A DNA stretch of 64,000 nucleotides from positions 4,940,501 to 5,004,500 of the forward strand of contig OX637795.1 of assembly GCA_951802425.1 (NCBI GenBank). Direction: 5' to 3'. The notes under the pieces were generated by a model that saw only the letters and a list, made by a program, of their open reading frames with translations, was not told the origin of the DNA and searched no databases. This DNA comes from Clavaria fumosa (lineage: Eukaryota > Basidiomycota > Agaricomycetes > Agaricales > Clavariaceae). How positions within the stretch are numbered: position 1 is the first letter of the stretch; each line of letters starts with the position of its first letter. This document shows, in pieces, positions 1 through 64,000 of the stretch. A program made the translations under genes and the position numbers.

Positions 1-650
1 CCCTCTTCAAAACTCATGGGGATGTCAATGTCCCCTGTAGGCAGTGCTATGTCCGCATACGAGACAGTGGTGCGGGCCCATTTTGGGTCCCACTCCAAGG
101 GGTCCCTTTCAGGTCCCTTTCCCTTTGCTGTGGTTCACAGTGCAGCAAGTTCCTCATTGGTGCTTGCCAACTTTTCTGTCAAGGAGAGAATCTTCTCCTG
201 TGCCCCTCTAAGGTCTTCTTCAACCTTGTCCAAATTATCATAAGCTTTTTCAAGCTTTTGCTGATGACCCACACAAAGGGCACTGCCCTTCTCATTATCC
301 TTGCACAAGTCTTCCAGCTTGCACTGCATCACCTCAAGCCCCAGCCCAAGTTTGTGCTTAGCACTTTCCTGCACTTCCTTAAGTGTTTGCTGAAACACTT
401 CATCCAAGTGCAACAGCAACTCGAAGATGTGACAATGGAACCTGATGCACTGAGGGCACCAGGATCTGTGAGTTATCGCATGAATTATGTGGTCTTGGAC
501 CCAGGGGAGGGCCTCCTCCCCTTGTGACAATAACGGCTGGGACAACCCAGCCATTCTGATGATGCTTGTCAGCAATGAGTTTCCTGGTGCAAGGCCAGGG
601 ACAGCAGCAGCAGGGATAGCATGAGGAGATGGGGTCTCCCCATTGGATCA
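1..650 (-). pseudogene. Gypsy A copy A1: 3' accessory coiled-coil ORF (partial)
   Basis: This is the 5' part of a third reading frame that follows pol in family A; it runs off the window start. The readable frame (about 575 to 135) has a Cys pair (CPQC) followed by a long charged heptad-rich region rich in Lys, Glu and Leu, predicted coiled coil. A TGA at 135-137 interrupts it, but the same frame continues beyond the stop with the sequence seen in copies A2 and A3. It lies about 160 bp downstream of the chromodomain on the same strand, as in the other copies. No database family is recognised. The function is unknown; the position is that of env in retroviruses, but nothing env-like is evident. 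Confidence 0.6.
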
Positions 651-809
651 TCCATGGTTATGGTTGATGGAGAAATAAGAAAAAGAGGGTGGACCCTCTT
701 AAGGTTTTGTACCTGAGCCACCATGTGACTCAATCACTGTGGCTAATGACCCTGCGGTCTGGCTCAATCATGTTTACCACTCTGCATGGGTGCTCTGTCT
801 GCACTCTGC

Positions 810-1490
810 TCAAGGGTGCCGAGGCAGTGCCCTCCATGATTCCACCCCTTGCAATTCAAGGTAGTCTAGAGCTGCTAGCTCTTTGACTCCCATATACAGC
901 TCCCAAGTTGTATCCCCAAGGTTCCATTGGACCTCACATTCTAGGTGGCATCCTTCCCACCTATGGCCAATAATGGCATTGACCAGCCATTCCTCCTTTG
1001 GATCCATTCCAAAGTCATAAAAGACTTTCACTTCACAGTGCAGAAACAACATGTTGTTGTTTGGCTCATGTCGCTGTAGCCAGCTGACATGGAATGTCAG
1101 GTGGATTCTCCTTGACTTTAGTGAGTCGGGGAGCTCCAGCTCATATGTGGATGATTCTGGTCTACATGACCATATTGGGTAAGGCCCAATAAACTAATTC
1201 TCCCTCTATAAATGGGTGCTCTTCCTGTCTATGCTGATTAGCATAAAACATCTGGTGGATGCAACTTTCTATGATCATGTCATGTGCCATTGAAAGGTTG
1301 AGTGCAGCCTTCTCTGTGAACATCCTTACTCCTCTGGGCACAGCCTGGAGGTTGTCCAGCAACTCTGCCATCATCTGGGGCATATACCCATAGGTTGATT
1401 CAAATAGGGTGAACCCCATAGACATGCTTATTGTTAATGGCAAACTTGACCATTGGGATTCGCTCCGCCCAATCTGTCTGGTCTGGCTGG
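810..1490 (-). pseudogene. Gypsy A copy A1: integrase C-terminal part and chromodomain
   Basis: Two minus-strand blocks read as the end of a Ty3/gypsy Pol. Block 1443-1162 is the integrase region after the catalytic core. Block 1052-810 is a chromodomain-like segment with the hallmark pattern EEWLVNAIIGHRW, a central VQWNLGDTTWE strand and a C-terminal helix. Chromodomains at the Pol end direct chromovirus integration to heterochromatin (established for the family). Compared with copy A3, 62 bp are missing between the two blocks (around 1193), the same deletion as in A2. At about 1490 the reading stops at an inversion breakpoint. Non-functional remnant. Confidence 0.8.
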
Positions 1491-1533
1491 ACCACAGATC
1501 AGATTGACTGCTCCATCACTCCATCTGTCTGCA

Positions 1534-2658
1534 GCAGTGTTTATGTCTAAAAGATTTAGCCTGGCCCAGTTTAGTTATAAAACTTGGGACTGGGAGGCCT
1601 TAGCAATTGTTGGATCACTGCAGAAATGGGAGGATAAACTCCTTGGCAGACAGATCAATGTGGTCATGGACCATGAAGCACTGGGGTTCTTCAAGAACCA
1701 AATGCACTTGTCTGGCTGGCAGGCCAGGTGGATGGAATATATGGAGAGGTTTGACTACTCCATTACTTACATTAAAGGCAAGCACAACAAAGTTGTGGAT
1801 TGCCTTTCATGTTACCATATGAGTGATGCGACAGATGAGATTCATCCAGATCATGAGTATGTGAAGGCAGATATTCACCTTGACCCTGAAGGGGACAAGC
1901 TGCCCCACAGATGCCTGGAGGAGGTGCACGCACTACAAGTACACGCACCTGCTGCGGAGCAGGAGACTGAGCAGGAGCAGCTGCTGCCTGAGCCCCAAGC
2001 AGACAGGGATGTATGGGACAAGACACTTGTGCCGTTAAGGCCCTGTGTGGAAGGGGGGAATGACAGGGTGCTGCAAAGCATCTGTGATGGCTACAAACAG
2101 GATCACCTGTTTAAAATAATACAGGAAAAACCAGGGAATTAAACCAGTTTCAAGATCAGGGATGACCTGATCTTTGTGGAGAACAGAAAGGGAGATGAGG
2201 TGCTCTGTGTGCCTCATACCCTTCATGAAGGGAAAAGCATCCCTGGAATAGTGATCCAGGAGGCCCATGCAGTCCTAGGACACACAGGGTTGCAGATAAC
2301 GATGGACTATGTCCACTGCTATTATTGGTGGCCATCAGTGTCTAAGGACATTGAGAAGTTTTGCTCATCATGTGACATGTGCCAAACAAGCAAGACTTCC
2401 CCTCAGAAGCTGCAAGGGCTTCTACATACCCTCCCAATTCCCAGGCGGCCCTGGGAATCAATAGGAATGGACTTTGTAGGTCCATTTCCTATGTCAAAAG
2501 AGGTGGACTACCTCTGGGTGGTGATTTGCCACCTCACCTCACTGGTACACCTAGTACCAGTCACCATGTTGGTAATGGCAGCAGAGCTAGCGTGGCTCTT
2601 TCTAACACATGTAGTGAGACTACATGGGTTGCCAGGATCGATTGTGTCCAACCATGAT
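1534..2658 (+). pseudogene. Gypsy A copy A1: inverted RNase H and integrase block
   Basis: This plus-strand block is inverted with respect to the rest of A1. It begins in RNase H (FMSKRFS, then NVVMDHEALGFF and the region before the integrase) and continues into the integrase zinc domain (H-H and CSSCDMC) and the first part of the catalytic core (GMDFVGPFP). A TAA near 2140 replaces a Tyr codon seen in A3. The second catalytic Asp lies in a motif read here as SNHD where family members normally have SDRD. Beyond 2658 it abuts minus-strand linker sequence, and the piece of integrase between the two breakpoints and the RT are missing. Confidence 0.8.
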
Positions 2659-3880
2659 GTAGGCTGTGAGGCATTGTCTTGCCTCCTTTGTTACTACCAG
2701 ATGCGATCCTGTCTGTTCTTTCCAGACATGCGCCCAGAACAGCCTGTCATCCACATGTCCAATGCACACTTCTGTCATGTAGAGGACATTGTCTTCCTCC
2801 ACTTCACAGATTCCAGCAATGTTAAGATCTGATTCTTTGCTTCAAAGCAGGAGTGGGAGGGGTAGTGTAGAGGAGACCAAAAAGGAGGGTGGCAAAGGCA
2901 AAGCCGGAGCGGAGCGGAGTCCGTTCGGAGTCCGGATCAGAGTTGCATGAAGACTTCTCCTCTACACCAAGGGAAAGAACTAGAAGGAGGTCAAAGGTGT
3001 TGGGACTATGGCCTCAACTTATGGGTTGTGCCACCGCGTGTATACGTGTCCCAATTTAACCTTGCTGGTACTTTGCTTTCCAGGACAAGGAAGGACGAAG
3101 TCCGAAGGGAAATCGCCCGGAGTCCGTCGGAGTCCGCCGGAGTTTTGCGGAACTCGTCGGGACTGTCGAGAACAGTGAGGACGAAGTCCCTTAACGCACA
3201 GACCAAGTGACAAGGACCAGAAATAACGTTAATATTCGAACTGAGGATCATGGAGATACATGGGGGCTTATATGCTACTAGGGTAGGGCATAGGGCAGAC
3301 TGTGAAACATGAATATATCAAATATGCATAGTAATTTCACCTGAGGAGTGGGAAGGCATAGATGATACATGTAAGGCAAAGAATAAGTTCCCATGGGTAG
3401 TGGGCATTGTCCCAATGGTTACCAACCATGGAATAGCGCCAGGGAACATGCTAGAAACAAAGTCCATATGGTCCGAAAGACCGATATCGAAGTCCGACAA
3501 AGGTCCGGACTGGAGCTTCGGAGTTGGAGCCGGAGCGGAGATGGAGCGGAGCGGAGTCCGGGCGGAACTGTGTCGGAGATGCCGGAGATGCTTCGGAGGT
3601 GCTTCGGAGGTGTTTCGGAGGTGTTTCGGAGGTGATTAGGTGACTGGATAGGACCGTGACAAGCAACCTGGTTGCTTTCCATCTCTTCCTTGAGCTTGTC
3701 AGAATCGTACTGGTCCCCACAACCAGCATAGTCATCTTCCACAACTTCCTCCAGTAGGTTTTCGTCCTCTGGCTCCTTGCTTTCAACCACAGGTATCTCC
3801 TGCGGTTTATTGGGCTCTGCCTTGCCTGGATCCTCCTGTAAGGCATAGTTCCTTACATTTCCCCCAAAAGCCTCTGGCTT
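2659..3880 (-). pseudogene. Gypsy A copy A1: gag-pol linker, split by a solo LTR
   Basis: Minus-strand sequence on both sides of the solo LTR at 2820-3661 joins to the acidic linker that follows gag in this family (residues rich in Asp and Glu, then a segment matching VCIGHVDDR). The same stretch occurs uninterrupted at 62700-63070. No DSG aspartic-protease motif is seen; the linker is cut short before it. Together the two pieces total about 380 bp. Confidence 0.6.
2820..3661 (-). repeat. Solo LTR-C in copy A1
   Basis: An 842-bp sequence bounded by TGTTAAGATC and ACCGTGACA (TGTCACGG to TTAACA on the minus strand) is flanked by the perfect 5-bp duplication AGCAA (2815-2819 and 3662-3666). A second copy lies at 33670-34514. 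It has no coding capacity; the CpG-rich section with 10-12 bp TTCGGAGGTG-like tandem units lies at about 3570-3635. A solo LTR results from LTR-LTR recombination of a full element. Confidence 0.9.
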
Positions 3881-4790
3881 TCACTGTGACTGCAGACATG
3901 CACTCATGTAATGCCCTGCTTTCCTGCATGTATAATATATTAAAGGAGCTTTCCGCTCCTCTCCAATTTGTGGCCCAGCCTTGGGCAGTTCTAGCTGGGG
4001 TTTACTCCCTCCGGCTGGGGTGCATTCATCCTGCACACAGTCAATCCACAGGGGAACAGGTTCCCCTGGCCTGTGGTCTGTGTGTGGCTGATATGGCCAC
4101 AGTCTCACAAACTGCTGCCCCACAGGTATTCCACCTGTGGGCAGGTTTCCTTTGGTACCCACTGGGTTCCCTGATGAAGGCACTGCCCTCTGCTGCCGGA
4201 GGTAGTGGAGGGTCACTTCCACTTGGCGACTAGTGTTGATAATATCCTCGATGCTAATTGCATGAGTTTTGAATATGGCCTCCACCATCTCGTTACGCAG
4301 TCCATTAAGGAACTGCCTCTTCATCATACCAGCATCAGGTGGGGTGAGCATTTGCTCAGCTGCCTGGGCCAGTTTGTTCCAGAATCCCAAGGCACCCTTC
4401 ACCTTTGTGAACTTTACCTGGTAGAAGGCATCCACAGCCTTTTGGGCCATTACCTCAGTCAGGAACCACTTAAACATAGCAGTTATCAATTCCTTGAAGG
4501 TGGACCTTTGAGGAGCACAGGACAGTCCTGTTACTTCTTGGGTATACCAAGTAGCAGCTATTCTGCTCAGTTGTGAACCTGCTAACATGACACATTGGTT
4601 CTCCAACTGCAGTCAGACTACTCTATAAAAGTAGAAGTAGTTAAAGAGGCCATTGAGCCACCTTTCCCAGACAACAAGATCATCTTGTCTGTCATAGAGC
4701 TCAGGGGGCTCAATCTTGATCCCCTTAATCTCAGCTATTGCCTTGGCAATAGCAAGGTTTTATCTCATATCATCACAAGATAGCGATGTA
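3881..4790 (-). pseudogene. Gypsy A copy A1: gag
   Basis: The minus frame 4606-3881 encodes a retrotransposon Gag: a capsid-like helical region (FKELITAMFKWFLTEVMAQK, QFLNGLRNEM), a proline-rich linker and a C-terminal zinc-knuckle region. The knuckle is decayed: it reads YYTCRKAGHYMSAC, with the first Cys changed to Tyr, whereas A3 keeps C-x2-C-x4-H-x4-C. The N-terminal 60 codons (4606-4790) are in another frame. Gag assembles the virus-like particle. This copy is nearly identical to 38067-38922, being part of a segmental duplication. Confidence 0.85.
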
Positions 4791-4794
4791 ACAC

Positions 4795-5215
4795 ATCACT
4801 TTGGTAGTTGGTAGAACTTGGGGATACTTCCTGATTAATCTCCCACTCCTTCTGGGGTGGTTCCATCCATCTGAATGGGCCCATTCAACTTGTTGGCTCT
4901 CAATGGTTACTAGAAGCCAGGGGCAGCATCATGCAAGCAGATCCTATGCTTTGTATCCCAAAAATGAGCCAGAATCTGCTTCTGTGGACAGTTGTAGACT
5001 GTCAGAAACAGAATGCAAACACCTTATGGGATATCACCCTGTTGCCTGACCAGGACCAGATCAGACAAGACATGGCTAGAGCCATGTACATATCTGTCAG
5101 ATGTGTACAAGCAAGTGCATGTGGAACCTGAAGAAGTTTGAAAGATGGCATTTGCAACTGCCTTAGGCACCATGTTCTCACATGTGATGCAGATAGGAAT
5201 TGCAATGCCCCTGGG
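4795..5215 (+). pseudogene. Gypsy A: inverted reverse-transcriptase scrap
   Basis: Plus-strand fragments match the RT palm of family A: residues ADPMLCIPKMSQNLLLWTVV, then DCQKQNANT and PDQDQIRQDMARA, after which the frame breaks. It is opposite in orientation to the adjoining gag and lacks the catalytic YLDD region. A near-identical scrap lies at 39290-39580. Confidence 0.65.
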
Positions 5216-6237
5216 TAATGACACAGTGGTCAATGAATATAAGAATTCTGATGCTGGGGAACAAACTGATGGTGGTGCTATAAGAGTGGAGACATTCATA
5301 GCTGTCAAGAGGATAGATAACATATTTGGTTGGTGTCAAGGAACAATCTGACAGTGGTGACAGCAGTGAAGGTATCCCTCATTGATGGGGCCATGACATA
5401 TCTACACTGGTCTCTTGGTTTGCTGCTTGTGACTTGGCAATCTTGATGCACATATTGTCATTGGCATAGGCCCTGCATGGCTCAGTTGCATGCATGCCTG
5501 AGGCATGCAGGTCTGTATTGTTGATAAGTGGTGTGTGCACCTCTCCTTTGCTCATCTCATAATATGTGATGTCCTGCTTGTATAATAATTCTGTCTCTTC
5601 TCAACTCAGTGTGTGTGTACTGTTGCATTCATTAATCCCATAAGGTTTGCAGCTTGGGATCAGGATGGAAGGTGGGAAAACAGGTACTTGTTTCTTTCTG
5701 TGCATTGATGTCATAGAACTACTGGCAGTGTTAGTTCAGTTTATATCATTGACCAAGGAAACTCAATCCTCAATCAACAACATGCCCATATTGTTGACCA
5801 ATGATAAGTGCAAATAGTCAGCCAATGGCATGCACATATTGTCAGTCAACAAAGCAGTGGAAGCAGGGCAAGCAGGTGAGTGGGGCAGGCAGTGCAATTA
5901 GGTTGAGTGAGATGGGTAGTGCAAGCAGGGTGAGCAGGTAAGTGGCAGTCATGGTTAGCAGTGGGCAGTGCAAGTGGGATGGGCAGGGTGTATGGCACAA
6001 GTGGGTTGAGCAGGGTAGGCAGTGCAAGTAAGGAGGGTGGGGTGGATGGTGCAAGCATTGAGAGTGGCATGGGATGGCACAAGCAGGGTGACTAGTGCAG
6101 TACAAGCAAGGTGAGCATGATAGACAGGGACTTACATTGAGTTGAGTGACTTGCTGACTGTAGACTCTGAAGGTCTGAGATGACTGGGGACAGGGATAGG
6201 GAATTTTGTTTCCACATTTCATCAGTCTTTCTTGTCT
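5216..6237. other. No gene; TG/CA-rich intergenic and G-rich repeat tract
   Basis: No supported coding frame is seen. 5216-5840 is unrecognised. 5840-6130 is a G-rich tract of loosely repeated GCAAGYRGGGTGAGCAGG-like units on the plus strand, the same kind of sequence as inside the adjacent palindrome. The tract is almost free of CpG. Confidence 0.5.
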
Positions 6238-7943
6238 ATGTGGCTAACATTATTATGCCTTCCTGTCTCCAATACCCATGGTGGGCCTTCTTCTTCCATT
6301 CTATCTAGCATCCATTCAAGCTCTCCTCTATCTGAGGTGCTCCCTGCTGCCCCTCTGGCACTATTAGATAGTCACCCATATACCAGCATACCATTGCCCT
6401 TATATTATTGTCTGTTCTCCTGTCTCTGCCCAAGTGACTTGATTCAGCAATTGTGTCTCCCCCATATGTTGATAGCTGTGGGCCACACACTATGAAACAC
6501 ATGCATTCAAGCTTTGACACTGACTCAACTCACAACTGAACTGACTTTATAAGATGTGGGCATCCATGACACCTACTTTGACATACACCTCCAGTCAACT
6601 TTGTGCATCATGTGAGCATGGGAGTCCTGGATACCCACATTGAGATACACATCCAGCCAACTTACTTTGTACATTGTGAGAGGTGTGGGTGTCCTGGCCA
6701 TTTACATGGCATGGCTCACCTGTAACATGTCCAAGCCTGCATCACATTGGATCTTGGTAGGTATGTAGGACCTAGGTTTTGGCATGCTGGGAGTGAGCAG
6801 CACAGGTGGCATAAGTAGGATGGAGGGTGGACAGTCTGAGTGGGGTGAATGGGTGGCACAAGCAAGGTGAGTAAAGCAGGAAGCAAGCCAAGTGGTGTAG
6901 CACCAATGAGGTGAGTGGGCAGGCAGCACAAGCAGGGTGGATGGTGCAATTGGGGTGAGCAGCATGGGTGACACCAGTGGGACAAGTTTGGTGGACAAGT
7001 GCATGTGCCTATTATCAGTCAATGATATATCTGCTTGAGTAATGTATGTGTTTACTGTGCTCATGTTTGTCATTAAGCAATGACTGATGAGCATGAGCAG
7101 TGCCAGGATGACAAGCATGAGCACAGCAAACACATACATTACTCAAGCAGATATATCATTGACTGATAATAGGCACATGCACTTGTCCACCAAACTTGTC
7201 CCACTGGTGTCACCCATGCTGCTCACCCCAATTGCACCATCCACCCTGCTTGTGCTGCCTGCCCACTCACCTCATTGGTGCTACACCACTTGGCTTGCTT
7301 CCTGCTTTACTCACCTTGCTTGTGCCACCCATTCACCCCACTCAGACTGTCCACCCTCCATCCTACTTATGCCACCTGTGCTGCTCACTCCCAGCATGCC
7401 AAAACCTAGGTCCTACATACCTACCAAGATCCAATGTGATGCAGGCTTGGACATGTTACAGGTGAGCCATGCCATGTAAATGGCCAGGACACCCACACCT
7501 CTCACAATGTACAAAGTAAGTTGGCTGGATGTGTATCTCAATGTGGGTATCCAGGACTCCCATGCTCACATGATGCACAAAGTTGACTGGAGGTGTATGT
7601 CAAAGTAGGTGTCATGGATGCCCACATCTTATAAAGTCAGTTCAGTTGTGAGTTGAGTCAGTGTCAAAGCTTGAATGCATGTGTTTCATAGTGTGTGGCC
7701 CACAGCTATCAACATATGGGGGAGACACAATTGCTGAATCAAGTCACTTGGGCAGAGACAGGAGAACAGACAATAATATAAGGGCAATGGTATGCTGGTA
7801 TATGGGTGACTATCTAATAGTGCCAGAGGGGCAGCAGGGAGCACCTCAGATAGAGGAGAGCTTGAATGGATGCTAGATAGAATGGAAGAAGAAGGCCCAC
7901 CATGGGTATTGGAGACAGGAAGGCATAATAATGTTAGCCACCT
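6238..7943. repeat. Large palindrome P1 (836-bp arms)
   Basis: Left arm 6238-7073 and right arm 7108-7943 are reverse complements with near-perfect identity around the axis at 7090.5, separated by a 34-nt spacer. For example, the frame at 6305-6520 on minus is repeated exactly at 7661-7876 on plus. The arms are TG/CA rich and contain degenerate G-rich repeats. Satellite A starts exactly where the right arm ends. Open frames inside are mirror images of each other and not credible genes. Confidence 0.92.
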
Positions 7944-10900
7944 AGCTGTAAAACAAATGGCCAATGCAAGATTGGCCACATAATAAAAAACTGCAAAATG
8001 TGTTATAGGAACCTTGTAGACATGTTCTATAGGTAAAACAATACAACTTTTGTATGGATCATGTCTCACCCCACTTGCTACTTCAAAAGATCCCCTGGTT
8101 TTCATTTTGGCCTCTTCCTAGTGTATCATTACAAAGAATAGCATATTGTACAATACGTAGGCATGGGAGGCCTATGAAACTTTGAGGAGACATTCTCTAT
8201 AGTATATCAATGGTTTATGGCCACTTACCTGATCCCCTAAGCTTCTACTTTCAAAGATCCCCTGAAAATGCCCAAAAAACTCATTTTCCCGGGATCTTTG
8301 GACCTGGACACTAAAACACTTATGTAAAGCACCCACACCCTTTCCCTATACCCCCTCTAACCCCCCATACCATTCACTACCAAGTGGCCAATGCTCCACT
8401 TTCTGCTGACCCTTCTCTAACATCTGGCCACAGCTGGCCACTGTAGTTTCGGAACCTGGGATCTTTGGAAGCATAAGGTATACCACACTCAAAACACCTG
8501 GAACCTGGTGTCAAATAGGTGCCCTAACCCCAGGAATATTTTCAGGATTTTTGAACCGCTTATAGATTCTGGCCAATAGGCCACTTTGCCAAGACCCTAG
8601 CTGTAAAACAAATGGCCAATGCAAGATTGGCCACATAATAAAAAACTGCAAAATGTGTTATAGGAACCTTGTAGACATGTTCTATAGGTAAAACAATACA
8701 ACTTTTGTATGGATCATGTCTCACCCCACTTGCTACTTCAAAAGATCCCCTGGTTTTCATTTTGGCCTCTTCCTAGTGTATCATTACAAAGAATAGCATA
8801 TTGTACAATACGTAGGCATGGGAGGCCTATGAAACTTTGAGGAGACATTCTCTATAGTATATCAATGGTTTATGGCCACTTACCTGATCCCCTAAGCTTC
8901 TACTTTCAAAGATCCCCTGAAAATGCCCAAAAAACTCATTTTCCCGGGATCTTTGGACCTGGACACTAAAACACTTATGTAAAGCACCCACACCCTTTCC
9001 CTATACCCCCTCTAACCCCCCATACCATTCACTACCAAGTGGCCAATGCTCCACTTTCTGCTGACTCTTCTCTAACATCTGGCCACAGCTGGCCACTGTA
9101 GTTTCGGAACCTGGGATCTTTGGAAGCATAAGGTATACCACACTCAAAACACCTGGAACCTGGTGTCAAATAGGTGCCCTAACCCCAGGAATATTTTCAG
9201 GATTTTTGAACCGCTTATAGATTCTGGCCAATAGGCCACTTTGCCAAGACCCTAGCTGTAAAACAAATGGCCAATGCAAGATTGGCCACATAATAAAAAA
9301 CTGCAAAATGTGTTATAGGAACCTTGTAGACATGTTCTATAGGTAAAACAATACAACTTTTGTATGGATCATGTCTCACCCCACTTGCTACTTCAAAAGA
9401 TCCCCTGGTTTTCATTTTGGCCTCTTCCTAGTGTATCATTACAAAGAATAGCATATTGTACAATACGTAGGCATGGGAGGCCTATGAAACTTTGAGGAGA
9501 CATTCTCTATAGTATATCAATGGTTTATGGCCACTTACCTGATCCCCTAAGCTTCTACTTTCAAAGATCCCCTGAAAATGCCCAAAAAACTCATTTTCCC
9601 GGGATCTTTGGACCTGGACACTAAAACACTTATGTAAAGCACCCACACCCTTTCCCTATACCCCCTCTAACCCCCCATACCATTCACTACCAAGTGGCCA
9701 ATGCTCCACTTTCTGCTGACCCTTCTCTAACATCTGGCCACAGCTGGCCACTGTAGTTTCGGAACCTGGGATCTTTGGAAGCATAAGGTATACCACACTC
9801 AAAACACCTGGAACCTGGTGTCAAATAGGTGCCCTAACCCCAGGAATATTTTCAGGATTTTTGAACCGCTTATAGATTCTGGCCAATAGGCCACTTTGCC
9901 AAGACCCTAGCTGTAAAACAAATGGCCAATGCAAGATTGGCCACATAATAAAAAACTGCAAAATGTGTTATAGGAACCTTGTAGACATGTTCTATAGGTA
10001 AAACAATACAACTTTTGTATGGATCATGTCTCACCCCACTTGCTACTTCAAAAGATCCCCTGGTTTTCATTTTGGCCTCTTCCTAGTGTATCATTACAAA
10101 GAATAGCATATTGTACAATACGTAGGCATGGGAGGCCTATGAAACTTTGAGGAGACATTCTCTATAGTATATCAATGGTTTATGGCCACTTACCTGATCC
10201 CCTAAGCTTCTACTTTCAAAGATCCCCTGAAAATGCCCAAAAAACTCATTTTCCCGGGATCTTTGGACCTAGCTGTAAAACAAATGGCCAATGCAAGTTT
10301 GGCCACATAATAAAAAACTGCAAAATGTGTTATAGGAACCTTGTAGACATGTTCTATAGGTAAAACAATACAACTTTTGTATGGATCATGTCTCACCCCA
10401 CTTGCTACTTCAAAAGATCCCCTGGTTTTCATTTTGGCCTCTTCCTAGTGTATCATTACAAAGAATAGCATATTGTACAATACGTAGGCATGGGAGGCCT
10501 ATGAAACTTTGAGGAGACATTCTCTATAGTATATCAATGGTTTATGGCCACTTACCTGATCCCCTAAGCTTCTACTTTCAAAGATCCCCTGAAAATGCCC
10601 AAAAAACTCATTTTCCCGGGATCTTTGGACCTAGCTGTAAAACAAATGGCCAATGCAAGTTTGGCCACATAATAAAAAACTGCAAAATGTGTTATAGGAA
10701 CCTTGTAGACATGTTCTATAGGTAAAACAATACAACTTTTGTATGGATCATGTCTCACCCCACTTGCTACTTCAAAAGATCCCCTGGTTTTCATTTTGGC
10801 CTCTTCCTAGTGTATCATTACAAAGAATAGCATATTGTACAATACGTAGGCATGGGAGGCCTATGAAAATTTGAGGAGACATTCTCTATAGTATATCAAT

Positions 10901-11757
10901 GGTTTATGGCCACTTACCTGATCCCCTAAGCTTCTACTTTCAAAGATCCCCTGAAAATGCCCAAAAAACTCATTTTCCCGGGATCTTTGGACCTGGACAC
11001 TAAAACACTTATGTAAAGCACCCACACCCTTTCCCTATACCCCCTCTAACCCCCCATACCATTCACTACCAAGTGGCCAATGCTCCACTTTCTGCTGACC
11101 CTTCTCTAACATCTGGCCACAGCTGGCCACTGTAGTTTCGGAACCTGGGATCTTTGGAAGCATAAGGTATACCACACTCAAAACACCTGGAACCTGGTGT
11201 CAAATAGGTGCCCTAACCCCAGGAATATTTTCAGGATTTTTGAACCGCTTATAGATTCTGGCCAATAGGCCACTTTGCCAAGACCCTAGCTGTAAAACAA
11301 ATGGCCAATGCAAGATTGGCCACATAATAAAAAACTGCAAAATGTGTTATAGGAACCTTGTAGACATGTTCTATAGGTAAAACAATACAACTTTTGTATG
11401 GATCATGTCTCACCCCACTTGCTACTTCAAAAGATCCCCTGGTTTTCATTTTGGCCTCTTCCTAGTGTATCATTACAAAGAATAGCATATTGTACAATAC
11501 GTAGGCATGGGAGGCCTATGAAACTTTGAGGAGACATTCTCTATAGTATATCAATGGTTTATGGCCACTTACCTGATCCCCTAAGCTTCTACTTTCAAAG
11601 ATCCCCTGAAAATGCCCAAAAAACTCATTTTCCCGGGATCTTTGGACCTGGACACTAAAACACTTATGTAAAGCACCCACACCCTTTCCCTATACCCCCT
11701 CTAACCCCCCATACCATTCACTACCAAGTGGCCAATGCTCCACTTTCTGCTGACCCT
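7942..11757. repeat. Satellite A tandem array (655-bp and 362-bp units)
   Basis: Unit starts (CTAGCTGTAAAAC) lie at 7942, 8597, 9252, 9907, 10269, 10631 and 11286, giving 655, 655, 655, 362, 362, 655 and a partial 472 bp. The 362-bp units lack one internal 293-bp block (between GGACCT and CTAGCTG). Units are almost identical; a T for C at about 9067 and an A for C at about 10868 are visible variants. Each unit holds the hairpin TGGCCAAT-GCAAG-ATTGGCCA. The short open frames of 62-76 codons recur once per unit and are not regarded as genes. Confidence 0.95.
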
Positions 11758-12293
11758 TACCCACAACACTTGGCCAATGCAGCATTGGCCAACTTCTGTT
11801 AAATAATTTCCAATAATCACCAAAATATTCATATGCCTAGTTCCCATTTTTGGCATCATCTTTTGTATGGAAACCACATCCAACTTTCCATCTGTTCCAA
11901 AGATCCCCATTATTCTTGATAATAAATGAGCATGGCACATTAGCATGGCACATTGGCTATATCTCAGCAAACACTTCATATATTTTCATCAGACTTTGTG
12001 AGTAGATGCATACCTATGAGCAGTATCTTCAGTAATATTTCTATGAATTTACATGATTTAATGTAAAGGGTAGAGTGGGTGTGCAGATGAAGCAGAAGTG
12101 TGAGCCAGGGTGAGAGTGAAGATGATTGTGAGAGTGACAGAGTAAATGGGGTGGGTGAGGGTGAGTAAGAGTGTTCATGAAGGTGAAGGTGAGGGGTGAA
12201 GGTGACTGAGAGTGGGGTTCAGGCTTCTTTTCTCATGACTGTGATGGTCCCTTGTCCTTAACCTGCCGAGGATGCGCTTGAGGTCCCATCGGG
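11758..12293. other. Intergenic; 23-bp palindrome and G-rich tract, no gene
   Basis: No coding region is supported. A perfect palindrome with a one-base centre (arms TTGGCCAATGC) lies at 11770-11792 and resembles the hairpin in satellite A. 12070-12220 is G-rich on plus (GGGTGGGTGAGGGTGAG type) and could form G-quadruplex. The LTR of gypsy B, if present, was not identified here. Confidence 0.4.
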
Positions 12294-12323
12294 ATGAAAC
12301 AGTGCCACCTCAGGCCCCCTCGC

Positions 12324-12560
12324 CATCCATACACACCCGACCAACAACCTTTGGGTCCCCAGACCCCTTGCCATCCATACACACCCGACCAACAACCTTC
12401 GGGTCCCCAGACCCCTCACCATCCATACACACCCAACCAACAACCTTCGGGTCCCCAGACCCCTCGCCATCCATACACACCCAACCAACAACCTTCGGGT
12501 CCCCAGACCCCTCGCCATCCATACACACCCGACCAACAACCTTCGGGTCCCCAGACCCCG
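12324..12560 (+). repeat. 48-bp minisatellite inside gypsy B gag
   Basis: Five tandem 48-bp units, each encoding 16 residues of the type HPYTPDQQPSGPQTPR. The period is a multiple of three, so copy-number change keeps the gag frame. Differences between units are CG/CA or TG changes. Confidence 0.9.
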
Positions 12561-13153
12561 GCCTCTGTGTCCACTTCGTTAGGGATGATGCTCGGACCAG
12601 GTTTGGTTTCCTCGGGGAGCTCCAACCCCTTGGTCCCAGTAACCCTGTATCCTCCCGCTCCACCCACAATGCCTCCAAGCCCTACTCCACTACCTCGACC
12701 CTCAGTCCCTGCTCTTGTGTTGAGATATACACTTACACCAGTACTACCCCCACTATCCCTACTCACAACTAACTACTCTGGAGTGCTACCAGTGCTTCCT
12801 TTTCCGATACCCAGTGTCAACCCACCATCCTCAGCATGAGGGTCACGATGTCTGCTGCTGCCAACCCAGAGCCTCCCACCACAGTTGCCGCCACGACCTT
12901 TCGAGATTCCGGGGATTCCGCAAGGAATTCCACCAGCGGTACCTCCTGTGGTACCCATCGGAAATCTGCCCGCCGGTCTGCCATACTACATCTACTACCC
13001 AGCACCTCGAGACGACAGCCCCAAACTCAAGGAGCCCAACATCTTCACGGGTAAGGACCCAGCATGGCTAACAATGTTCATCTTGCAGTGCATTACATGG
13101 TTTCTGGGGAAGCCACAGAAGTTCGCTACTGATCGGGATCGTGTTCTATTCGC

Positions 13154-13158
13154 CACAT
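13154..13158. other. Target-site duplication of element S, left
   Basis: CACAT immediately left of the 5' LTR; the identical CACAT is at 20956-20960 right of the 3' LTR. A 5-bp duplication is standard for Ty3/gypsy integration. Confidence 0.92.
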
Positions 13159-13591
13159 TGTCACGCCCGTGCCAACCGGAGTATTCTCCGGCCTTCTCCA
13201 GCCTTCTCCGGCGGTCTCCGGACCCCCGATCGCAACTCCGGGCTCTCGGACCTAGGTCCAGAGCGCTGGACTTCACTTGCGCGACGTAGCGCAGGATCAG
13301 GAAGTGTGGCTGAAGGGCCACCAACTGATGTCCGCACTAGTTGCTGTTGCCTTGGGCAACCAGGAACTGGTCCTGCCCCGGACCCATCGCCCGGACAATT
13401 TGATGGACTCCCGGAAATGCCTGTACGTCATAGTTAGTAGTTTAACCTTTGTCCCGATCAGATTCCGTCTCCATCTCGTAGTCCCGTAGTTTAGTTTATT
13501 TCCTGACTCCCGGACATTACTCCGTAGCTACGAACTGATTCCGTAGTCGTACCGGAGTTATCTCCGTTGCTAGCATCGCCCCGGACTTTTG

Positions 13592-13597
13592 TATAAG
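13592..13597 (+). promoter_or_regulatory. Element S LTR TATA-like box
   Basis: TATAAG lies 34 nt before the 12-nt sequence that matches the primer-binding site. That spacing would put the RNA 5' end at or near the self-primer, as required by the Tf1 mechanism. Confidence 0.55.
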
Positions 13598-13625
13598 TAC
13601 TCGTAGATTACGGCCTTAGTCTAGC

Positions 13626-13637
13626 CAGTCTGATTAT
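13626..13637 (+). other. Element S candidate self-primer (RNA 5' end)
   Basis: CAGTCTGATTAT is the exact reverse complement of 13886-13897. In Tf1-type elements the first 11 or so transcript bases fold back onto the PBS, are cleaved and prime minus-strand DNA. The position downstream of a TATA box fits. The transcript start is inferred, not shown. Confidence 0.7.
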
Positions 13638-13885
13638 CAACCCCGCCTACTCGCACTCTACTCCGCATTGCCTGAAACCTGTCTCCCAACTTCTTCCGAA
13701 ATCCGAGACACTGATCCGCAGAGGGCGTCGTTTCAATACGTTTGCCAAGTCTCGTCCAAACTCCGGTTTGCTCCATCGCACCCGGACCTTGTTACTCTCG
13801 CCTGGACTTTATTGTTCCCCACCGGACTTTGTTATTTCCGCCCGGACTTTACTCCGCCCGACCCCTGCAACATAGACGTAACAGT

Positions 13886-13897
13886 ATAATCAGACTG
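13886..13897 (+). other. Element S primer-binding site (self-priming type)
   Basis: ATAATCAGACTG begins two bases after the 5' LTR end and is perfectly complementary over 12 nt to 13626-13637 in the LTR. No tRNA 3'-end complement (such as TGG-starting PBS) is present at this place. Confidence 0.75.
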
Positions 13898-13914
13898 ACC
13901 ACTCTGCAATCATA

Positions 13915-15057
13915 ATGTCCGAACCTCCCCGACGCAGTGGCCGCTTGCGCCCAAGTGCCAAGCCGATGACCCCTGGTGGGTCCAACCTCGGAGAACTAAT
14001 TAATCCGACCCCTCCTGGCGAGGGGGACGAACCAACCGTACCCGGTCCACGCGAAACCCGATCCCGATCTCCTCCGGCTGAACAGCCCGACTCCCCGTTA
14101 TCCGAACCCAACCCCGAAGCCCCGAACCTCGCAGACGCGATCCGCGCCTTGGCCGCATCCACCAAGGAACGAGGTTCCCCGTCTTCCCGCGTCAAGGAAC
14201 CGGAACCGTTCAACGGTTCCAACTCCAAGAAACTCCGTAGTTTCTTAGTTCAATGCGAATTGAACTTCCGAGACCGCCTGAAGACTTTCAGCGAGGACTC
14301 GGTAAAGATAAATTTTGCCATCTCCTTCCTGCAGGGAACCGCTCTCGAGTGGTTCGAACCCACTCTCCTAGGCGAAGCCCCGGACGCCAACTGGAATCTA
14401 TTCGTCCAGGAACTCCGGGATAACTTCGGACTGCACAATCCCGTTGGAGATGCGGAGGCCGAACTCGACCGCCTCCACATGAAGGACTCCCAACAGATCA
14501 CGACGTACAACGTCGAGTTTAACCGGATAGCTGCGCGGCTCCGGTGGGACGAAGCCGCACTCCGGCACAACTATTACTGCGGACTCCCAAACCGCCTCAA
14601 GGATGAGATTTCCCAAGTCGGGAAACCGACTTCCCTCCCCGTCCTGCGCAAACTCTGCCAGGACATTGACGCGCGATACTGGGAATATCAAGGCGAACGT
14701 TCCCGCGACGCACCCGCCAAATCCGACAACAAGCCCCGCCAAGCAAATAACTCCGGACAATCGTCCGGAGGAAACAAACCCGCCAACAACTCCGGAGCAG
14801 CATTGAACGCCTCCGGATCTGCACGAAAGACCGATCCCCCGAAGGATAATAAGATCAGCAAAGACGGAAAGCTAACTCCGGAGGAACGGAAACGCCGCTT
14901 CGACAACAACCTCTGCCTCGTTTGCGGAGGAACCGGACATGTTGTGAAGGACTGCCCGAAGTCCCGGAACACGCAGGGCAAGAAAGCCCGGACCGTCACG
15001 ACCTCCAACACAGTTCCGGAGGTTAAGGCTGCGGCTGCTCGGGCAAAAAACTCCTGA
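13915..15057 (+). CDS. gag: Element S Gag
   Basis: Intact 380-codon frame, ATG with A at -3, 17 nt after the PBS. N-terminal Pro/Ser/Arg-rich region, then a Ty3-type capsid (retrotrans_gag) domain at about residues 85-230 with the typical EWFEPTLL and YYCGLPNRLKDEI blocks, a Lys/Asn-rich linker and a zinc knuckle CLVCGGTGHVVKDC (C-x2-C-x4-H-x4-C, about residues 334-347) for RNA packaging. The frame ends TCC TGA directly after the heptamer A AAA AAC. Codon use is strongly GC3, unlike the neighbouring AT-richer elements. No internal stop. Confidence 0.93.
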   Translation: MSEPPRRSGRLRPSAKPMTPGGSNLGELINPTPPGEGDEPTVPGPRETRSRSPPAEQPDSPLSEPNPEAPNLADAIRALAASTKERGSPSSRVKEPEPFNGSNSKKLRSFLVQCELNFRDRLKTFSEDSVKINFAISFLQGTALEWFEPTLLGEAPDANWNLFVQELRDNFGLHNPVGDAEAELDRLHMKDSQQITTYNVEFNRIAARLRWDEAALRHNYYCGLPNRLKDEISQVGKPTSLPVLRKLCQDIDARYWEYQGERSRDAPAKSDNKPRQANNSGQSSGGNKPANNSGAALNASGSARKTDPPKDNKISKDGKLTPEERKRRFDNNLCLVCGGTGHVVKDCPKSRNTQGKKARTVTTSNTVPEVKAAAARAKNS

Positions 15058-15092
15058 GCGGCCCTTCGAAGTCCGCACTACCGGAGGACCGC
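15045..15092 (+). promoter_or_regulatory. Candidate -1 ribosomal frameshift signal at the gag end
   Basis: The canonical slippery heptamer A AAA AAC (15045-15051) is in the gag zero frame, one codon before the gag stop region. After a 6-nt spacer, GCGGCCC (15058-15064) can pair with GGACCGC (15086-15092, one mismatch), and an inner TCCG/CGGA stem lies in the loop. The -1 frame stays open with GC-rich third positions to about 15187 and then joins the protease frame only if one base was lost near 15185-15191. An alternative is a +1 slip at TCC TGA, since that frame is open from 15056 into protease. The stem is hand-folded. Confidence 0.5.
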
Positions 15093-18000
15093 GCCGCCCC
15101 AGCCAGTGCACATTACGAGTTCCGCCTCGGCGCATCTGCCGTTTCCCCTTCGTCCGACTCCTTGTACAAACTCTGTCTGCTCCGAATATAGATCGTTCTC
15201 CGTATTTCTGGACTCTGGTTGATTCCGGGTCATCGCATTGTTTCATAAGTCCTGAGTTTGTCAAGAAACACAAACTCCGGACAACTCCGATTTCCCCCAT
15301 GTCACTCCGCCTTTTCGATGGCTCCTCTACGGACATCGTCAAATCCACACTCACTCTCCCTGTCCAATTCCCTACCAGAGAACTTTTCGATATTGAATTC
15401 CTGGTAGCCCGAATGGATCCCGCCTGCTCCGCTGTCCTCGGATATAACTGGCTCACCCACTACAACCCGTTGGTTGACTGGGTAAGAGGCAGTATCGAAT
15501 TCCGGACACCGAAGTATTCCCGAACATCAAATCCGACCTCCGACACCCAAACCCCGACTCCGAAAGTGGGAACTACCGTCCTCACTCCCTCTCCGAAATC
15601 ACCACCACGGCACCCGGAGATTCGTTTTGTCAACGCAGCTGAATTTTCCAAGATCTCCGAGCCAACGGGATCTCGGACTTTCATGCTGCACCACTTTGGT
15701 GACGAAACATCCGTCCGCTCCGTCGCGACCGAACCGGTGGACCTGTCCTCCGTCCCGGAGGAATATCACGACTTCGCTGATGTGTTCAGCAAGACGAAAG
15801 CGGACACCCTAGCTCCGCATCGACCGTACGACCTCCGGATTAATCTGGAAGAAGGTAAAACTCCGCCCCATGGGCCGATATATTCCCTCTCCCAGATGGA
15901 GCTCCGTACACTGCGGGATTTCCTCGATGAACATCTCCGCATCGGATTTATCCGCCCGACTAGCTCTTCCCATGGATCTCCTGTTTTATTCGTCCGGAAA
16001 AAGGATGGAAGTCTCCGGCTATGCGTGGACTTCCGAGCCCTTAACCGGATCACCCGGAAAGACCAATATCCGATCCCCCTGACCCGCGATCTGCTGGACG
16101 TAGCCGGAAGTGCTAAGGTTTACACCAAAATCGATCTCCGGCACACCTACCATCTGGTCCGGATTGCGGAAGGCGATGAATGGAAAACCGCCTTCCGGAC
16201 CCGGTATGGTTCGTTCGAATGGTGCGTTATGCCCTTCGGACTTACTAACGCCCCTGCGGCATTTCAACACTTCATAAACGATGTGTTTTCCGACCTCCTG
16301 GACAAGTTTATGATTGTCTACCTGGACGACATCCTGGTATACTCCGACAACCTGGAGTCGCACGTACAGCATGTCCGAGAAGTATTCCGGCGCCTACGCG
16401 CCAACGGACTTTTCGCTCACGCAGGAAAATGCTTCTTCCATACTGAATGAGTTGAGTACCTAGGTTTCCTGCTCTCTCCGGAAGGACTCGCAATGGACCC
16501 GGCGAAGGTGAAAGCCATTACGGAATGGCCGGAGCCCCAGAAAGTGAAGGACGTCCAGTCCTTCCTCGGATTCGCCAACTTCTACCGGAGATTCGTCTTC
16601 CGGTACTCCGACATTGTCGTCCCTCTTACTTGACTCACGCGGAAGTCCTCTATCTGGAACTTCAATCCCGACTGCTGGGAAGCCTTCGACACCCTGAAGA
16701 CAGCTTTTACCTCGGCCCCGATACTGGCGAACTTCGTCCCCAACGTCCCTATAATTGTGGAAACAGACGCTTCGGACTACGCAGTCGCCGCGATACTCTC
16801 CTTGGAATTGCCACCCAGAGAAATTCATCCGGTTGCTTTTCACTCCCGGACACTCCACGACGCGGAGTTGAACTACGACACCCACAATAAGGAACTCCTG
16901 GCCATATTCAAGGCATTTGGTGAGTGGCGTCACTACCTCGAAGGTTCCGCTATTCCAGTCCACATCGTCACGGACCATAAAAACCTGGAATACTTTGGAA
17001 CTACCCGGACTTTGTCTCGGAGACAAGCCCGGTGGTCGGAATTCCTCTCCGGTTTCAACATGGTTATCCGATTCCGCCCCGGAAAACTTGGAACAAAACC
17101 CGACACCCTCACCCGACAATGGGACATTTACCCCAAAGAGGGAGATAGTGGCTACACCAGCATAAATCCGCAAAACCTCCGACCGATTTTCAACTCCGAA
17201 CAGCTGGCCACCTCCCTCCGAGCAACTTCCCTCGAAGGACTTGTACTCCGATCCGTCCTTGTCATGGACGAGGAAAAACTCCGAACCGACATCTGGAACT
17301 CGCTCCACAATGATCCGGTCGCAAGCACACGCCTGGACAAAGTTTTGTCTGGCACCGGAGATAATCCCTGGTGGACTGTAGACGCGTCCGGCTTCGTTCG
17401 ACTGGACGACCGGATATACGTTCCAGACTCCAATGACCTCCGACTCCGTGTCCTACTGTATAGGCACGACCACCCGATTTCCGGACACTTCGGACAAAAC
17501 AGGACCCTGGATTTGATCCGAAGGGAGTATACGTGGCCCGGACTTCGCAGTTTTGTCTCGGAGTATTGCAACTCCTGTACTAACTGCGGCAGATCGAAGA
17601 CCCGAAGGCACCGGCCTTACGGTCTCCTCCACCAACTCCCGGTCCCGGAATTACCATGGAATTCAATTTCCATGGACTTTATCGAACACCTCCCTCAATC
17701 CAATGGATTTAATTCCATCCTCGTCGTCGTTGACCGCTTTTCCAAGCAAGGAATCTTTACTCCGACCTACGACATGGTTACATCAATGGACCTCGCCAGA
17801 CTTTTCGTCCAGCATGTTTTCTCCAAGCACGGGGTTCCCTCGCACGTAACCTCTGATCGCGGACCGGAATTTGTTTCTCACTTTTTCCGCTCCCTCGGAA
17901 AAGCCCTCGACATGACTCTCCATTTCACATCCGGACATCACCCGGAAGCAGATGGTCAAACCGAACGGTTGAATCAGACACTGGAGCAGTATCTCCAGTC

Positions 18001-18751
18001 TTACTGCAATTATCAGCAAGATGATTGGTCCGAGCTCCTCCCACTTGCGGAATTTGTGTACAACAACGCCCCGAGCGAGACGACCGGAATTTCACCATTC
18101 TTCGCTAACAAAGGTTACCATCCGAACATCTCCGTCCGAGTTGACCAGGACATGACTTCCTCCCGTGCCCGGACTTATGTTGCTGACCTGGAAACACTCC
18201 ACCAGATACTCCGGCAACAAATCCTTGCCGCGCAGCAGCGGTACCAAAAGTCCGCTGACCGGCATTGTATTCCGGCCCCGGATTTCCGCGTCAGAAACAA
18301 AGTTTTCGTTAAGGCGGAATTCTTCCGCACCACCCGACCGTCCAAAAAGCTCAGCGAGAAAATGCTCGGACCTTACGAGATCATCGCTCAAGCCGGACAA
18401 AGCTCCTTTACTCTCCGACTCCCGGAAACCCTCTGCTCCGTACATCCGGTATTCCACATTTCAATGCTGGAATTGGCAACAGCCAACACAATTCCGAACC
18501 GGATCCAGCCCCCTCCAGAACCCGTAGTTGTCGACGGAGAACTGGAATTCGAGATCACGGAGATTTTGGATTCTAAGTACGACAACCAGAGGAAGACTTG
18601 TAAGCTACTCTACTTGGTCCGGTGGATGGGTTACGAAGGAACCGACGAAGAAACTTCCTGGCTGCTCACTACGGAGCTTGAGCACACACCGGACCTCGTC
18701 GCGGACTTCCATTCCGCGTACCCCAACAAACCCGGACCCCTCGGAGTTTAG
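15058..18751 (+). pseudogene. pol: Element S Pol: PR-RT-RNase H-IN-chromodomain, two stops
   Basis: One frame holds everything: protease (WTLVDSGSSHCFI, catalytic DSG at about 15221), RT with intact YLDDILVYS (16319), RNase H (VETDASDYA, then DHKNLEYF), integrase with an H-H/C-C zinc domain (HDHPISGHFG, CNSCTNC) and DDE residues in MDFIEHLP, SDRGPEF and DGQTERLN, and a C-terminal chromodomain (about 18535-18720, ITEILDSK, LVRWMGYEG). It is about 1230 codons long, normal for chromoviruses. TGA at 16448-16450 and TGA at 16631-16633 (PLT-stop-LTRK, where Arg CGA is expected) interrupt RT. All catalytic residues seen are intact. Confidence 0.93.
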
Positions 18752-18830
18752 ACTTCACTCGGACTTAGTTCACACGAAGTCCGATCAACGGAAATCCGAT
18801 TCGCAAAAACAAAAATATATACGAAATAAT

Positions 18831-20009
18831 TTACACCGGACCTAAGTCCGGTTCCCCCTCCACATCCTCCGTCTCCATCTCCTGCTCCACTCCTTCCCCC
18901 ACCTCCGGCCGGACATCCATCAACGATGAACGACAGGAGCGCGCGATCTCCTGCTCCACCGCCTGGGCCATCTCCGGATCTCGTCGCTCCAGTACCCTCC
19001 GCAGGATCCGGTTATCCTGCGCAAGCTGATCCCTCTCCGCGATCATCTTGTTCATGTTGAGGTGCTCGATGAAGTCCGGGACGAGCTACCGGAGTTCAGT
19101 TCCGAACTCCGCAGGTGCCCCAGAAATGACTCACCTGCCCGATTGCTGCCTCCAGCCTCCTCGTCATCTTCTCCAGCCCCTTCACCATCGAGTTCCGGTG
19201 CATCCAGACTTCATGGCTCTTCTCCACGTTGGCCCGGAGGAACCAGTTCGTCGACTGGAGATCCAGCTCCGGCTCGAAATCCTCGGCCCGGAGCTTCTTC
19301 GCTGGCCTCGCCTCCACCTCCGGCTCGCCCTCCGCCTCCGTCTCCGACCTCCGGTCCAAGTCCGACTCCACCATGGTGTCGGACTTCGTCCCCCAACGCG
19401 TGACCCGCTTTCCCTTGTCTTTTCCTTTTCCCTTGCCCTTCGCCTTCCCCGGCCACATGCACCCAACCCGCTTCTCCCGGCATTTGTCACAACTCCGAGT
19501 TCTCGCCGGCCCCGTCCATTTGCATTCCTGGCCCAGACTTTAGCGCGAACTCCGGCGGAGACAGGAGAACCTACCAGTTTTTTCTGGGAGCAACGCTCGC
19601 ATGTTACTCCGGCCGAGGTCCCCTGGGCCTCCGCGATCTCTGCTGCGCGCTTCCTCCGCGCCTCCTCCTCCTTCTGCTCCTGCACCGCTTTCTCCGCCGC
19701 CTCCTGGAGGTTTACTGACTCCTCCACACTGGCCACCAGCTTCGTCGTGGCCTGCGCCACCTCCAACTCCTTCCTCCGTTCCCGCGCTCTTTTCCCCGCC
19801 TCTTCCTCCTTCCTTCTTGTCTCCGCCTCCTCCTCCTTCCGTTTCCGCTCCGCTTCCTCCTCCCTCCGTTTCATCTCCGCTTCCTCCTCCTCTCGTCTCC
19901 TCCGCTCCGCCGCCTCCTTCTCCCTCCGCACCTTGTTCACCTGCAACACCTCCATCTCCGCCTGGAGTTTCCGGAGTTGGACTTCGTACTTGGTGTCTTC
20001 TTCAGCCAT
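18831..20009 (-). CDS. Antisense spliced gene in element S: coiled-coil Zn2Cys6 protein
   Basis: Three exons, 20009-19575, 19527-19135 and 19085-18831, join in phase 0 into 360 codons with no internal stop. Residues about 5-125 are an extremely Glu/Arg/Lys-rich coiled coil. The first splice fuses CERC to the following Cys block, making Cys137, 140, 147, 158, 161 and 168: C-x2-C-x6-C-x10-C-x2-C-x6-C, the fungal Zn(II)2Cys6 DNA-binding cluster. A Gly/Lys-rich basic run (about 172-187, NLS-like) follows, then a second coiled coil (about 290-325) and an acidic tail. The ATG has G at -3 and +4. It lies antisense between pol and the 3' LTR. A nuclear regulatory role is inferred from the motif; expression is unproven. 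Confidence 0.78.
19086..19134 (-). other. Intron 2 of the antisense Zn2Cys6 gene
   Basis: 49 nt on the minus strand: donor GTGAGT (consensus), branch-like ACTGAAC, acceptor TAG, phase 0. Read-through would stop inside the intron; splicing adds 84 residues including a coiled coil. Confidence 0.75.
19528..19574 (-). other. Intron 1 of the antisense Zn2Cys6 gene
   Basis: 47 nt on the minus strand: donor GTAGGT, branch-like GCTAAAG 17 nt from the end, acceptor CAG. The unspliced frame loses the third to sixth cysteines; splicing restores the cluster. Confidence 0.75.
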
Positions 20010-20066
20010 GCCTGGTGGTGGTTCAGGTCTAAGGAGAGGGGACCGGTGGTGGATTGATGCCCCGGA

Positions 20067-20073
20067 TTATATA
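20067..20073 (-). promoter_or_regulatory. TATA box for the antisense gene
   Basis: TATATAA on the minus strand, 58 nt upstream of the ATG at 20009. This leaves room for a 5' UTR of roughly 25-30 nt. The site lies outside the 3' LTR, so the gene appears to have its own promoter. Confidence 0.55.
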
Positions 20074-20205
20074 CCCGGCCACGAATTTCGAACTCCGACG
20101 AATCTCCGATCCCATTTCCGTCCTCGGATCACGATCGCCTTGATCCGAACGCCCCAATCCGGCCCAGGGGTGGTAACGGATCTAGGGCCTCGAGGGCTCA
20201 GCCCT

Positions 20206-20217
20206 GAGAGGGAGATA
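20206..20217 (+). other. Element S polypurine tract
   Basis: GAGAGGGAGATA ends one base before the 3' LTR at 20219, the expected position for the plus-strand primer. Confidence 0.75.
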
Positions 20218-20218
20218 C

Positions 20219-20955
20219 TGTCATGCCCGTGCCAACCGGAGTATTCTCCGGCCTTCTCTGGCGGTCTCCGGACCCCCAATCGCAACTCCGGGCTCTCGGA
20301 CCTAGGTCCAGAGCGCCGGACTTCACTTGCGCGACATAGTGCAGGATCAGGAAGTGTGCCTGAAGGGCCACCAACTGATGTCCGCACTAGTTGCTGTTGC
20401 CTCGGGCAACCAGGAACTGGTCCTGCCCCAGACCCGTCACCCGGACAATTTGATGGACTCCCGGAAACGCCTGTACATCATAGTTAGTAGTTTAACCTTT
20501 GTCCCGATCAGATTCTGTCTCTGTCTCGTAGTCCCATAGTTTAGTTTATTTCCTGACTCCCGGACATTACTCCGTAGCTACGAACTGATTCCGTAGTCGT
20601 ACCGGAGTTATCTCCGTTGCTAGCATCGCCCCGGACTTTTGTATAAGTACTCGTAGATTACGGCCTTAGTCTAGCCAGTCTGATTATCAACCCCGCCTAC
20701 TCGCACTCTACTCCGCATTGCCTGAAACCCGTCTCCCGACTTCTTCTGAAATCCGAGACACTGATCCGCAGAGGGCGTCGTTTCAATACGTTCGCCAAGT
20801 CTCGTCCGAACCCAAGTCCAACTCCGTCCAAACTCCGGTTTGCTCCGTCGCACCCGGACCTTGTTACTCTCGCCCGGACTTTATTGTTCCCCACCGGACT
20901 TTGTTATTTCTGCCCGGACTTTACTCCGCCCGACCCCCACGACATAGACGTAACA
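20219..20955 (+). repeat. Element S 3' LTR
   Basis: 737 bp, TGTCATGCCC to GACGTAACA, followed by CACAT. It has a short extra segment near 20810 and lacks a small duplication near 13200 relative to the 5' LTR. The self-primer sequence is conserved. Confidence 0.93.
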
Positions 20956-20960
20956 CACAT
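20956..20960. other. Target-site duplication of element S, right
   Basis: CACAT, identical to 13154-13158. Confidence 0.92.
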
Positions 20961-21768
20961 CGTATCTCTGAGATCAAGCAAATACCTGGTGGATGCCATA
21001 CCTTGTCCAGCAACCGCCCCCCACAATGTTGGACAATTGGGATAACTTCACCATGGAATTATTTCTGGTATTCAGAAACCCCCCCCCACATATGACTTCG
21101 AAGAGCGTGCTGCATAATTTGAAGATGCCCAACAATTCCCGCATCACAGAATACATTGTCACCTTCAATTCGCACGCACCCTACACTGGATACAATGACA
21201 CCGTGCTCACCAAGGCCTTTTACCAGGGGCTCGCCAACTGCATCAAAGACCAGTTTCAATACACAAGTCGAGAGCAGGAGTTCACCGGACTCCGTCAACA
21301 AGCTTTGGCCTTTGAGCAGCGGTACTGGCAATGCGAGGAAGAACAAGGCCGCTTTCCGACATCCGTCCAATACAGAAAGCGACCCGGCGACTCGTCGTGC
21401 GGAAATTTGTCAAACCCGATGAAAGACCGCAACGTGAAACCCGCCAACAACCAATCCTCGAACCGCCCTGCGCCCACTCCAGTAACCAACCCCATCATGA
21501 CATCCGCTCCGGCCAAACCTGCCTCGACCCCTGTAACGAAGCCGAAGGAGGGAAAGATGGAGAAATCCACACCTTGCAGACCACTCTCCACCGGGCCGCT
21601 GGACTTTGCTTATATTGCATGGGTCAAGGGCATTTCTCGAATACATGCCCGTTGATCCCCGCTAACTGCAAGTCTGCTGCCCGTGCCACCCTCACATTTA
21701 CCATGACCGCAGCTGAGCCCTTGGCCAGCAACAAGTTGGGAAATGCTCCAGCATCTCAAGGCATGTAG
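20961..21768 (+). pseudogene. Gypsy B gag, 3' part
   Basis: Continuation of the gag interrupted at 13158. After TCG TAT CTC there is a TGA (20969-20971, expected Arg) and then the capsid domain (DQANTWWMPYLV, TKAFYQGLANCIKDQF). A frameshift near 21590 moves the zinc knuckle CLYCMGQGHFSNTC (C-x2-C-x4-H-x4-C) to another frame. Non-functional. Confidence 0.82.
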
Positions 21769-21776
21769 GGAGATTC

Positions 21777-22187
21777 TTGAGTTGTGATATTGTCATAGAT
21801 ACCAATACTGATACCTGTACCATGGATGAACTCCCCTTATACATGGTTCTGTCATCTACTTCTTCTGCTGCCTTTTTGATTTCCGTTGTTATTCTGCAAA
21901 TTAGCAATACCCCTGTACCCACACTTGTAGATTGTGGAGCTACCGAATGTTTTGTTTTGCCCGACTTTACACCTTTGAAATTCCGTTCAACACTAACCTG
22001 CCCTATACAACTTAGGCTATTTGACGGGTCCATCGCAGGACTGATCACCCAAGTGACCGACCAACAATTCTGCTTTGAGGACAGCACAATGCACACTGAA
22101 CGTTTCTATGTTACCCAACTCCATTCGGATGTGAAGGTCATACTCAGACTGTCATGGCTTTGGAAACACAACCCAGACATCGATTGA
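21777..22187 (+). pseudogene. Gypsy B protease region
   Basis: 136-codon frame with the protease core TLVDCGATECFV, where DSG is expected, so the residue after the catalytic Asp has become Cys. It continues with LRLFDGS and the SWLWKHNPDIDW block that ends the PR domain in Ty3/gypsy elements. Stop after IDW. Confidence 0.75.
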
Positions 22188-22232
22188 CCAACCCTCTCGA
22201 TACGATTCCGCAATTCCGATACCTGACCGCTG

Positions 22233-23039
22233 ATGATGAAGCCCTTGCCCACTGTGGCCACCGATGCAGCAAGGCCTGCGGGGTCTCATAACCCAACCAC
22301 TGATGAACTCAGGGTCCTGAAGGAGCTCGCTCCTAAGGACTGGTCAACACTGAGCCCAGGACTACCCACGGGGACCACTGGAAATCCACTGTCGGAGTTG
22401 AACCCCACTGCGCCTGATAGCAATTCTGCTATGTCGGGAACTTTGAACTCCACCACATGGGACTGGGCAAACCTACCCGAGGAGCCTTTGCCACCTTTTC
22501 CCACTGTTGTTGCTGCTGATAAAACTTTACCCAACACGAATTTACACAGAACAGGGTCACAGGAAAATTCTGCTGCCCCATTGCCCAAACCAGCACCTAT
22601 CGATATTCGAATTTTGGATCCCGCCCACTTCACCAACCATCTAGTGGGTGAGGATATAATTCTTCATGCTGTTTATCATTTTTTCCCTGCACCTGAAGAC
22701 TCGCTCCAAGCTAATGCTGCACTAATCAATTCTGAACCCCCAGAAGCAAGGGCGAACCTACCACCTCAATATGCAGACTTTACCAATGTCTTCTCCGAGG
22801 AAGAGGCCTGCACCCTTCCACCCCACCGAACTTACAATCATGCGATACAACTCGAACCAGACACCAAAGACCCTTGGGGTCTGCTGTATAACATGTCCGA
22901 GCTGGAATTAAAGGTTTTGCATGACTATATTGACCACATGCTCCAGAAGGGATTTATCCACCCTTCTGAATCCCCCACGGGAGCCCCTGTTGTATTTGCA
23001 AAAACGAAGGACAGTTCACTCTGTCTTTGTGTTGACTAA
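22233..23039 (+). pseudogene. Gypsy B PR-RT linker and RT start, truncated
   Basis: A Thr/Pro-rich linker leads to the RT N-terminal blocks (ADFTNVFSEEEACTLPPHR, MLQKGFIHPSESPTGAPVVF) and ends in LCLCVD, just where RT block A (LRLCVDYR) would follow. The rest of pol is absent: satellite-B sequence begins at 23040. Truncation by deletion or recombination, not by an LTR insertion. Confidence 0.82.
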
Positions 23040-23365
23040 TAGCATAGTCCTTGTGCAGATGGAGTATCTGCGCTTTCTTTCACTGCAAGCTAACCACTCA
23101 AGCTACTTTCTTTCACTGCAAGCTAACCACTCAAGCTAGTCTTATGAAATTTTGTGTGCCTATATCTACCCCTCTAATCCTCAATTTCCATGATTTACAT
23201 TTTCCCAAAACTCATTTCCCAATGCATGCCAAAGCTGCTGACCAACCCAGTCAAAATTCTCCCATTTATCAAAACCAACCATAGGATTCCAAAACAAATG
23301 CAATGCTATACTGGGCCATCCCATACCTATCATATTCCATCCCTCTCTCCCCCCTCCCATCATCC
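23040..23365. repeat. Satellite-B monomer fragment
   Basis: Matches the first half of the 651-bp unit at 43590 onward, with a 34-bp internal tandem duplication (TTTCTTTCACTGCAAGCTAA repeated at about 23076 and 23109). It joins the truncated RT of gypsy B directly. Confidence 0.88.
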
Positions 23366-23444
23366 TGCTTGGAGTTGCTTGGATGATGTGAAGAATGTTG
23401 AGGACAATGAGGATGAAAGCTCAGAGTTCAGGATCAAGGGATGA

Positions 23445-23798
23445 TAATATTCAAATTGCAGAACAGGGAACTACAGGTGGGATCTTATACTGCAAGGACA
23501 GGAGTAGAAGAGTACTCTGAAACATAGTATATATCAAATTTCCAGGAGGGTTTCACCACAAGTGCCTGTGCAATCTTCAAGGAACAAAGGAACCACAACA
23601 ACAATGACTCCCATGGGTCATGGGCATCCACCCATTGGTTACAAGAACAGGGGGATGGTGGGAGAAGGTTCTAGAACAGAGTCTGAGGGAAGTGTGAAGC
23701 AGAGTATGCAGAGTTATGGCAGAGCAGATCAGAGAAGGTGCAGAGTCCAGAGCCTGGAGTGGAGATAGTCCTTATGTGATTGGATGGGGTCATAACAG
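23445..23798 (-). repeat. Diverged LTR-C-like fragment
   Basis: Colinear with 3225-3661 of LTR-C (blocks AATATTCAAATTGCA, CCCATTGGTTAC, TTCTAGAACAGAGTC, TGATTGGATGGGGTCATAACA in shortened form) but strongly CpG-depleted and diverged. Ends at GGTCATAACA. An old, truncated relative. Confidence 0.55.
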
Positions 23799-23829
23799 TT
23801 GCTGACATTGCTGGGGTATAGAGTATGTC

Positions 23830-24740
23830 TCATAATAAAAAAATTGTCTTGGTTTCCCCCTTTGGGACCATGATGTACATATCCCCCTTGCCAGTGGCAC
23901 AGAAGGTATGCCAGTAAGCTGTGTGAATGTTCTTGGGAGGGATTTCAGTGAAGTTTACAAATCTCAAACAGTAAGGGGACATGTGCCACAAAGTGCTGGA
24001 GTTGTATATTTTGACATTGCCATAGTCATGTGTCAGGTGAGTGGCAGGCTTTTTGCCTGTCTCAGGCTGACAATCTTCTTCTATGACAGCCAGCCATGCT
24101 ATCTTGTCACTGTCATGCTCAGCAGTGGCAGCCTTCTCAGTGTTTCTGCCCTTTTGTTGGGGGTCTTGCCCTTCCTTTCCCTCCCTCTTTTGCCCAACAA
24201 TCATACTGATAATGTCCTGTCTTCTGCAGATGTAACACTTCCCTTTCAGCCAGTCCTTTTCCTTGGGTCTGGCAGAGTTCATTGTGGTGGTAAGTGCTGC
24301 CTCACTGCTTTCTTTCTTTTGGGTAGGCCCTTCTCTGAGAGTGCAGCAATCAGCCCCTTGGCTGAGCAGTTCAATGAGCAGGTCAAGGCTGATCTTCAGC
24401 AGGGTGATAATGGTAGTGAAGGCAGGTATTGTGACTCTTCTTAAAAAAAAATTCAGGGACATGCACAGTAATCAGGATGGGTCCAGTGGGCATGAGTTGT
24501 CACAAGACACTGGCCATCACATGGGCATGATTGAGGTCACAGGCTGCAGGTTTTCACCACCATGCAGGGCTTGCTGGAGATGCACACCCCCCTTCCAAGG
24601 GACATTGGAGAAGATGTGCTAGGCTCTCACACCAGCCAGGATGTTGCATGCCACTGACCCTGAGTACTGGCCTGCAAGCGAGGCACCAAATTGGCAGAGG
24701 GACTCAGAAGCTGGCAGGCAGTCTTGCACTGGGACACTAT
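23830..24740 (-). pseudogene. Ty1/copia gag-protease remnant
   Basis: The minus frame 24462-23830 has a copia gag zinc-knuckle remnant (KGKCYICRRQ, His and last Cys lost), then the protease core region read as NSSTLWHMSPY, where DSGAxxHMSPY is expected, and the typical ATGKGDMYIMVPKGE block. Weak gag similarity continues to about 24740. RT and integrase are absent. Catalytic Asp replaced by Asn. Confidence 0.7.
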
Positions 24741-25369
24741 TTGTGAAGCACAAATTGAGGTAAGCAGTGATACCACAGTTGTGACTCTGCCCAGGACACA
24801 GCTAGGGCGATAGACACTGCATCATTTCCCAATGGCAGAGGTGAGATCACCAATTCCATTGGAGATGCTGGCCCATTGTTCACAGATGCAGGGTCAGCCA
24901 CATTCAACCGGCCTGCTGGGGTGCTGGCAGGAGCTGGGACCATGGCCTCAATATGACCAACCATGATGGCAATGAGGGCAGTTGCAACGATTGACTCAGA
25001 GTGTGACAATGGCATTGAACAAGGGAGTGAAGGGAGCAACTTCCTTTCTAGGCAACCCCAACAACACCATAAAAACCCAACAACAAAATCAAGAATACCC
25101 AGTCACCTAGTACCATAGTCCTTACAAGAGCCTCTTAACTACCATATCTACATTTCCAAACCACCTACCCATACTAGAGCAGAGCAGAGAACAGCAAAAT
25201 AAAGCCAAAAACCAAATGTTAACCAATGCCAGCAGTCACCAGACTGAAGATGCAGGGAGCAGCAGGACTACATGAACACAACCCCCCCATACTGACCACC
25301 AGGACACACCCTGCCAGTCAAAAATCATGAATGACAACACCACCCAAGCCAGGGCCATTGAAAGGCAGC
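24741..25369. other. No recognised gene
   Basis: A 100-codon minus frame (25039-24737) lies next to the copia relic but shows no recognisable domain; it may be copia gag N-terminus. 25040-25369 is A/C-rich with no feature seen. Confidence 0.35.
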
Positions 25370-25582
25370 TTATCCCTCAAAAGAACTGGACTCAATGGTA
25401 TATTGAGTAGGTAGTTCTATATAGAGGGATCTGCCCTCTCTGTACAGTTGTGACATCGTATATATAGGTGAGTGGCCCTCCAGGGGCTGCTGATGTAAGC
25501 ATAGCCAAGCAGCTATGCTTATTGAACTAAATATGGTATGTAGATTATGTAATAGGAAATATAGAAGGCCTGGGGCCTTACA
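25370..25582 (-). repeat. Probable 3' LTR (start) of gypsy A copy A2
   Basis: On the minus strand TGTAAGGCCCC begins at 25582 immediately after a polypurine tract (GTGGGGGAGGG, plus 25583-25593). It contains TATATATAC near 25455-25463. It follows the end of the A2 accessory ORF, the expected place of the 3' LTR. The far end could not be fixed. Confidence 0.5.
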
Positions 25583-27780
25583 CCCTCCCCCACTGGAGAG
25601 GCCCCTAACCAGAGATGATGCACAGGCAGTGCAGGATGACAAGCAGGATTGTAAAATAATATTAAAGGGGTGCATCCCCTTGGGCAGAGTTGTCGCCATG
25701 TCACCAGGCACAATCCCCTCCTGGGGCCTTTGCCTGGTGCTGACAGGTCCAGCCAAGTGGTCTGCGTGACCTGCCCCCAGTTGGACAGTGTGTCACGAGT
25801 GGCACACCCTGGTGGGGGGTGTATTGTTAAACCTCCAATAGGCAGCCCTAGGGGGTTTCGGACAGTGGATGTACTTCCACTGTCTTCCAGGGGCATGTTG
25901 CCCCTCCATTTGTCCCCTGTCCTCTCCCCCACCCAGAGGCAGCACAGATGTGCACTGTGCCCTATGCACTCTAGCAGTGCATACATTCAGGGGGTATGGG
26001 AGGCTTCTCCCATTCAGCCAGCACTAGCTGGATGTCATCATCTAAGGGGGCATTCCCCTTTCACATGTACTTGTGTGGGTACATGAGTACAAATTTGTCC
26101 CAGAGCTTCTTCAACAGAGACTCTGGCATCAGCAAATGCCTTGATTGTCTGTGCAACTGTCAGTGTTACTTTTGTGGTCCAGAGTCTGGACCATCACACA
26201 GGGAGGACTCTCCCTTTGATGGCCTGCGCATATGCCCCCTTTGAGACAAAGAGGGCCATGGCCATGGCCAGGAACAGGCACCGCATCCGGGCCTGGGATG
26301 GCACACATGCCATTATGGTGTGCCAGATGGCCACCTTGCATGCAAAAGACAGGGGTGAGTCCCCATCTTTATCAATGCCAAGGATGGCCACTCTGCCCAT
26401 CCTTATTTCCTCAACATAGCAGTGCAGGTCTGACACTGTGCCTCTGTCACCTTTTGGATTCATAGGGGGAATTTCCCCCTTCTCTCCTACAAAGGAGAGC
26501 CACAACTCTTGGGGGAGCAACAGCTCCCCAATGTCTATAAACTCCCTCATGGGAGGCACAACTACTCTCATCATTGCCAGCAGCAATGTCTGGTACAATG
26601 GATAGGAGGGTACTCCCCCTCCTGTGACTTCCGAGGGTCCTGTCCTCAGGGATGGGTTGCCCATCCCTCCACTCTCTTGCAACATCTGCCCTTGCAGATG
26701 GCAGGCTACCTGGTCTGCTGATTTCTTGACCCTGGCAGGAACTCTCCAGTTCCTCACCAGCCAGTCCTCAACTGGCATGGGTGGCTTAGCCACTGTGGCG
26801 TTCTTCTGGGCCTCCTTGACAGCCCATCACATCTTCATCATGGCAGTCATATCATAACTGCCGTCAGGCACTCCATGATGCACCTATTGGTTGAGGGCAA
26901 TCACCTCCTCAACTGTCTTCAACTTGACAACCCATGCACCAGGTTTCATGGACACCCCAGATGGCCAAGGGTAGCCATCTGGAGCTCTGTCTGGTTGAGG
27001 GGCATTAAAGGGATAACCCCTTGTCAGAGGTGTGAGAACCATCTCTGAGAAAGTTCATTTATGCCTCAGTGAGGCATCAGGATTCTGCTGACTGACACCA
27101 GCAGGTGGAAGAGGGGGATATCCCTCTTCAAAACTCATGGGGATGTCAATGTCCCCTGTAGGCAGTGCTATGTCCGCATATGAGACAGTGGTGCAGGCCC
27201 ATTTTGGGTCCCACTCCAAGGGGTCCCTTTCAGGTCCCTTTCCCTTTGCTGTGGTTCTCAGTGTGGCAAGCTCCTCATTGGTGCTTGCCAACTTTTCTGT
27301 CAAGGAGAGAATCTTCTCCTGTGCCCCTCTAAGGTCTTCTTCAACCTTGTCCAAATTATCATAAGCTTTTTCAAGCTTTTGCTGATGACCCACACAAAGG
27401 CACTGCCCTTCTCATTATCCTTGCACAAGTCTTCCAGCTTGCACTGCATCACCTCAAGCCCCAGCCCAAGTTTGTGCTTAGCACTTTCCTGCACTTCCTT
27501 AAGTGTTTGCTGAAACACTTCATCCAAGTGCAACAGCAACTCGAAGATGTGACAATGGAACCTGATGCACTGAGGGCACCAGGATCTGTGAGTGATCGCA
27601 TGAATCATGTGGTCTTGGACCCAGGGGAGGGCCTCCTCCCCTTGTGACAATAACGGCTGGGACAACCCAGCCATTCTGATGATGCTTGTCAGCAACGAGT
27701 TTCCTGGTGCAAGGCCAGGAACAGTGGCAGCAGGGATAGCATGAGGAGATGGGGTCTCCCCATCAGATCATCCATGGTTA
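25583..27780 (-). pseudogene. Gypsy A copy A2: 3' accessory ORF, most complete copy
   Basis: Runs from about 27780 to the PPT at 25583, about 700 codons. Order: Trp/Cys-rich start, CPQC pair, coiled coil (27600-27270), acidic TGDIDIPMSFEEG segment, then a conserved block (26793-26194) with PMPVEDWLVRNWRVPARV, PPMREFIDIGELLLP and CYVEEIRMGRVAILGIDKD. One base is deleted near 27398 relative to A1; TGA at 27052-27054 (CGA in A3), TAG at about 26886 (CAG in A3) and TGA at about 26194 interrupt it. Unknown family and function; it lies between the Pol chromodomain and the 3' LTR on the sense strand. Confidence 0.65.
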
Positions 27781-27925
27781 TGGTTGATGGAGAAATAAGA
27801 AAAAGAGGGTGGATCCTCTTAAGGTTTCGTACCTGAGCCACCATGTGACTCAACTGTGGCTAATGACCCTGCGGTCTGGCTCAATCTGTTTACTACTCTG
27901 CATGGGTGCTCTGTCTGCACTCTGC

Positions 27926-28640
27926 TCAAGGGTGCCTAGGCAGTGCCCTCCACGATTCCACCCCTTGCAATTCAAGGTAGTGGTCTAGAGCTGCTAGCTC
28001 TTTGACTCCCATATATGGCTCCCAAGTTGTATCCCCAAGATTCCATTGGACCTCACATTCTAGGTGGTGTCCTTCCCACCTATGGCCAATAATGGCATTG
28101 ACCAGCCATTCCTCCTTTGGATCCATTCCAAAGTCATAAAAGACTTTCACTTCATGGTGCAGAAACAACATGTTGTTGTTTGGCTCATGTTGCTGTAGCC
28201 AGCTGACATGGAACATCGGGTGGATTCTCCTTGACTTTAGTGAGTCAGGGAGCTCCAGCTCATATGTGGATGATTCCGGTCTACATGACCATATTGGGTA
28301 AGGCCCAATAAACTAATTCTCCCTCTCTAAATGGGTGCTCTTCCTGTCAATGCTGATTAGCATAAAACATCTGGTGGATGCAACTTTCTATGATCACATC
28401 ATGTGCCATTGAAAGGTTGAGTGCAGCCTTCTCTGCGAACATCCTTACTCCTCTGGGCTGTGCCCAGAGGTTGTCTGGCAACTCTGCCATCATCTGGGGC
28501 ATATACCCATAGGTTAATTCAAATAGGGTGAACCCCATAGACATGCTTATCAGTGTGTTAATGGCGAACTTGACCATTGGGATTCGCTCCGCCCAATCTG
28601 TCTGGTCTGGCTGGACCACAGATCAGATTGACTGCTCCAT
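27926..28640 (-). pseudogene. Gypsy A copy A2: integrase C-terminal part and chromodomain
   Basis: Frames 28619-28347 and 28216-27926 read as the post-core integrase region (TDGVMEQSI then VVQPDQTDWAERIPMVKFAI) and the chromodomain (PKEEWLVNAIIGHRWEG, DTTWEPYMGVKEL). The 62-bp deletion near 28314 is shared with A1 and absent from A3. A frame break joins the two parts. Confidence 0.82.
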
Positions 28641-29081
28641 CACTCCATCTGTCTGCAGATGGAAAGCTGTGGACATCCACAGCTTAACACTGAGTAATTG
28701 GTGAGTTTCCTGCCAAAAGGCAGATGTGAATCTAGGATCATTGTTGGACACAATCAATCCTGGCAACCCATGTAGTCTCACTACATGTGTTAGAAAGAGC
28801 CAGGCTAGCTCTGCTGCCATTACCTGTACTGCTGCATCTACCAGGCATAATATTGGTGTTTTACATGCCAATGCCTTGATCATCTCCATGCATCTATCAT
28901 GGAGCGGCCTCCAGTGAAACATTTGCATTTCACTATACAGACTGGCTAATGGGCCAGTATATGCAGACAGATTGGGCAGGAACTGTCCAATGTACTGTAC
29001 TAACCCAAGGAACCTCTGTACCTTGTTAACGCTTGTTGGTGTTTTCCATTTTATCCACTGTAATGTGGATTCGCCAGGCAT
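28641..29081 (-). pseudogene. Gypsy A copy A2: RT connection fused to integrase core by deletion
   Basis: A continuous frame passes from the RT thumb/connection (KVQRFLGLVQYIGQFLPNLS, ILCLVDAAVQ) straight into the integrase core (VMAAELAWLFLTHVVRLHGL, then SNNDPRFTSAFWQETHQLL). In A3 these are separated by about 1.1 kb encoding RNase H and the integrase zinc domain, so A2 lost that block. The integrase Asp in SDRD is Asn here. Confidence 0.82.
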
Positions 29082-29838
29082 CTATTATGTGCCCTAAGCA
29101 ATCTATGCTCTGTGCATATAACGAGCACTTTTTTTTGCTCAAGAAAAGGCTGGTGCCTTTGAGGGTCTCAAAGACCATCCCTAAGTGATGCTCATGGTCC
29201 TCCAAGGTCTTGGAGAGGGTGAATACATTGTCTAAGTACACATGCACATACTTCCCCAGCTGATGACAAAATATGTGCATCATCAGGCACTGAAAGGTAG
29301 CAGGGGCATTACATTCCCCTATCTGCATCACCTGTGAGAACATGGTGCCCAAGATGGTCACAAATGCCATCTTCCACACCTCCTCAGGCTCTACGCATAC
29401 TTGTTCATTCGCATCTGATAGGTCAATCTTTGACCTATATGCGGCTCTAGCCACGTCCTCTCTGATCTGATCTTGATCAGGCAATGGGGTAATATCCTGT
29501 ACAGTGTTTGCATTCTGTTTCTGGCAGTCTACAACTGTCTGTAGCAGCGGGTTCCAGCTGCTTTTCAGTATACACAGCATAGGAGCTGCCTGTGATGCTG
29601 CTCCTGCTTCCCACCAACCGTTAGTAATGTAATGGTTCACTTTCTCAAGGAATTGTTCCTTGAATGCCTCAGCACACCAAGGCAAGTAATAGTTATAGAC
29701 TTTCTTTTTGTCCATCAAGGGTATATGGTGGTTTACTGCCCAAAATGGAGGCAGTCTGGGGGGGACTCCCCCAAAGAGTTCAGCATACTGGTTAAACCAG
29801 TACTCATGCCTGCCCTTGAGGTAGGCATCATCTTTCAA
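29026..29838 (-). pseudogene. Gypsy A copy A2: reverse transcriptase
   Basis: A 270-codon RT frame: fingers (GGVPPRLPPFWAVNHHIPL), block A/B (TVVDCQKQNANT, PDQDQIREDVA, SKIDLSDANEQV), block C (QIGECNAPATFQCLMMHIF) and the polymerase box read as YLDNVFTLS. The second Asp of YLDD, which binds the catalytic metal, is Asn. The frame overlaps the next by a frameshift near 29081. Protease is missing upstream. Confidence 0.88.
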
Positions 29839-30061
29839 TTTTACAGAGGCATTAGCCTCTCCCCCTTCCAGGGCTCACCCTTGTCACAGGGGCCCAAGTG
29901 TAGTCAGCTCTTTGGAGCTTCCTTCCTTGGCACACTCTTTCCCAATACATGGAGGCATAACACTTCTGTTTCCTCACTCGGGTGACATAGCCTGAAGGGT
30001 TTTTCCTTTTCCTTTGCAGATATGGATTGCCCACAACCAGCATAGTCATCTTCCATGACTT
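29839..30061 (-). pseudogene. Gypsy A copy A2: broken 5' end
   Basis: Short remnants upstream of RT (EANASVKLKDDAY) followed by unrelated blocks (basic residues, Cys-containing) and an 11-residue match to the gag-pol linker (KSWKMTMLVVG). At about 30062 it joins the P2 G-rich tract. Confidence 0.4.
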
Positions 30062-30518
30062 CCTAGGCAGTGCAAGCAGGGTGAGCAGGTGAGTGGGGCA
30101 ATCATGGTTAGCAGTCAGCAGTGCAAGTGGGATGGGCAGGGTGGATGTCACAAGTGGGTTGAGCAGGGTAGGCAGTGCAAGTGAGGCAAGTGGGGTGGAT
30201 GATGGAAGTGGTGAGAGTGACATGGATGGCACAAGCATGATTACTAGTGCAGTACAAGCAAGGTGAACATGATAGACAGGTACTTACATTGAGGGGTAGG
30301 GTGACTTGCTGCCTGTGGACAATGGAGGTCTGAGATGAGTGGGGACAAGCAAGCACATCATCCTTCACCCATATTGTATATTCACATGAATCTGCAACCC
30401 ACCTTAAGAAATGCAATTTTGTTTCCACATTTCATCTGTATTTCTTGTCCACATGGATGACACTGCTATGCCTTCCTGTCTCCACTACCAACTAAGGGCC
30501 TTCTTCTTCCATTCCATC
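30062..30518. repeat. P2 left flank: G-rich repeat tract
   Basis: GCAAGYRGGGTGAGCAGG-like degenerate repeats, homologous to 5860-6237 but outside the palindromic arms. No gene. Confidence 0.6.
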
Positions 30519-33203
30519 TAGCATCTATTCAAGCCCTCATCCATCTGAGGTGCTCCCTGTTGCCCCTGTAGCACCATCAGATAGTCACCCATGTACCAGC
30601 ATACCATTGCCCTTGATGATTGTCTGCTCTCCTGTCTCTTCCCCATTCTCTTCATTCAGCAATTGTGTCTCCCCCATGTGTTGATAGCTGTGGGCCACAC
30701 ACTTTGATACACATGCTTTCAAGCTTTGACACAAACTCAACACATCACTTAACTGACTTTGTGAGATGGGGCATCCAGGACACCCACTTTGACATTCACA
30801 TCTAGTCAACTTTGTGTGTCATTTGGGCATGGCAGTCCTGGACACCCACCTTGAGGCACACATCCAGTCAACTTACTTTGTACATTATGAGAGATGTGGG
30901 TGTCCTGGTCCTCCTGGCATGGCTTACCTGTATCTGTATGATATCCCAGCCTGCATCACATTGGATCTTGGTAGGTATGTAGGACCTAGGTTTGGCATGT
31001 TAAGAGTGAGTAGCACAGGTGGTGTAAGTAGGATGGAGGGTGGACAGTGTGAGTGGAGTGAGTGGGTGGCACAGGCAAGGTGAGTAAGGCAAGTGGCACA
31101 AGTGAGGAGGTGCAAGTGAGGCAAGCCATGTGGTGTAGCACCAATGAGGTGAGTGGGTAGGCAGTGCAAGCAGGGTGGATGGCACAATTGGGGGTGAGCA
31201 GCATGGGTGGCACCATTGGGACAAGTTTGGTGGACAGTGCATATTATCAGTCAATGATAAGTTAATATTTCCTTGAATTATTCATGACATGTCTGCTTGA
31301 GTAATGTATGTGTTTACTGTGCTCATGCTTGTCATACCTGGCACTGCTCATGTTCATCAGTCATTGATTATGTGTGCCATACAGTGCCTAGGCTATGTCC
31401 ATGCTGCTCATAGCAACCCACCTCCAGACCCTGTTCTTTTTTCCCTTCCCCAAGTAGTCCAGCACAATGCAGTTCTGCCTCCACCCCTTCCTTGCCATGT
31501 GCTATCCACTCTATGCTGCTTGTCTTGTTCTTCTGTCTAGGAGTCTGGTGATTAACATAGACAGAAGAACAAGACAAGCAGCATAGAGTGGATAGCACAT
31601 GGCAAGGAAGGGGTGGAGGCAGAACTGCATTGTGCTGGACTACTTGGGGAAGGGAAAAAAGAACAGGGTCTGGAGGTGGGTTGCTATGAGCAGCATGGAC
31701 ATAGCCTAGGCACTGTATGGCACACATAAGCAATGACTGATGAACATGAGCAGTGCCAGGTATGACAAGCATGAGCACAGTAAACACATACATTACTCAA
31801 GCAGACATGTCATGAATAATACAAGGAAATATTAACTTATCATTGACTGATAATATGCACTGTCCACCAAACTTGTTCCAATGGTGCCACCCATGCTGCT
31901 CACCCCCAATTGTGCCATCCACCCTGCTTGCACTGCCTACCCACTCACCTCATTGGTGCTACACCACATGGCTTGCCTCACTTGCACCTCCTCACTTGTG
32001 CCACTTGCCTTACTCACCTTGCCTGTGCCACCCACTCACTCCACTCACACTGTCCACCCTCCATCCTACTTACACCACCTGTGCTACTCACTCTTAACAT
32101 GCCAAACCTAGGTCCTACATACCTACCAAGATCCAATGTGATGCAGGCTGGGATATCATACAGATACAGGTACAGTCATCCACTGGTCCTTGCACCAGTG
32201 AATTTTTCAGGCAAGTGTCACGAAATGTGTATTATAGTTTAATAAAATCGGGTAATACCTATCAAATTAGTACCCTCTAAGCCACATGACTGCCCATTTT
32301 AGTCTAAATCAGATTGAAATTGGCTAATATCGGGGCCAATCTCTGAAAAAACTCGTTATCAGTAGTAATATTAGTCCTTGAACCAGACGTCACGTCACGC
32401 ATGCCGCATCATGCTGCCTGCGCCAGCAAGTGACAGTGAGTCAGTGTGACATGACATGATAACAGCCACTTTGCAAGAGATGGTCTCTCCCTCTCTGTAG
32501 AAGTGTTTCCTTAGTCCAAATTGCAGTAGACCATGTAGAGTACTATCACAGTTCAATGTATGATTTTTTTCAAAACTTATTATGAGGCCGAGAATGCAAA
32601 TTTACAAAAATTATGCAATAAATTCAATCTCATTTGAGATCCAAGCATGCAACTGGCAAATCCGATTTTACCTGTATGTACAAGACTATGTAGGCCAAGC
32701 TAGTACCATTTTTGAGGTCATAGGTTTGTTGTATGAGTGTTTAAAAAATTTTGTTTCAAGGACCGGTGCTGGTTCAAGGACCAGTGGATGACTGTAAGCC
32801 ATGCCAGGAGGACCAGGACACCCACATCTCTCATAATGTACAAAGTAAGTTGACTGGATGTGTGCCTCAAGGTGGGTGTCCAGGACTGCCATGCCCAAAT
32901 GACACACAAAGTTGACTAGATGTGAATGTCAAAGTGGGTGTCCTGGATGCCCCATCTCACAAAGTCAGTTAAGTGATGAGTTGAGTTTGTGTCAAAGCTT
33001 GAAAGCATGTGTGTGGCCCACAGCTATCAACACATGGGGGAGAATGGGGGAGACACAATTGCTGAATGAAGAGACTGGGGAAGAGACAGGAGAGCAGACA
33101 ATCATACAAGGGCAATGGTATGCTGGTACATGGGTGACTATCTGATGGTGCTATAGGGACAACAGGGAGCACCTCAGATGGAGGAGGGCTGGAATGGATG
33201 CTA
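30519..33203. repeat. Large palindrome P2 (about 1.02-kb arms) with MITE in right arm
   Basis: Left arm 30519-31539 and right arm 31558-33203 are inverted copies around an 18-nt spacer (31540-31557). The right arm is longer only because of a 622-bp transposon plus its TA duplication (32173-32796). The frames 30924-31187 (minus) and 31910-32171 (plus) are the same peptide. The centre carries about 170 bp per arm that P1 lacks. Confidence 0.92.
32173..32794. mobile_element. TA-flanked DNA transposon (MITE-like, 622 bp)
   Basis: Perfect 20-bp terminal inverted repeats CAGTCATCCACTGGTCCTTG, flanked by TA (32171-32172 and 32795-32796). The other arm of P2 holds the empty site (TA at 30925-30926). 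The interior has no transposase frame; the motif GTCCTTGAACCAG recurs at 32372 and at the right end. TA duplication and CAGT ends suggest a non-autonomous Tc1/mariner-superfamily element. Confidence 0.9.
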
Positions 33204-33375
33204 ACTATTCCCTAGGACGAATAGGCTAGCCTATTCAGGTTGGATGTTGGATACCTTCAAATCTCACCCCCCCCTTGGAATTGAGGGTGGTGGCAGTGAG
33301 GGGAGGTGACCCAGAGTAGATTAGGGTTAGGTTAAGGGGGTTCGTGGTTTCCCCTAACTCAAATGGCAGGGTTAG
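33204..33375. other. Unique linker between P2 and the 21-bp minisatellite
   Basis: No gene. It includes a C8 run, and TTAGGGTTAGG at about 33323 (two telomere-like units only). Confidence 0.5.
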
Positions 33376-33669
33376 GGCCTGGTTGGATTGACTGGGCCTG
33401 GTTGGATCACCTTGGGGCATGGTTGGATTAACCCAGGGCATGGTTGGATCACCCTGTGGTTAGGTTGGATTGACCCAGGGCCTGGTTGGATCACCCTGAG
33501 GCATGGTTGGATCTACTTGGGGCATGGTTGGATTAACCCAGGGCCTGGTTGGATCTACTTGGGGCCTGGTTGGTTCACCCTGAGGCATGGTTGGATCTAC
33601 TCAGAGCATGGTTGGATTGACCCAGGGCATGGTTGGATTGACCCAGGGCCTGGTTGGATCTACTTGGGG
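33376..33669 (+). repeat. 21-bp minisatellite, left block
   Basis: About 14 units of 21 bp with core TGGTTGGAT (for example GGGCATGGTTGGATTAACCCA). Read in the open frame it gives seven-residue repeats with a GxGWI core. It ends at the TSD TGGGG of the LTR-C insertion. Confidence 0.92.
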
Positions 33670-34514
33670 TGTCACGGTCCTATCCAGTCACCTAATCACC
33701 TGCGAAACACCTCCGAAACACCTCCGAAGCACCTCCGAAGCATCTCCGGCATCTCCGACACAGTTCCGCCCGAACTCCGCTCCGCTCCATCTCCGCTCCG
33801 GCTCCAACTCCGAAGCTCCGGTCCGGACTTTCGTCGGACTTTGATATCGGTCCTTCGGACCGAATGGACCTTGTTTCTAGCATGTTCCTTGGTGCTAGTC
33901 CATGGTTAGTAACCATTGGGACGATGCCCACTACCCATGGGAACTTATTCTTTGCCTTACATGTATCATCTATGCCTTTCTCACTCCTCAGGTGAAATTA
34001 TTGTAGATATTTGATATATTCATGTTTCACAGTCTGCCCTATGCCCTACCCTAGTAGCATATAAGCCCCCATGTATCTCCATGATCCTCAGTTCGAATAT
34101 TAATGTTATTTCTGGTCCTTGTCACTTGGTCTGTGCATTAAGGGACTTCGTCCTCACTGTTCTCGACAGTCCCGACGAGTTCCGCAAAACTCCGGCGGAC
34201 TCCAACGGACTCCAGGCGATTTCCCTTCAGACTTCATCCTTCCTTGTCCTGGAAAGCAAAGTACCAGTAAGGTTAAATTGGGACACGTATACACGCGGTG
34301 GCACAACCCATAAGTTGAGGCCATAGTCCCACCCCCTTTGACCTCCTTCTAGTCCTTCTAGCTTTTGTGTAGAGGAGAACTCCTTATGCAACTCTGATCC
34401 AGACTCCAACCGGACTCCGCTCCGCTCCGGCTTTGCCATTGCCACCCTCCTTTTTGGTCTCCTCTACACTACCCCTCCTACTCCTGTTTTGAAGCAAAGA
34501 ATCAGATCTTAACA
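33670..34514 (+). repeat. Solo LTR-C in the minisatellite
   Basis: 845 bp, TGTCACGGTC to GATCTTAACA, flanked by TGGGG (33665-33669 and 34515-34519). Near-identical to 2820-3661 in opposite orientation, with differences mainly at CpG. 12-bp ACACCTCCGAA-type tandem units at about 33708-33760. Confidence 0.93.
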
Positions 34515-34977
34515 TGGGGCCTGGTTGGATTAACCCAGGGCATGGTTGGATCACCCTGTGGTTAGGTTGGATTGACCCAGGGCCTGGTTGGATCACCCTG
34601 AGGCATGGTTGGATCTACTTGGGGCATGGTTGGATTAACCCAGGGCCTGGTTGGATCTACTTGGGGCCTGGTTGGTTCACCCTGAGGCATGGTTGGATCT
34701 ACTCAGAGCATGGTTGGATTGACCTAGGGCATGGTTGGATTAACCCAGGGCCTGGTTGGATCTACTTGGGGCATGGTTGGATCTACTTGGGGCATGGTTG
34801 GATTAACCCAGGGCATGGTTGGATCACCCTGTGGTTAGGTTGGATTGACCCAGGGCCTGGTTGGATCACCCTGAGGCATGGTTGGATTGACCCAGGGCAT
34901 GGTTGGATCACCCTGTGGTTAGGTTGGATTGACCCAGGGCATGGTTGGATCACCTTGGGGCCTGGTTGGATCTACTA
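34515..34977 (+). repeat. 21-bp minisatellite, right block
   Basis: About 22 further units. The order of unit variants repeats that of the left block with a higher-order period of about 252 bp (12 units) once the LTR is removed. A 154-codon open frame spans it; not considered a gene. Confidence 0.92.
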
Positions 34978-34978
34978 A

Positions 34979-35386
34979 TAGCATAGTCCTTGTGCAGATG
35001 GAGCATCTGCGCTTTCTTTCACTGCAAGCTAACCACTCAAGCTAGTCTTTTGAAATTTTGTGTGCCTATATCTACCCTCAATTTCCATGGTTTACATTTT
35101 CCCCAAACCTATTTCCCAATGCATGGCAGAGCTGCTGACCAAACCAGTCAAAATTCTCCCGTTTATCACAACCAACCATAGGATTCCAAAACAAATGGAA
35201 TGCTATACTGGGCCATCCCATACCTATCATATTCCATCCCTCTCTCTCCCCTCCCATCACCCACAAAGCAACAATTCCAGCATATAGTCAGAATCCAGTT
35301 CTCACGTCCTCACACAAGTTTGTACTTGTGGTGGCACCTAATCAAATGGGATCACATTGAAAGATTGAGTATAGTGCATGAATAAT
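34979..35386. repeat. Satellite-B monomer fragment
   Basis: First 408 bp or so of the 651-bp unit, ending in GCATGAATAAT. It joins the minisatellite on the left and the segment preceding LTR-D on the right. Confidence 0.88.
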
Positions 35387-35670
35387 TTAGGGTTCCTGGG
35401 GTCTTCCAGCAAAATTTGAAATATAGTAGCTGTGAAGTAGTTATTAGAAGAACATATGCAGCTGACTGATAGCTGCATATATGAATGTTGATGTTGTCAT
35501 GTCATGAGGTGGGTCACATGGTGATGCTTGTGACCATGGGTAATACTGGCAATGTGAATAAGACTGATGTATTCATGTGGCATAATGTGCCAGATGAAGG
35601 GATTGTGCCATGGCATATCATACATAGTATTGGAGGCTGCTGGTGTGCCATCATTGTGGTTAGCTGCTGG
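35387..35670. other. Duplicated unclassified segment before LTR-D
   Basis: Also present at 48966-49277. No gene. The block ATGTGCCAGATGAAG resembles a piece of LTR-E, so it may be an LTR-E relative. In the second copy a 24-bp unit ending GCTGCTGGTG is duplicated. Confidence 0.45.
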
Positions 35671-35958
35671 TGTTAGGATTGCTTACCTAAGCCATCCCAA
35701 AGAGGAGTTGTGGAGAAACTGGGGAGGCTTGTTGGAAGGCCACATGACCTGTGGCTGAGAGTCAGATTACTTAATCCCCAAAGTCACCTGACCTGCACTT
35801 TGGCATGTCACATGATCCAAGGATCCAAGCATGAGAACACCAGCAAGTGCTGAAGCATTTGCTATAAGTACTTCACCTTTTCCTTTTTTGTACTCTTTTC
35901 CCCTTATCTTAGTATTGTCATCATGACCTCCCTTAAGTTGTGTGAGCCCAGTCTTATA
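35671..35958 (+). repeat. LTR-D copy (plus) of truncated element D5
   Basis: 288 bp, TGTTAGGATTG to CAGTCTTATA. TATAAG at 35863-35868 and the 11-nt self-primer ATCTTAGTATT at 35906-35916. Homologous to both LTRs of element D1. Confidence 0.85.
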
Positions 35959-35959
35959 T

Positions 35960-35970
35960 AATACTAAGAT
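35960..35970 (+). other. LTR-D self-priming PBS
   Basis: AATACTAAGAT starts one base after the LTR and is the perfect complement of 35906-35916 (11 nt, the same length as in Tf1). Confidence 0.7.
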
Positions 35971-36212
35971 CTGCCCATCTGCCCAAGCCCTGTGTCCTAA
36001 CCCAGCTAGCCTGGACCCTTAATTTCAAACTGTGACACATTGTCACAGCTCAGCCCCTATCATCCTCTTTTCCTTTTCCTTGCCTGTGGTGTGTAACAGA
36101 ACCACATGAATTTTTTACTGTGTGTAGATACACATGACCCAACCTGGAAGATGACTACTGTGACCTCTCTGGGTGATACCAAGTGCCCAGCAACACTGCC
36201 CACCACTCAATC
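35971..36212 (+). other. D5 untranslated leader, truncated
   Basis: Leader sequence colinear with 49580-49825 (D3) and, in reverse, 54960-55200 (D1). Contains the hairpin TGTGACA-CAT-TGTCACA. At about 36210 it is joined to LTR-E through a short TCA microhomology. Confidence 0.65.
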
Positions 36213-37038
36213 AAGTCTAGAGTACCATAAGTACATGTGAGACTTTATATGTGCACATACAGGAAGTATAATAGAAAAGGAAAAGTGCAGAGGTCACCAA
36301 GCAACAAGACTATAGTAGTACAGGGTAGACCTAGTTGTGAAATGACCATGTGCGTGCTCTACTAAGGTTGCGAGGGGTAGGGAAGACATAAGTAAGGTCA
36401 CGAATGTGACCAGTCATGGGTCATGACCTAGCTAGATAAGCATATGTGTAACTATAACTATGGGGGTATCTTCAGATCATAAGTATCGCAGTTATAGATT
36501 ACTGAGGGTAAGTAGGGGAGCATAATTTGAAGGTATATATGACTGACCATCAGTGGCACGTTTGGTTGTTAAGGTCACAAGGTCATGCGAGCGATCACGT
36601 GGGTGATGCTAGTGGTGCAGGTGACTTTAGGTAGGAAGTCACATGGGTAACATTGGTAACACAAGTAATGTGAGTGGCACTGGTAATGGTAGTAGCACCA
36701 GTGATGTCATGGTAATGTCAGTGATGCTGGTAGCACTGGTGGTGTCACATGGCAGGTCATGTGCCAGATGAAGAGATTGCAGAACTGTGTGTTGTGCATT
36801 GATATGGTGGGTTTGGATGAAGTATACATGTGGGGTGAGGCAGAGAGAGGCATTGCGAGTATGGTATGGTGGTCGTGAGTGTTGTGTGAATGCGGGAGAG
36901 GTCAGAGGGGCTCCCAGAAGGGGACAGTGGGTTCCGGAAGTGTGTAGAGGGGCTCACAAAGTTATAGAGGGCAATCAGGAGGTTCGTAGGTGTCGGTAAA
37001 GTCAGCTTGGGCAAAGGAAAAATGAATGGGTCCTGACA
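36213..37038 (-). repeat. LTR-E, truncated copy
   Basis: Matches 57296-58126. Its TGTCAGGACCC end is at 37038 and is followed by D pol at the same site as in the copy at 58126, so the two are duplicates of a single insertion. The distal 0.6 kb with the 72-bp repeats is missing. Confidence 0.8.
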
Positions 37039-37043
37039 CATGC

Positions 37044-37860
37044 CTGAAAACAAGTACCCTCACATCTGCAAGTATTCCAGACACCCATTTTCCCAACCCT
37101 GGCCCTATCCCTGATTGGCCCAGCCACTACCCTTTGGTTTTTAGTGAAGCAAAGGGGGATGAGCTTCCCTGCTCCCGCCCAGACTTAGATATTAAAATTG
37201 AGTTTAAACTGGACCCTGGGCACCTCTCCTCTAAGCTATACTCACTAATGCAAGGAGAGATGGTGGTGAATCACTGGGTGGATGAGCAGCTGGCCTCTGG
37301 ACAAATCTGACCTTGGAAGTCCCTGTATGTGAGCCCCCTCTTCTTCAAATGCGAGAAGGACAAGCTGCAGCCCATTATCAACTACTCCAGCTGAACTCGC
37401 ATCAAATCAAAGACAAGTACACCCTCCCCCTCATCTGAGACACTGTGGATGTGTTAAAGGGGGCAACTATCTATCCCAAGATTGATGCGAAGGGAGGTTT
37501 CCCATCAATGCAGGTCTGGCCAGAACATCAACACCACTGTGCTTTCCTAACACCTCATGGACTCTTTGAACCAACAGTTATGTGGTTTGGGCTACAGAAT
37601 GCACCTGCGACCTTCCAGTGCTTCATGAACCATGTGTTGAGGGAAGAGATTGCAGGAGGGCATGTCTGGGCCTATGTTGATGATGTTATAGTGTTTGCAG
37701 AGGATTTGGCTATGCACCAGTATTGGATGGATCAGGTCTTGAGGAAGTTCAGGGAGAATGGGCTGTGTCTCAGACTCAGCAAGTGTGAGTTCAAGATGAG
37801 TGAGATCTTCTTCCTGGGAATGAAGATCTCCCACAACTATCTGGAGCACTGTCACACCTG
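37044..37860 (+). pseudogene. Element D4: protease-RT linker and RT fragment
   Basis: Plus-strand pol piece of family D: linker (IPDTHFPNPGPIPDWPSHYP), RT N-terminus (HWVDEQLASGQI then a stop), a broken stretch at 37310-37440, then RT palm 37445-37860 with IYPKIDAKGGFPSMQVWPEH, QNAPATFQCFMNHVL and an intact YVDDVIVFAEDL box. It ends abruptly after LGMKISHNYLEH. It keeps the polymerase box that D1 lost. Confidence 0.85.
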
Positions 37861-37935
37861 TGCTGCTCCCTTCAGGTCCGGACTGGAAACACTATCTCCA
37901 GTTCTGGATCTCCGATAGCTCGTACCTTGTGCCTC
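37861..37935. other. Short unclassified junction segment
   Basis: About 75 bp with CpGs, between D4 RT and the duplicated block beginning at 37936; no match elsewhere in the window was noticed apart from a TCCGGACT-type start. Confidence 0.35.
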
Positions 37936-38941
37936 AGTAGTAGGTTTTCGTCCTCTGGCTCCTCACTTTCAACCACAGGTATCTCCTGTGGTTTATTGGG
38001 CCCTGCCTTGCCTGGATCCTCCTGTAAGGCATAGTTCCTTACATTTCCCCTAAAAGCCTCTGGCTTTCACTGTGACTGCAGACATGCACTCATGTAATGC
38101 CCTGCTTTCCTGCATGTATAATATATTAAAGGAGCTTTCCACTCCTCTCCAATTTGTGGCCCTGCCTTGGGCAGTTCTAGCTGGGGTTTACTCCCTCTGG
38201 CTGGGGTGCATTCATCCTGCACACAGTCAATCCACAGGGGAACAGGTTCCCCTGGCCTGTGGTCTGTGTGTGGCTGATATGGCCACAGTCTCACAAACTG
38301 CTGCCCCACAGGTATTCTACCTGTGGGTGGGTTTCCTTTGGTACCCACTGGGTTCCCTGACGAAGGCACTGCCCTCTGCTGCTGGAGGTAGTGGAGGGTC
38401 GCTTCCACTTGGTGACTAGCGTCGATAATATCCTCGATGCTAATTGCATGAGTTTTGAAGATGGCCTCCACCATCTTGTTAGGCAGTCCATTAAGGAACT
38501 GCCTCTTCATCGTACCAGCATCAGGTGGGGTGAGCATTTGCTCAGCTGCCTGGGCCAATTCATTCCAGAATCCCAAGGCACCCTTCACCTTTGTGAACTT
38601 TACCTGGTAGAAGGCATCCACTGCCTTTTGGGCCATTACCTCAGTCAGGAACTGCTTAAACATAGCAGTTATCAATTCCTCGAAGGTGGACCTTTGAGGA
38701 GCACAGGACAGTCCTGTTACTTCTTGGGTATACCAAGTAGCAGCTATTCTGCTCAGTTGTGAACCTGCTAACATGACACATTAGTCGGACTACTCTATAA
38801 CTGTAGAAGTAGTTAAAGAGGCCATTGAGCCACCTTTCCCAGACAACAAGATCATCTTGTCTGTCATAGAGCTCAGGGGGCTCAATCTTGATCCCCTTAA
38901 TCTCAGCTATTGCCTTGGGCAATAGCGAGGTTTTATCTCAT
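37936..38941 (-). pseudogene. Gypsy A copy A4: gag
   Basis: Near-identical duplicate of 3752-4775. Frame 38774-38067 gives the Gag capsid-like domain (TFEELITAMFKQFLTEVMAQ, QFLNGLPNKMVEAIF) and the decayed knuckle YYTCRKAGHYMSAC with Tyr for the first Cys, as in A1. The N-terminal part reads IAEIKGIKIEPPELYDRQDD at 38920-38860. Confidence 0.85.
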
Positions 38942-39131
38942 CTATACTACAATTTAACATCGATCAGGTGACATAAGACAAAAGCATACGATACAAACGA
39001 CAAACCTCAAGCCTCAAGCCTCATTTTGGTGGGGCCCCCCGAGCGCAGTGAGGGTGGGAGGATCCAGGTAGTAAACAACAAATAGTGTAGTGCAGGCTGC
39101 AACCATAGTGTAGCATGGGTTAGCTGCTAGT
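38942..39131. other. 190-bp insertion relative to A1 and A3
   Basis: Sequence present here but absent at the same point in A1 (4770) and A3 (63985). It has CpGs, an AAACCTCAAGCCTCAAGCCTC direct repeat (shortened) and GGGGCCCCCCGAGCGCAG. No clear TIR, poly-A tail or pol III box, and no clean TSD. Class unknown. Confidence 0.6.
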
Positions 39132-39600
39132 ATCATCACAAGATAGCAATGTAACACATCACTTTGGTAGTTGGTAGAACTTGGGGATACTTCCTGATTA
39201 ATCTCCCACTCCTTCTGGGGTGGTTCCATCCATCTGAATGGGCCCATTCAACTTGTTGGCTCTCAATGGTTGCTAGAAGCCAGGGGCAGCATCATGCAAG
39301 CAGATCCTATGCTTTGTATCCCAAAAATGAGCCAGAATCTGCTTCTGTGGACAGTTGTAGACTGTCAGAAACAGAATGCAAACACCTTATGGGATATCAC
39401 CCTGTTGCCTGACCAGGACCAGATCAGACAAGACATGGTTAGAGCCATGTACATATCTGTCAGATGTGTACAAGCAAGTGCATGTGGAACCTGAAGAAGT
39501 TTGAAAGATGGCATTTGCAACTGCCTTAGGCACCATGTTCTCACATGTGATGCAGATAGGAATTGCAATGCCCCTGGGTAATGACACAGTGGTCAATGAA
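39132..39600 (+). pseudogene. Gypsy A: inverted RT scrap (duplicate)
   Basis: Duplicate of 4770-5240: SMSQNLLLWTVVDCQKQNANT-like frame at 39310-39400 followed by PDQDQIRQDMVRAM; catalytic box absent. Confidence 0.65.
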
Positions 39601-40558
39601 TATAAGAATTCTGATGCTGGGGAACAAACTGATGGTGGTGCTATAAGAGTGGAGACATTCATAACTGTCAAGAGGATAGATAACATGTTTGGTTGGTGTC
39701 AAGGAACAATCTGACAGTGGTGACAGCAGTGATGGGGCCATGACATATCTACACTGGTCTCTTGGTTTGCTGCTTGTGACTTGGCAATCTTGATGCACAT
39801 ATTGTCATTGGCATAAGCTCAATTGCATGCATGCCTGGGGCATGCAGGTCTGCATTGTTGATAAGTGGTGTGTGCACCTCTCCTTTGCTCATCTCATAAT
39901 ATGTGATGTCCTGCTTGTATAATAATTCTGTCTCTTCTCAACTCAGTGTGTGTGTACTGTTGCATTCACTAATCTCATAAGGTTTGCAGCTTGGGATCAG
40001 GATGGAAGGTGGGCAAACAGGTACTTGTTTCTTTCTGTGCATTGATGTCATAGAACTACTGGCAGTGTTAGTTCAGTTTATATCATTGACCAAGGAAACT
40101 CAATCCTCAATCAACAACATGCCCATATTGTTCACAAATGATAAGTGCAAATAGTCAGCCAATGGCATGCACATATTGTCAGTCAACAAAGCAGTGGAAG
40201 CAGGGCAAACAGGTGCAATTAGGTTGAGTGAGATGGGTAGTGCAAGCAGGGTGAGCAGGTGAGTGGCAGTCATGGTTAGCAGTGGGCAATGCAAGTGGGA
40301 TGGGAAGGGTGTATGGCACAAGTGGGTTGAGCAAGGTAGGCAGTGCAAGTAAGGAGGGTGGGGTGGATGGTGCAAGCATTGAGAGTGGCATGGGATGGCA
40401 CAAGCAGGGTGACTAGTGCAGTACAAGCAAGGTGAGCATGATAGACAGGGACTTACATTGAGTTGAGTGACTTGCTGACTGTAGACTCTGAAGGTCTGAG
40501 ATGACTGGGGACAGGGACAGGGAATTTTGTTTCCACATTTCATCAGTCTTTCTTGTCT
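39601..40558. other. No gene; duplicate of 5240-6237
   Basis: Unclassified sequence, then the G-rich repeat tract at 40170-40460. A short segment present at 5357-5380 is missing here. Confidence 0.5.
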
Positions 40559-42054
40559 AGGTGGCTAACATTATTATGCCTTCCTGTCTCCACTACCCAT
40601 GGTGGGCCTTCTTCTTCCATTCTATCTAGCATCCATTCAAGCTCTCCTCTATCTGAGGTGCTCCCTGCTGCCCCTCTGCCACTATTAGATAGTCACCCAT
40701 ATACCAGCATACCATTGCCCTTATATTATTGTCTGCTCTCCTGTCTCTGCCCAAGTGACTTGATTCAGCAATTGTGTCTCCCCCATATGTTGATAGCTGT
40801 GGGCCACACACTATGAAACACATGCATTCAAGCTTTGACACTGACTCAACTCACAACTGAACTGACTTTATAAGATGTGGGCATCCATGACACCTACTTT
40901 GACATACACCTCCAGTCAACTTTGTGCATCATGTGAGCATGGGAGTCCTGGATACCCACATTGAGATACACATCCAGCCAACTTACTTTGTACATTGTGA
41001 GAGGTGTGGGTGTCCTGGCCATTTACATGGCATGGCTCACCTGTAACATGTCCAAGCCTGCATCACATTGGATCTTGGTAGGTATGTAGGACCTAGGTTT
41101 TGGCATGCTGGGAGTGAGCAGCACAGGTGGCATAAGTAGGATGGAGGGTGGGCAGTCTGAGTGGGGTGAATGGGTGGCACAAGCAAGGTGAGTAGAGCAG
41201 GAAGCAAGCCAAGTGGTGTAGCACCAATGAGGTGAGTGGGCAGGCAGCACAAGCAGGGTGGATGGTGCAATTGGGGTGAGCAGCATGGGTGACACCAGTG
41301 GGACAAGTTTGGTGGACAAGTGCATGTGCATATTATCAGTCAATGATATATCTGCTTGAGTAATGTATGTGTTTGCTGTGCTCATGCTTGTCATTAAGCA
41401 ATGACTGATGAGCATGAGCAGTGCCAGGATGACAAGCATGAGCACAGCAAACACATACATTACTCAAGCAGATATATCATTGACTGATAATATGCACATG
41501 CACTTGTCCACCAAACTTGTCCCACTGGTGTCACCCATGCTGCTCACCCCAATTGCACCATCCACCCTGCTTGTGCTGCCTGCCCACTCACCTCATTGGT
41601 GCTACACCACTTGGCTTGCTTCCTGCTCTACTCACCTTGCTTGTGCCACCCATTCACCCCACTCAGACTGCCCACCCTCCATCCTACTTATGCCACCTGT
41701 GCTGCTCACTCCCAGCATGCCAAAACCTAGGTCCTACATACCTACCAAGATCCAATGTGATGCAGGCTTGGACATGTTACAGGTGAGCCATGCCATGTAA
41801 ATGGCCAGGACACCCACACCTCTCACAATGTACAAAGTAAGTTGGCTGGATGTGTATCTCAATGTGGGTATCCAGGACTCCCATGCTCACATGATGCACA
41901 AAGTTGACTGGAGGTGTATGTCAAAGTAGGTGTCATGGATGCCCACATCTTATAAAGTCAGTTCAGTTGTGAGTTGAGTCAGTGTCAAAGCTTGAATGCA
42001 TGTGTTTCATAGTGTGTGGCCCACAGCTATCAACATATGGGGGAGACACAATTG
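40559..42054. repeat. Large palindrome P4 (truncated duplicate of P1)
   Basis: Axis at 41411.5. The right arm stops at 42054, so only 40769-42054 is palindromic. The centre and asymmetry are the same as in P1 (spacer TAAGCAATGACTGATGAGCA and onward), showing duplication rather than independent origin. Confidence 0.9.
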
Positions 42055-42274
42055 TAGGTAAGTTTTCTAATTGGGGTTCAGGTTTGGGAAGGGTTCAGGT
42101 TGTTTCTATGCCAGCATTTTAGAGGTCATTTGTGAGGGGTTAGTAAGTTATTTAAATTGTTTGAGTTAGATAGGTTACGTTTTTGTGGTTCAGGTTGTGT
42201 TATTATTATTCTTGAGCTAAGTCTAGACATCTGCATGTACTTGCTATTATTTTACATCTAACGATTAATGCATA
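42055..42274. other. AT-rich intergenic sequence
   Basis: No gene or repeat recognised; T/G-rich on plus. Confidence 0.4.
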
Positions 42275-42720
42275 CCATTCATACATGGTGTGCAGGAAGT
42301 TAAAGGAGCAGTCACTCATGCAATTTCCCACACACAATCTATGAATGGTATGTGGGAGTTGAAGGAGTCATCACTCCTGCAATTTCCCGCACACCATTCA
42401 CACATGATGTGCGGGAAGTTTAAGGCGTGGTCATTCTGCAGGTTTCCCGCACACCATACGTGAATGGTGTGCGGGAAGTTGACGGAGCAACCACTCCTTC
42501 AACTTCCCGCATATCATGCGTGAATGGTGTGCGGGAAGTCGAAGGAGTGGTCGCTCCTCCAATTTCCCGCACACCATTCACGTATGGTGTGCGGGAAATT
42601 GCAGGAATGACCACTCCCTCAACTTCCCGCACACCATTCACATACGGTGTGCGGGAAGTTGAAGGAGTGGTTGCCCCTGCAATTTCCAGCATAGCATTCA
42701 CACATGGTATGGGGACAGGC
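42275..42720. repeat. 60-bp tandem hairpin array
   Basis: About 7.5 units of exactly 60 bp, each with a 34-bp inverted repeat (TTCCCGCACACCAT, 6-nt loop, ATGGTGTGCGGGAA) and a second dyad in the spacer (GTTGAAGGAG, CTCCTTCAAC type). Loops vary (TCACGT, ACGTGA). The unit is self-complementary, so both strands encode a similar peptide repeat. The last units are inside the 3' end of the gene relic on the minus strand. Confidence 0.92.
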
Positions 42721-43290
42721 AAACTGACCCAAAGATATCTTACTCTCCTCTATGAGCTGGATATTCTCTTGCTTTGTCTTCTCAACCAGTTTCATGGCCT
42801 CCATGGCCTGTTCAAGTACCTGGATTTTGGCAGTCTGAGTCCTTTGCAGCTTGTGCTTTGTAATATAAAGGGATGCAGAATGCTCCCTTTCACCCTGGAG
42901 TTCTGCTCTGGCATTGCTTAAGGCCAATATTGAGCATTATGCAATGCAGACTCAACACCCTCAAACTGCTTGTCAGAGGCAGGCTCTGATGGTCCTACAC
43001 CTCCCTCCTGTAGTCTCCTGGCATGAGCTGCGAGCAGCTGCTCTCTCTGATCCTGTGACCTCTGTGATGCTGAATACTTTGGAGGCATAAATTCAGCCTG
43101 TATAGCTGATAAGAGATAATGAGCCAGAAAGCCAAGGTTTTGCCCAGCTGCAATTCATCAAGAGATATGAATAAGTGAATATATAGGTTCAGAAAATGGT
43201 ATAATAGTGCTTACCTAGGTGTTCCAAAGCCCCAAATTCTTCCCCCCAAGTACACACAGTCCAGTACAAGTCCCTAAAGTGTCAGAAGGT
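42720..43290 (-). pseudogene. Relic of a spliced coiled-coil gene (3' part)
   Basis: Minus strand. 43290-43216 reads RDLYWTVCTWGEEFGALEHL, then an intron starting GTAAGC at 43215 and ending TTGCAG near 43149, then LGFLAHYLLSAIQAEFMPPK and a Gln/Arg-rich stretch. A frameshift near 42925 leads to a coiled coil (ARAELQGEREHSASLYI, KIQVLEQAMEAMKLVEKTKQ) ending LGQFACP. A TGA near 43285 (expected CGA) interrupts it. The C-terminus runs into the 60-bp array. The family is not securely recognised; a large mobile-element-associated gene is possible. Confidence 0.55.
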
Positions 43291-43586
43291 GGTATTCAGC
43301 CTGAAATGTAGAGAAAACAGTAATTTATATGATAAGATAGGAAAATATGAAGTTTTGGAGGCTTACCCTGTGCACACAGAGTGTTTTAAAGTGGGGGGAG
43401 AATGAGAGCCAGAGAATGAGGCCACAGAAACCTTGTGGTGTATGCACACAGCCACTGACTACATTAACACACAAGTCCAGCAGCATCAAATCTGTAGGCC
43501 TCATAGACCTTTTGGGACTTACCTTTGCTGAGAGGAAATGTTCAGAAATCTTATTTGAACATTTTGTTCAAGATGGAATCTTTCTA
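43291..43586. other. Possible upstream exons of the relic; nothing firm
   Basis: A splice-acceptor-like CTACATTTCAG lies on minus near 43300, but no upstream exon could be read with confidence. Confidence 0.3.
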
Positions 43587-46500
43587 ACAGCATAGTCCTT
43601 GTGCAGATGGAGCATCTGCGCTTTCTTTCACTGCAAGCTAACCACTCAAGCTAGTCTTTTGAAATTTTGTGTGCCTATATCTACCCCTCTAATCCTCAAT
43701 TTCCATGGTTTACATTTTCCCCAAACTTATTTCCCAATGCATGCCAGAGCTGCTGACCAAACCAGTCAAAATTCTCCCATTTATCAAAACCAACCATAGG
43801 ATTCCAAAACAAATGCAATGCTATACTGGGCCATCCCATACCTATCATATTCCATCCCTCTCTCTCCCCTCCCATCACCCACAAAGCAACAATTCCAGCA
43901 TATAGTCAGAATCCAGTTCTCACATCCTCACACAAGTTTGTACTTGTGGTGGCACCTAAATCAAATGGGATCACATTGAAAGATTGAGTATAGTGCATGA
44001 ATAATACACCCTGACTTTGTTCCAATTACTCTGCCACATCCAGGACTACAGTTGCCTTCCTACAAACCTAAACAACACAAGTACCCATACAAGTTTGTAG
44101 GCCTCACAGCACAAGATCTAACCGTGAAAATCTCTTGAAATTGATCATGGATGCTCTAAATGATGACCACTATCATATAACATGCTAAACAGACTAAACT
44201 GTTTTTCTGCGAATGGTCCCTTGTTGCTCCTATCCTAACAGCATAGTCCTTGTGCAGATGGAGCATCTGCGCTTTCTTTCACTGCAAGCTAACCACTCAA
44301 GCTAGTCTTTTGAAATTTTGTGTGCCTATATCTACCCCTCTAATCCTCAATTTCCATGGTTTACATTTTTCCCAAACTTATTTCCCAATGCATGCCAGAG
44401 CTGCTGACCAAACCAGTCAAAATTCTCCCATTTATCAAAACCAACCATAGGATTCCAAAACAAATGCAATGCTATACTGGGCCATCCCATACCTATCATA
44501 TTCCATCCCTCTCTCTCCCCTCCCATCACCCACAAAGCAACAATTCCAGCATATAGTCAGAATCCAGTTCTCACATCCTCACACAAGTTTGTACTTGTGG
44601 TGGCACCTAAATCAAATGGGATCACATTGAAAGATTGAGTATAGTGCATGAATAATACACCCTGACTTTGTTCCAATTACTCTGCCACATCCAGGACTAC
44701 AGTTGCCTTCCTACAAACCTAAACAACACAAGTACCCATACAAGTTTGTAGGCCTCACAGCACAAGATCTAACCGTGAAAATCTCTTGAAATTGATCATG
44801 GATGCTCTAAATGATGACCACTATCATATAACATGCTAAACAGACTAAACTGTTTTTCTGCGAATGGTCCCTTGTTGCTCCTATCCTAACAGCATAGTCC
44901 TTGTGCAGATGGAGCATCTGCGCTTTCTTTCACTGCAAGCTAACCACTCAAGCTAGTCTTTTGAAATTTTGTGTGCCTATATCTACCCCTCTAATCCTCA
45001 ATTTCCATGGTTTACATTTTCCCCAAACTTATTTCCCAATGCATGCCAGAGCTGCTGACCAAACCAGTCAAAATTCTCCCATTTATCAAAACCAACCATA
45101 GGATTCCAAAACAAATGCAATGCTATACTGGGCCATCCCATACCTATCATATTCCATCCCTCTCTCTCCCCTCCCATCACCCACAAAGCAACAATTCCAG
45201 CATATAGTCAGAATCCAGTTCTCACATCCTCACACAAGTTTGTACTTGTGGTGGCACCTAAATCAAATGGGATCACATTGAAAGATTGAGTATAGTGCAT
45301 GAATAATACACCCTGACTTTGTTCCAATTACTCTGCCACATCCAGGACTACAGTTGCCTTCCTACAAACCTAAACAACACAAGTACCCATACAAGTTTGT
45401 AGGCCTCACAGCACAAGATCTAACCGTGAAAATCTCTTGAAATTGATCATGGATGCTCTAAATGATGACCACTATCATATAACATGCTAAACAGACTAAA
45501 CTGTTTTTCTGCGAATGGTCCCTTGTTGCTCCTATCCTAACAGCATAGTCCTTGTGCAGATGGAGCATCTGCGCTTTCTTTCACTGCAAGCTAACCACTC
45601 AAGCTAGTCTTTTGAAATTTTGTGTGCCTATATCTACCCCTCTAATCCTCAATTTCCATGGTTTACATTTTTCCCAAACTTATTTCCCAATGCATGCCAG
45701 AGCTGCTGACCAAACCAGTCAAAATTCTCCCATTTATCAAAACCAACCATAGGATTCCAAAACAAATGCAATGCTATACTGGGCCATCCCATACCTATCA
45801 TATTCCATCCCTCTCTCTCCCCTCCCATCACCCACAAAGCAACAATTCCAGCATATAGTCAGAATCCAGTTCTCACATCCTCACACAAGTTTGTACTTGT
45901 GGTGGCACCTAAATCAAATGGGATCACATTGAAAGATTGAGTATAGTGCATGAATAATACACCCTGACTTTGTTCCAATTACTCTGCCACATCCAGGACT
46001 ACAGTTGCCTTCCTACAAACCTAAACAACACAAGTACCCATACAAGTTTGTAGGCCTCACAGCACAAGATCTAACCGTGAAAATCTCTTGAAATTGATCA
46101 TGGATGCTCTAAATGATGACCACTATCATATAACATGCTAAACAGACTAAACTGTTTTTCTGCGAATGGTCCCTTGTTGCTCCTATCCTAACAGCATAGT
46201 CCTTGTGCAGATGGAGCATCTGCGCTTTCTTTCACTGCAAGCTAACCACTCAAGCTAGTCTTTTGAAATTTTGTGTGCCTATATCTACCCCTCTAATCCT
46301 CAATTTCCATGGTTTACATTTTTCCCAAACTTATTTCCCAATGCATGCCAGAGCTGCTGACCAAACCAGTCAAAATTCTCCCATTTATCAAAACCAACCA
46401 TAGGATTCCAAAACAAATGCAATGCTATACTGGGCCATCCCATACCTATCATATTCCATCCCTCTCTCTCCCCTCCCATCACCCACAAAGCAACAATTCC

Positions 46501-48926
46501 AGCATATAGTCAGAATCCAGTTCTCACATCCTCACACAAGTTTGTACTTGTGGTGGCACCTAAATCAAATGGGATCACATTGAAAGATTGAGTATAGTGC
46601 ATGAATAATACACCCTGACTTTGTTCCAATTACTCTGCCACATCCAGGACTACAGTTGCCTTCCTACAAACCTAAACAACACAAGTACCCATACAAGTTT
46701 GTAGGCCTCACAGCACAAGATCTAACCGTGAAAATCTCTTGAAATTGATCATGGATGCTCTAAATGATGACCACTATCATATAACATGCTAAACAGACTA
46801 AACTGTTTTTCTGCGAATGGTCCCTTGTTGCTCCTATCCTAACAGCATAGTCCTTGTGCAGATGGAGCATCTGCGCTTTCTTTCACTGCAAGCTAACCAC
46901 TCAAGCTAGTCTTTTGAAATTTTGTGTGCCTATATCTACCCCTCTAATCCTCAATTTCCATGGTTTACATTTTTCCCAAACTTATTTCCCAATGCATGCC
47001 AGAGCTGCTGACCAAACCAGTCAAAATTCTCCCATTTATCAAAACCAACCATAGGATTCCAAAACAAATGCAATGCTATACTGGGCCATCCCATACCTAT
47101 CATATTCCATCCCTCTCTCTCCCCTCCCATCACCCACAAAGCAACAATTCCAGCATATAGTCAGAATCCAGTTCTCACATCCTCACACAAGTTTGTACTT
47201 GTGGTGGCACCTAAATCAAATGGGATCACATTGAAAGATTGAGTATAGTGCATGAATAATACACCCTGACTTTGTTCCAATTACTCTGCCACATCCAGGA
47301 CTACAGTTGCCTTCCTACAAACCTAAACAACACAAGTACCCATACAAGTTTGTAGGCCTCACAGCACAAGATCTAACCGTGAAAATCTCTTGAAATTGAT
47401 CATGGATGCTCTAAATGATGACCACTATCATATAACATGCTAAACAGACTAAACTGTTTTTCTGCGAATGGTCCCTTGTTGCTCCTATCCTAACAGCATA
47501 GTCCTTGTGCAGATGGAGCATCTGCGCTTTCTTTCACTGCAAGCTAACCACTCAAGCTAGTCTTTTGAAATTTTGTGTGCCTATATCTACCCCTCTAATC
47601 CTCAATTTCCATGGTTTACATTTTCCCCAAACTTATTTCCCAATGCATGCCAGAGCTGCTGACCAAACCAGTCAAAATTCTCCCATTTATCAAAACCAAC
47701 CATAGGATTCCAAAACAAATGCAATGCTATACTGGGCCATCCCATACCTATCATATTCCATCCCTCTCTCTCCCCTCCCATCACCCACAAAGCAACAATT
47801 CCAGCATATAGTCAGAATCCAGTTCTCACATCCTCACACAAGTTTGTACTTGTGGTGGCACCTAAATCAAATGGGATCACATTGAAAGATTGAGTATAGT
47901 GCATGAATAATACACCCTGACTTTGTTCCAATTACTCTGCCACATCCAGGACTACAGTTGCCTTCCTACAAACCTAAACAACACAAGTACCCATACAAGT
48001 TTGTAGGCCTCACAGCACAAGATCTAACCGTGAAAATCTCTTGAAATTGATCATGGATGCTCTAAATGATGACCACTATCATATAACATGCTAAACAGAC
48101 TAAACTGTTTTTCTGCGAATGGTCCCTTGTTGCTCCTATCCTAACAGCATAGTCCTTGTGCAGATGGAGCATCTGCGCTTTCTTTCACTGCAAGCTAACC
48201 ACTCAAGCTAGTCTTTTGAAATTTTGTGTGCCTATATCTACCCCTCTAATCCTCAATTTCCATGGTTTACATTTTCCCCAAACTTATTTCCCAATGCATG
48301 CCAGAGCTGCTGACCAAACCAGTCAAAATTCTCCCATTTATCAAAACCAACCATAGGATTCCAAAACAAATGCAATGCTATACTGGGCCATCCCATACCT
48401 ATCATATTCCATCCCTCTCTCTCCCCTCCCATCACCCACAAAGCAACAATTCCAGCATATAGTCAGAATCCAGTTCTCACATCCTCACACAAGTTTGTAC
48501 TTGTGGTGGCACCTAAATCAAATGGGATCACATTGAAAGATTGAGTATAGTGCATGAATAATACACCCTGACTTTGTTCCAATTACTCTGCCACATCCAG
48601 GACTACAGTTGCCTTCCTACAAACCTAAACAACACAAGTACCCATACAAGTTTGTAGGCCTCACAGCACAAGATCTAACCGTGAAAATCTCTTGAAATTG
48701 ATCATGGATGCTCTAAATGATGACCACTATCATATAACATGCTAAACAGACTAAACTGTTTTTCTGCGAATGGTCCCTTGTTGCTCCTATCCTAACAGCA
48801 TAGTCCTTGTGCAGATGGAGCATCTGCGCTTTCTTTCACTGCAAGCTAACCACTCAAGCTAGTCTTTTGAAATTTTGTGTGCCTATATCTACCCCTCTAA
48901 TCCTCAATTTCCATGGTTTACATTTG
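43587..48926. repeat. Satellite B tandem array (651-bp unit, 8.2 copies)
   Basis: Units start (AACAGCATAGTCC) at about 43587, 44238, 44889, 45540, 46191, 46842, 47493, 48144 and a partial one at 48795. Copies differ at hardly more than one site (TTTTCCCC versus TTTTTCCC about 140 bp into the unit). Each begins with the hairpin GCAGATG-GAG-CATCTGC. The recurring 62-66 codon frames are not credible genes. Confidence 0.96.
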
Positions 48927-49277
48927 GTGCTTTCCCTCAAAACTTTTTTTCACCCCAAAAATTCATTTAGGGTTCCTGGGGTCTTCCAGCAAAATTTGAA
49001 ATATAGTAGCTGTGAAGTAGTTATTAGAAGAACATATACAGCTGACTGATAGCTGCATATATGAATGTTGATGTTGTCATGTCATGAGGTGGGTCACATG
49101 GTGATGCTTGTGACCATGGGTAATACTGGTAATGTGAATAAGACTAATGTATTCATGTGGCACAATGTGCCAGATGAAGGGTTTGTACCATGGCATATCA
49201 TACATAGTATTGGAGGCTGCTGGTGTGCCATCATTGTTGTTAGCTGCTGGTGCATCATCATTGTTGTTAGCTGCTGG
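48927..49277. other. Unclassified segment before LTR-D (duplicate)
   Basis: 48927-48965 is a short unique A/T-rich linker; 48966-49277 duplicates 35387-35670. Confidence 0.45.
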
Positions 49278-49567
49278 TGTTAGGATTGCTTACCTAAGCC
49301 ATCCCAAAGAGGAGTTGTGGAGAAACTGGGGAGGCTTGTTGGAAGGCCACATGACCTGTGGCTGAGAGTCAGATTACTTAATCCCCAAAGTCACCTGACC
49401 TGCACCTTAGCATGTCACATGATCCAAGGGTCCAAGCATGAGAACACCAGCAAGTGCTGAAGCATTCACTATAAGTACTTTGCCTTTTCCTCTTTTGTAC
49501 TCTTTTCCCCTTATCTTAGTATTGTCATCATAACCTTACCCTTAAGTTGTGTGAGCCCAGTCTGATA
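49278..49567 (+). repeat. LTR-D of element D3 (5' LTR, plus)
   Basis: 290 bp, TGTTAGGATTG to GTCTGATA. The PBS that follows (49569-49579) reads AATACCAAGAT, one mismatch to the self-primer. First part of element D3, which continues beyond the nested D1. Confidence 0.85.
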
Positions 49568-49789
49568 TAATACCAAGATCTGCCCATCTGCCCTAGCCCT
49601 GTGTCCTAACCCAGCTAGCCTGGACCTTTAATTTCAAACTGTGACACATTGTCACAGCTCAGCCCCTATCATCCTCTTCTCCTTTTCCTTGCCTGTGGTG
49701 TGTAACAGAACCACACAAAATTTTTACTGTGTGTAGATACACATGACCCAACCTGGAGGATGACTACTGTGACCCTCTCTGAGTGATAC

Positions 49790-50068
49790 CAAGTGCCCAG
49801 CAACACTGCCCACCACTCACTCAAGGCCTGGAACTTTATGTTCCAGTGCCATAGAATGATGCTGGACCTAGCTGTTGCCCTTCAATGGGCAGAAAAGGAA
49901 CTTCTGTATTTTCCTCTAATCCCTTCACCTCCTGTTTATGGCAAACCTGACTACCTATACTACAGACCTGGTGAAGGTCCTCTTTGCTCTGAGCACAATT
50001 GCTGGAGAAGGATTTGCTGCAGAATGGGCAAATATGAAGGCATCCTGGGTAATGGTGAGGCCAGAACC
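49790..50068 (+). pseudogene. Element D3 gag, 5' part
   Basis: Plus-strand gag start: LYFPLIPSPPVYGKPDY region in shifted frames and MANLTTYTTDLVKVLFALST, GFAAEWANMK. The frame is interrupted at 50068 by D1. It resumes at 55504 after the duplicated GAACC. Confidence 0.8.
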
Positions 50069-50359
50069 TATCAGACTGGGTCTCACACAACTTAAGTGTA
50101 AGGTCATGACAACAATACTAAGATAAGGGGAAAAGGGTACAAGAATGGAAAAGACGTAGTATATATAGCGAACGCTTCGGCATTTGCCGGCATTCCCACG
50201 CTCGGACCTCTCGGATCACGTGACGCGCCCAGGCCCAAGTCATGTGATCTCCCAATTATGTAATCTTCCACCACAGGTCATGTGACCTTCCAACAATCTT
50301 CTCTAATTTCTCCACAACTCCTCTTTTTTTTGGGATGGCTTAGGTAAGCAATCCTAACA
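50069..50359 (-). repeat. Element D1 3' LTR
   Basis: TGTTAGGATTG (minus) at 50359 to CTGATA at 50069. TCACGTGA at 50216-50223. The self-primer complement is perfect over 11 nt (50114-50124). Confidence 0.92.
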
Positions 50360-50372
50360 TCACCCCCCTCTT
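50360..50372 (-). other. Element D1 polypurine tract
   Basis: AAGAGGGGGGTGA on the minus strand directly before the 3' LTR. Confidence 0.8.
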
Positions 50373-50385
50373 AAGGCTGGGCGTC

Positions 50386-50990
50386 TCAACCAGCTAGCTT
50401 GGCCTTGTCAGGGTGGGCAAGGAAGAAGTCCCGGAGCAGCAGCGTTATGTTGGTGAAGTTCCTACGTGGCTCCCAAGTGTTTTCCTCCACTGGGTATCCC
50501 AACCACTTCACCAAGTACTTCACCCCATGCCCCACCTTCTTGACATCAAGGATTGCCTCCACATCATACTCCAGGTGGTCATCTTCAATTGTAGGGGGTG
50601 GAGGGGGAGGTAGATTCTGGGAAGGGAAGGAAGGGGGATGGTATGGCGTCAACAGCAACTCGTTGAAGACCCGATGGATGCGCCAGGCCCGAGGGAGCTT
50701 GAGGTGATACCCAGCAGGTCCCACCTTCTCCTCAACTGCGAAGGGGCCTGCTCTCCTGTTGTCAAGCTTTTTAGAGGGCCGGTCCATCTTCAGGTCTCTA
50801 GTATCCAGCCAGACCAGATCTCCCTCAGAGTACTTCTGACTTGGGCGTTTCCCCTTATCGTAGCTCTTCTTCATCACTGCCGCCACTTTCTCCATCACCT
50901 CCTTGGCTGCTCTTCGGGACTCCGTGAGCTTAGTCATCCACTCATCTGCTGGTTCACCTCAGAAGGTAGGTGGAGTCCCCCATTCCACAG
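50386..50990 (-). pseudogene. Element D1: integrase C-terminus and chromodomain
   Basis: Reads TPVEWGTPPTF, stop (TGA 50959-50961), GEPADEWMTKLTESRRAAKE, the integrase C-terminal barrel (KYSEGDLVWLDTRDL, KLDNRRAGPFAVEEKVG) and a canonical chromodomain (EYDVEAILDVKKVG, YLVKWLGYPVEENTWEPR). It ends 13 bp before the PPT, so unlike families A and S there is no room for an extra 3' ORF. A frameshift near 50993 separates it from the core. Confidence 0.88.
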
Positions 50991-50993
50991 GTG

Positions 50994-52646
50994 TCATCCA
51001 TAATCAAGGAAGAAAGGCATCTGTCCTGTCGCGGAGTGCTCACGATTGTTAAGAGCAAACTCAGCAGTTGACAACCACTCAGCCCAATCATCCTGGAGGT
51101 GGTCCACATAGGCCTGGAGATAGATCTCCATCTCCTGATTCGCCTGCTCCATCTGCCCATCAGTCTGTGGGTGGAAGGCCGTACTCAGGTTTGCCTTTAC
51201 TCGGATCATAGAGTAGAACTCCTTCATGAACTGAGACACAAACTGGGAGCCTCGGTCACTCACAACCTTATGAGGGACTCCATGGTCCCGAAACACTTGA
51301 TCTTGGAGGAGATGCGCTGCTCCAAGTCCCGTGAGGTCGAGCCCGATCGCTTCAAGCAGTGTCTGTTTTGTGAACTTGTTGACGATGACAAGGATGGCAT
51401 TATGTCCACGGGAGAGGGGGAGGGGACCAACTATGTCCCATGAGATCACTGACCAGGGACCATTGGGAACTGGATGGGGGTGCAGTGGGGCAGCACACTT
51501 GGTACAGTCAGGCTTTGTCCTCTGGCATGTCTCACACCCCTGGGCATACTGATCTGCATCCTTCACCATGTCTGGCCACCAATAACCCTTCACCAGTGCC
51601 GCTCTCAACTTCCGGGGTCCAGGGTATCCAGCAGCAGGGAGGTCATGCTCAAACTCAAGGACAGCCTCACGAGCTCCTAGGGGGACCCAAGTGACTATCC
51701 CCTTTTGCCAGAGTCCAGCACAATCTCGTGTCCACTCGTCATCAAGCTCCTCTGGCTTCTGTATGTGTACCGCGCAATTTTTCTGGAGTAGCGTCTCCAT
51801 TTCTGATGTGAACGACACACAGACTTCTGTTTCCGGGAAAACCTGCACTGGTGCATCCTCCTCCACCATCTCTCCATAGTCTGGTCTCCGGGAGAGTGCA
51901 TCTGCCTTCATATTCGACTTGCCAGTGCAATACTTTATCTCAAAGTCAAAGCACTGGAGCTCTCCAACCCAATGGACCTGCCTCGGTTTCAACTTCTGGG
52001 GCTTCTGGAAGTACTGGAGGTTCGCATGGTCCGTCCAGATCTCAATCGTCTCATCTGCTCCAATGAGGTATGCCCGCCACTCACGAAGTGCCCGAATCAC
52101 AGCCAAGAACTCCTTGTCATACACATTGTAGTTCTTCTCAGCTGCAGTGAGGGCCTTGGAGATATAGTCAACAACTCTCCAGGTTCCATCCATCTGCTAC
52201 TGTGAGAGCACTCCACCAGTCACCAGGTTACTTGCATCTGTCTCTACCTTCCATCTCCCTTTGTCCTGAGGCAGAGCCAAGACCGGGGCCGATACAAGTG
52301 CCTGACAGAGATCTCGGAAGGCTGCTTCCTCCTCCTCCTCCCATTTCCATGGAACATTCCCAGTCAGCCGGAAGAGTGGCTTTGCCTGAGCAGAAAGATT
52401 TGGGATGTGCTGGCGGAGGTAGTTCAACATCCCATTGAACCTCTGGACATCCTTCACATTCCTAGGACGTGGCCAATCTCGGACTGCTGCACCCTTGGCC
52501 AGATCATGCTCTAGTCTGTTGTGGGAGATCTTCATCCCCAGGAAGATAATCTCACTCTTCTCAAACTCGCATTTACTGAGTTTGAGACACAACCCATTCT
52601 CTCCAAGCTTCCTCAAGACCCGATCCATCCAGTACCGGTAGTCCAC
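50994..52646 (-). pseudogene. Element D1: RT thumb, RNase H and integrase core
   Basis: One frame with a single TAG (52197-52199, LSQ-stop-QMDGTWRVVDY). It contains the RT thumb (YWMDRVLRKLGENGL, LGMKISHNRLEHD), RNase H (VETDASNLVTGGVL, NVYDKEFLAVIRALREWR, TDHANLQYF, KADALSR) and integrase (zinc CETCQRTK; SWDIVGPLP, SDRGSQFVSQF, DGQMEQANQ). The RNase H and integrase catalytic acidic residues are present. Confidence 0.9.
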
Positions 52647-52649
52647 AGG

Positions 52650-53637
52650 GTGTCAGGAAGGTGCAGCGGTGCTGGTGCTCGGGCCAGACCTGCATGGATG
52701 GGAAACCTCCCTTTGCATCAATCTTAGAGTAGATCAATGCTCCCTTAAGCACATCCACTGTGTCTCGGATGCGGGGAAGGGGGTACTTGTCCTTGACCAG
52801 GTGTGCATTCAGCCTCGAGTAGTCGATAATTGGCCACAGCTTGTCCTTCTCATGTTTGAAGAAGAAGGGGCTGGCATACAGGGATTTCGAGGGCTGGATT
52901 CGTCCAGAAGCAAGCTGCTCATCCACCCAACACTTCATCTCCACCATCTCCTGCCGTGTCAGTGAGTATAGCTTGGAGGAGAGGTGCTCTGGGTCCTTTT
53001 TGAACTCAATTTTAATATCAAAGTCTGGTCGGGAGCAGGGAAGCTCATCCCACTTCGCTTCATTAAAAACCAAAGGGTAGCAGCTGGGCCAATCAGGGGT
53101 AGGGCCAGAGTTGGGAAAACAGGTGTCCGGAATACTCGTGGATGCGAGGGTACTCGTTTTTGGGGGTGCAGGGGCTCGAGGGGATGGGGAACACTGTGGG
53201 GGGCAGCAGGTAAGGCTCAGCTCTGCCTTCTTCCAGTCGATGTCAGGGTTGTGTCGCTTGAGCCAGTCATGCCCAAGGATGACCTTGTGGGATTGGATCT
53301 TTCCCAGCAGCAAATGGACCCATTCACGATGGTTGCCCACCTTCACCAGCAGCTCAATTCCAAAGCAGATTTTACCCTCTCTGTTCTGTGACCCATCCAC
53401 ATTGTACATCGTGATCAGGTTCAGCAAGGGAGATGGCTCCAGGCCCACTCTTTTCGCCCACTCCAAATCCATGAAACAGTTGGTGCATCCTGAGTCAACA
53501 AGGGCCTTCGTCATAGCCCACTTGCCAGTGCTGAGGGCCTCCAAGTGCACCTGGATGGCTAGCTCTCGTGGCACACGTTTCTCCACCTCTGGCTGCACCT
53601 TGGTTGGGTGCTCTGCCAGTCTCACTTCCTCTTTCAC
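52650..53637 (-). pseudogene. Element D1: protease and 5' RT, polymerase box deleted
   Basis: Protease with KALVDSGCTNCFMD (DSG intact) and ILGHDWLKRHNPDIDW, a Pro-rich linker, RT fingers and palm (CWVDEQLASGRIQPSKS, RPIIDYSRLNAHLVKDKYP, ALIYSKIDAKGGFPSMQ) to LTPCGL. It then jumps to YRYWMDRV; about 50 codons including the YVDD box, present in D4, are missing, and the frame shifts at the joint near 52650. Confidence 0.88.
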
Positions 53638-53681
53638 CTCAGCCCCAATTCAGGTATGTCTCCGCTGCAAGATAGTATACT

Positions 53682-54638
53682 TCAGTATACTTGCTGTGGG
53701 CACAGGGATGGAATGGGGGCTGGAACGACTCTTCTCTCCAGCCAGAGTCCTCCTTTTCTCTCAAGTGGCTCCAGTTTTGCTTGGAGCAATGCAATCTCTC
53801 TCTGGTAGTCCTCCGTTGTTTGGGGGGTACCTGGCACTCCACAGGTTCGGGCTCTTGGGACCTGCAGATGCATGTCGGGCAGGGGGCAGAAACGGATGGC
53901 ATGCCCAATCTGGTGGCATCGGAAACAACATCTCTCATCAGCAGGGGCACATCCATGGCCCATGGCCACATTCAGAGGGTGCAAGAGGGCCGCGGCAGGT
54001 CGCGAAAGGGTCGCGGTGGGTTGCACAGGGGTTGCAATGGGTCGCTGTGTCTGTTCCATGACTATCGAATCAAATCGCCTTTGCTGGGCATCCAGTCTTT
54101 CTGCCAGCACTTTCCATTCTCCATAAGTCTCTGGCATTGGGGAGACACCATAGATCCTCTCCACCAACCTCCTACTCAGGTTCAACTCCAGCCAATGGAC
54201 CAGGATTCCTGAGTCCTTCTCTGCACTCAACTCCGCCCGTCAGAACAGCATCTCGAATCTCGCAAAGAACTCTGGTGCCGTCATGGCACCCTGTTTCAAC
54301 CCTGCAATATCGGCAAGGGCAGTCGCACGGTTGTTCGGGTCATCAAATGCCTGCTTCATCTCCTCCGCAAACTCCACCCAGGTTCCGGCCTTGCCACTAC
54401 CCAGGATCTCTTCCACTTTCATATTCGCCCATTCAGCAGCAAATCCATCTCCAGTAATTTTGCTCAAAGCAAGGAGGACCTTCACCAGGTCTGTAGCATA
54501 GGTAGTCGGGTTCGCCATAAACAAGAGGTGAAGTGATCAGAGGAATGTACAGAAGTTCCTTTTCTGCCCATCAAAGGGGGCAACAGATAGCTCAAGCCTC
54601 ATAGGTTGGGCTACAGGCGGGGCGACATGGTCTGCCAT
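53682..54638 (-). pseudogene. Element D1: gag
   Basis: ATG at 54638 (MADHVAPPVAQPMRLEL). TGA at 54537-54539 and TGA at 54240-54242 break an otherwise continuous frame. Capsid-like domain (ANPTTYATDLVKVLLALSKI, WVEFAEEMKQAFDDPNN, FFARFEMLF), then LVHWLELNLSRRLVERIYG and a zinc knuckle CFRCHQIGHAIRFC (C-x2-C-x4-H-x4-C). Confidence 0.87.
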
Positions 54639-55200
54639 CACAGGCCCTGGATGCTGTAAATAAAGTTCCGGGCCTTGGGCACTCAGGATTTCTTCGATCT
54701 CTTAACAGTCCTGTCCTCTTAGGCTGCTCTTCTGTGTACTTATGTACCTATAGAACTCTTATTCTATGAAACTTTTGTTAATGTGGGGCCCGAATGGTGT
54801 CCCAGGTGGTCGCTCCACAACTCCTAATGAGTTGCCCGTGCGCCCTTCTGACAATGGTCACAGAGCAAGGGCCCTGTCCACTGGACCAGGAAACTACAGA
54901 AAGACTATGTAGGGGCCTTTCCTTGCCCTGTACACTACACGATTCACTGGTACGTAGTTGTAAAACAAAGTTCCGGGCCTTGGGCACTCGGTATCACTTG
55001 GGAAGAGTCACAGTAGACTTCCTCTGGGTCTGGTCACGTGTATCTACACACAGTAAAAATTTCGCGCGGTTCTGTTACACACCGCGGGCAGGGTAAAGGA
55101 GAAGAGGATGATAGGGGCTGAGCTGTGACAACGTGTCACAGTTTGAAATTAAGGGTCCAGGCTAGCCGGGTTAGGACACGGGGCTAGGGCGGACAGGCAG
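54639..55200 (-). other. Element D1 leader, no gene
   Basis: Untranslated region between PBS and gag, partly shared with D3 and D5 leaders. A block around AAAGTTCCGGGCCTTGGGCA occurs twice (54665 and 54967). Includes the TGTGACA-ACG-TGTCACA hairpin at about 55122. Confidence 0.55.
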
Positions 55201-55211
55201 ATCTTAGTATT
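55201..55211 (-). other. Element D1 primer-binding site (self-priming type)
   Basis: AATACTAAGAT on minus, one base after the 5' LTR. It pairs with GTCTTAGTATT in the 5' LTR (plus 55258-55268) over 10 nt plus a G-U, and over 11 nt with the 3' LTR copy. Confidence 0.7.
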
Positions 55212-55212
55212 A

Positions 55213-55503
55213 TATCAGACTGGGTCTCACACAACTTAAGCGTAAGGTCATGACGACAATACTAAGACAAGGGGAAAAGGGTACAAGAATGGAAAAGACA
55301 TAGTATATATAGTGAACACTTCGGCATTTGCCGGCGTTCCCACGCTCGGACCTCTCGGATCACGTGACGCGCCCAGGCCCAAGTCATGTGATCTCCCGAT
55401 TATGTAATCCTCCACCACAGGTCATGTGACCTTCCAACAATCTTCTCTAATTTCTCCACAACTCCTCTTTTTTTTGGGATGGCTTAGGTAAGCAATCCTA
55501 ACA
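55213..55503 (-). repeat. Element D1 5' LTR
   Basis: 291 bp, TGTTAGGATTG at 55503. Contains TATATATA (55304-55311) and three E-box-like sites: TCACGTGA 55360-55367, TCATGTGA 55384-55391 and 55422-55429. Confidence 0.92.
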
Positions 55504-56683
55504 GAACCTGGGCAGAATTTGTGGATGAGATGAAGCAGGCATTTGATAACCCAAATGACTGTGTGACTGCCCTTGTAGATGTTGCAGGGTTGAAACAGGC
55601 ATGATGGCACCAGAGCCCCTTGGGAAGTTTGAGATGCTGTTCTGACAGGCAGAGATGAGTGAAGAGAAGGACTCAGGAATCCTAGTCCATTGGCTGGAGT
55701 TGAGCCTAAGTAGGAGGTTGGTGGAGAGGATCTATGGTGTCTCCCCAATGCCAGAGACTTATGGAGGATGGAAAGTGCTGGCAGAAAGACTCGATGCCCA
55801 ACAAAGATGACTTGATTGGATAGTTGCAGAGTGAAATCCACGACCTGCTGCAACCTTTTCACAACCTGCAGCGACCCCTCTGCTGCATACTCCAGATGTG
55901 GCCATGGGCCAAGGATGGGCCCCTGCGACTGAGAGACATTGCTTCTGATGCCACCAGGATGGGCACATTGTCCATTTCTGCCCCCTGCCTGACATGTGTC
56001 TGCAGGTCCTGAGAGCCCAAGCCCAAGCAGTGGCCAGTATTCCCCAAGCTGCAGAGGAATATGAGAAAGAGATTGCATGGCTCCAAGCCTGCCTGGAGCT
56101 GTATGAGAGAGAGAGGAGGGCTCCTGCTGGGGAGAAGAACTGTGCCAGCCCCCATTCCATCCCTGTGCCTGCTGCAAGTATACTATCTTGCAGCATTTCA
56201 GCAGAGACATACATAAATTGGGGCTGAGGTGAAGGAGGAAGTGAGCCAAGGTGCAGCCAGAATTGGGGAAACAAATGCCTGAGCTCTCCATCCAGGTGCA
56301 CCTGGAGGGCTCTCAGCACTGGCAAAGGAGCCACTACGAAAGTCCTTGTCAACTCAGGTTGCACCAACTGCTTCATGGATCTGGAGTGGGTGAAACAAGT
56401 GGGACTAGAGCCATCTCCCCTGCAGCACCCAATCACAATGTACAATGTGGATGGGTCGCAGAACCAAGAGGGTAAAATCCAGTTTGGAATTGAGCTGCTG
56501 ATGACAATTGGAGACCATTGTGAGTGGATCCATTTCCTGCTAGGAAAGATCCAATCCCACAAGGCCATCCTTGGGCATGACTGGCTAAAGTGACACAACC
56601 CAGATGTTGATTGGAAGAAGGCAGAGCTGAGCCTTACCCACTGCCCCCCACAGTGTTCCCTGTCCCTGTGAGCTGCCACACCC
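55504..56683 (+). pseudogene. Element D3 gag and protease, 3' of nested D1
   Basis: Resumes D3 gag after the second GAACC (TWAEFVDEMKQAFDNPND, stop, FEMLF, TGA, QAEMSEEKDSGILVHWLEL). Its zinc knuckle is broken (CF-stop-CHQDGHIVHFC). Protease follows at 56330-56600 with VLVNSGCTNCFMD, Asn replacing the catalytic Asp, and ILGHDWLK then a stop. It ends at the CACCC duplicated by LTR-E. Confidence 0.85.
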
Positions 56684-58126
56684 TGTTAGGGCCTGTCCTG
56701 TCTTGTAAATAATACTGAAGGTTGACTTGTTGGTGACCGATCCTGGAAACTCACTAAGACCAGTCAACTGTTGAGCACAGTCGAAAATGCTTGGTCCCGG
56801 AAGGTTGTGAGGATGTCTGAAAGGTGTAAGAATGGAAATAGACAAGTAGGGAGAAGGGAGATGCCGCTGGAAAGGTCGCAAAGTTGGTAAACAAAGTGTA
56901 GAGAAGGAAAAGGACAAGTTGAGAGGAGAGGTACATCGCTGGGAAGGTTGTGAAGTCAACCAACAAAGTGTAAAGAAGGAAATAAATGAGGTGGGAGAAA
57001 CAGATGTTATTGAAAAGGTCACAGGTAGTCATGACAGTGTCAAGAGATGTGTCAGTGAAGGTGATGACTTTGCCAACTGATGGATGAACCTGTAGGGTTC
57101 TAAGAATCAGTACCAAGACGAAGTAAAGGAAATACTTAAGCATGCAACTTGTATGAGCATGGAGGATGAAGTAAGAGAGAAACAGAGTGGTCTTGGTGTT
57201 GCTGAGGTCACCAAGTGAGACAAGACCTATCAATCACAGTGGTCCCAAGCTCAAAGGGCATAATAGCCTCAAGCTTAAACCAGTGTGTGTCAATATCAAG
57301 TCTAGAGTACCATAAATACATGTGAGACTTTATATATGTGCATACAGGAAGTATAATAGAAAAGGAAAAGTGCAGAGGTTGCCAAGCAACAAGACTATAG
57401 TAGTAGTACAGGGTAGACCTAGTCGTGAAATGACCATGCACATTCTCTACTAAGGTCGCAAGGGGTAGGGAAGACATAAGTAAGGTCACAAATGTGACCA
57501 GTCATGGGTCGTGACCTAGCTAGATAAGCATATGTGTAACTATAACTATGGGGGTATCTTCAGATCATAAGTATCACAGTTATAGATTACTGAGGGCAAG
57601 TAGGGGAGTATAATTTGAAGGTATATATGACTGACTGTCAGTGGTGCATTTGGTCATTAAGGTTGCAAGGTCATGCAAGTGATCATGTGGGTGATGCTAG
57701 TGGCACAGGTGACTTTAGGTGGGAAGTCACGTGGGTAATGTCAGTAATGCGAGTAACATGAGTAGCACTGGTGATGTCACAGTAATGTCGGTGATGCTGG
57801 TAGTGCTGGTGACAGTGGTAGCACCAGTAGTGTCATGTGGCGGGTCATGTGCCAGATGAAGAGATTGCAGAACTGCATGTCGTGCATCAATATGGTGGGT
57901 TCAGATGAAGTATATGTGTGGGGTGAGGCAGAGAGAGGTGTTGCGAGTATGGTATGGTGGTTGCGAGTGTCGTGTGAATGTGGGGGAGGTCGGAGGGGCT
58001 CCCAGAAGGGAACAGCAGGTTCCGGAAGTGTGTAGAGGGGCTCATGAGGTTATAGAGGGCTGTCAAGAGGTTTGTAGGTGTCGGTAAAGTTGGCTTGGGC
58101 AAAGGAAAAATGAATGGGTCCTGACA
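56684..58126 (-). repeat. Solo LTR-E in D3
   Basis: 1443 bp, TGTCAGGACC (minus, 58126) to GGCCCTAACA (56684), flanked by CACCC (56679-56683 and 58127-58131). It contains about three 72-bp tandem units at 56805-57030 and a region of short GTGATGCTGGTAG-like repeats at 57690-57830. No coding region. Confidence 0.9.
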
Positions 58127-58131
58127 CACCC

Positions 58132-58183
58132 CTGAAAACAAGTACCCTCACATCTGCAAGTATTCCAGACACCCATTTTCCCA
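58132..58183 (+). pseudogene. Element D3 pol scrap
   Basis: 52 bp of the PR-RT linker (TSTLTSASIPDTHFP) continuing D3 after LTR-E, cut off at the junction with gypsy A near 58184 (AA microhomology). Confidence 0.8.
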
Positions 58184-59434
58184 AAGGAGAGCCACAACTC
58201 TTGGGGAGCAACAGCTCCCCAACCTCTATAAACTCCCTCATGGGAGGCGCAACTACTCTCATCATTGCCAGCAGCAATGTCTGGTACAATGGATAGGAGG
58301 GTACTCCCCCTCCTGTGACTTCTGAGGGTCCTGTCCTCAGGGATGGGTCACCCATCCCTCTGCTCTCTTGCAACATCTGCCCTTGCAGATGGCAGGCTAC
58401 CTGGTCTGCTGATTTCTCGACCCTGGCAGGAACTCTCCAGTTCCTCACCAGCCAGTCCTCAACTGGCATAGGCGGCTTAGCTGCTGCAGCATTCTTCTGG
58501 GCCTCATTGCATCTTCATCATGGCAGTCATATTGTAATTGCTGTCAGGTGCTCCATGATGCACCTGTTGGTTGAGGGCAATCACCTCCTCAACCATCTTC
58601 AACTTGACGACCCATGTGCTAGGTTTTATGGACACCCCAAATGGCCAAGGGTAGCCATCTGGAGCTCTCTGGTTGGGGGGTGTTAAAGGGATAACCCCTT
58701 GTCAGAGGCGCAAGAACCATCTCTGCGAAAGTTCGCTTACACCTCAGTGAGGCACCAGGATTCTGCTGACTGACACCAGCAGGTGGAAAAGGGGGATATC
58801 CCTCTTCAAAACTCATGGGGACATCAACATCCCCTGTAGGCAGCACTATGTCTGCATACGAGATGGTGGTGCGGGCCTGTTTTGAGTCCCACTCCAAGGG
58901 GTCCCTTTCGGGTCCCTTTCCATTTGCTGTGGTTCACAGCACAGCAAGTTCCTCATTGGCACTTGCCAACTTTTCTGTCAAGGAGAGAATCTTCTCCTGT
59001 GCCCCTCTAAGGTCTTCTTCGACCTTGTCCAAATTATCATAAGCTTTTTTAAGCTTTTGCTGATGACCCACACAAAGGGCACTGCCCTTCTCATTATCCT
59101 TGGACAAGTCTTCCAGCTTGTGCTGCATCACCTCGAGCTCCAGCCCAAGTTTGTGCTTAGCACTTTCCTGCACTTCCTTAAGCATTTGCTGAAACACTTC
59201 ATCCGAGTGCAACAGCAACTCGAAGATGTGACGATGGAACCTGATGCACTGAGGGCACTGGGATCTGTGAGTGATCGCATGAATCATGTGGTCTTGGACC
59301 CAGGAGCCTCCTCCCCTTGTGACAATAACAGCTGGGACAACCCAGCCGTTCTGACGATGCTCATCGGCAATGAGTTCCCAGGGACAGCGGCGGCATGGGT
59401 AGCGTGAGGAGATGGGGTCTCCCCATCGGATCAT
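58184..59434 (-). pseudogene. Gypsy A copy A3: 3' accessory ORF, C-terminus truncated
   Basis: Frame 59434-58934 has a Cys-rich start, CPQC and the coiled coil. After a TGA (58934-58936) the same frame continues 58897-58619 (TGDVDVPMSFEEG, CKRTFAEMV). A frameshift near 58600 leads to PMPVEDWLVRNWRVPARV at 58469 and PPMREFIEVGELLLP, where D3 sequence cuts it. This copy keeps CGA and CAG codons that are stops in A2. Confidence 0.65.
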
Positions 59435-59592
59435 CCATGGTTATGGTTGATGGAGAAAAGAGAAAAAGAGGGCAGACCCTCTTAAGGTTTTGTACCTGAG
59501 CCACCACATGACTCAATCACTGTGGCTAATGACCCTGCAGTCTGGCTCAATCACGTTTACTACTCTGCGCAGGTGCTCTGTCTGTGCTCTGC

Positions 59593-60420
59593 TCAAGGGT
59601 GCCTAGGCAGTGCCCTCCATGATTCCACCCCTTGCAATTCAAGGTAGTGGTCTAGAGCTGCTAGCTCTTTGACTCCCATATATGGCTCCCAAGTTGTATC
59701 CCCGAGGTTCCATTGGACCTCAAATTCTAGGTGGCATCCTTCCCACCTATGGCCAATAATGGCATCAACCAGCCATTCCTCCTTCGGATCCATTCCAAAG
59801 TCATAAAAGACTTTCACTTCATGGCACAGAAACAACATGTTGTTGTTTGGCTCATGTTGCTGTAGCTGGCTGACATGGAACGTCAGGTGGATTCTCCTCG
59901 ACTTTAGTGAGTCGGGGAGCTCCAGCTCATATGTGGATGATTCCAGTCTACATGACCATATTGTGTAAGGCCCAATAAACTTGAGCATGAGCTTTCTAGC
60001 TTGCTTTTTAGGGAGATTTAGGTTCTCCATTGAGAGGTAGACTAATTCTCCCTCTTTAAACAGGTGCTCTTCCTGTCTACGCTGATTAGCATAAAACGTC
60101 TGGTGGACATGACTTTCTATGATCACATCATGTGCCATTGAAAGGTTGAGTGCAGCCTTCTCCGCAAACCTCCTTACTCCTCTGGGCACAACCCGGAGGT
60201 TGTCTGGCAACTCTGCCATCATCTGGGGCATATACCCATAGGTTAATTCAAATGGGGTGCATAGATGTGCTTATCAACATGTTAATGGTGAACTCAACCG
60301 TTGGGATTTGCTCTGCCCAATCTGTCTGGTCTGGCTGGACCACAGATCGGATTGACCACTCCGTCACTCCATCTGTCTGTGGATGGAAAGCTGTGGACAT
60401 CCGCAGCTTAACACTGAGTA
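59593..60420 (-). pseudogene. Gypsy A copy A3: integrase C-terminus and chromodomain
   Basis: Frame 60231-59593 (212 codons) is the least damaged version: GELVYLSMENLNLPKKQAR, FIGPYTIWSCRLESSTYELE, PDSLKSRRIHLTFHVSQLQQ and chromodomain PKEEWLVDAIIGHRWEG. It retains the 62 bp lost from A1 and A2. The piece 60420-60240 links to the core with frame breaks. Confidence 0.85.
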
Positions 60421-60421
60421 A

Positions 60422-61925
60422 TCAGTGAGTTTCCTGCCAAAAGGCAGATGTGAATCTAGGATCACAGTTGGACATGATCAATCCTGGCAACCCATGTAGT
60501 CTCACTATATGTGTTAGAAAGAGCCAGGCTAGCTCTGCTGCCATTACTGACACGGTGACTGGTACTAGGTGTACCAGTGAGGTGAGGCGGCAAATCACCA
60601 CCCAGAGGTAGTCCACCTCTTTTGACATAGGAAATGGACCTACAAAGTCCATTCCTATTGATTCCCAGGGCCACCTGGGAATTGGGAGGGTATGTAGAAG
60701 CCCTTGCAGCTTCTGAGGGAAAGTCTTGCTCATTTGGCACATGCCACATGAAGAGCAAAACTTCTCGATGTCCTTAGACACTGATGGCCACCAATAATAG
60801 CAGTGGACATAGTCCATTGTTATCCACAACCCCATGTGTCCTAGGACTGCATGGGCCTCCTGGATCACTATTCCAGGGATGCTTTTCCCTTCATGAAGGG
60901 TATGGCACACAGAGCACCTCATCTCCCTTTCTGTTCTCCATGAAGATCAGGTCATCCCTGATCTTAAAACTGGTGTAATTCCCCAGTTTTTCCTGTATTA
61001 TTTTAAACAGGTGATCCTGTTTGTAGCTATCACAGATGCTTTGCAGAACCCTGTCATTCCCCCCTTCCACACAGGGCCTTAACAGCATGAGCGTCTCTTC
61101 CTGTACATCCCTGTCTGCTTGGGGCTCAGGCAGCAGCAGCTCCTGTTCAGTCTCCTGGTCTGCAGCAGGTGCGCATACTCGTAGTGTGTGCACCTCCTCC
61201 AGGCATCCATGGGGCAGCTTGTCCCCTTCAGGGTCAAGGCAAATATCTGCCTTCACATACTCATGATCTGGATGAATCTCATCTGTCACATCACTCATAT
61301 GGTAATGCGAAAGGCAATCCGCAACTTTGTTGTGCTTGCCTTTAATGTAAGTAATGGAGTAGTCAAACCTCTCCATATATTCCATCCACCTGGCCTGCTG
61401 GCCAGACAAGTGTGTTTGGTTCTTGAAGAACCCTAGTGCTTTGTGGTCCGTGACCACATTGATCCATCTGCCAAGGAGTTTATCCTCCCATTTCTGCAGT
61501 GATTCAACAATCACTAAGGCCTCCCAGTCCCAAGTTTTATAACTAAACTGGGCTGGGCTAAATCTTTTAGACATAAACCCTGCTGGGCGGGTTTCCCATG
61601 TCTTCCCCTTGCCATACATGGCCCCTATGCCCAATACCAAGGTGTTGCACACAAGCCATATTGGCTCCTGTACTGCTGCATCTACCAGGCATAATATTGG
61701 TGTTTTACATGCCAATGCCTTGATCATCTCCATCCATCTATCATGGAGTGGCCTCCAGTGAAATGTTTGCATTTCACTACACAGACTGGCTAATGGACCA
61801 GTATATGCAGACAGATCAGGCAGGAACTGTCTGATGTACTGTACTAACCTGAGGAACCTCTGTACCTTGTTAACACTTGTTGGTGTTTTCCATTTTATCC
61901 ACCATAATGTGGATTCCTCAGGCAT
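60422..61925 (-). pseudogene. Gypsy A copy A3: RT connection, RNase H and integrase
   Basis: Frame 61925-60891 covers the RT connection (KVQRFLRLVQYIRQFLPDLS), RNase H (FMSKRFSPAQFSYKTWDWEA, NVVTDHKALGFF, HNKVADCLSHYHM) and a linker. Frame 60922-60422 covers the integrase zinc domain (HAVLGHMG, CSSCGMC) and core (GMDFVGPFP, GLPGLIMSNCDPRFTSAFW). The second integrase Asp (SDRD) is Asn. A frameshift near 60900 separates them. Confidence 0.87.
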
Positions 61926-62745
61926 CTATTATGTGCCCTAAGCAATCTATGCTCTTTGCATATAATGAGCACTTTTGCTTGCTCAAGAAAAGGCTCATGC
62001 CTTTGAAGGTCTCAAAGACTGTCCCTAAGTGATGCTCATGGTCCTCCAAGGTCTTAGAGAAGGTGAATACATTGTCTAAGTACACATACATGTACTTCCC
62101 CAGCTGATGATGAAATATGTGCATCATCAGGTGCTGAAAGGTAGCAGGGGCATTACATTCCCCTATCTGCATCACCTGTGAGAACATGGTGCCCAAGACA
62201 GTCGCAAATGCTGTCTTCCACACCTCCTCAGGCTCTATGCATACTTGTTCGTACACATCTGATAGGTCAATCTTTGACCTATATGCAACTCTAGCCACAT
62301 CCTGTCTGATCTGATCTTGATCAGGCAATGGGGTAATATCCTATTTGGTGTTTGCATTCTGTTTCCGGCAGTCTACAACTGTCCATAGCAGTGGGTTCCA
62401 GCTGCTTTTCAATATACACAGCATAGGAGCTGCCTGTGATGCTGCTCCTGCTTCCCACCAACTGTTAGTAATGTAATGGTTCACTTTCTCAAGGAATTGT
62501 TCCTTGAATGCCTTGGCACACTGAGGCAAGTAATAGTTATAGACTTTCTTTTTGTCTATCAAGGGTATATGGTGGTTTACTGCCTGAAACGGAGGCAGTC
62601 TGGGGGGGACTCCCCCAAAGAGTTCAGCATACTGGTTAAACCAGTTCTCATGCCTGCCCTCGAGGTAGGCATCATCTTTCACACTGTTGACAGTGATGTA
62701 GGCTGTGAGGCATTGTCTTGCCTCCTTTGTTACTACCAGATGCAA
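61918..62745 (-). pseudogene. Gypsy A copy A3: reverse transcriptase
   Basis: Frames 62745-62341 and 62328-61918 in the same phase except for a stop at about 62340. RT fingers (GGVPPRLPPFQAVNHHIPL), TVVDCRKQNANT, PDQDQIRQDVARVAYRSK, IGECNAPATFQHLMMHIF, polymerase box YLDNVFTFS with Asn for the second Asp, and the thumb (SLFLSKQKCSLYAKSIDCLG). Its 5' end is fused directly to linker sequence (AYITVNS-VKDDAY); protease is missing. Confidence 0.88.
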
Positions 62746-63070
62746 TCCTGTCTGTTCTTTCCAGATGCAATCCTGTCTGTTCTTTTCCAGACATGCGCCC
62801 AGAACGGCCTGTCATCCACATGTCCAATGCACACTTCCGTCATGTAGAGGATGTTGTCTTCCTCCACTTCACAGATTCCAGTGACCTGGTCGCTTTCTGT
62901 CTCTTCCTTGAGCTCATCAGAATCGTACTGGTCCCCACAACCAGCATAGTCATCTTCCACAACTTCCTCCAGTAGGTTTTCGCCCTCTGGCTCCTCACTT
63001 TCAACTGCAGGTATCTCCTGTGGTTTATCGGGCTCTGCCTCGCCTGGATTCTCCTGTAAGGCATAGTTCC
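62700..63070 (-). pseudogene. Gypsy A copy A3: acidic gag-pol linker
   Basis: EEVVEDDYAGCGDQYDSDEL, then VCIGHVDDRPFWAHVWK. In related elements this leads into protease with a DSG motif; here it stops at CLTAYITVNS, so protease has been deleted. A 24-bp tandem duplication (GCAATCCTGTCTGTTCTTT) at 62743-62785. Confidence 0.6.
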
Positions 63071-63098
63071 TTACATTTCCCCTAAAAGCCTCTGGCTT

Positions 63099-63990
63099 TC
63101 ACTGCGACTGTGGACATGCACTCATGTAATGCCCTGCTTTCCCACATGTATTACATATTAGAGGAGCTTTCCACTCCTCTCCAATTTGTGGCCCAGCCTT
63201 GGGCAGTTCTAGCTGGGGTTTACTCCCTCTGGCTGGGGTGTGTTCATCCTGCACATGGTCAATCCACAGGGGAACAGGTTCCCCTGGCCTGCAGTCTGTG
63301 TGCAGCCAATATGGCTGCAGTCTCACAAACCACTGCCCCACAGGTATTCTACCTGTGGGCGGGTTTCCTTTGGTACCCACTGGGTTCCCTGACAAAGGCA
63401 CTGCCCTCTGCTGCTGGAGGTAGTGGAGGGTCACTTCCACTTGGCAACTAGTGTCAATAATATCCTCGACACCCATTGTGCAAGTTTTGAAGATGGCCTC
63501 CACCATCTCATTAGGCAGTCCATTAAGGAACTGCCTCTTCATCATGCCAGCATCAGGTGGGGTGAGCATTCGCTCAGCTGCCTGGGCCAGTTCATTCCAG
63601 AATCCCAAGGCACCCTTTGCCTTTGTAAACTTTACCTGGTAGAAGGCATCCACTGCCTTTTGGGCCATTACCTCAGTCAGGAACTGCTTAAACATAGCAG
63701 TTATCAATTCCTCAAAGGTCCACCTTCGAGGAGCATGGGACAGTCCCATTACTTCTTGGGTATACCAAGTAGCAGCTATTCCGCTCAGTCATGAACCTGC
63801 TAACATGATGCATTGGTTCTCCAACTGCAGTCTGACTACTCTATAAAAGTAAACTAGTTAAGGAGGCCATTGAGCCACCTTTCCCAGATGACAAGATCAT
63901 CTTGTCTGTCATAGAGCTCAGGGGGCTCAATCTTGATCCCCTTAATCTCAGCTATTGCCTTGGGCAATAGCGAGGTTTTATCTCTATCAT
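63099..63990 (-). pseudogene. Gypsy A copy A3: gag
   Basis: The frame 63749-63099 contains the capsid-like domain (WTFEELITAMFKQFLTEVMA, QFLNGLPNEMVEAIFKT), a Pro/Arg linker and an intact zinc knuckle CNTCGKAGHYMSAC. N-terminal sequence (IAEIKGIKIEPPELYDRQDD) continues to about 63990 with a TGA near 63789 (position of Gln/Arg) and the element runs off the window. This is the best-preserved family A gag here. Confidence 0.87.
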
Positions 63991-64000
63991 CACGAGATAG

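Follow-up and report, generated by a model that had tools for sequence, protein, structure and literature searches.

A Ty3-type LTR retrotransposon of this fungal genome carries, on the strand opposite to gag and pol, a spliced gene predicted to encode a Zn2Cys6-type protein, and comparison of its copies indicates that it is almost certainly a protein-coding gene maintained by selection. Judging from sequence, at least three element families of this genome have such an antisense gene in common; they are referred to here as S (the family of the element analysed), T, and U.

Architecture of the element and its antisense gene

The window, i.e., the whole 64-kb stretch of DNA that was analysed (C2:4940501-5004500), belongs to a genome of 48.8 Mb in 17 contigs, which was also the genome searched. 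Positions 13159-20955 of the window are occupied by an LTR element (Table 1), whose LTR pair is 92.2% identical over a 747-column alignment. The Pfam cut-offs are passed by Ty3_capsid, RVT_1, Integrase_H2C2, rve, and Chromo, and gag, RT, integrase, and chromodomain follow one another in this order on one strand; by its domain content, the element is a Ty3-type, chromodomain-bearing LTR element. The pol frame of this particular copy is interrupted by two in-frame internal stops.

On the opposite strand, the antisense gene lies in the interval that separates pol from the 3' LTR; its stop codon (18831-18833) is 79 nt from that of pol, and the two units are convergent. Joined in phase 0, its three exons form a continuous frame of 360 aa from ATG to TAA, and the spliced protein contains the pattern C-x2-C-x6-C-x10-C-x2-C-x6-C, whereas the unspliced frame is interrupted by stops and does not contain the six-Cys motif. 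The gene model of the original prediction was thus confirmed at its coordinates, including the three minus-strand exons, the GT-AG introns of 47 and 49 nt, the restoration of the exact Gal4-type spacing by splicing, and the upstream TATA box, while the positions of the LTRs, Pfam domains, and exons place the gene, as had been proposed, in the slot between pol and the 3' LTR, facing pol.

Table 1. Coordinates of the LTR element and its antisense gene in the window
Feature	Position	Strand	Description
Target site duplication CACAT, left copy	13154..13158	.	5 bp
5' LTR	13159..13883	+	Starts TGTCACGCCCGTGCC; direct repeat with 3' LTR
gag	13915..15057	+	Pfam Ty3_capsid, Retrotrans_gag; zinc knuckle just under cut-off
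pol	15299..18751	+	RT 15299-16450; integrase with SH3 and chromodomain 17060-18751 (Pfam)
Exon 3	18831..19085	-	Second helical, leucine-rich stretch, acidic tail, TAA
Intron 2	19086..19134	-	49 nt, GTGAGT...TAG
Exon 2	19135..19527	-	Cys 3 to Cys 6, basic GKGKGKDKGKR stretch, linker
Intron 1	19528..19574	-	47 nt, GTAGGT...CAG, between Cys 2 and Cys 3
Exon 1	19575..20009	-	ATG, charged predicted coiled-coil stretch, Cys 1 and Cys 2
TATATAA box	20067..20073	-	About 57 nt upstream of ATG
Purine-rich stretch GAGAGGGAGATAC, PPT-like	20206..20218	+	Read by eye; precedes 3' LTR
3' LTR	20219..20955	+	28 TCCG/CGGA sites; four CGGA spaced exactly 20 bp apart
Target site duplication CACAT, right copy	20956..20960	.	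5 bp

The Gal4-type spacing is C-x2-C-x6-C-x5-12-C-x2-C-x6-8-C, with which the S, T, and U proteins all agree. Their scores for PF00172 (Zn_clus) are 10.6, 19.6, and 15 bits, respectively, all below the Pfam cut-off of 21; since the spacing agrees and the score falls short, the statement that these proteins work like Zn2Cys6 regulators is stronger than the statement that they are members of PF00172. As read from the sequence, the S protein consists of a long charged helical N-terminal part, the Cys cluster, the basic stretch, and a second helical part, and we infer that it is nuclear and that its Cys residues form a Gal4-type Zn2Cys6 cluster, whose helical flanks could allow dimerisation. No solved relative was found by sequence (best E 0.19). 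Across the six frames of the window, a stop-free C-x10-C-x2-C-x6-C occurs only once, in the S gene, and a looser six-Cys pattern also matches an unrelated frame at 30269/30260 (-).

Several other features were observed in the window. Two perfect inverted repeats are located at 6236-7945 (838-nt arms with 34 nt between) and 30925-32172 (615-nt arms with 18 nt between), the perfection of the arms suggesting either a recent origin or an assembly effect. An array of seven 300-nt copies, 99-100% identical and spaced 655 and 362 nt, lies at 7941-11584, and a 48-nt tandem repeat at 12268-12607 falls within a 181-codon open frame without a Pfam match. Long direct duplications of 95-100% identity pair 1-1160 with 27122-28279 and 3753-5663 with 37939-40000, and remnants of other RT/integrase elements are found at 50994-52193 (-), 60891-61925 (-), and 29026-29715 (-).

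Conservation and selection among S copies

A DNA search of the same genome returned at least 44 match rows (40 of 79 candidates scored), the best 30 of which (L009-L038) were aligned. The GT and AG of both introns are kept in all 30 copies, with intron 1 measuring 47 nt throughout and intron 2 measuring 49 nt in 29 copies (48 in L012). By reading, the TATATAA box is kept in 27 of the 30; it is deleted in L016 and L020, and the region is absent in L036. An uninterrupted ATG-to-stop spliced protein is encoded by 14 of the 30 copies, and the exon indels of intact copies are mostly triplet-length. Because the gene is conserved across copies, its origin by chance is excluded.

Counting methods applied to 29 copies (the partial copy L036 was left out) gave a dN/dS of 0.273 for the spliced antisense frame, as against 1.184 and 1.059 for the shifted antisense frames and 1.266 and 1.256 for two sense frames. 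The mirror sense frame, which shares the same third positions, reached 0.386, with 55 stops compared to 7 in the antisense frame. A dN/dS below 1, as anticipated by the original prediction, therefore holds in S, and a loss of the ORF or a neutral decay of its frame in relatives is not borne out. The integrase part yielded 0.141 (27 of the 30 copies, three with short matches having been left out), and the synonymous divergence of integrase and gene is similar (0.177 and 0.187). A sense ORF at 19054-20487 (+, 477 aa) was also considered as the true gene and rejected, with 23 stops in 29 copies and a dN/dS of 0.66 in its 19054-20009 part.

CpG sites in the LTR and gene of L009-L038 change several-fold more than other sites, which may be taken as a sign of methylation-linked decay; in view of this heavy change, sites were split into CpG and non-CpG classes for the selection test. 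At non-CpG sites of the S gene, there are 0.609 synonymous versus 0.124 non-synonymous changes per site (introns 0.509), a difference reached by 0 of 20,000 permutations, and the possibility that the low dN/dS is a mere by-product of CpG decay is ruled out by this test. At CpG sites, synonymous and non-synonymous changes barely differ (2.22 versus 1.96; 1257 of 20,000 permutations). This history can be read as selection during element replication and near-neutral decay afterwards. The integrase of S elements follows the same pattern (0.412 synonymous versus 0.045 non-synonymous), and its distances correlate with those of the S gene (r 0.967 for 26 copies; 0 of 2000 permutations), indicating that the gene and its element have been transmitted together for a long time.

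Among the 14 intact S proteins, all six Cys residues are present in eight. The remaining six comprise L023-L026, with Arg at Cys1, L028, with Trp at Cys1, and L017, without Cys3; Arg also replaces Cys1 in L030, which has a disrupted frame. The copies that have lost a Cys include a set of five that are nearly identical to one another. Integrase is stop-free, in the part examined, in L023, L024, L025, and L030, and the first three of these are hence near-copies that multiplied despite a damaged cluster. Such copies would fit either a protein supplied in trans by other copies or a repressor that it is advantageous to lose.

Related antisense genes in other element families

A protein search with S exon 2 returned 59 rows, of which about 20 were distant (32-50% identity), and four of these were fetched (L069-L072). 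The T gene (L070, L072) has an intron of 72-73 nt with the codon junction and phase found in S, as well as the same Cys spacing, and S and T match by BLASTP with an E of 1.6e-25 (the S sequence being one residue short). Between L070 and L072, dN/dS is 0.366, with 0.92-1.22 in other frames and 0.511 in the mirror frame. L069 contains an integrase (residues 365-560, 57.7% identical to that of S) with the gene behind it on the opposite strand, and L070 and L071 retain only pol scraps (29-45% identity) between LTR-like repeats. The T copies L071 (5665-6966) and L073 share a common deletion that removes the donor site of the intron along with adjacent codons; these are two rows read out of eight at 93-100% identity, the other six being at 93-97%. 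The C-terminal portion of the T gene at L072:5438-6931 (-) has the appearance of a long repeat of the dipeptide VR.

Searching with the S integrase returned at least 79 rows (77 of 2354 candidates scored), 28 at 75% identity or more and 51 below. An antisense S gene lies behind 26 of the 28 closer integrases; one of the two others is a fragment of the other, more distant class, and one lacks a gene in the slot. Within 4 kb downstream of the more distant integrases, an antisense U gene is present in 38 of 51 rows, in most cases at 350-750 nt; in two of the 51, the match to U shares the strand of the integrase, and U was not found in 11. Inspection of two of these 11 revealed a frame-broken relative in the slot (L076) and an interruption by another element (L077).

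The U gene, which belongs to a large sister family, is intronless, has about 330 codons, and encodes the same C-x2-C-x6-C-x10-C-x2-C-x6-C pattern (L074, L075, and L078, the last from a 52%-identity copy). On the original question of whether frame, introns, and six Cys are conserved in related elements, the outcome is favourable: the ORF persists, the introns are present in S and T (U has none), and the six Cys are conserved with exceptions. The dN/dS between L074 and L075 is 0.203 (other frames 1.09-1.54; mirror 0.246), and the U protein has at least 131 match rows (122 of 254 candidates scored), at least 41 of which are, by our own count, nearly full-length without a stop. Twelve U-like rows, at 48-49% identity and mostly similar in both score and length, lie no farther than ~0.3 Mb from a contig end or else on C14, a small contig (e.g., C7:52132, C10:3286015, C13:1869647, and C14:40879), and possibly represent a subtelomeric family.

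S and U show no significant match by BLASTP (E 8.7-9.8). Profile comparison gave a probability of 80.5% at full length and of 64.3% for the cluster region alone (S and T against U); as the S-U profile match lies partly on low-complexity helices, homology of the two genes is likely rather than proven. S residues 125-300 have no relatives among public proteins at E<=1e-3 (279 candidates), and no relatives were confirmed in viral contigs or in bacterial and archaeal genomes.

CGG-type motifs in the elements

Zn2Cys6 proteins generally recognise CGG triplets. The word ACTCCG occurs 8 times in the S LTR and 11 times in the U LTR, against 0.6 expected in each. Relative to the dinucleotide expectation in 2-kb bins, TCCG/CGGA reaches 2.2-2.9 in S and 2.4-2.8 in T and U stretches, although a trinucleotide expectation absorbs much of the excess in some bins (14001-16000: 73 seen, 64.3 expected). 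The ratio is 0.72-1.34 at eight host Zn2Cys6 loci, 0.94-1.51 (50001-54000) and 0.86 (28001-30000) in Ty3-type remnants of the window, and 1.78 in another Ty3-like element in L069. TCCG/CGGA and CCGGA/CTCCG are top-ranked words in S and in the internal part of T, as is CTCCG in U, but none of them in controls. Compared with synonymous-codon shuffles, pol contains 68 versus 41.2 and 60 versus 35.4 motifs (0 of 500 shuffles); in gag, CGGA is in excess (3 of 500), but TCCG is not (81 of 500). In addition, ACTCCG-N4-ACTCCG occurs 389 times in the genome versus 13 for the reversed control, and the listed positions show CGG-type sites recurring every 10 or 20 bp in some portions of the LTRs.

Motif sites in the LTRs are not clearly better kept than the rest at non-CpG sites (0.282 versus 0.211), and another motif definition gave 0.193 versus 0.301. 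High TCCG/CGGA ratios also occur in window bins where the gene was not seen, namely 2001-4000 (3.53), 32001-34000 (2.97), 34001-36000 (2.46), and 60001-62000 (2.73, 7 sites). Given these gene-less bins and the unclear motif conservation, binding of the protein to its own element is plausible rather than a result, and the chances that it does so appear evenly balanced. Arrays of a 21-nt tandem repeat were observed at 33329-33753 and 34452-35044, with an inverse copy near 2819-3661; bins 2001-4000 and 32001-34000 coincide with such arrays.

Proposed mechanism and alternative explanations

In the proposed mechanism, the antisense accessory gene would use its own promoter region, and its nuclear Zn2Cys6 product would occupy CGG-type sites (TCCG/CGGA, often ACTCCG/CGGAGT) throughout its own element, where binding would activate the element or oppose its silencing. 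The introns would persist because LTR-driven genomic RNA holds them reversed and therefore unspliceable during retrotransposition; since they could not be removed from this RNA, a spliced gene would persist only this way round, and the antisense placement may thus account for the survival of introns in a retroelement. The U gene has the same antisense orientation, yet lacks introns. Taken as a whole, the explanation by an accessory gene for an own-element Zn2Cys6 regulator, either activator or anti-silencer, is somewhat probable. Activation or anti-silencing is favoured because the copies show the very high CpG change expected of methylated DNA, and even so the claim that the protein is an activator or anti-silencer rather than a repressor is tentative, held with more doubt than confidence. 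The most specific version, in which a fungal Ty3 lineage would sustain its expression against methylation by an antisense-encoded Gal4-type factor that has its own promoter and recognises CGG motifs distributed over the whole element and phased in its LTRs, is doubtful.

A self-limiting repressor, which would bind its own LTR and reduce transcription of the element to hold copy number at a tolerable level, is unlikely, although the TATA-bearing promoter region adjoins the 3' LTR, motif sites lie within the LTR, and the multiplied copies with damaged clusters (L023-L026) fit an escape from repression; long purifying selection across families would be harder to sustain if gene loss favoured the losing copy. 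The protein might instead act as a chromatin tether: along with the chromodomain of the integrase, it would direct integration or entry into the nucleus, with existing CGG-rich copies marked as targets. Motif-rich copies are indeed abundant, the integrase bears a chromodomain, and gene and integrase are co-inherited as judged by the correlation of their distances; however, a gene driven in antisense by a promoter of its own is not synchronised with gag-pol, and a tethering role seems quite improbable.

The two remaining explanations are both very improbable. Antisense RNA alone might matter, through dsRNA with genomic RNA, small RNAs, or interference, the reading frame being incidental, and the transcript would oppose the genomic RNA of the element over about 1.2 kb; the codon-position pattern, the dN/dS of 0.27, the kept splice sites, and the mostly triplet-length exon indels nevertheless call for a protein. 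Similarly, a host Zn2Cys6 gene might have been captured by one element as a neutral passenger, for which the 16 Zn_clus match rows in the host genome could supply a source, but purifying selection, the filling of the same antisense slot in three families, and the absence of a near host relative among the inspected matches to S, T, and U queries argue against it. The original prediction had left open whether the gene is the element's own or a captured host gene: that it belongs to the element and is selected stands, while a one-off or recent capture is contradicted by its presence in at least three families.

Significance and comparison with known systems

No title found in a limited literature search describes such an antisense gene in fungi, and none of five terms looked for occurs in PMC6317226. 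A spliced, selected Zn2Cys6 gene in fungi would show the antisense slot of Ty3 elements serving a DNA-binding protein in another kingdom. Should the protein recognise the CGGA motifs in the element that encodes it, this would represent a retrotransposon with a dedicated transcription factor and offer a handle on silencing escape, and such elements would be a possible source of new host regulators. The intronless U form, together with the motif, makes simple binding tests possible.

Extra genes in antisense orientation reportedly occur in plant Ty3 elements of the Tat lineage, where gene23 of Grande is said to encode a nuclear product. The arrangement is alike in that a Ty3 element has an additional gene located, in reverse orientation, between pol and the 3' LTR, and an own promoter and a nuclear product are likewise reported for Tat. 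The Tat-lineage elements are, however, plant elements without Zn2Cys6, whereas the present case involves a fungal chromodomain element, two introns, a Gal4-type cluster, and element-wide CGGA motifs. VANC proteins of Arabidopsis VANDAL DNA transposons are said to counteract silencing via motifs repeated in their own element, and offer a parallel as accessory proteins that are encoded by a transposon and reported to act on short motifs recurring across it; VANC is nevertheless an unrelated protein of a plant DNA transposon, and motif binding and an effect on silencing are proposed here by inference only.

With fungal Gal4-type Zn2Cys6 regulators (PF00172), the S protein shares the six-Cys spacing, a basic stretch followed by a helical region, and the expectation of CGG-type sites. 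Unlike typical members of that family, it is encoded by an LTR element, scores below the Pfam cut-off, and has its cluster mid-protein after a long charged helix. The element itself resembles other fungal Ty3-type chromodomain elements in its gag, RT, integrase with SH3 and chromodomain, and 5-bp target duplication, and differs from them in the spliced antisense gene between pol and the 3' LTR.
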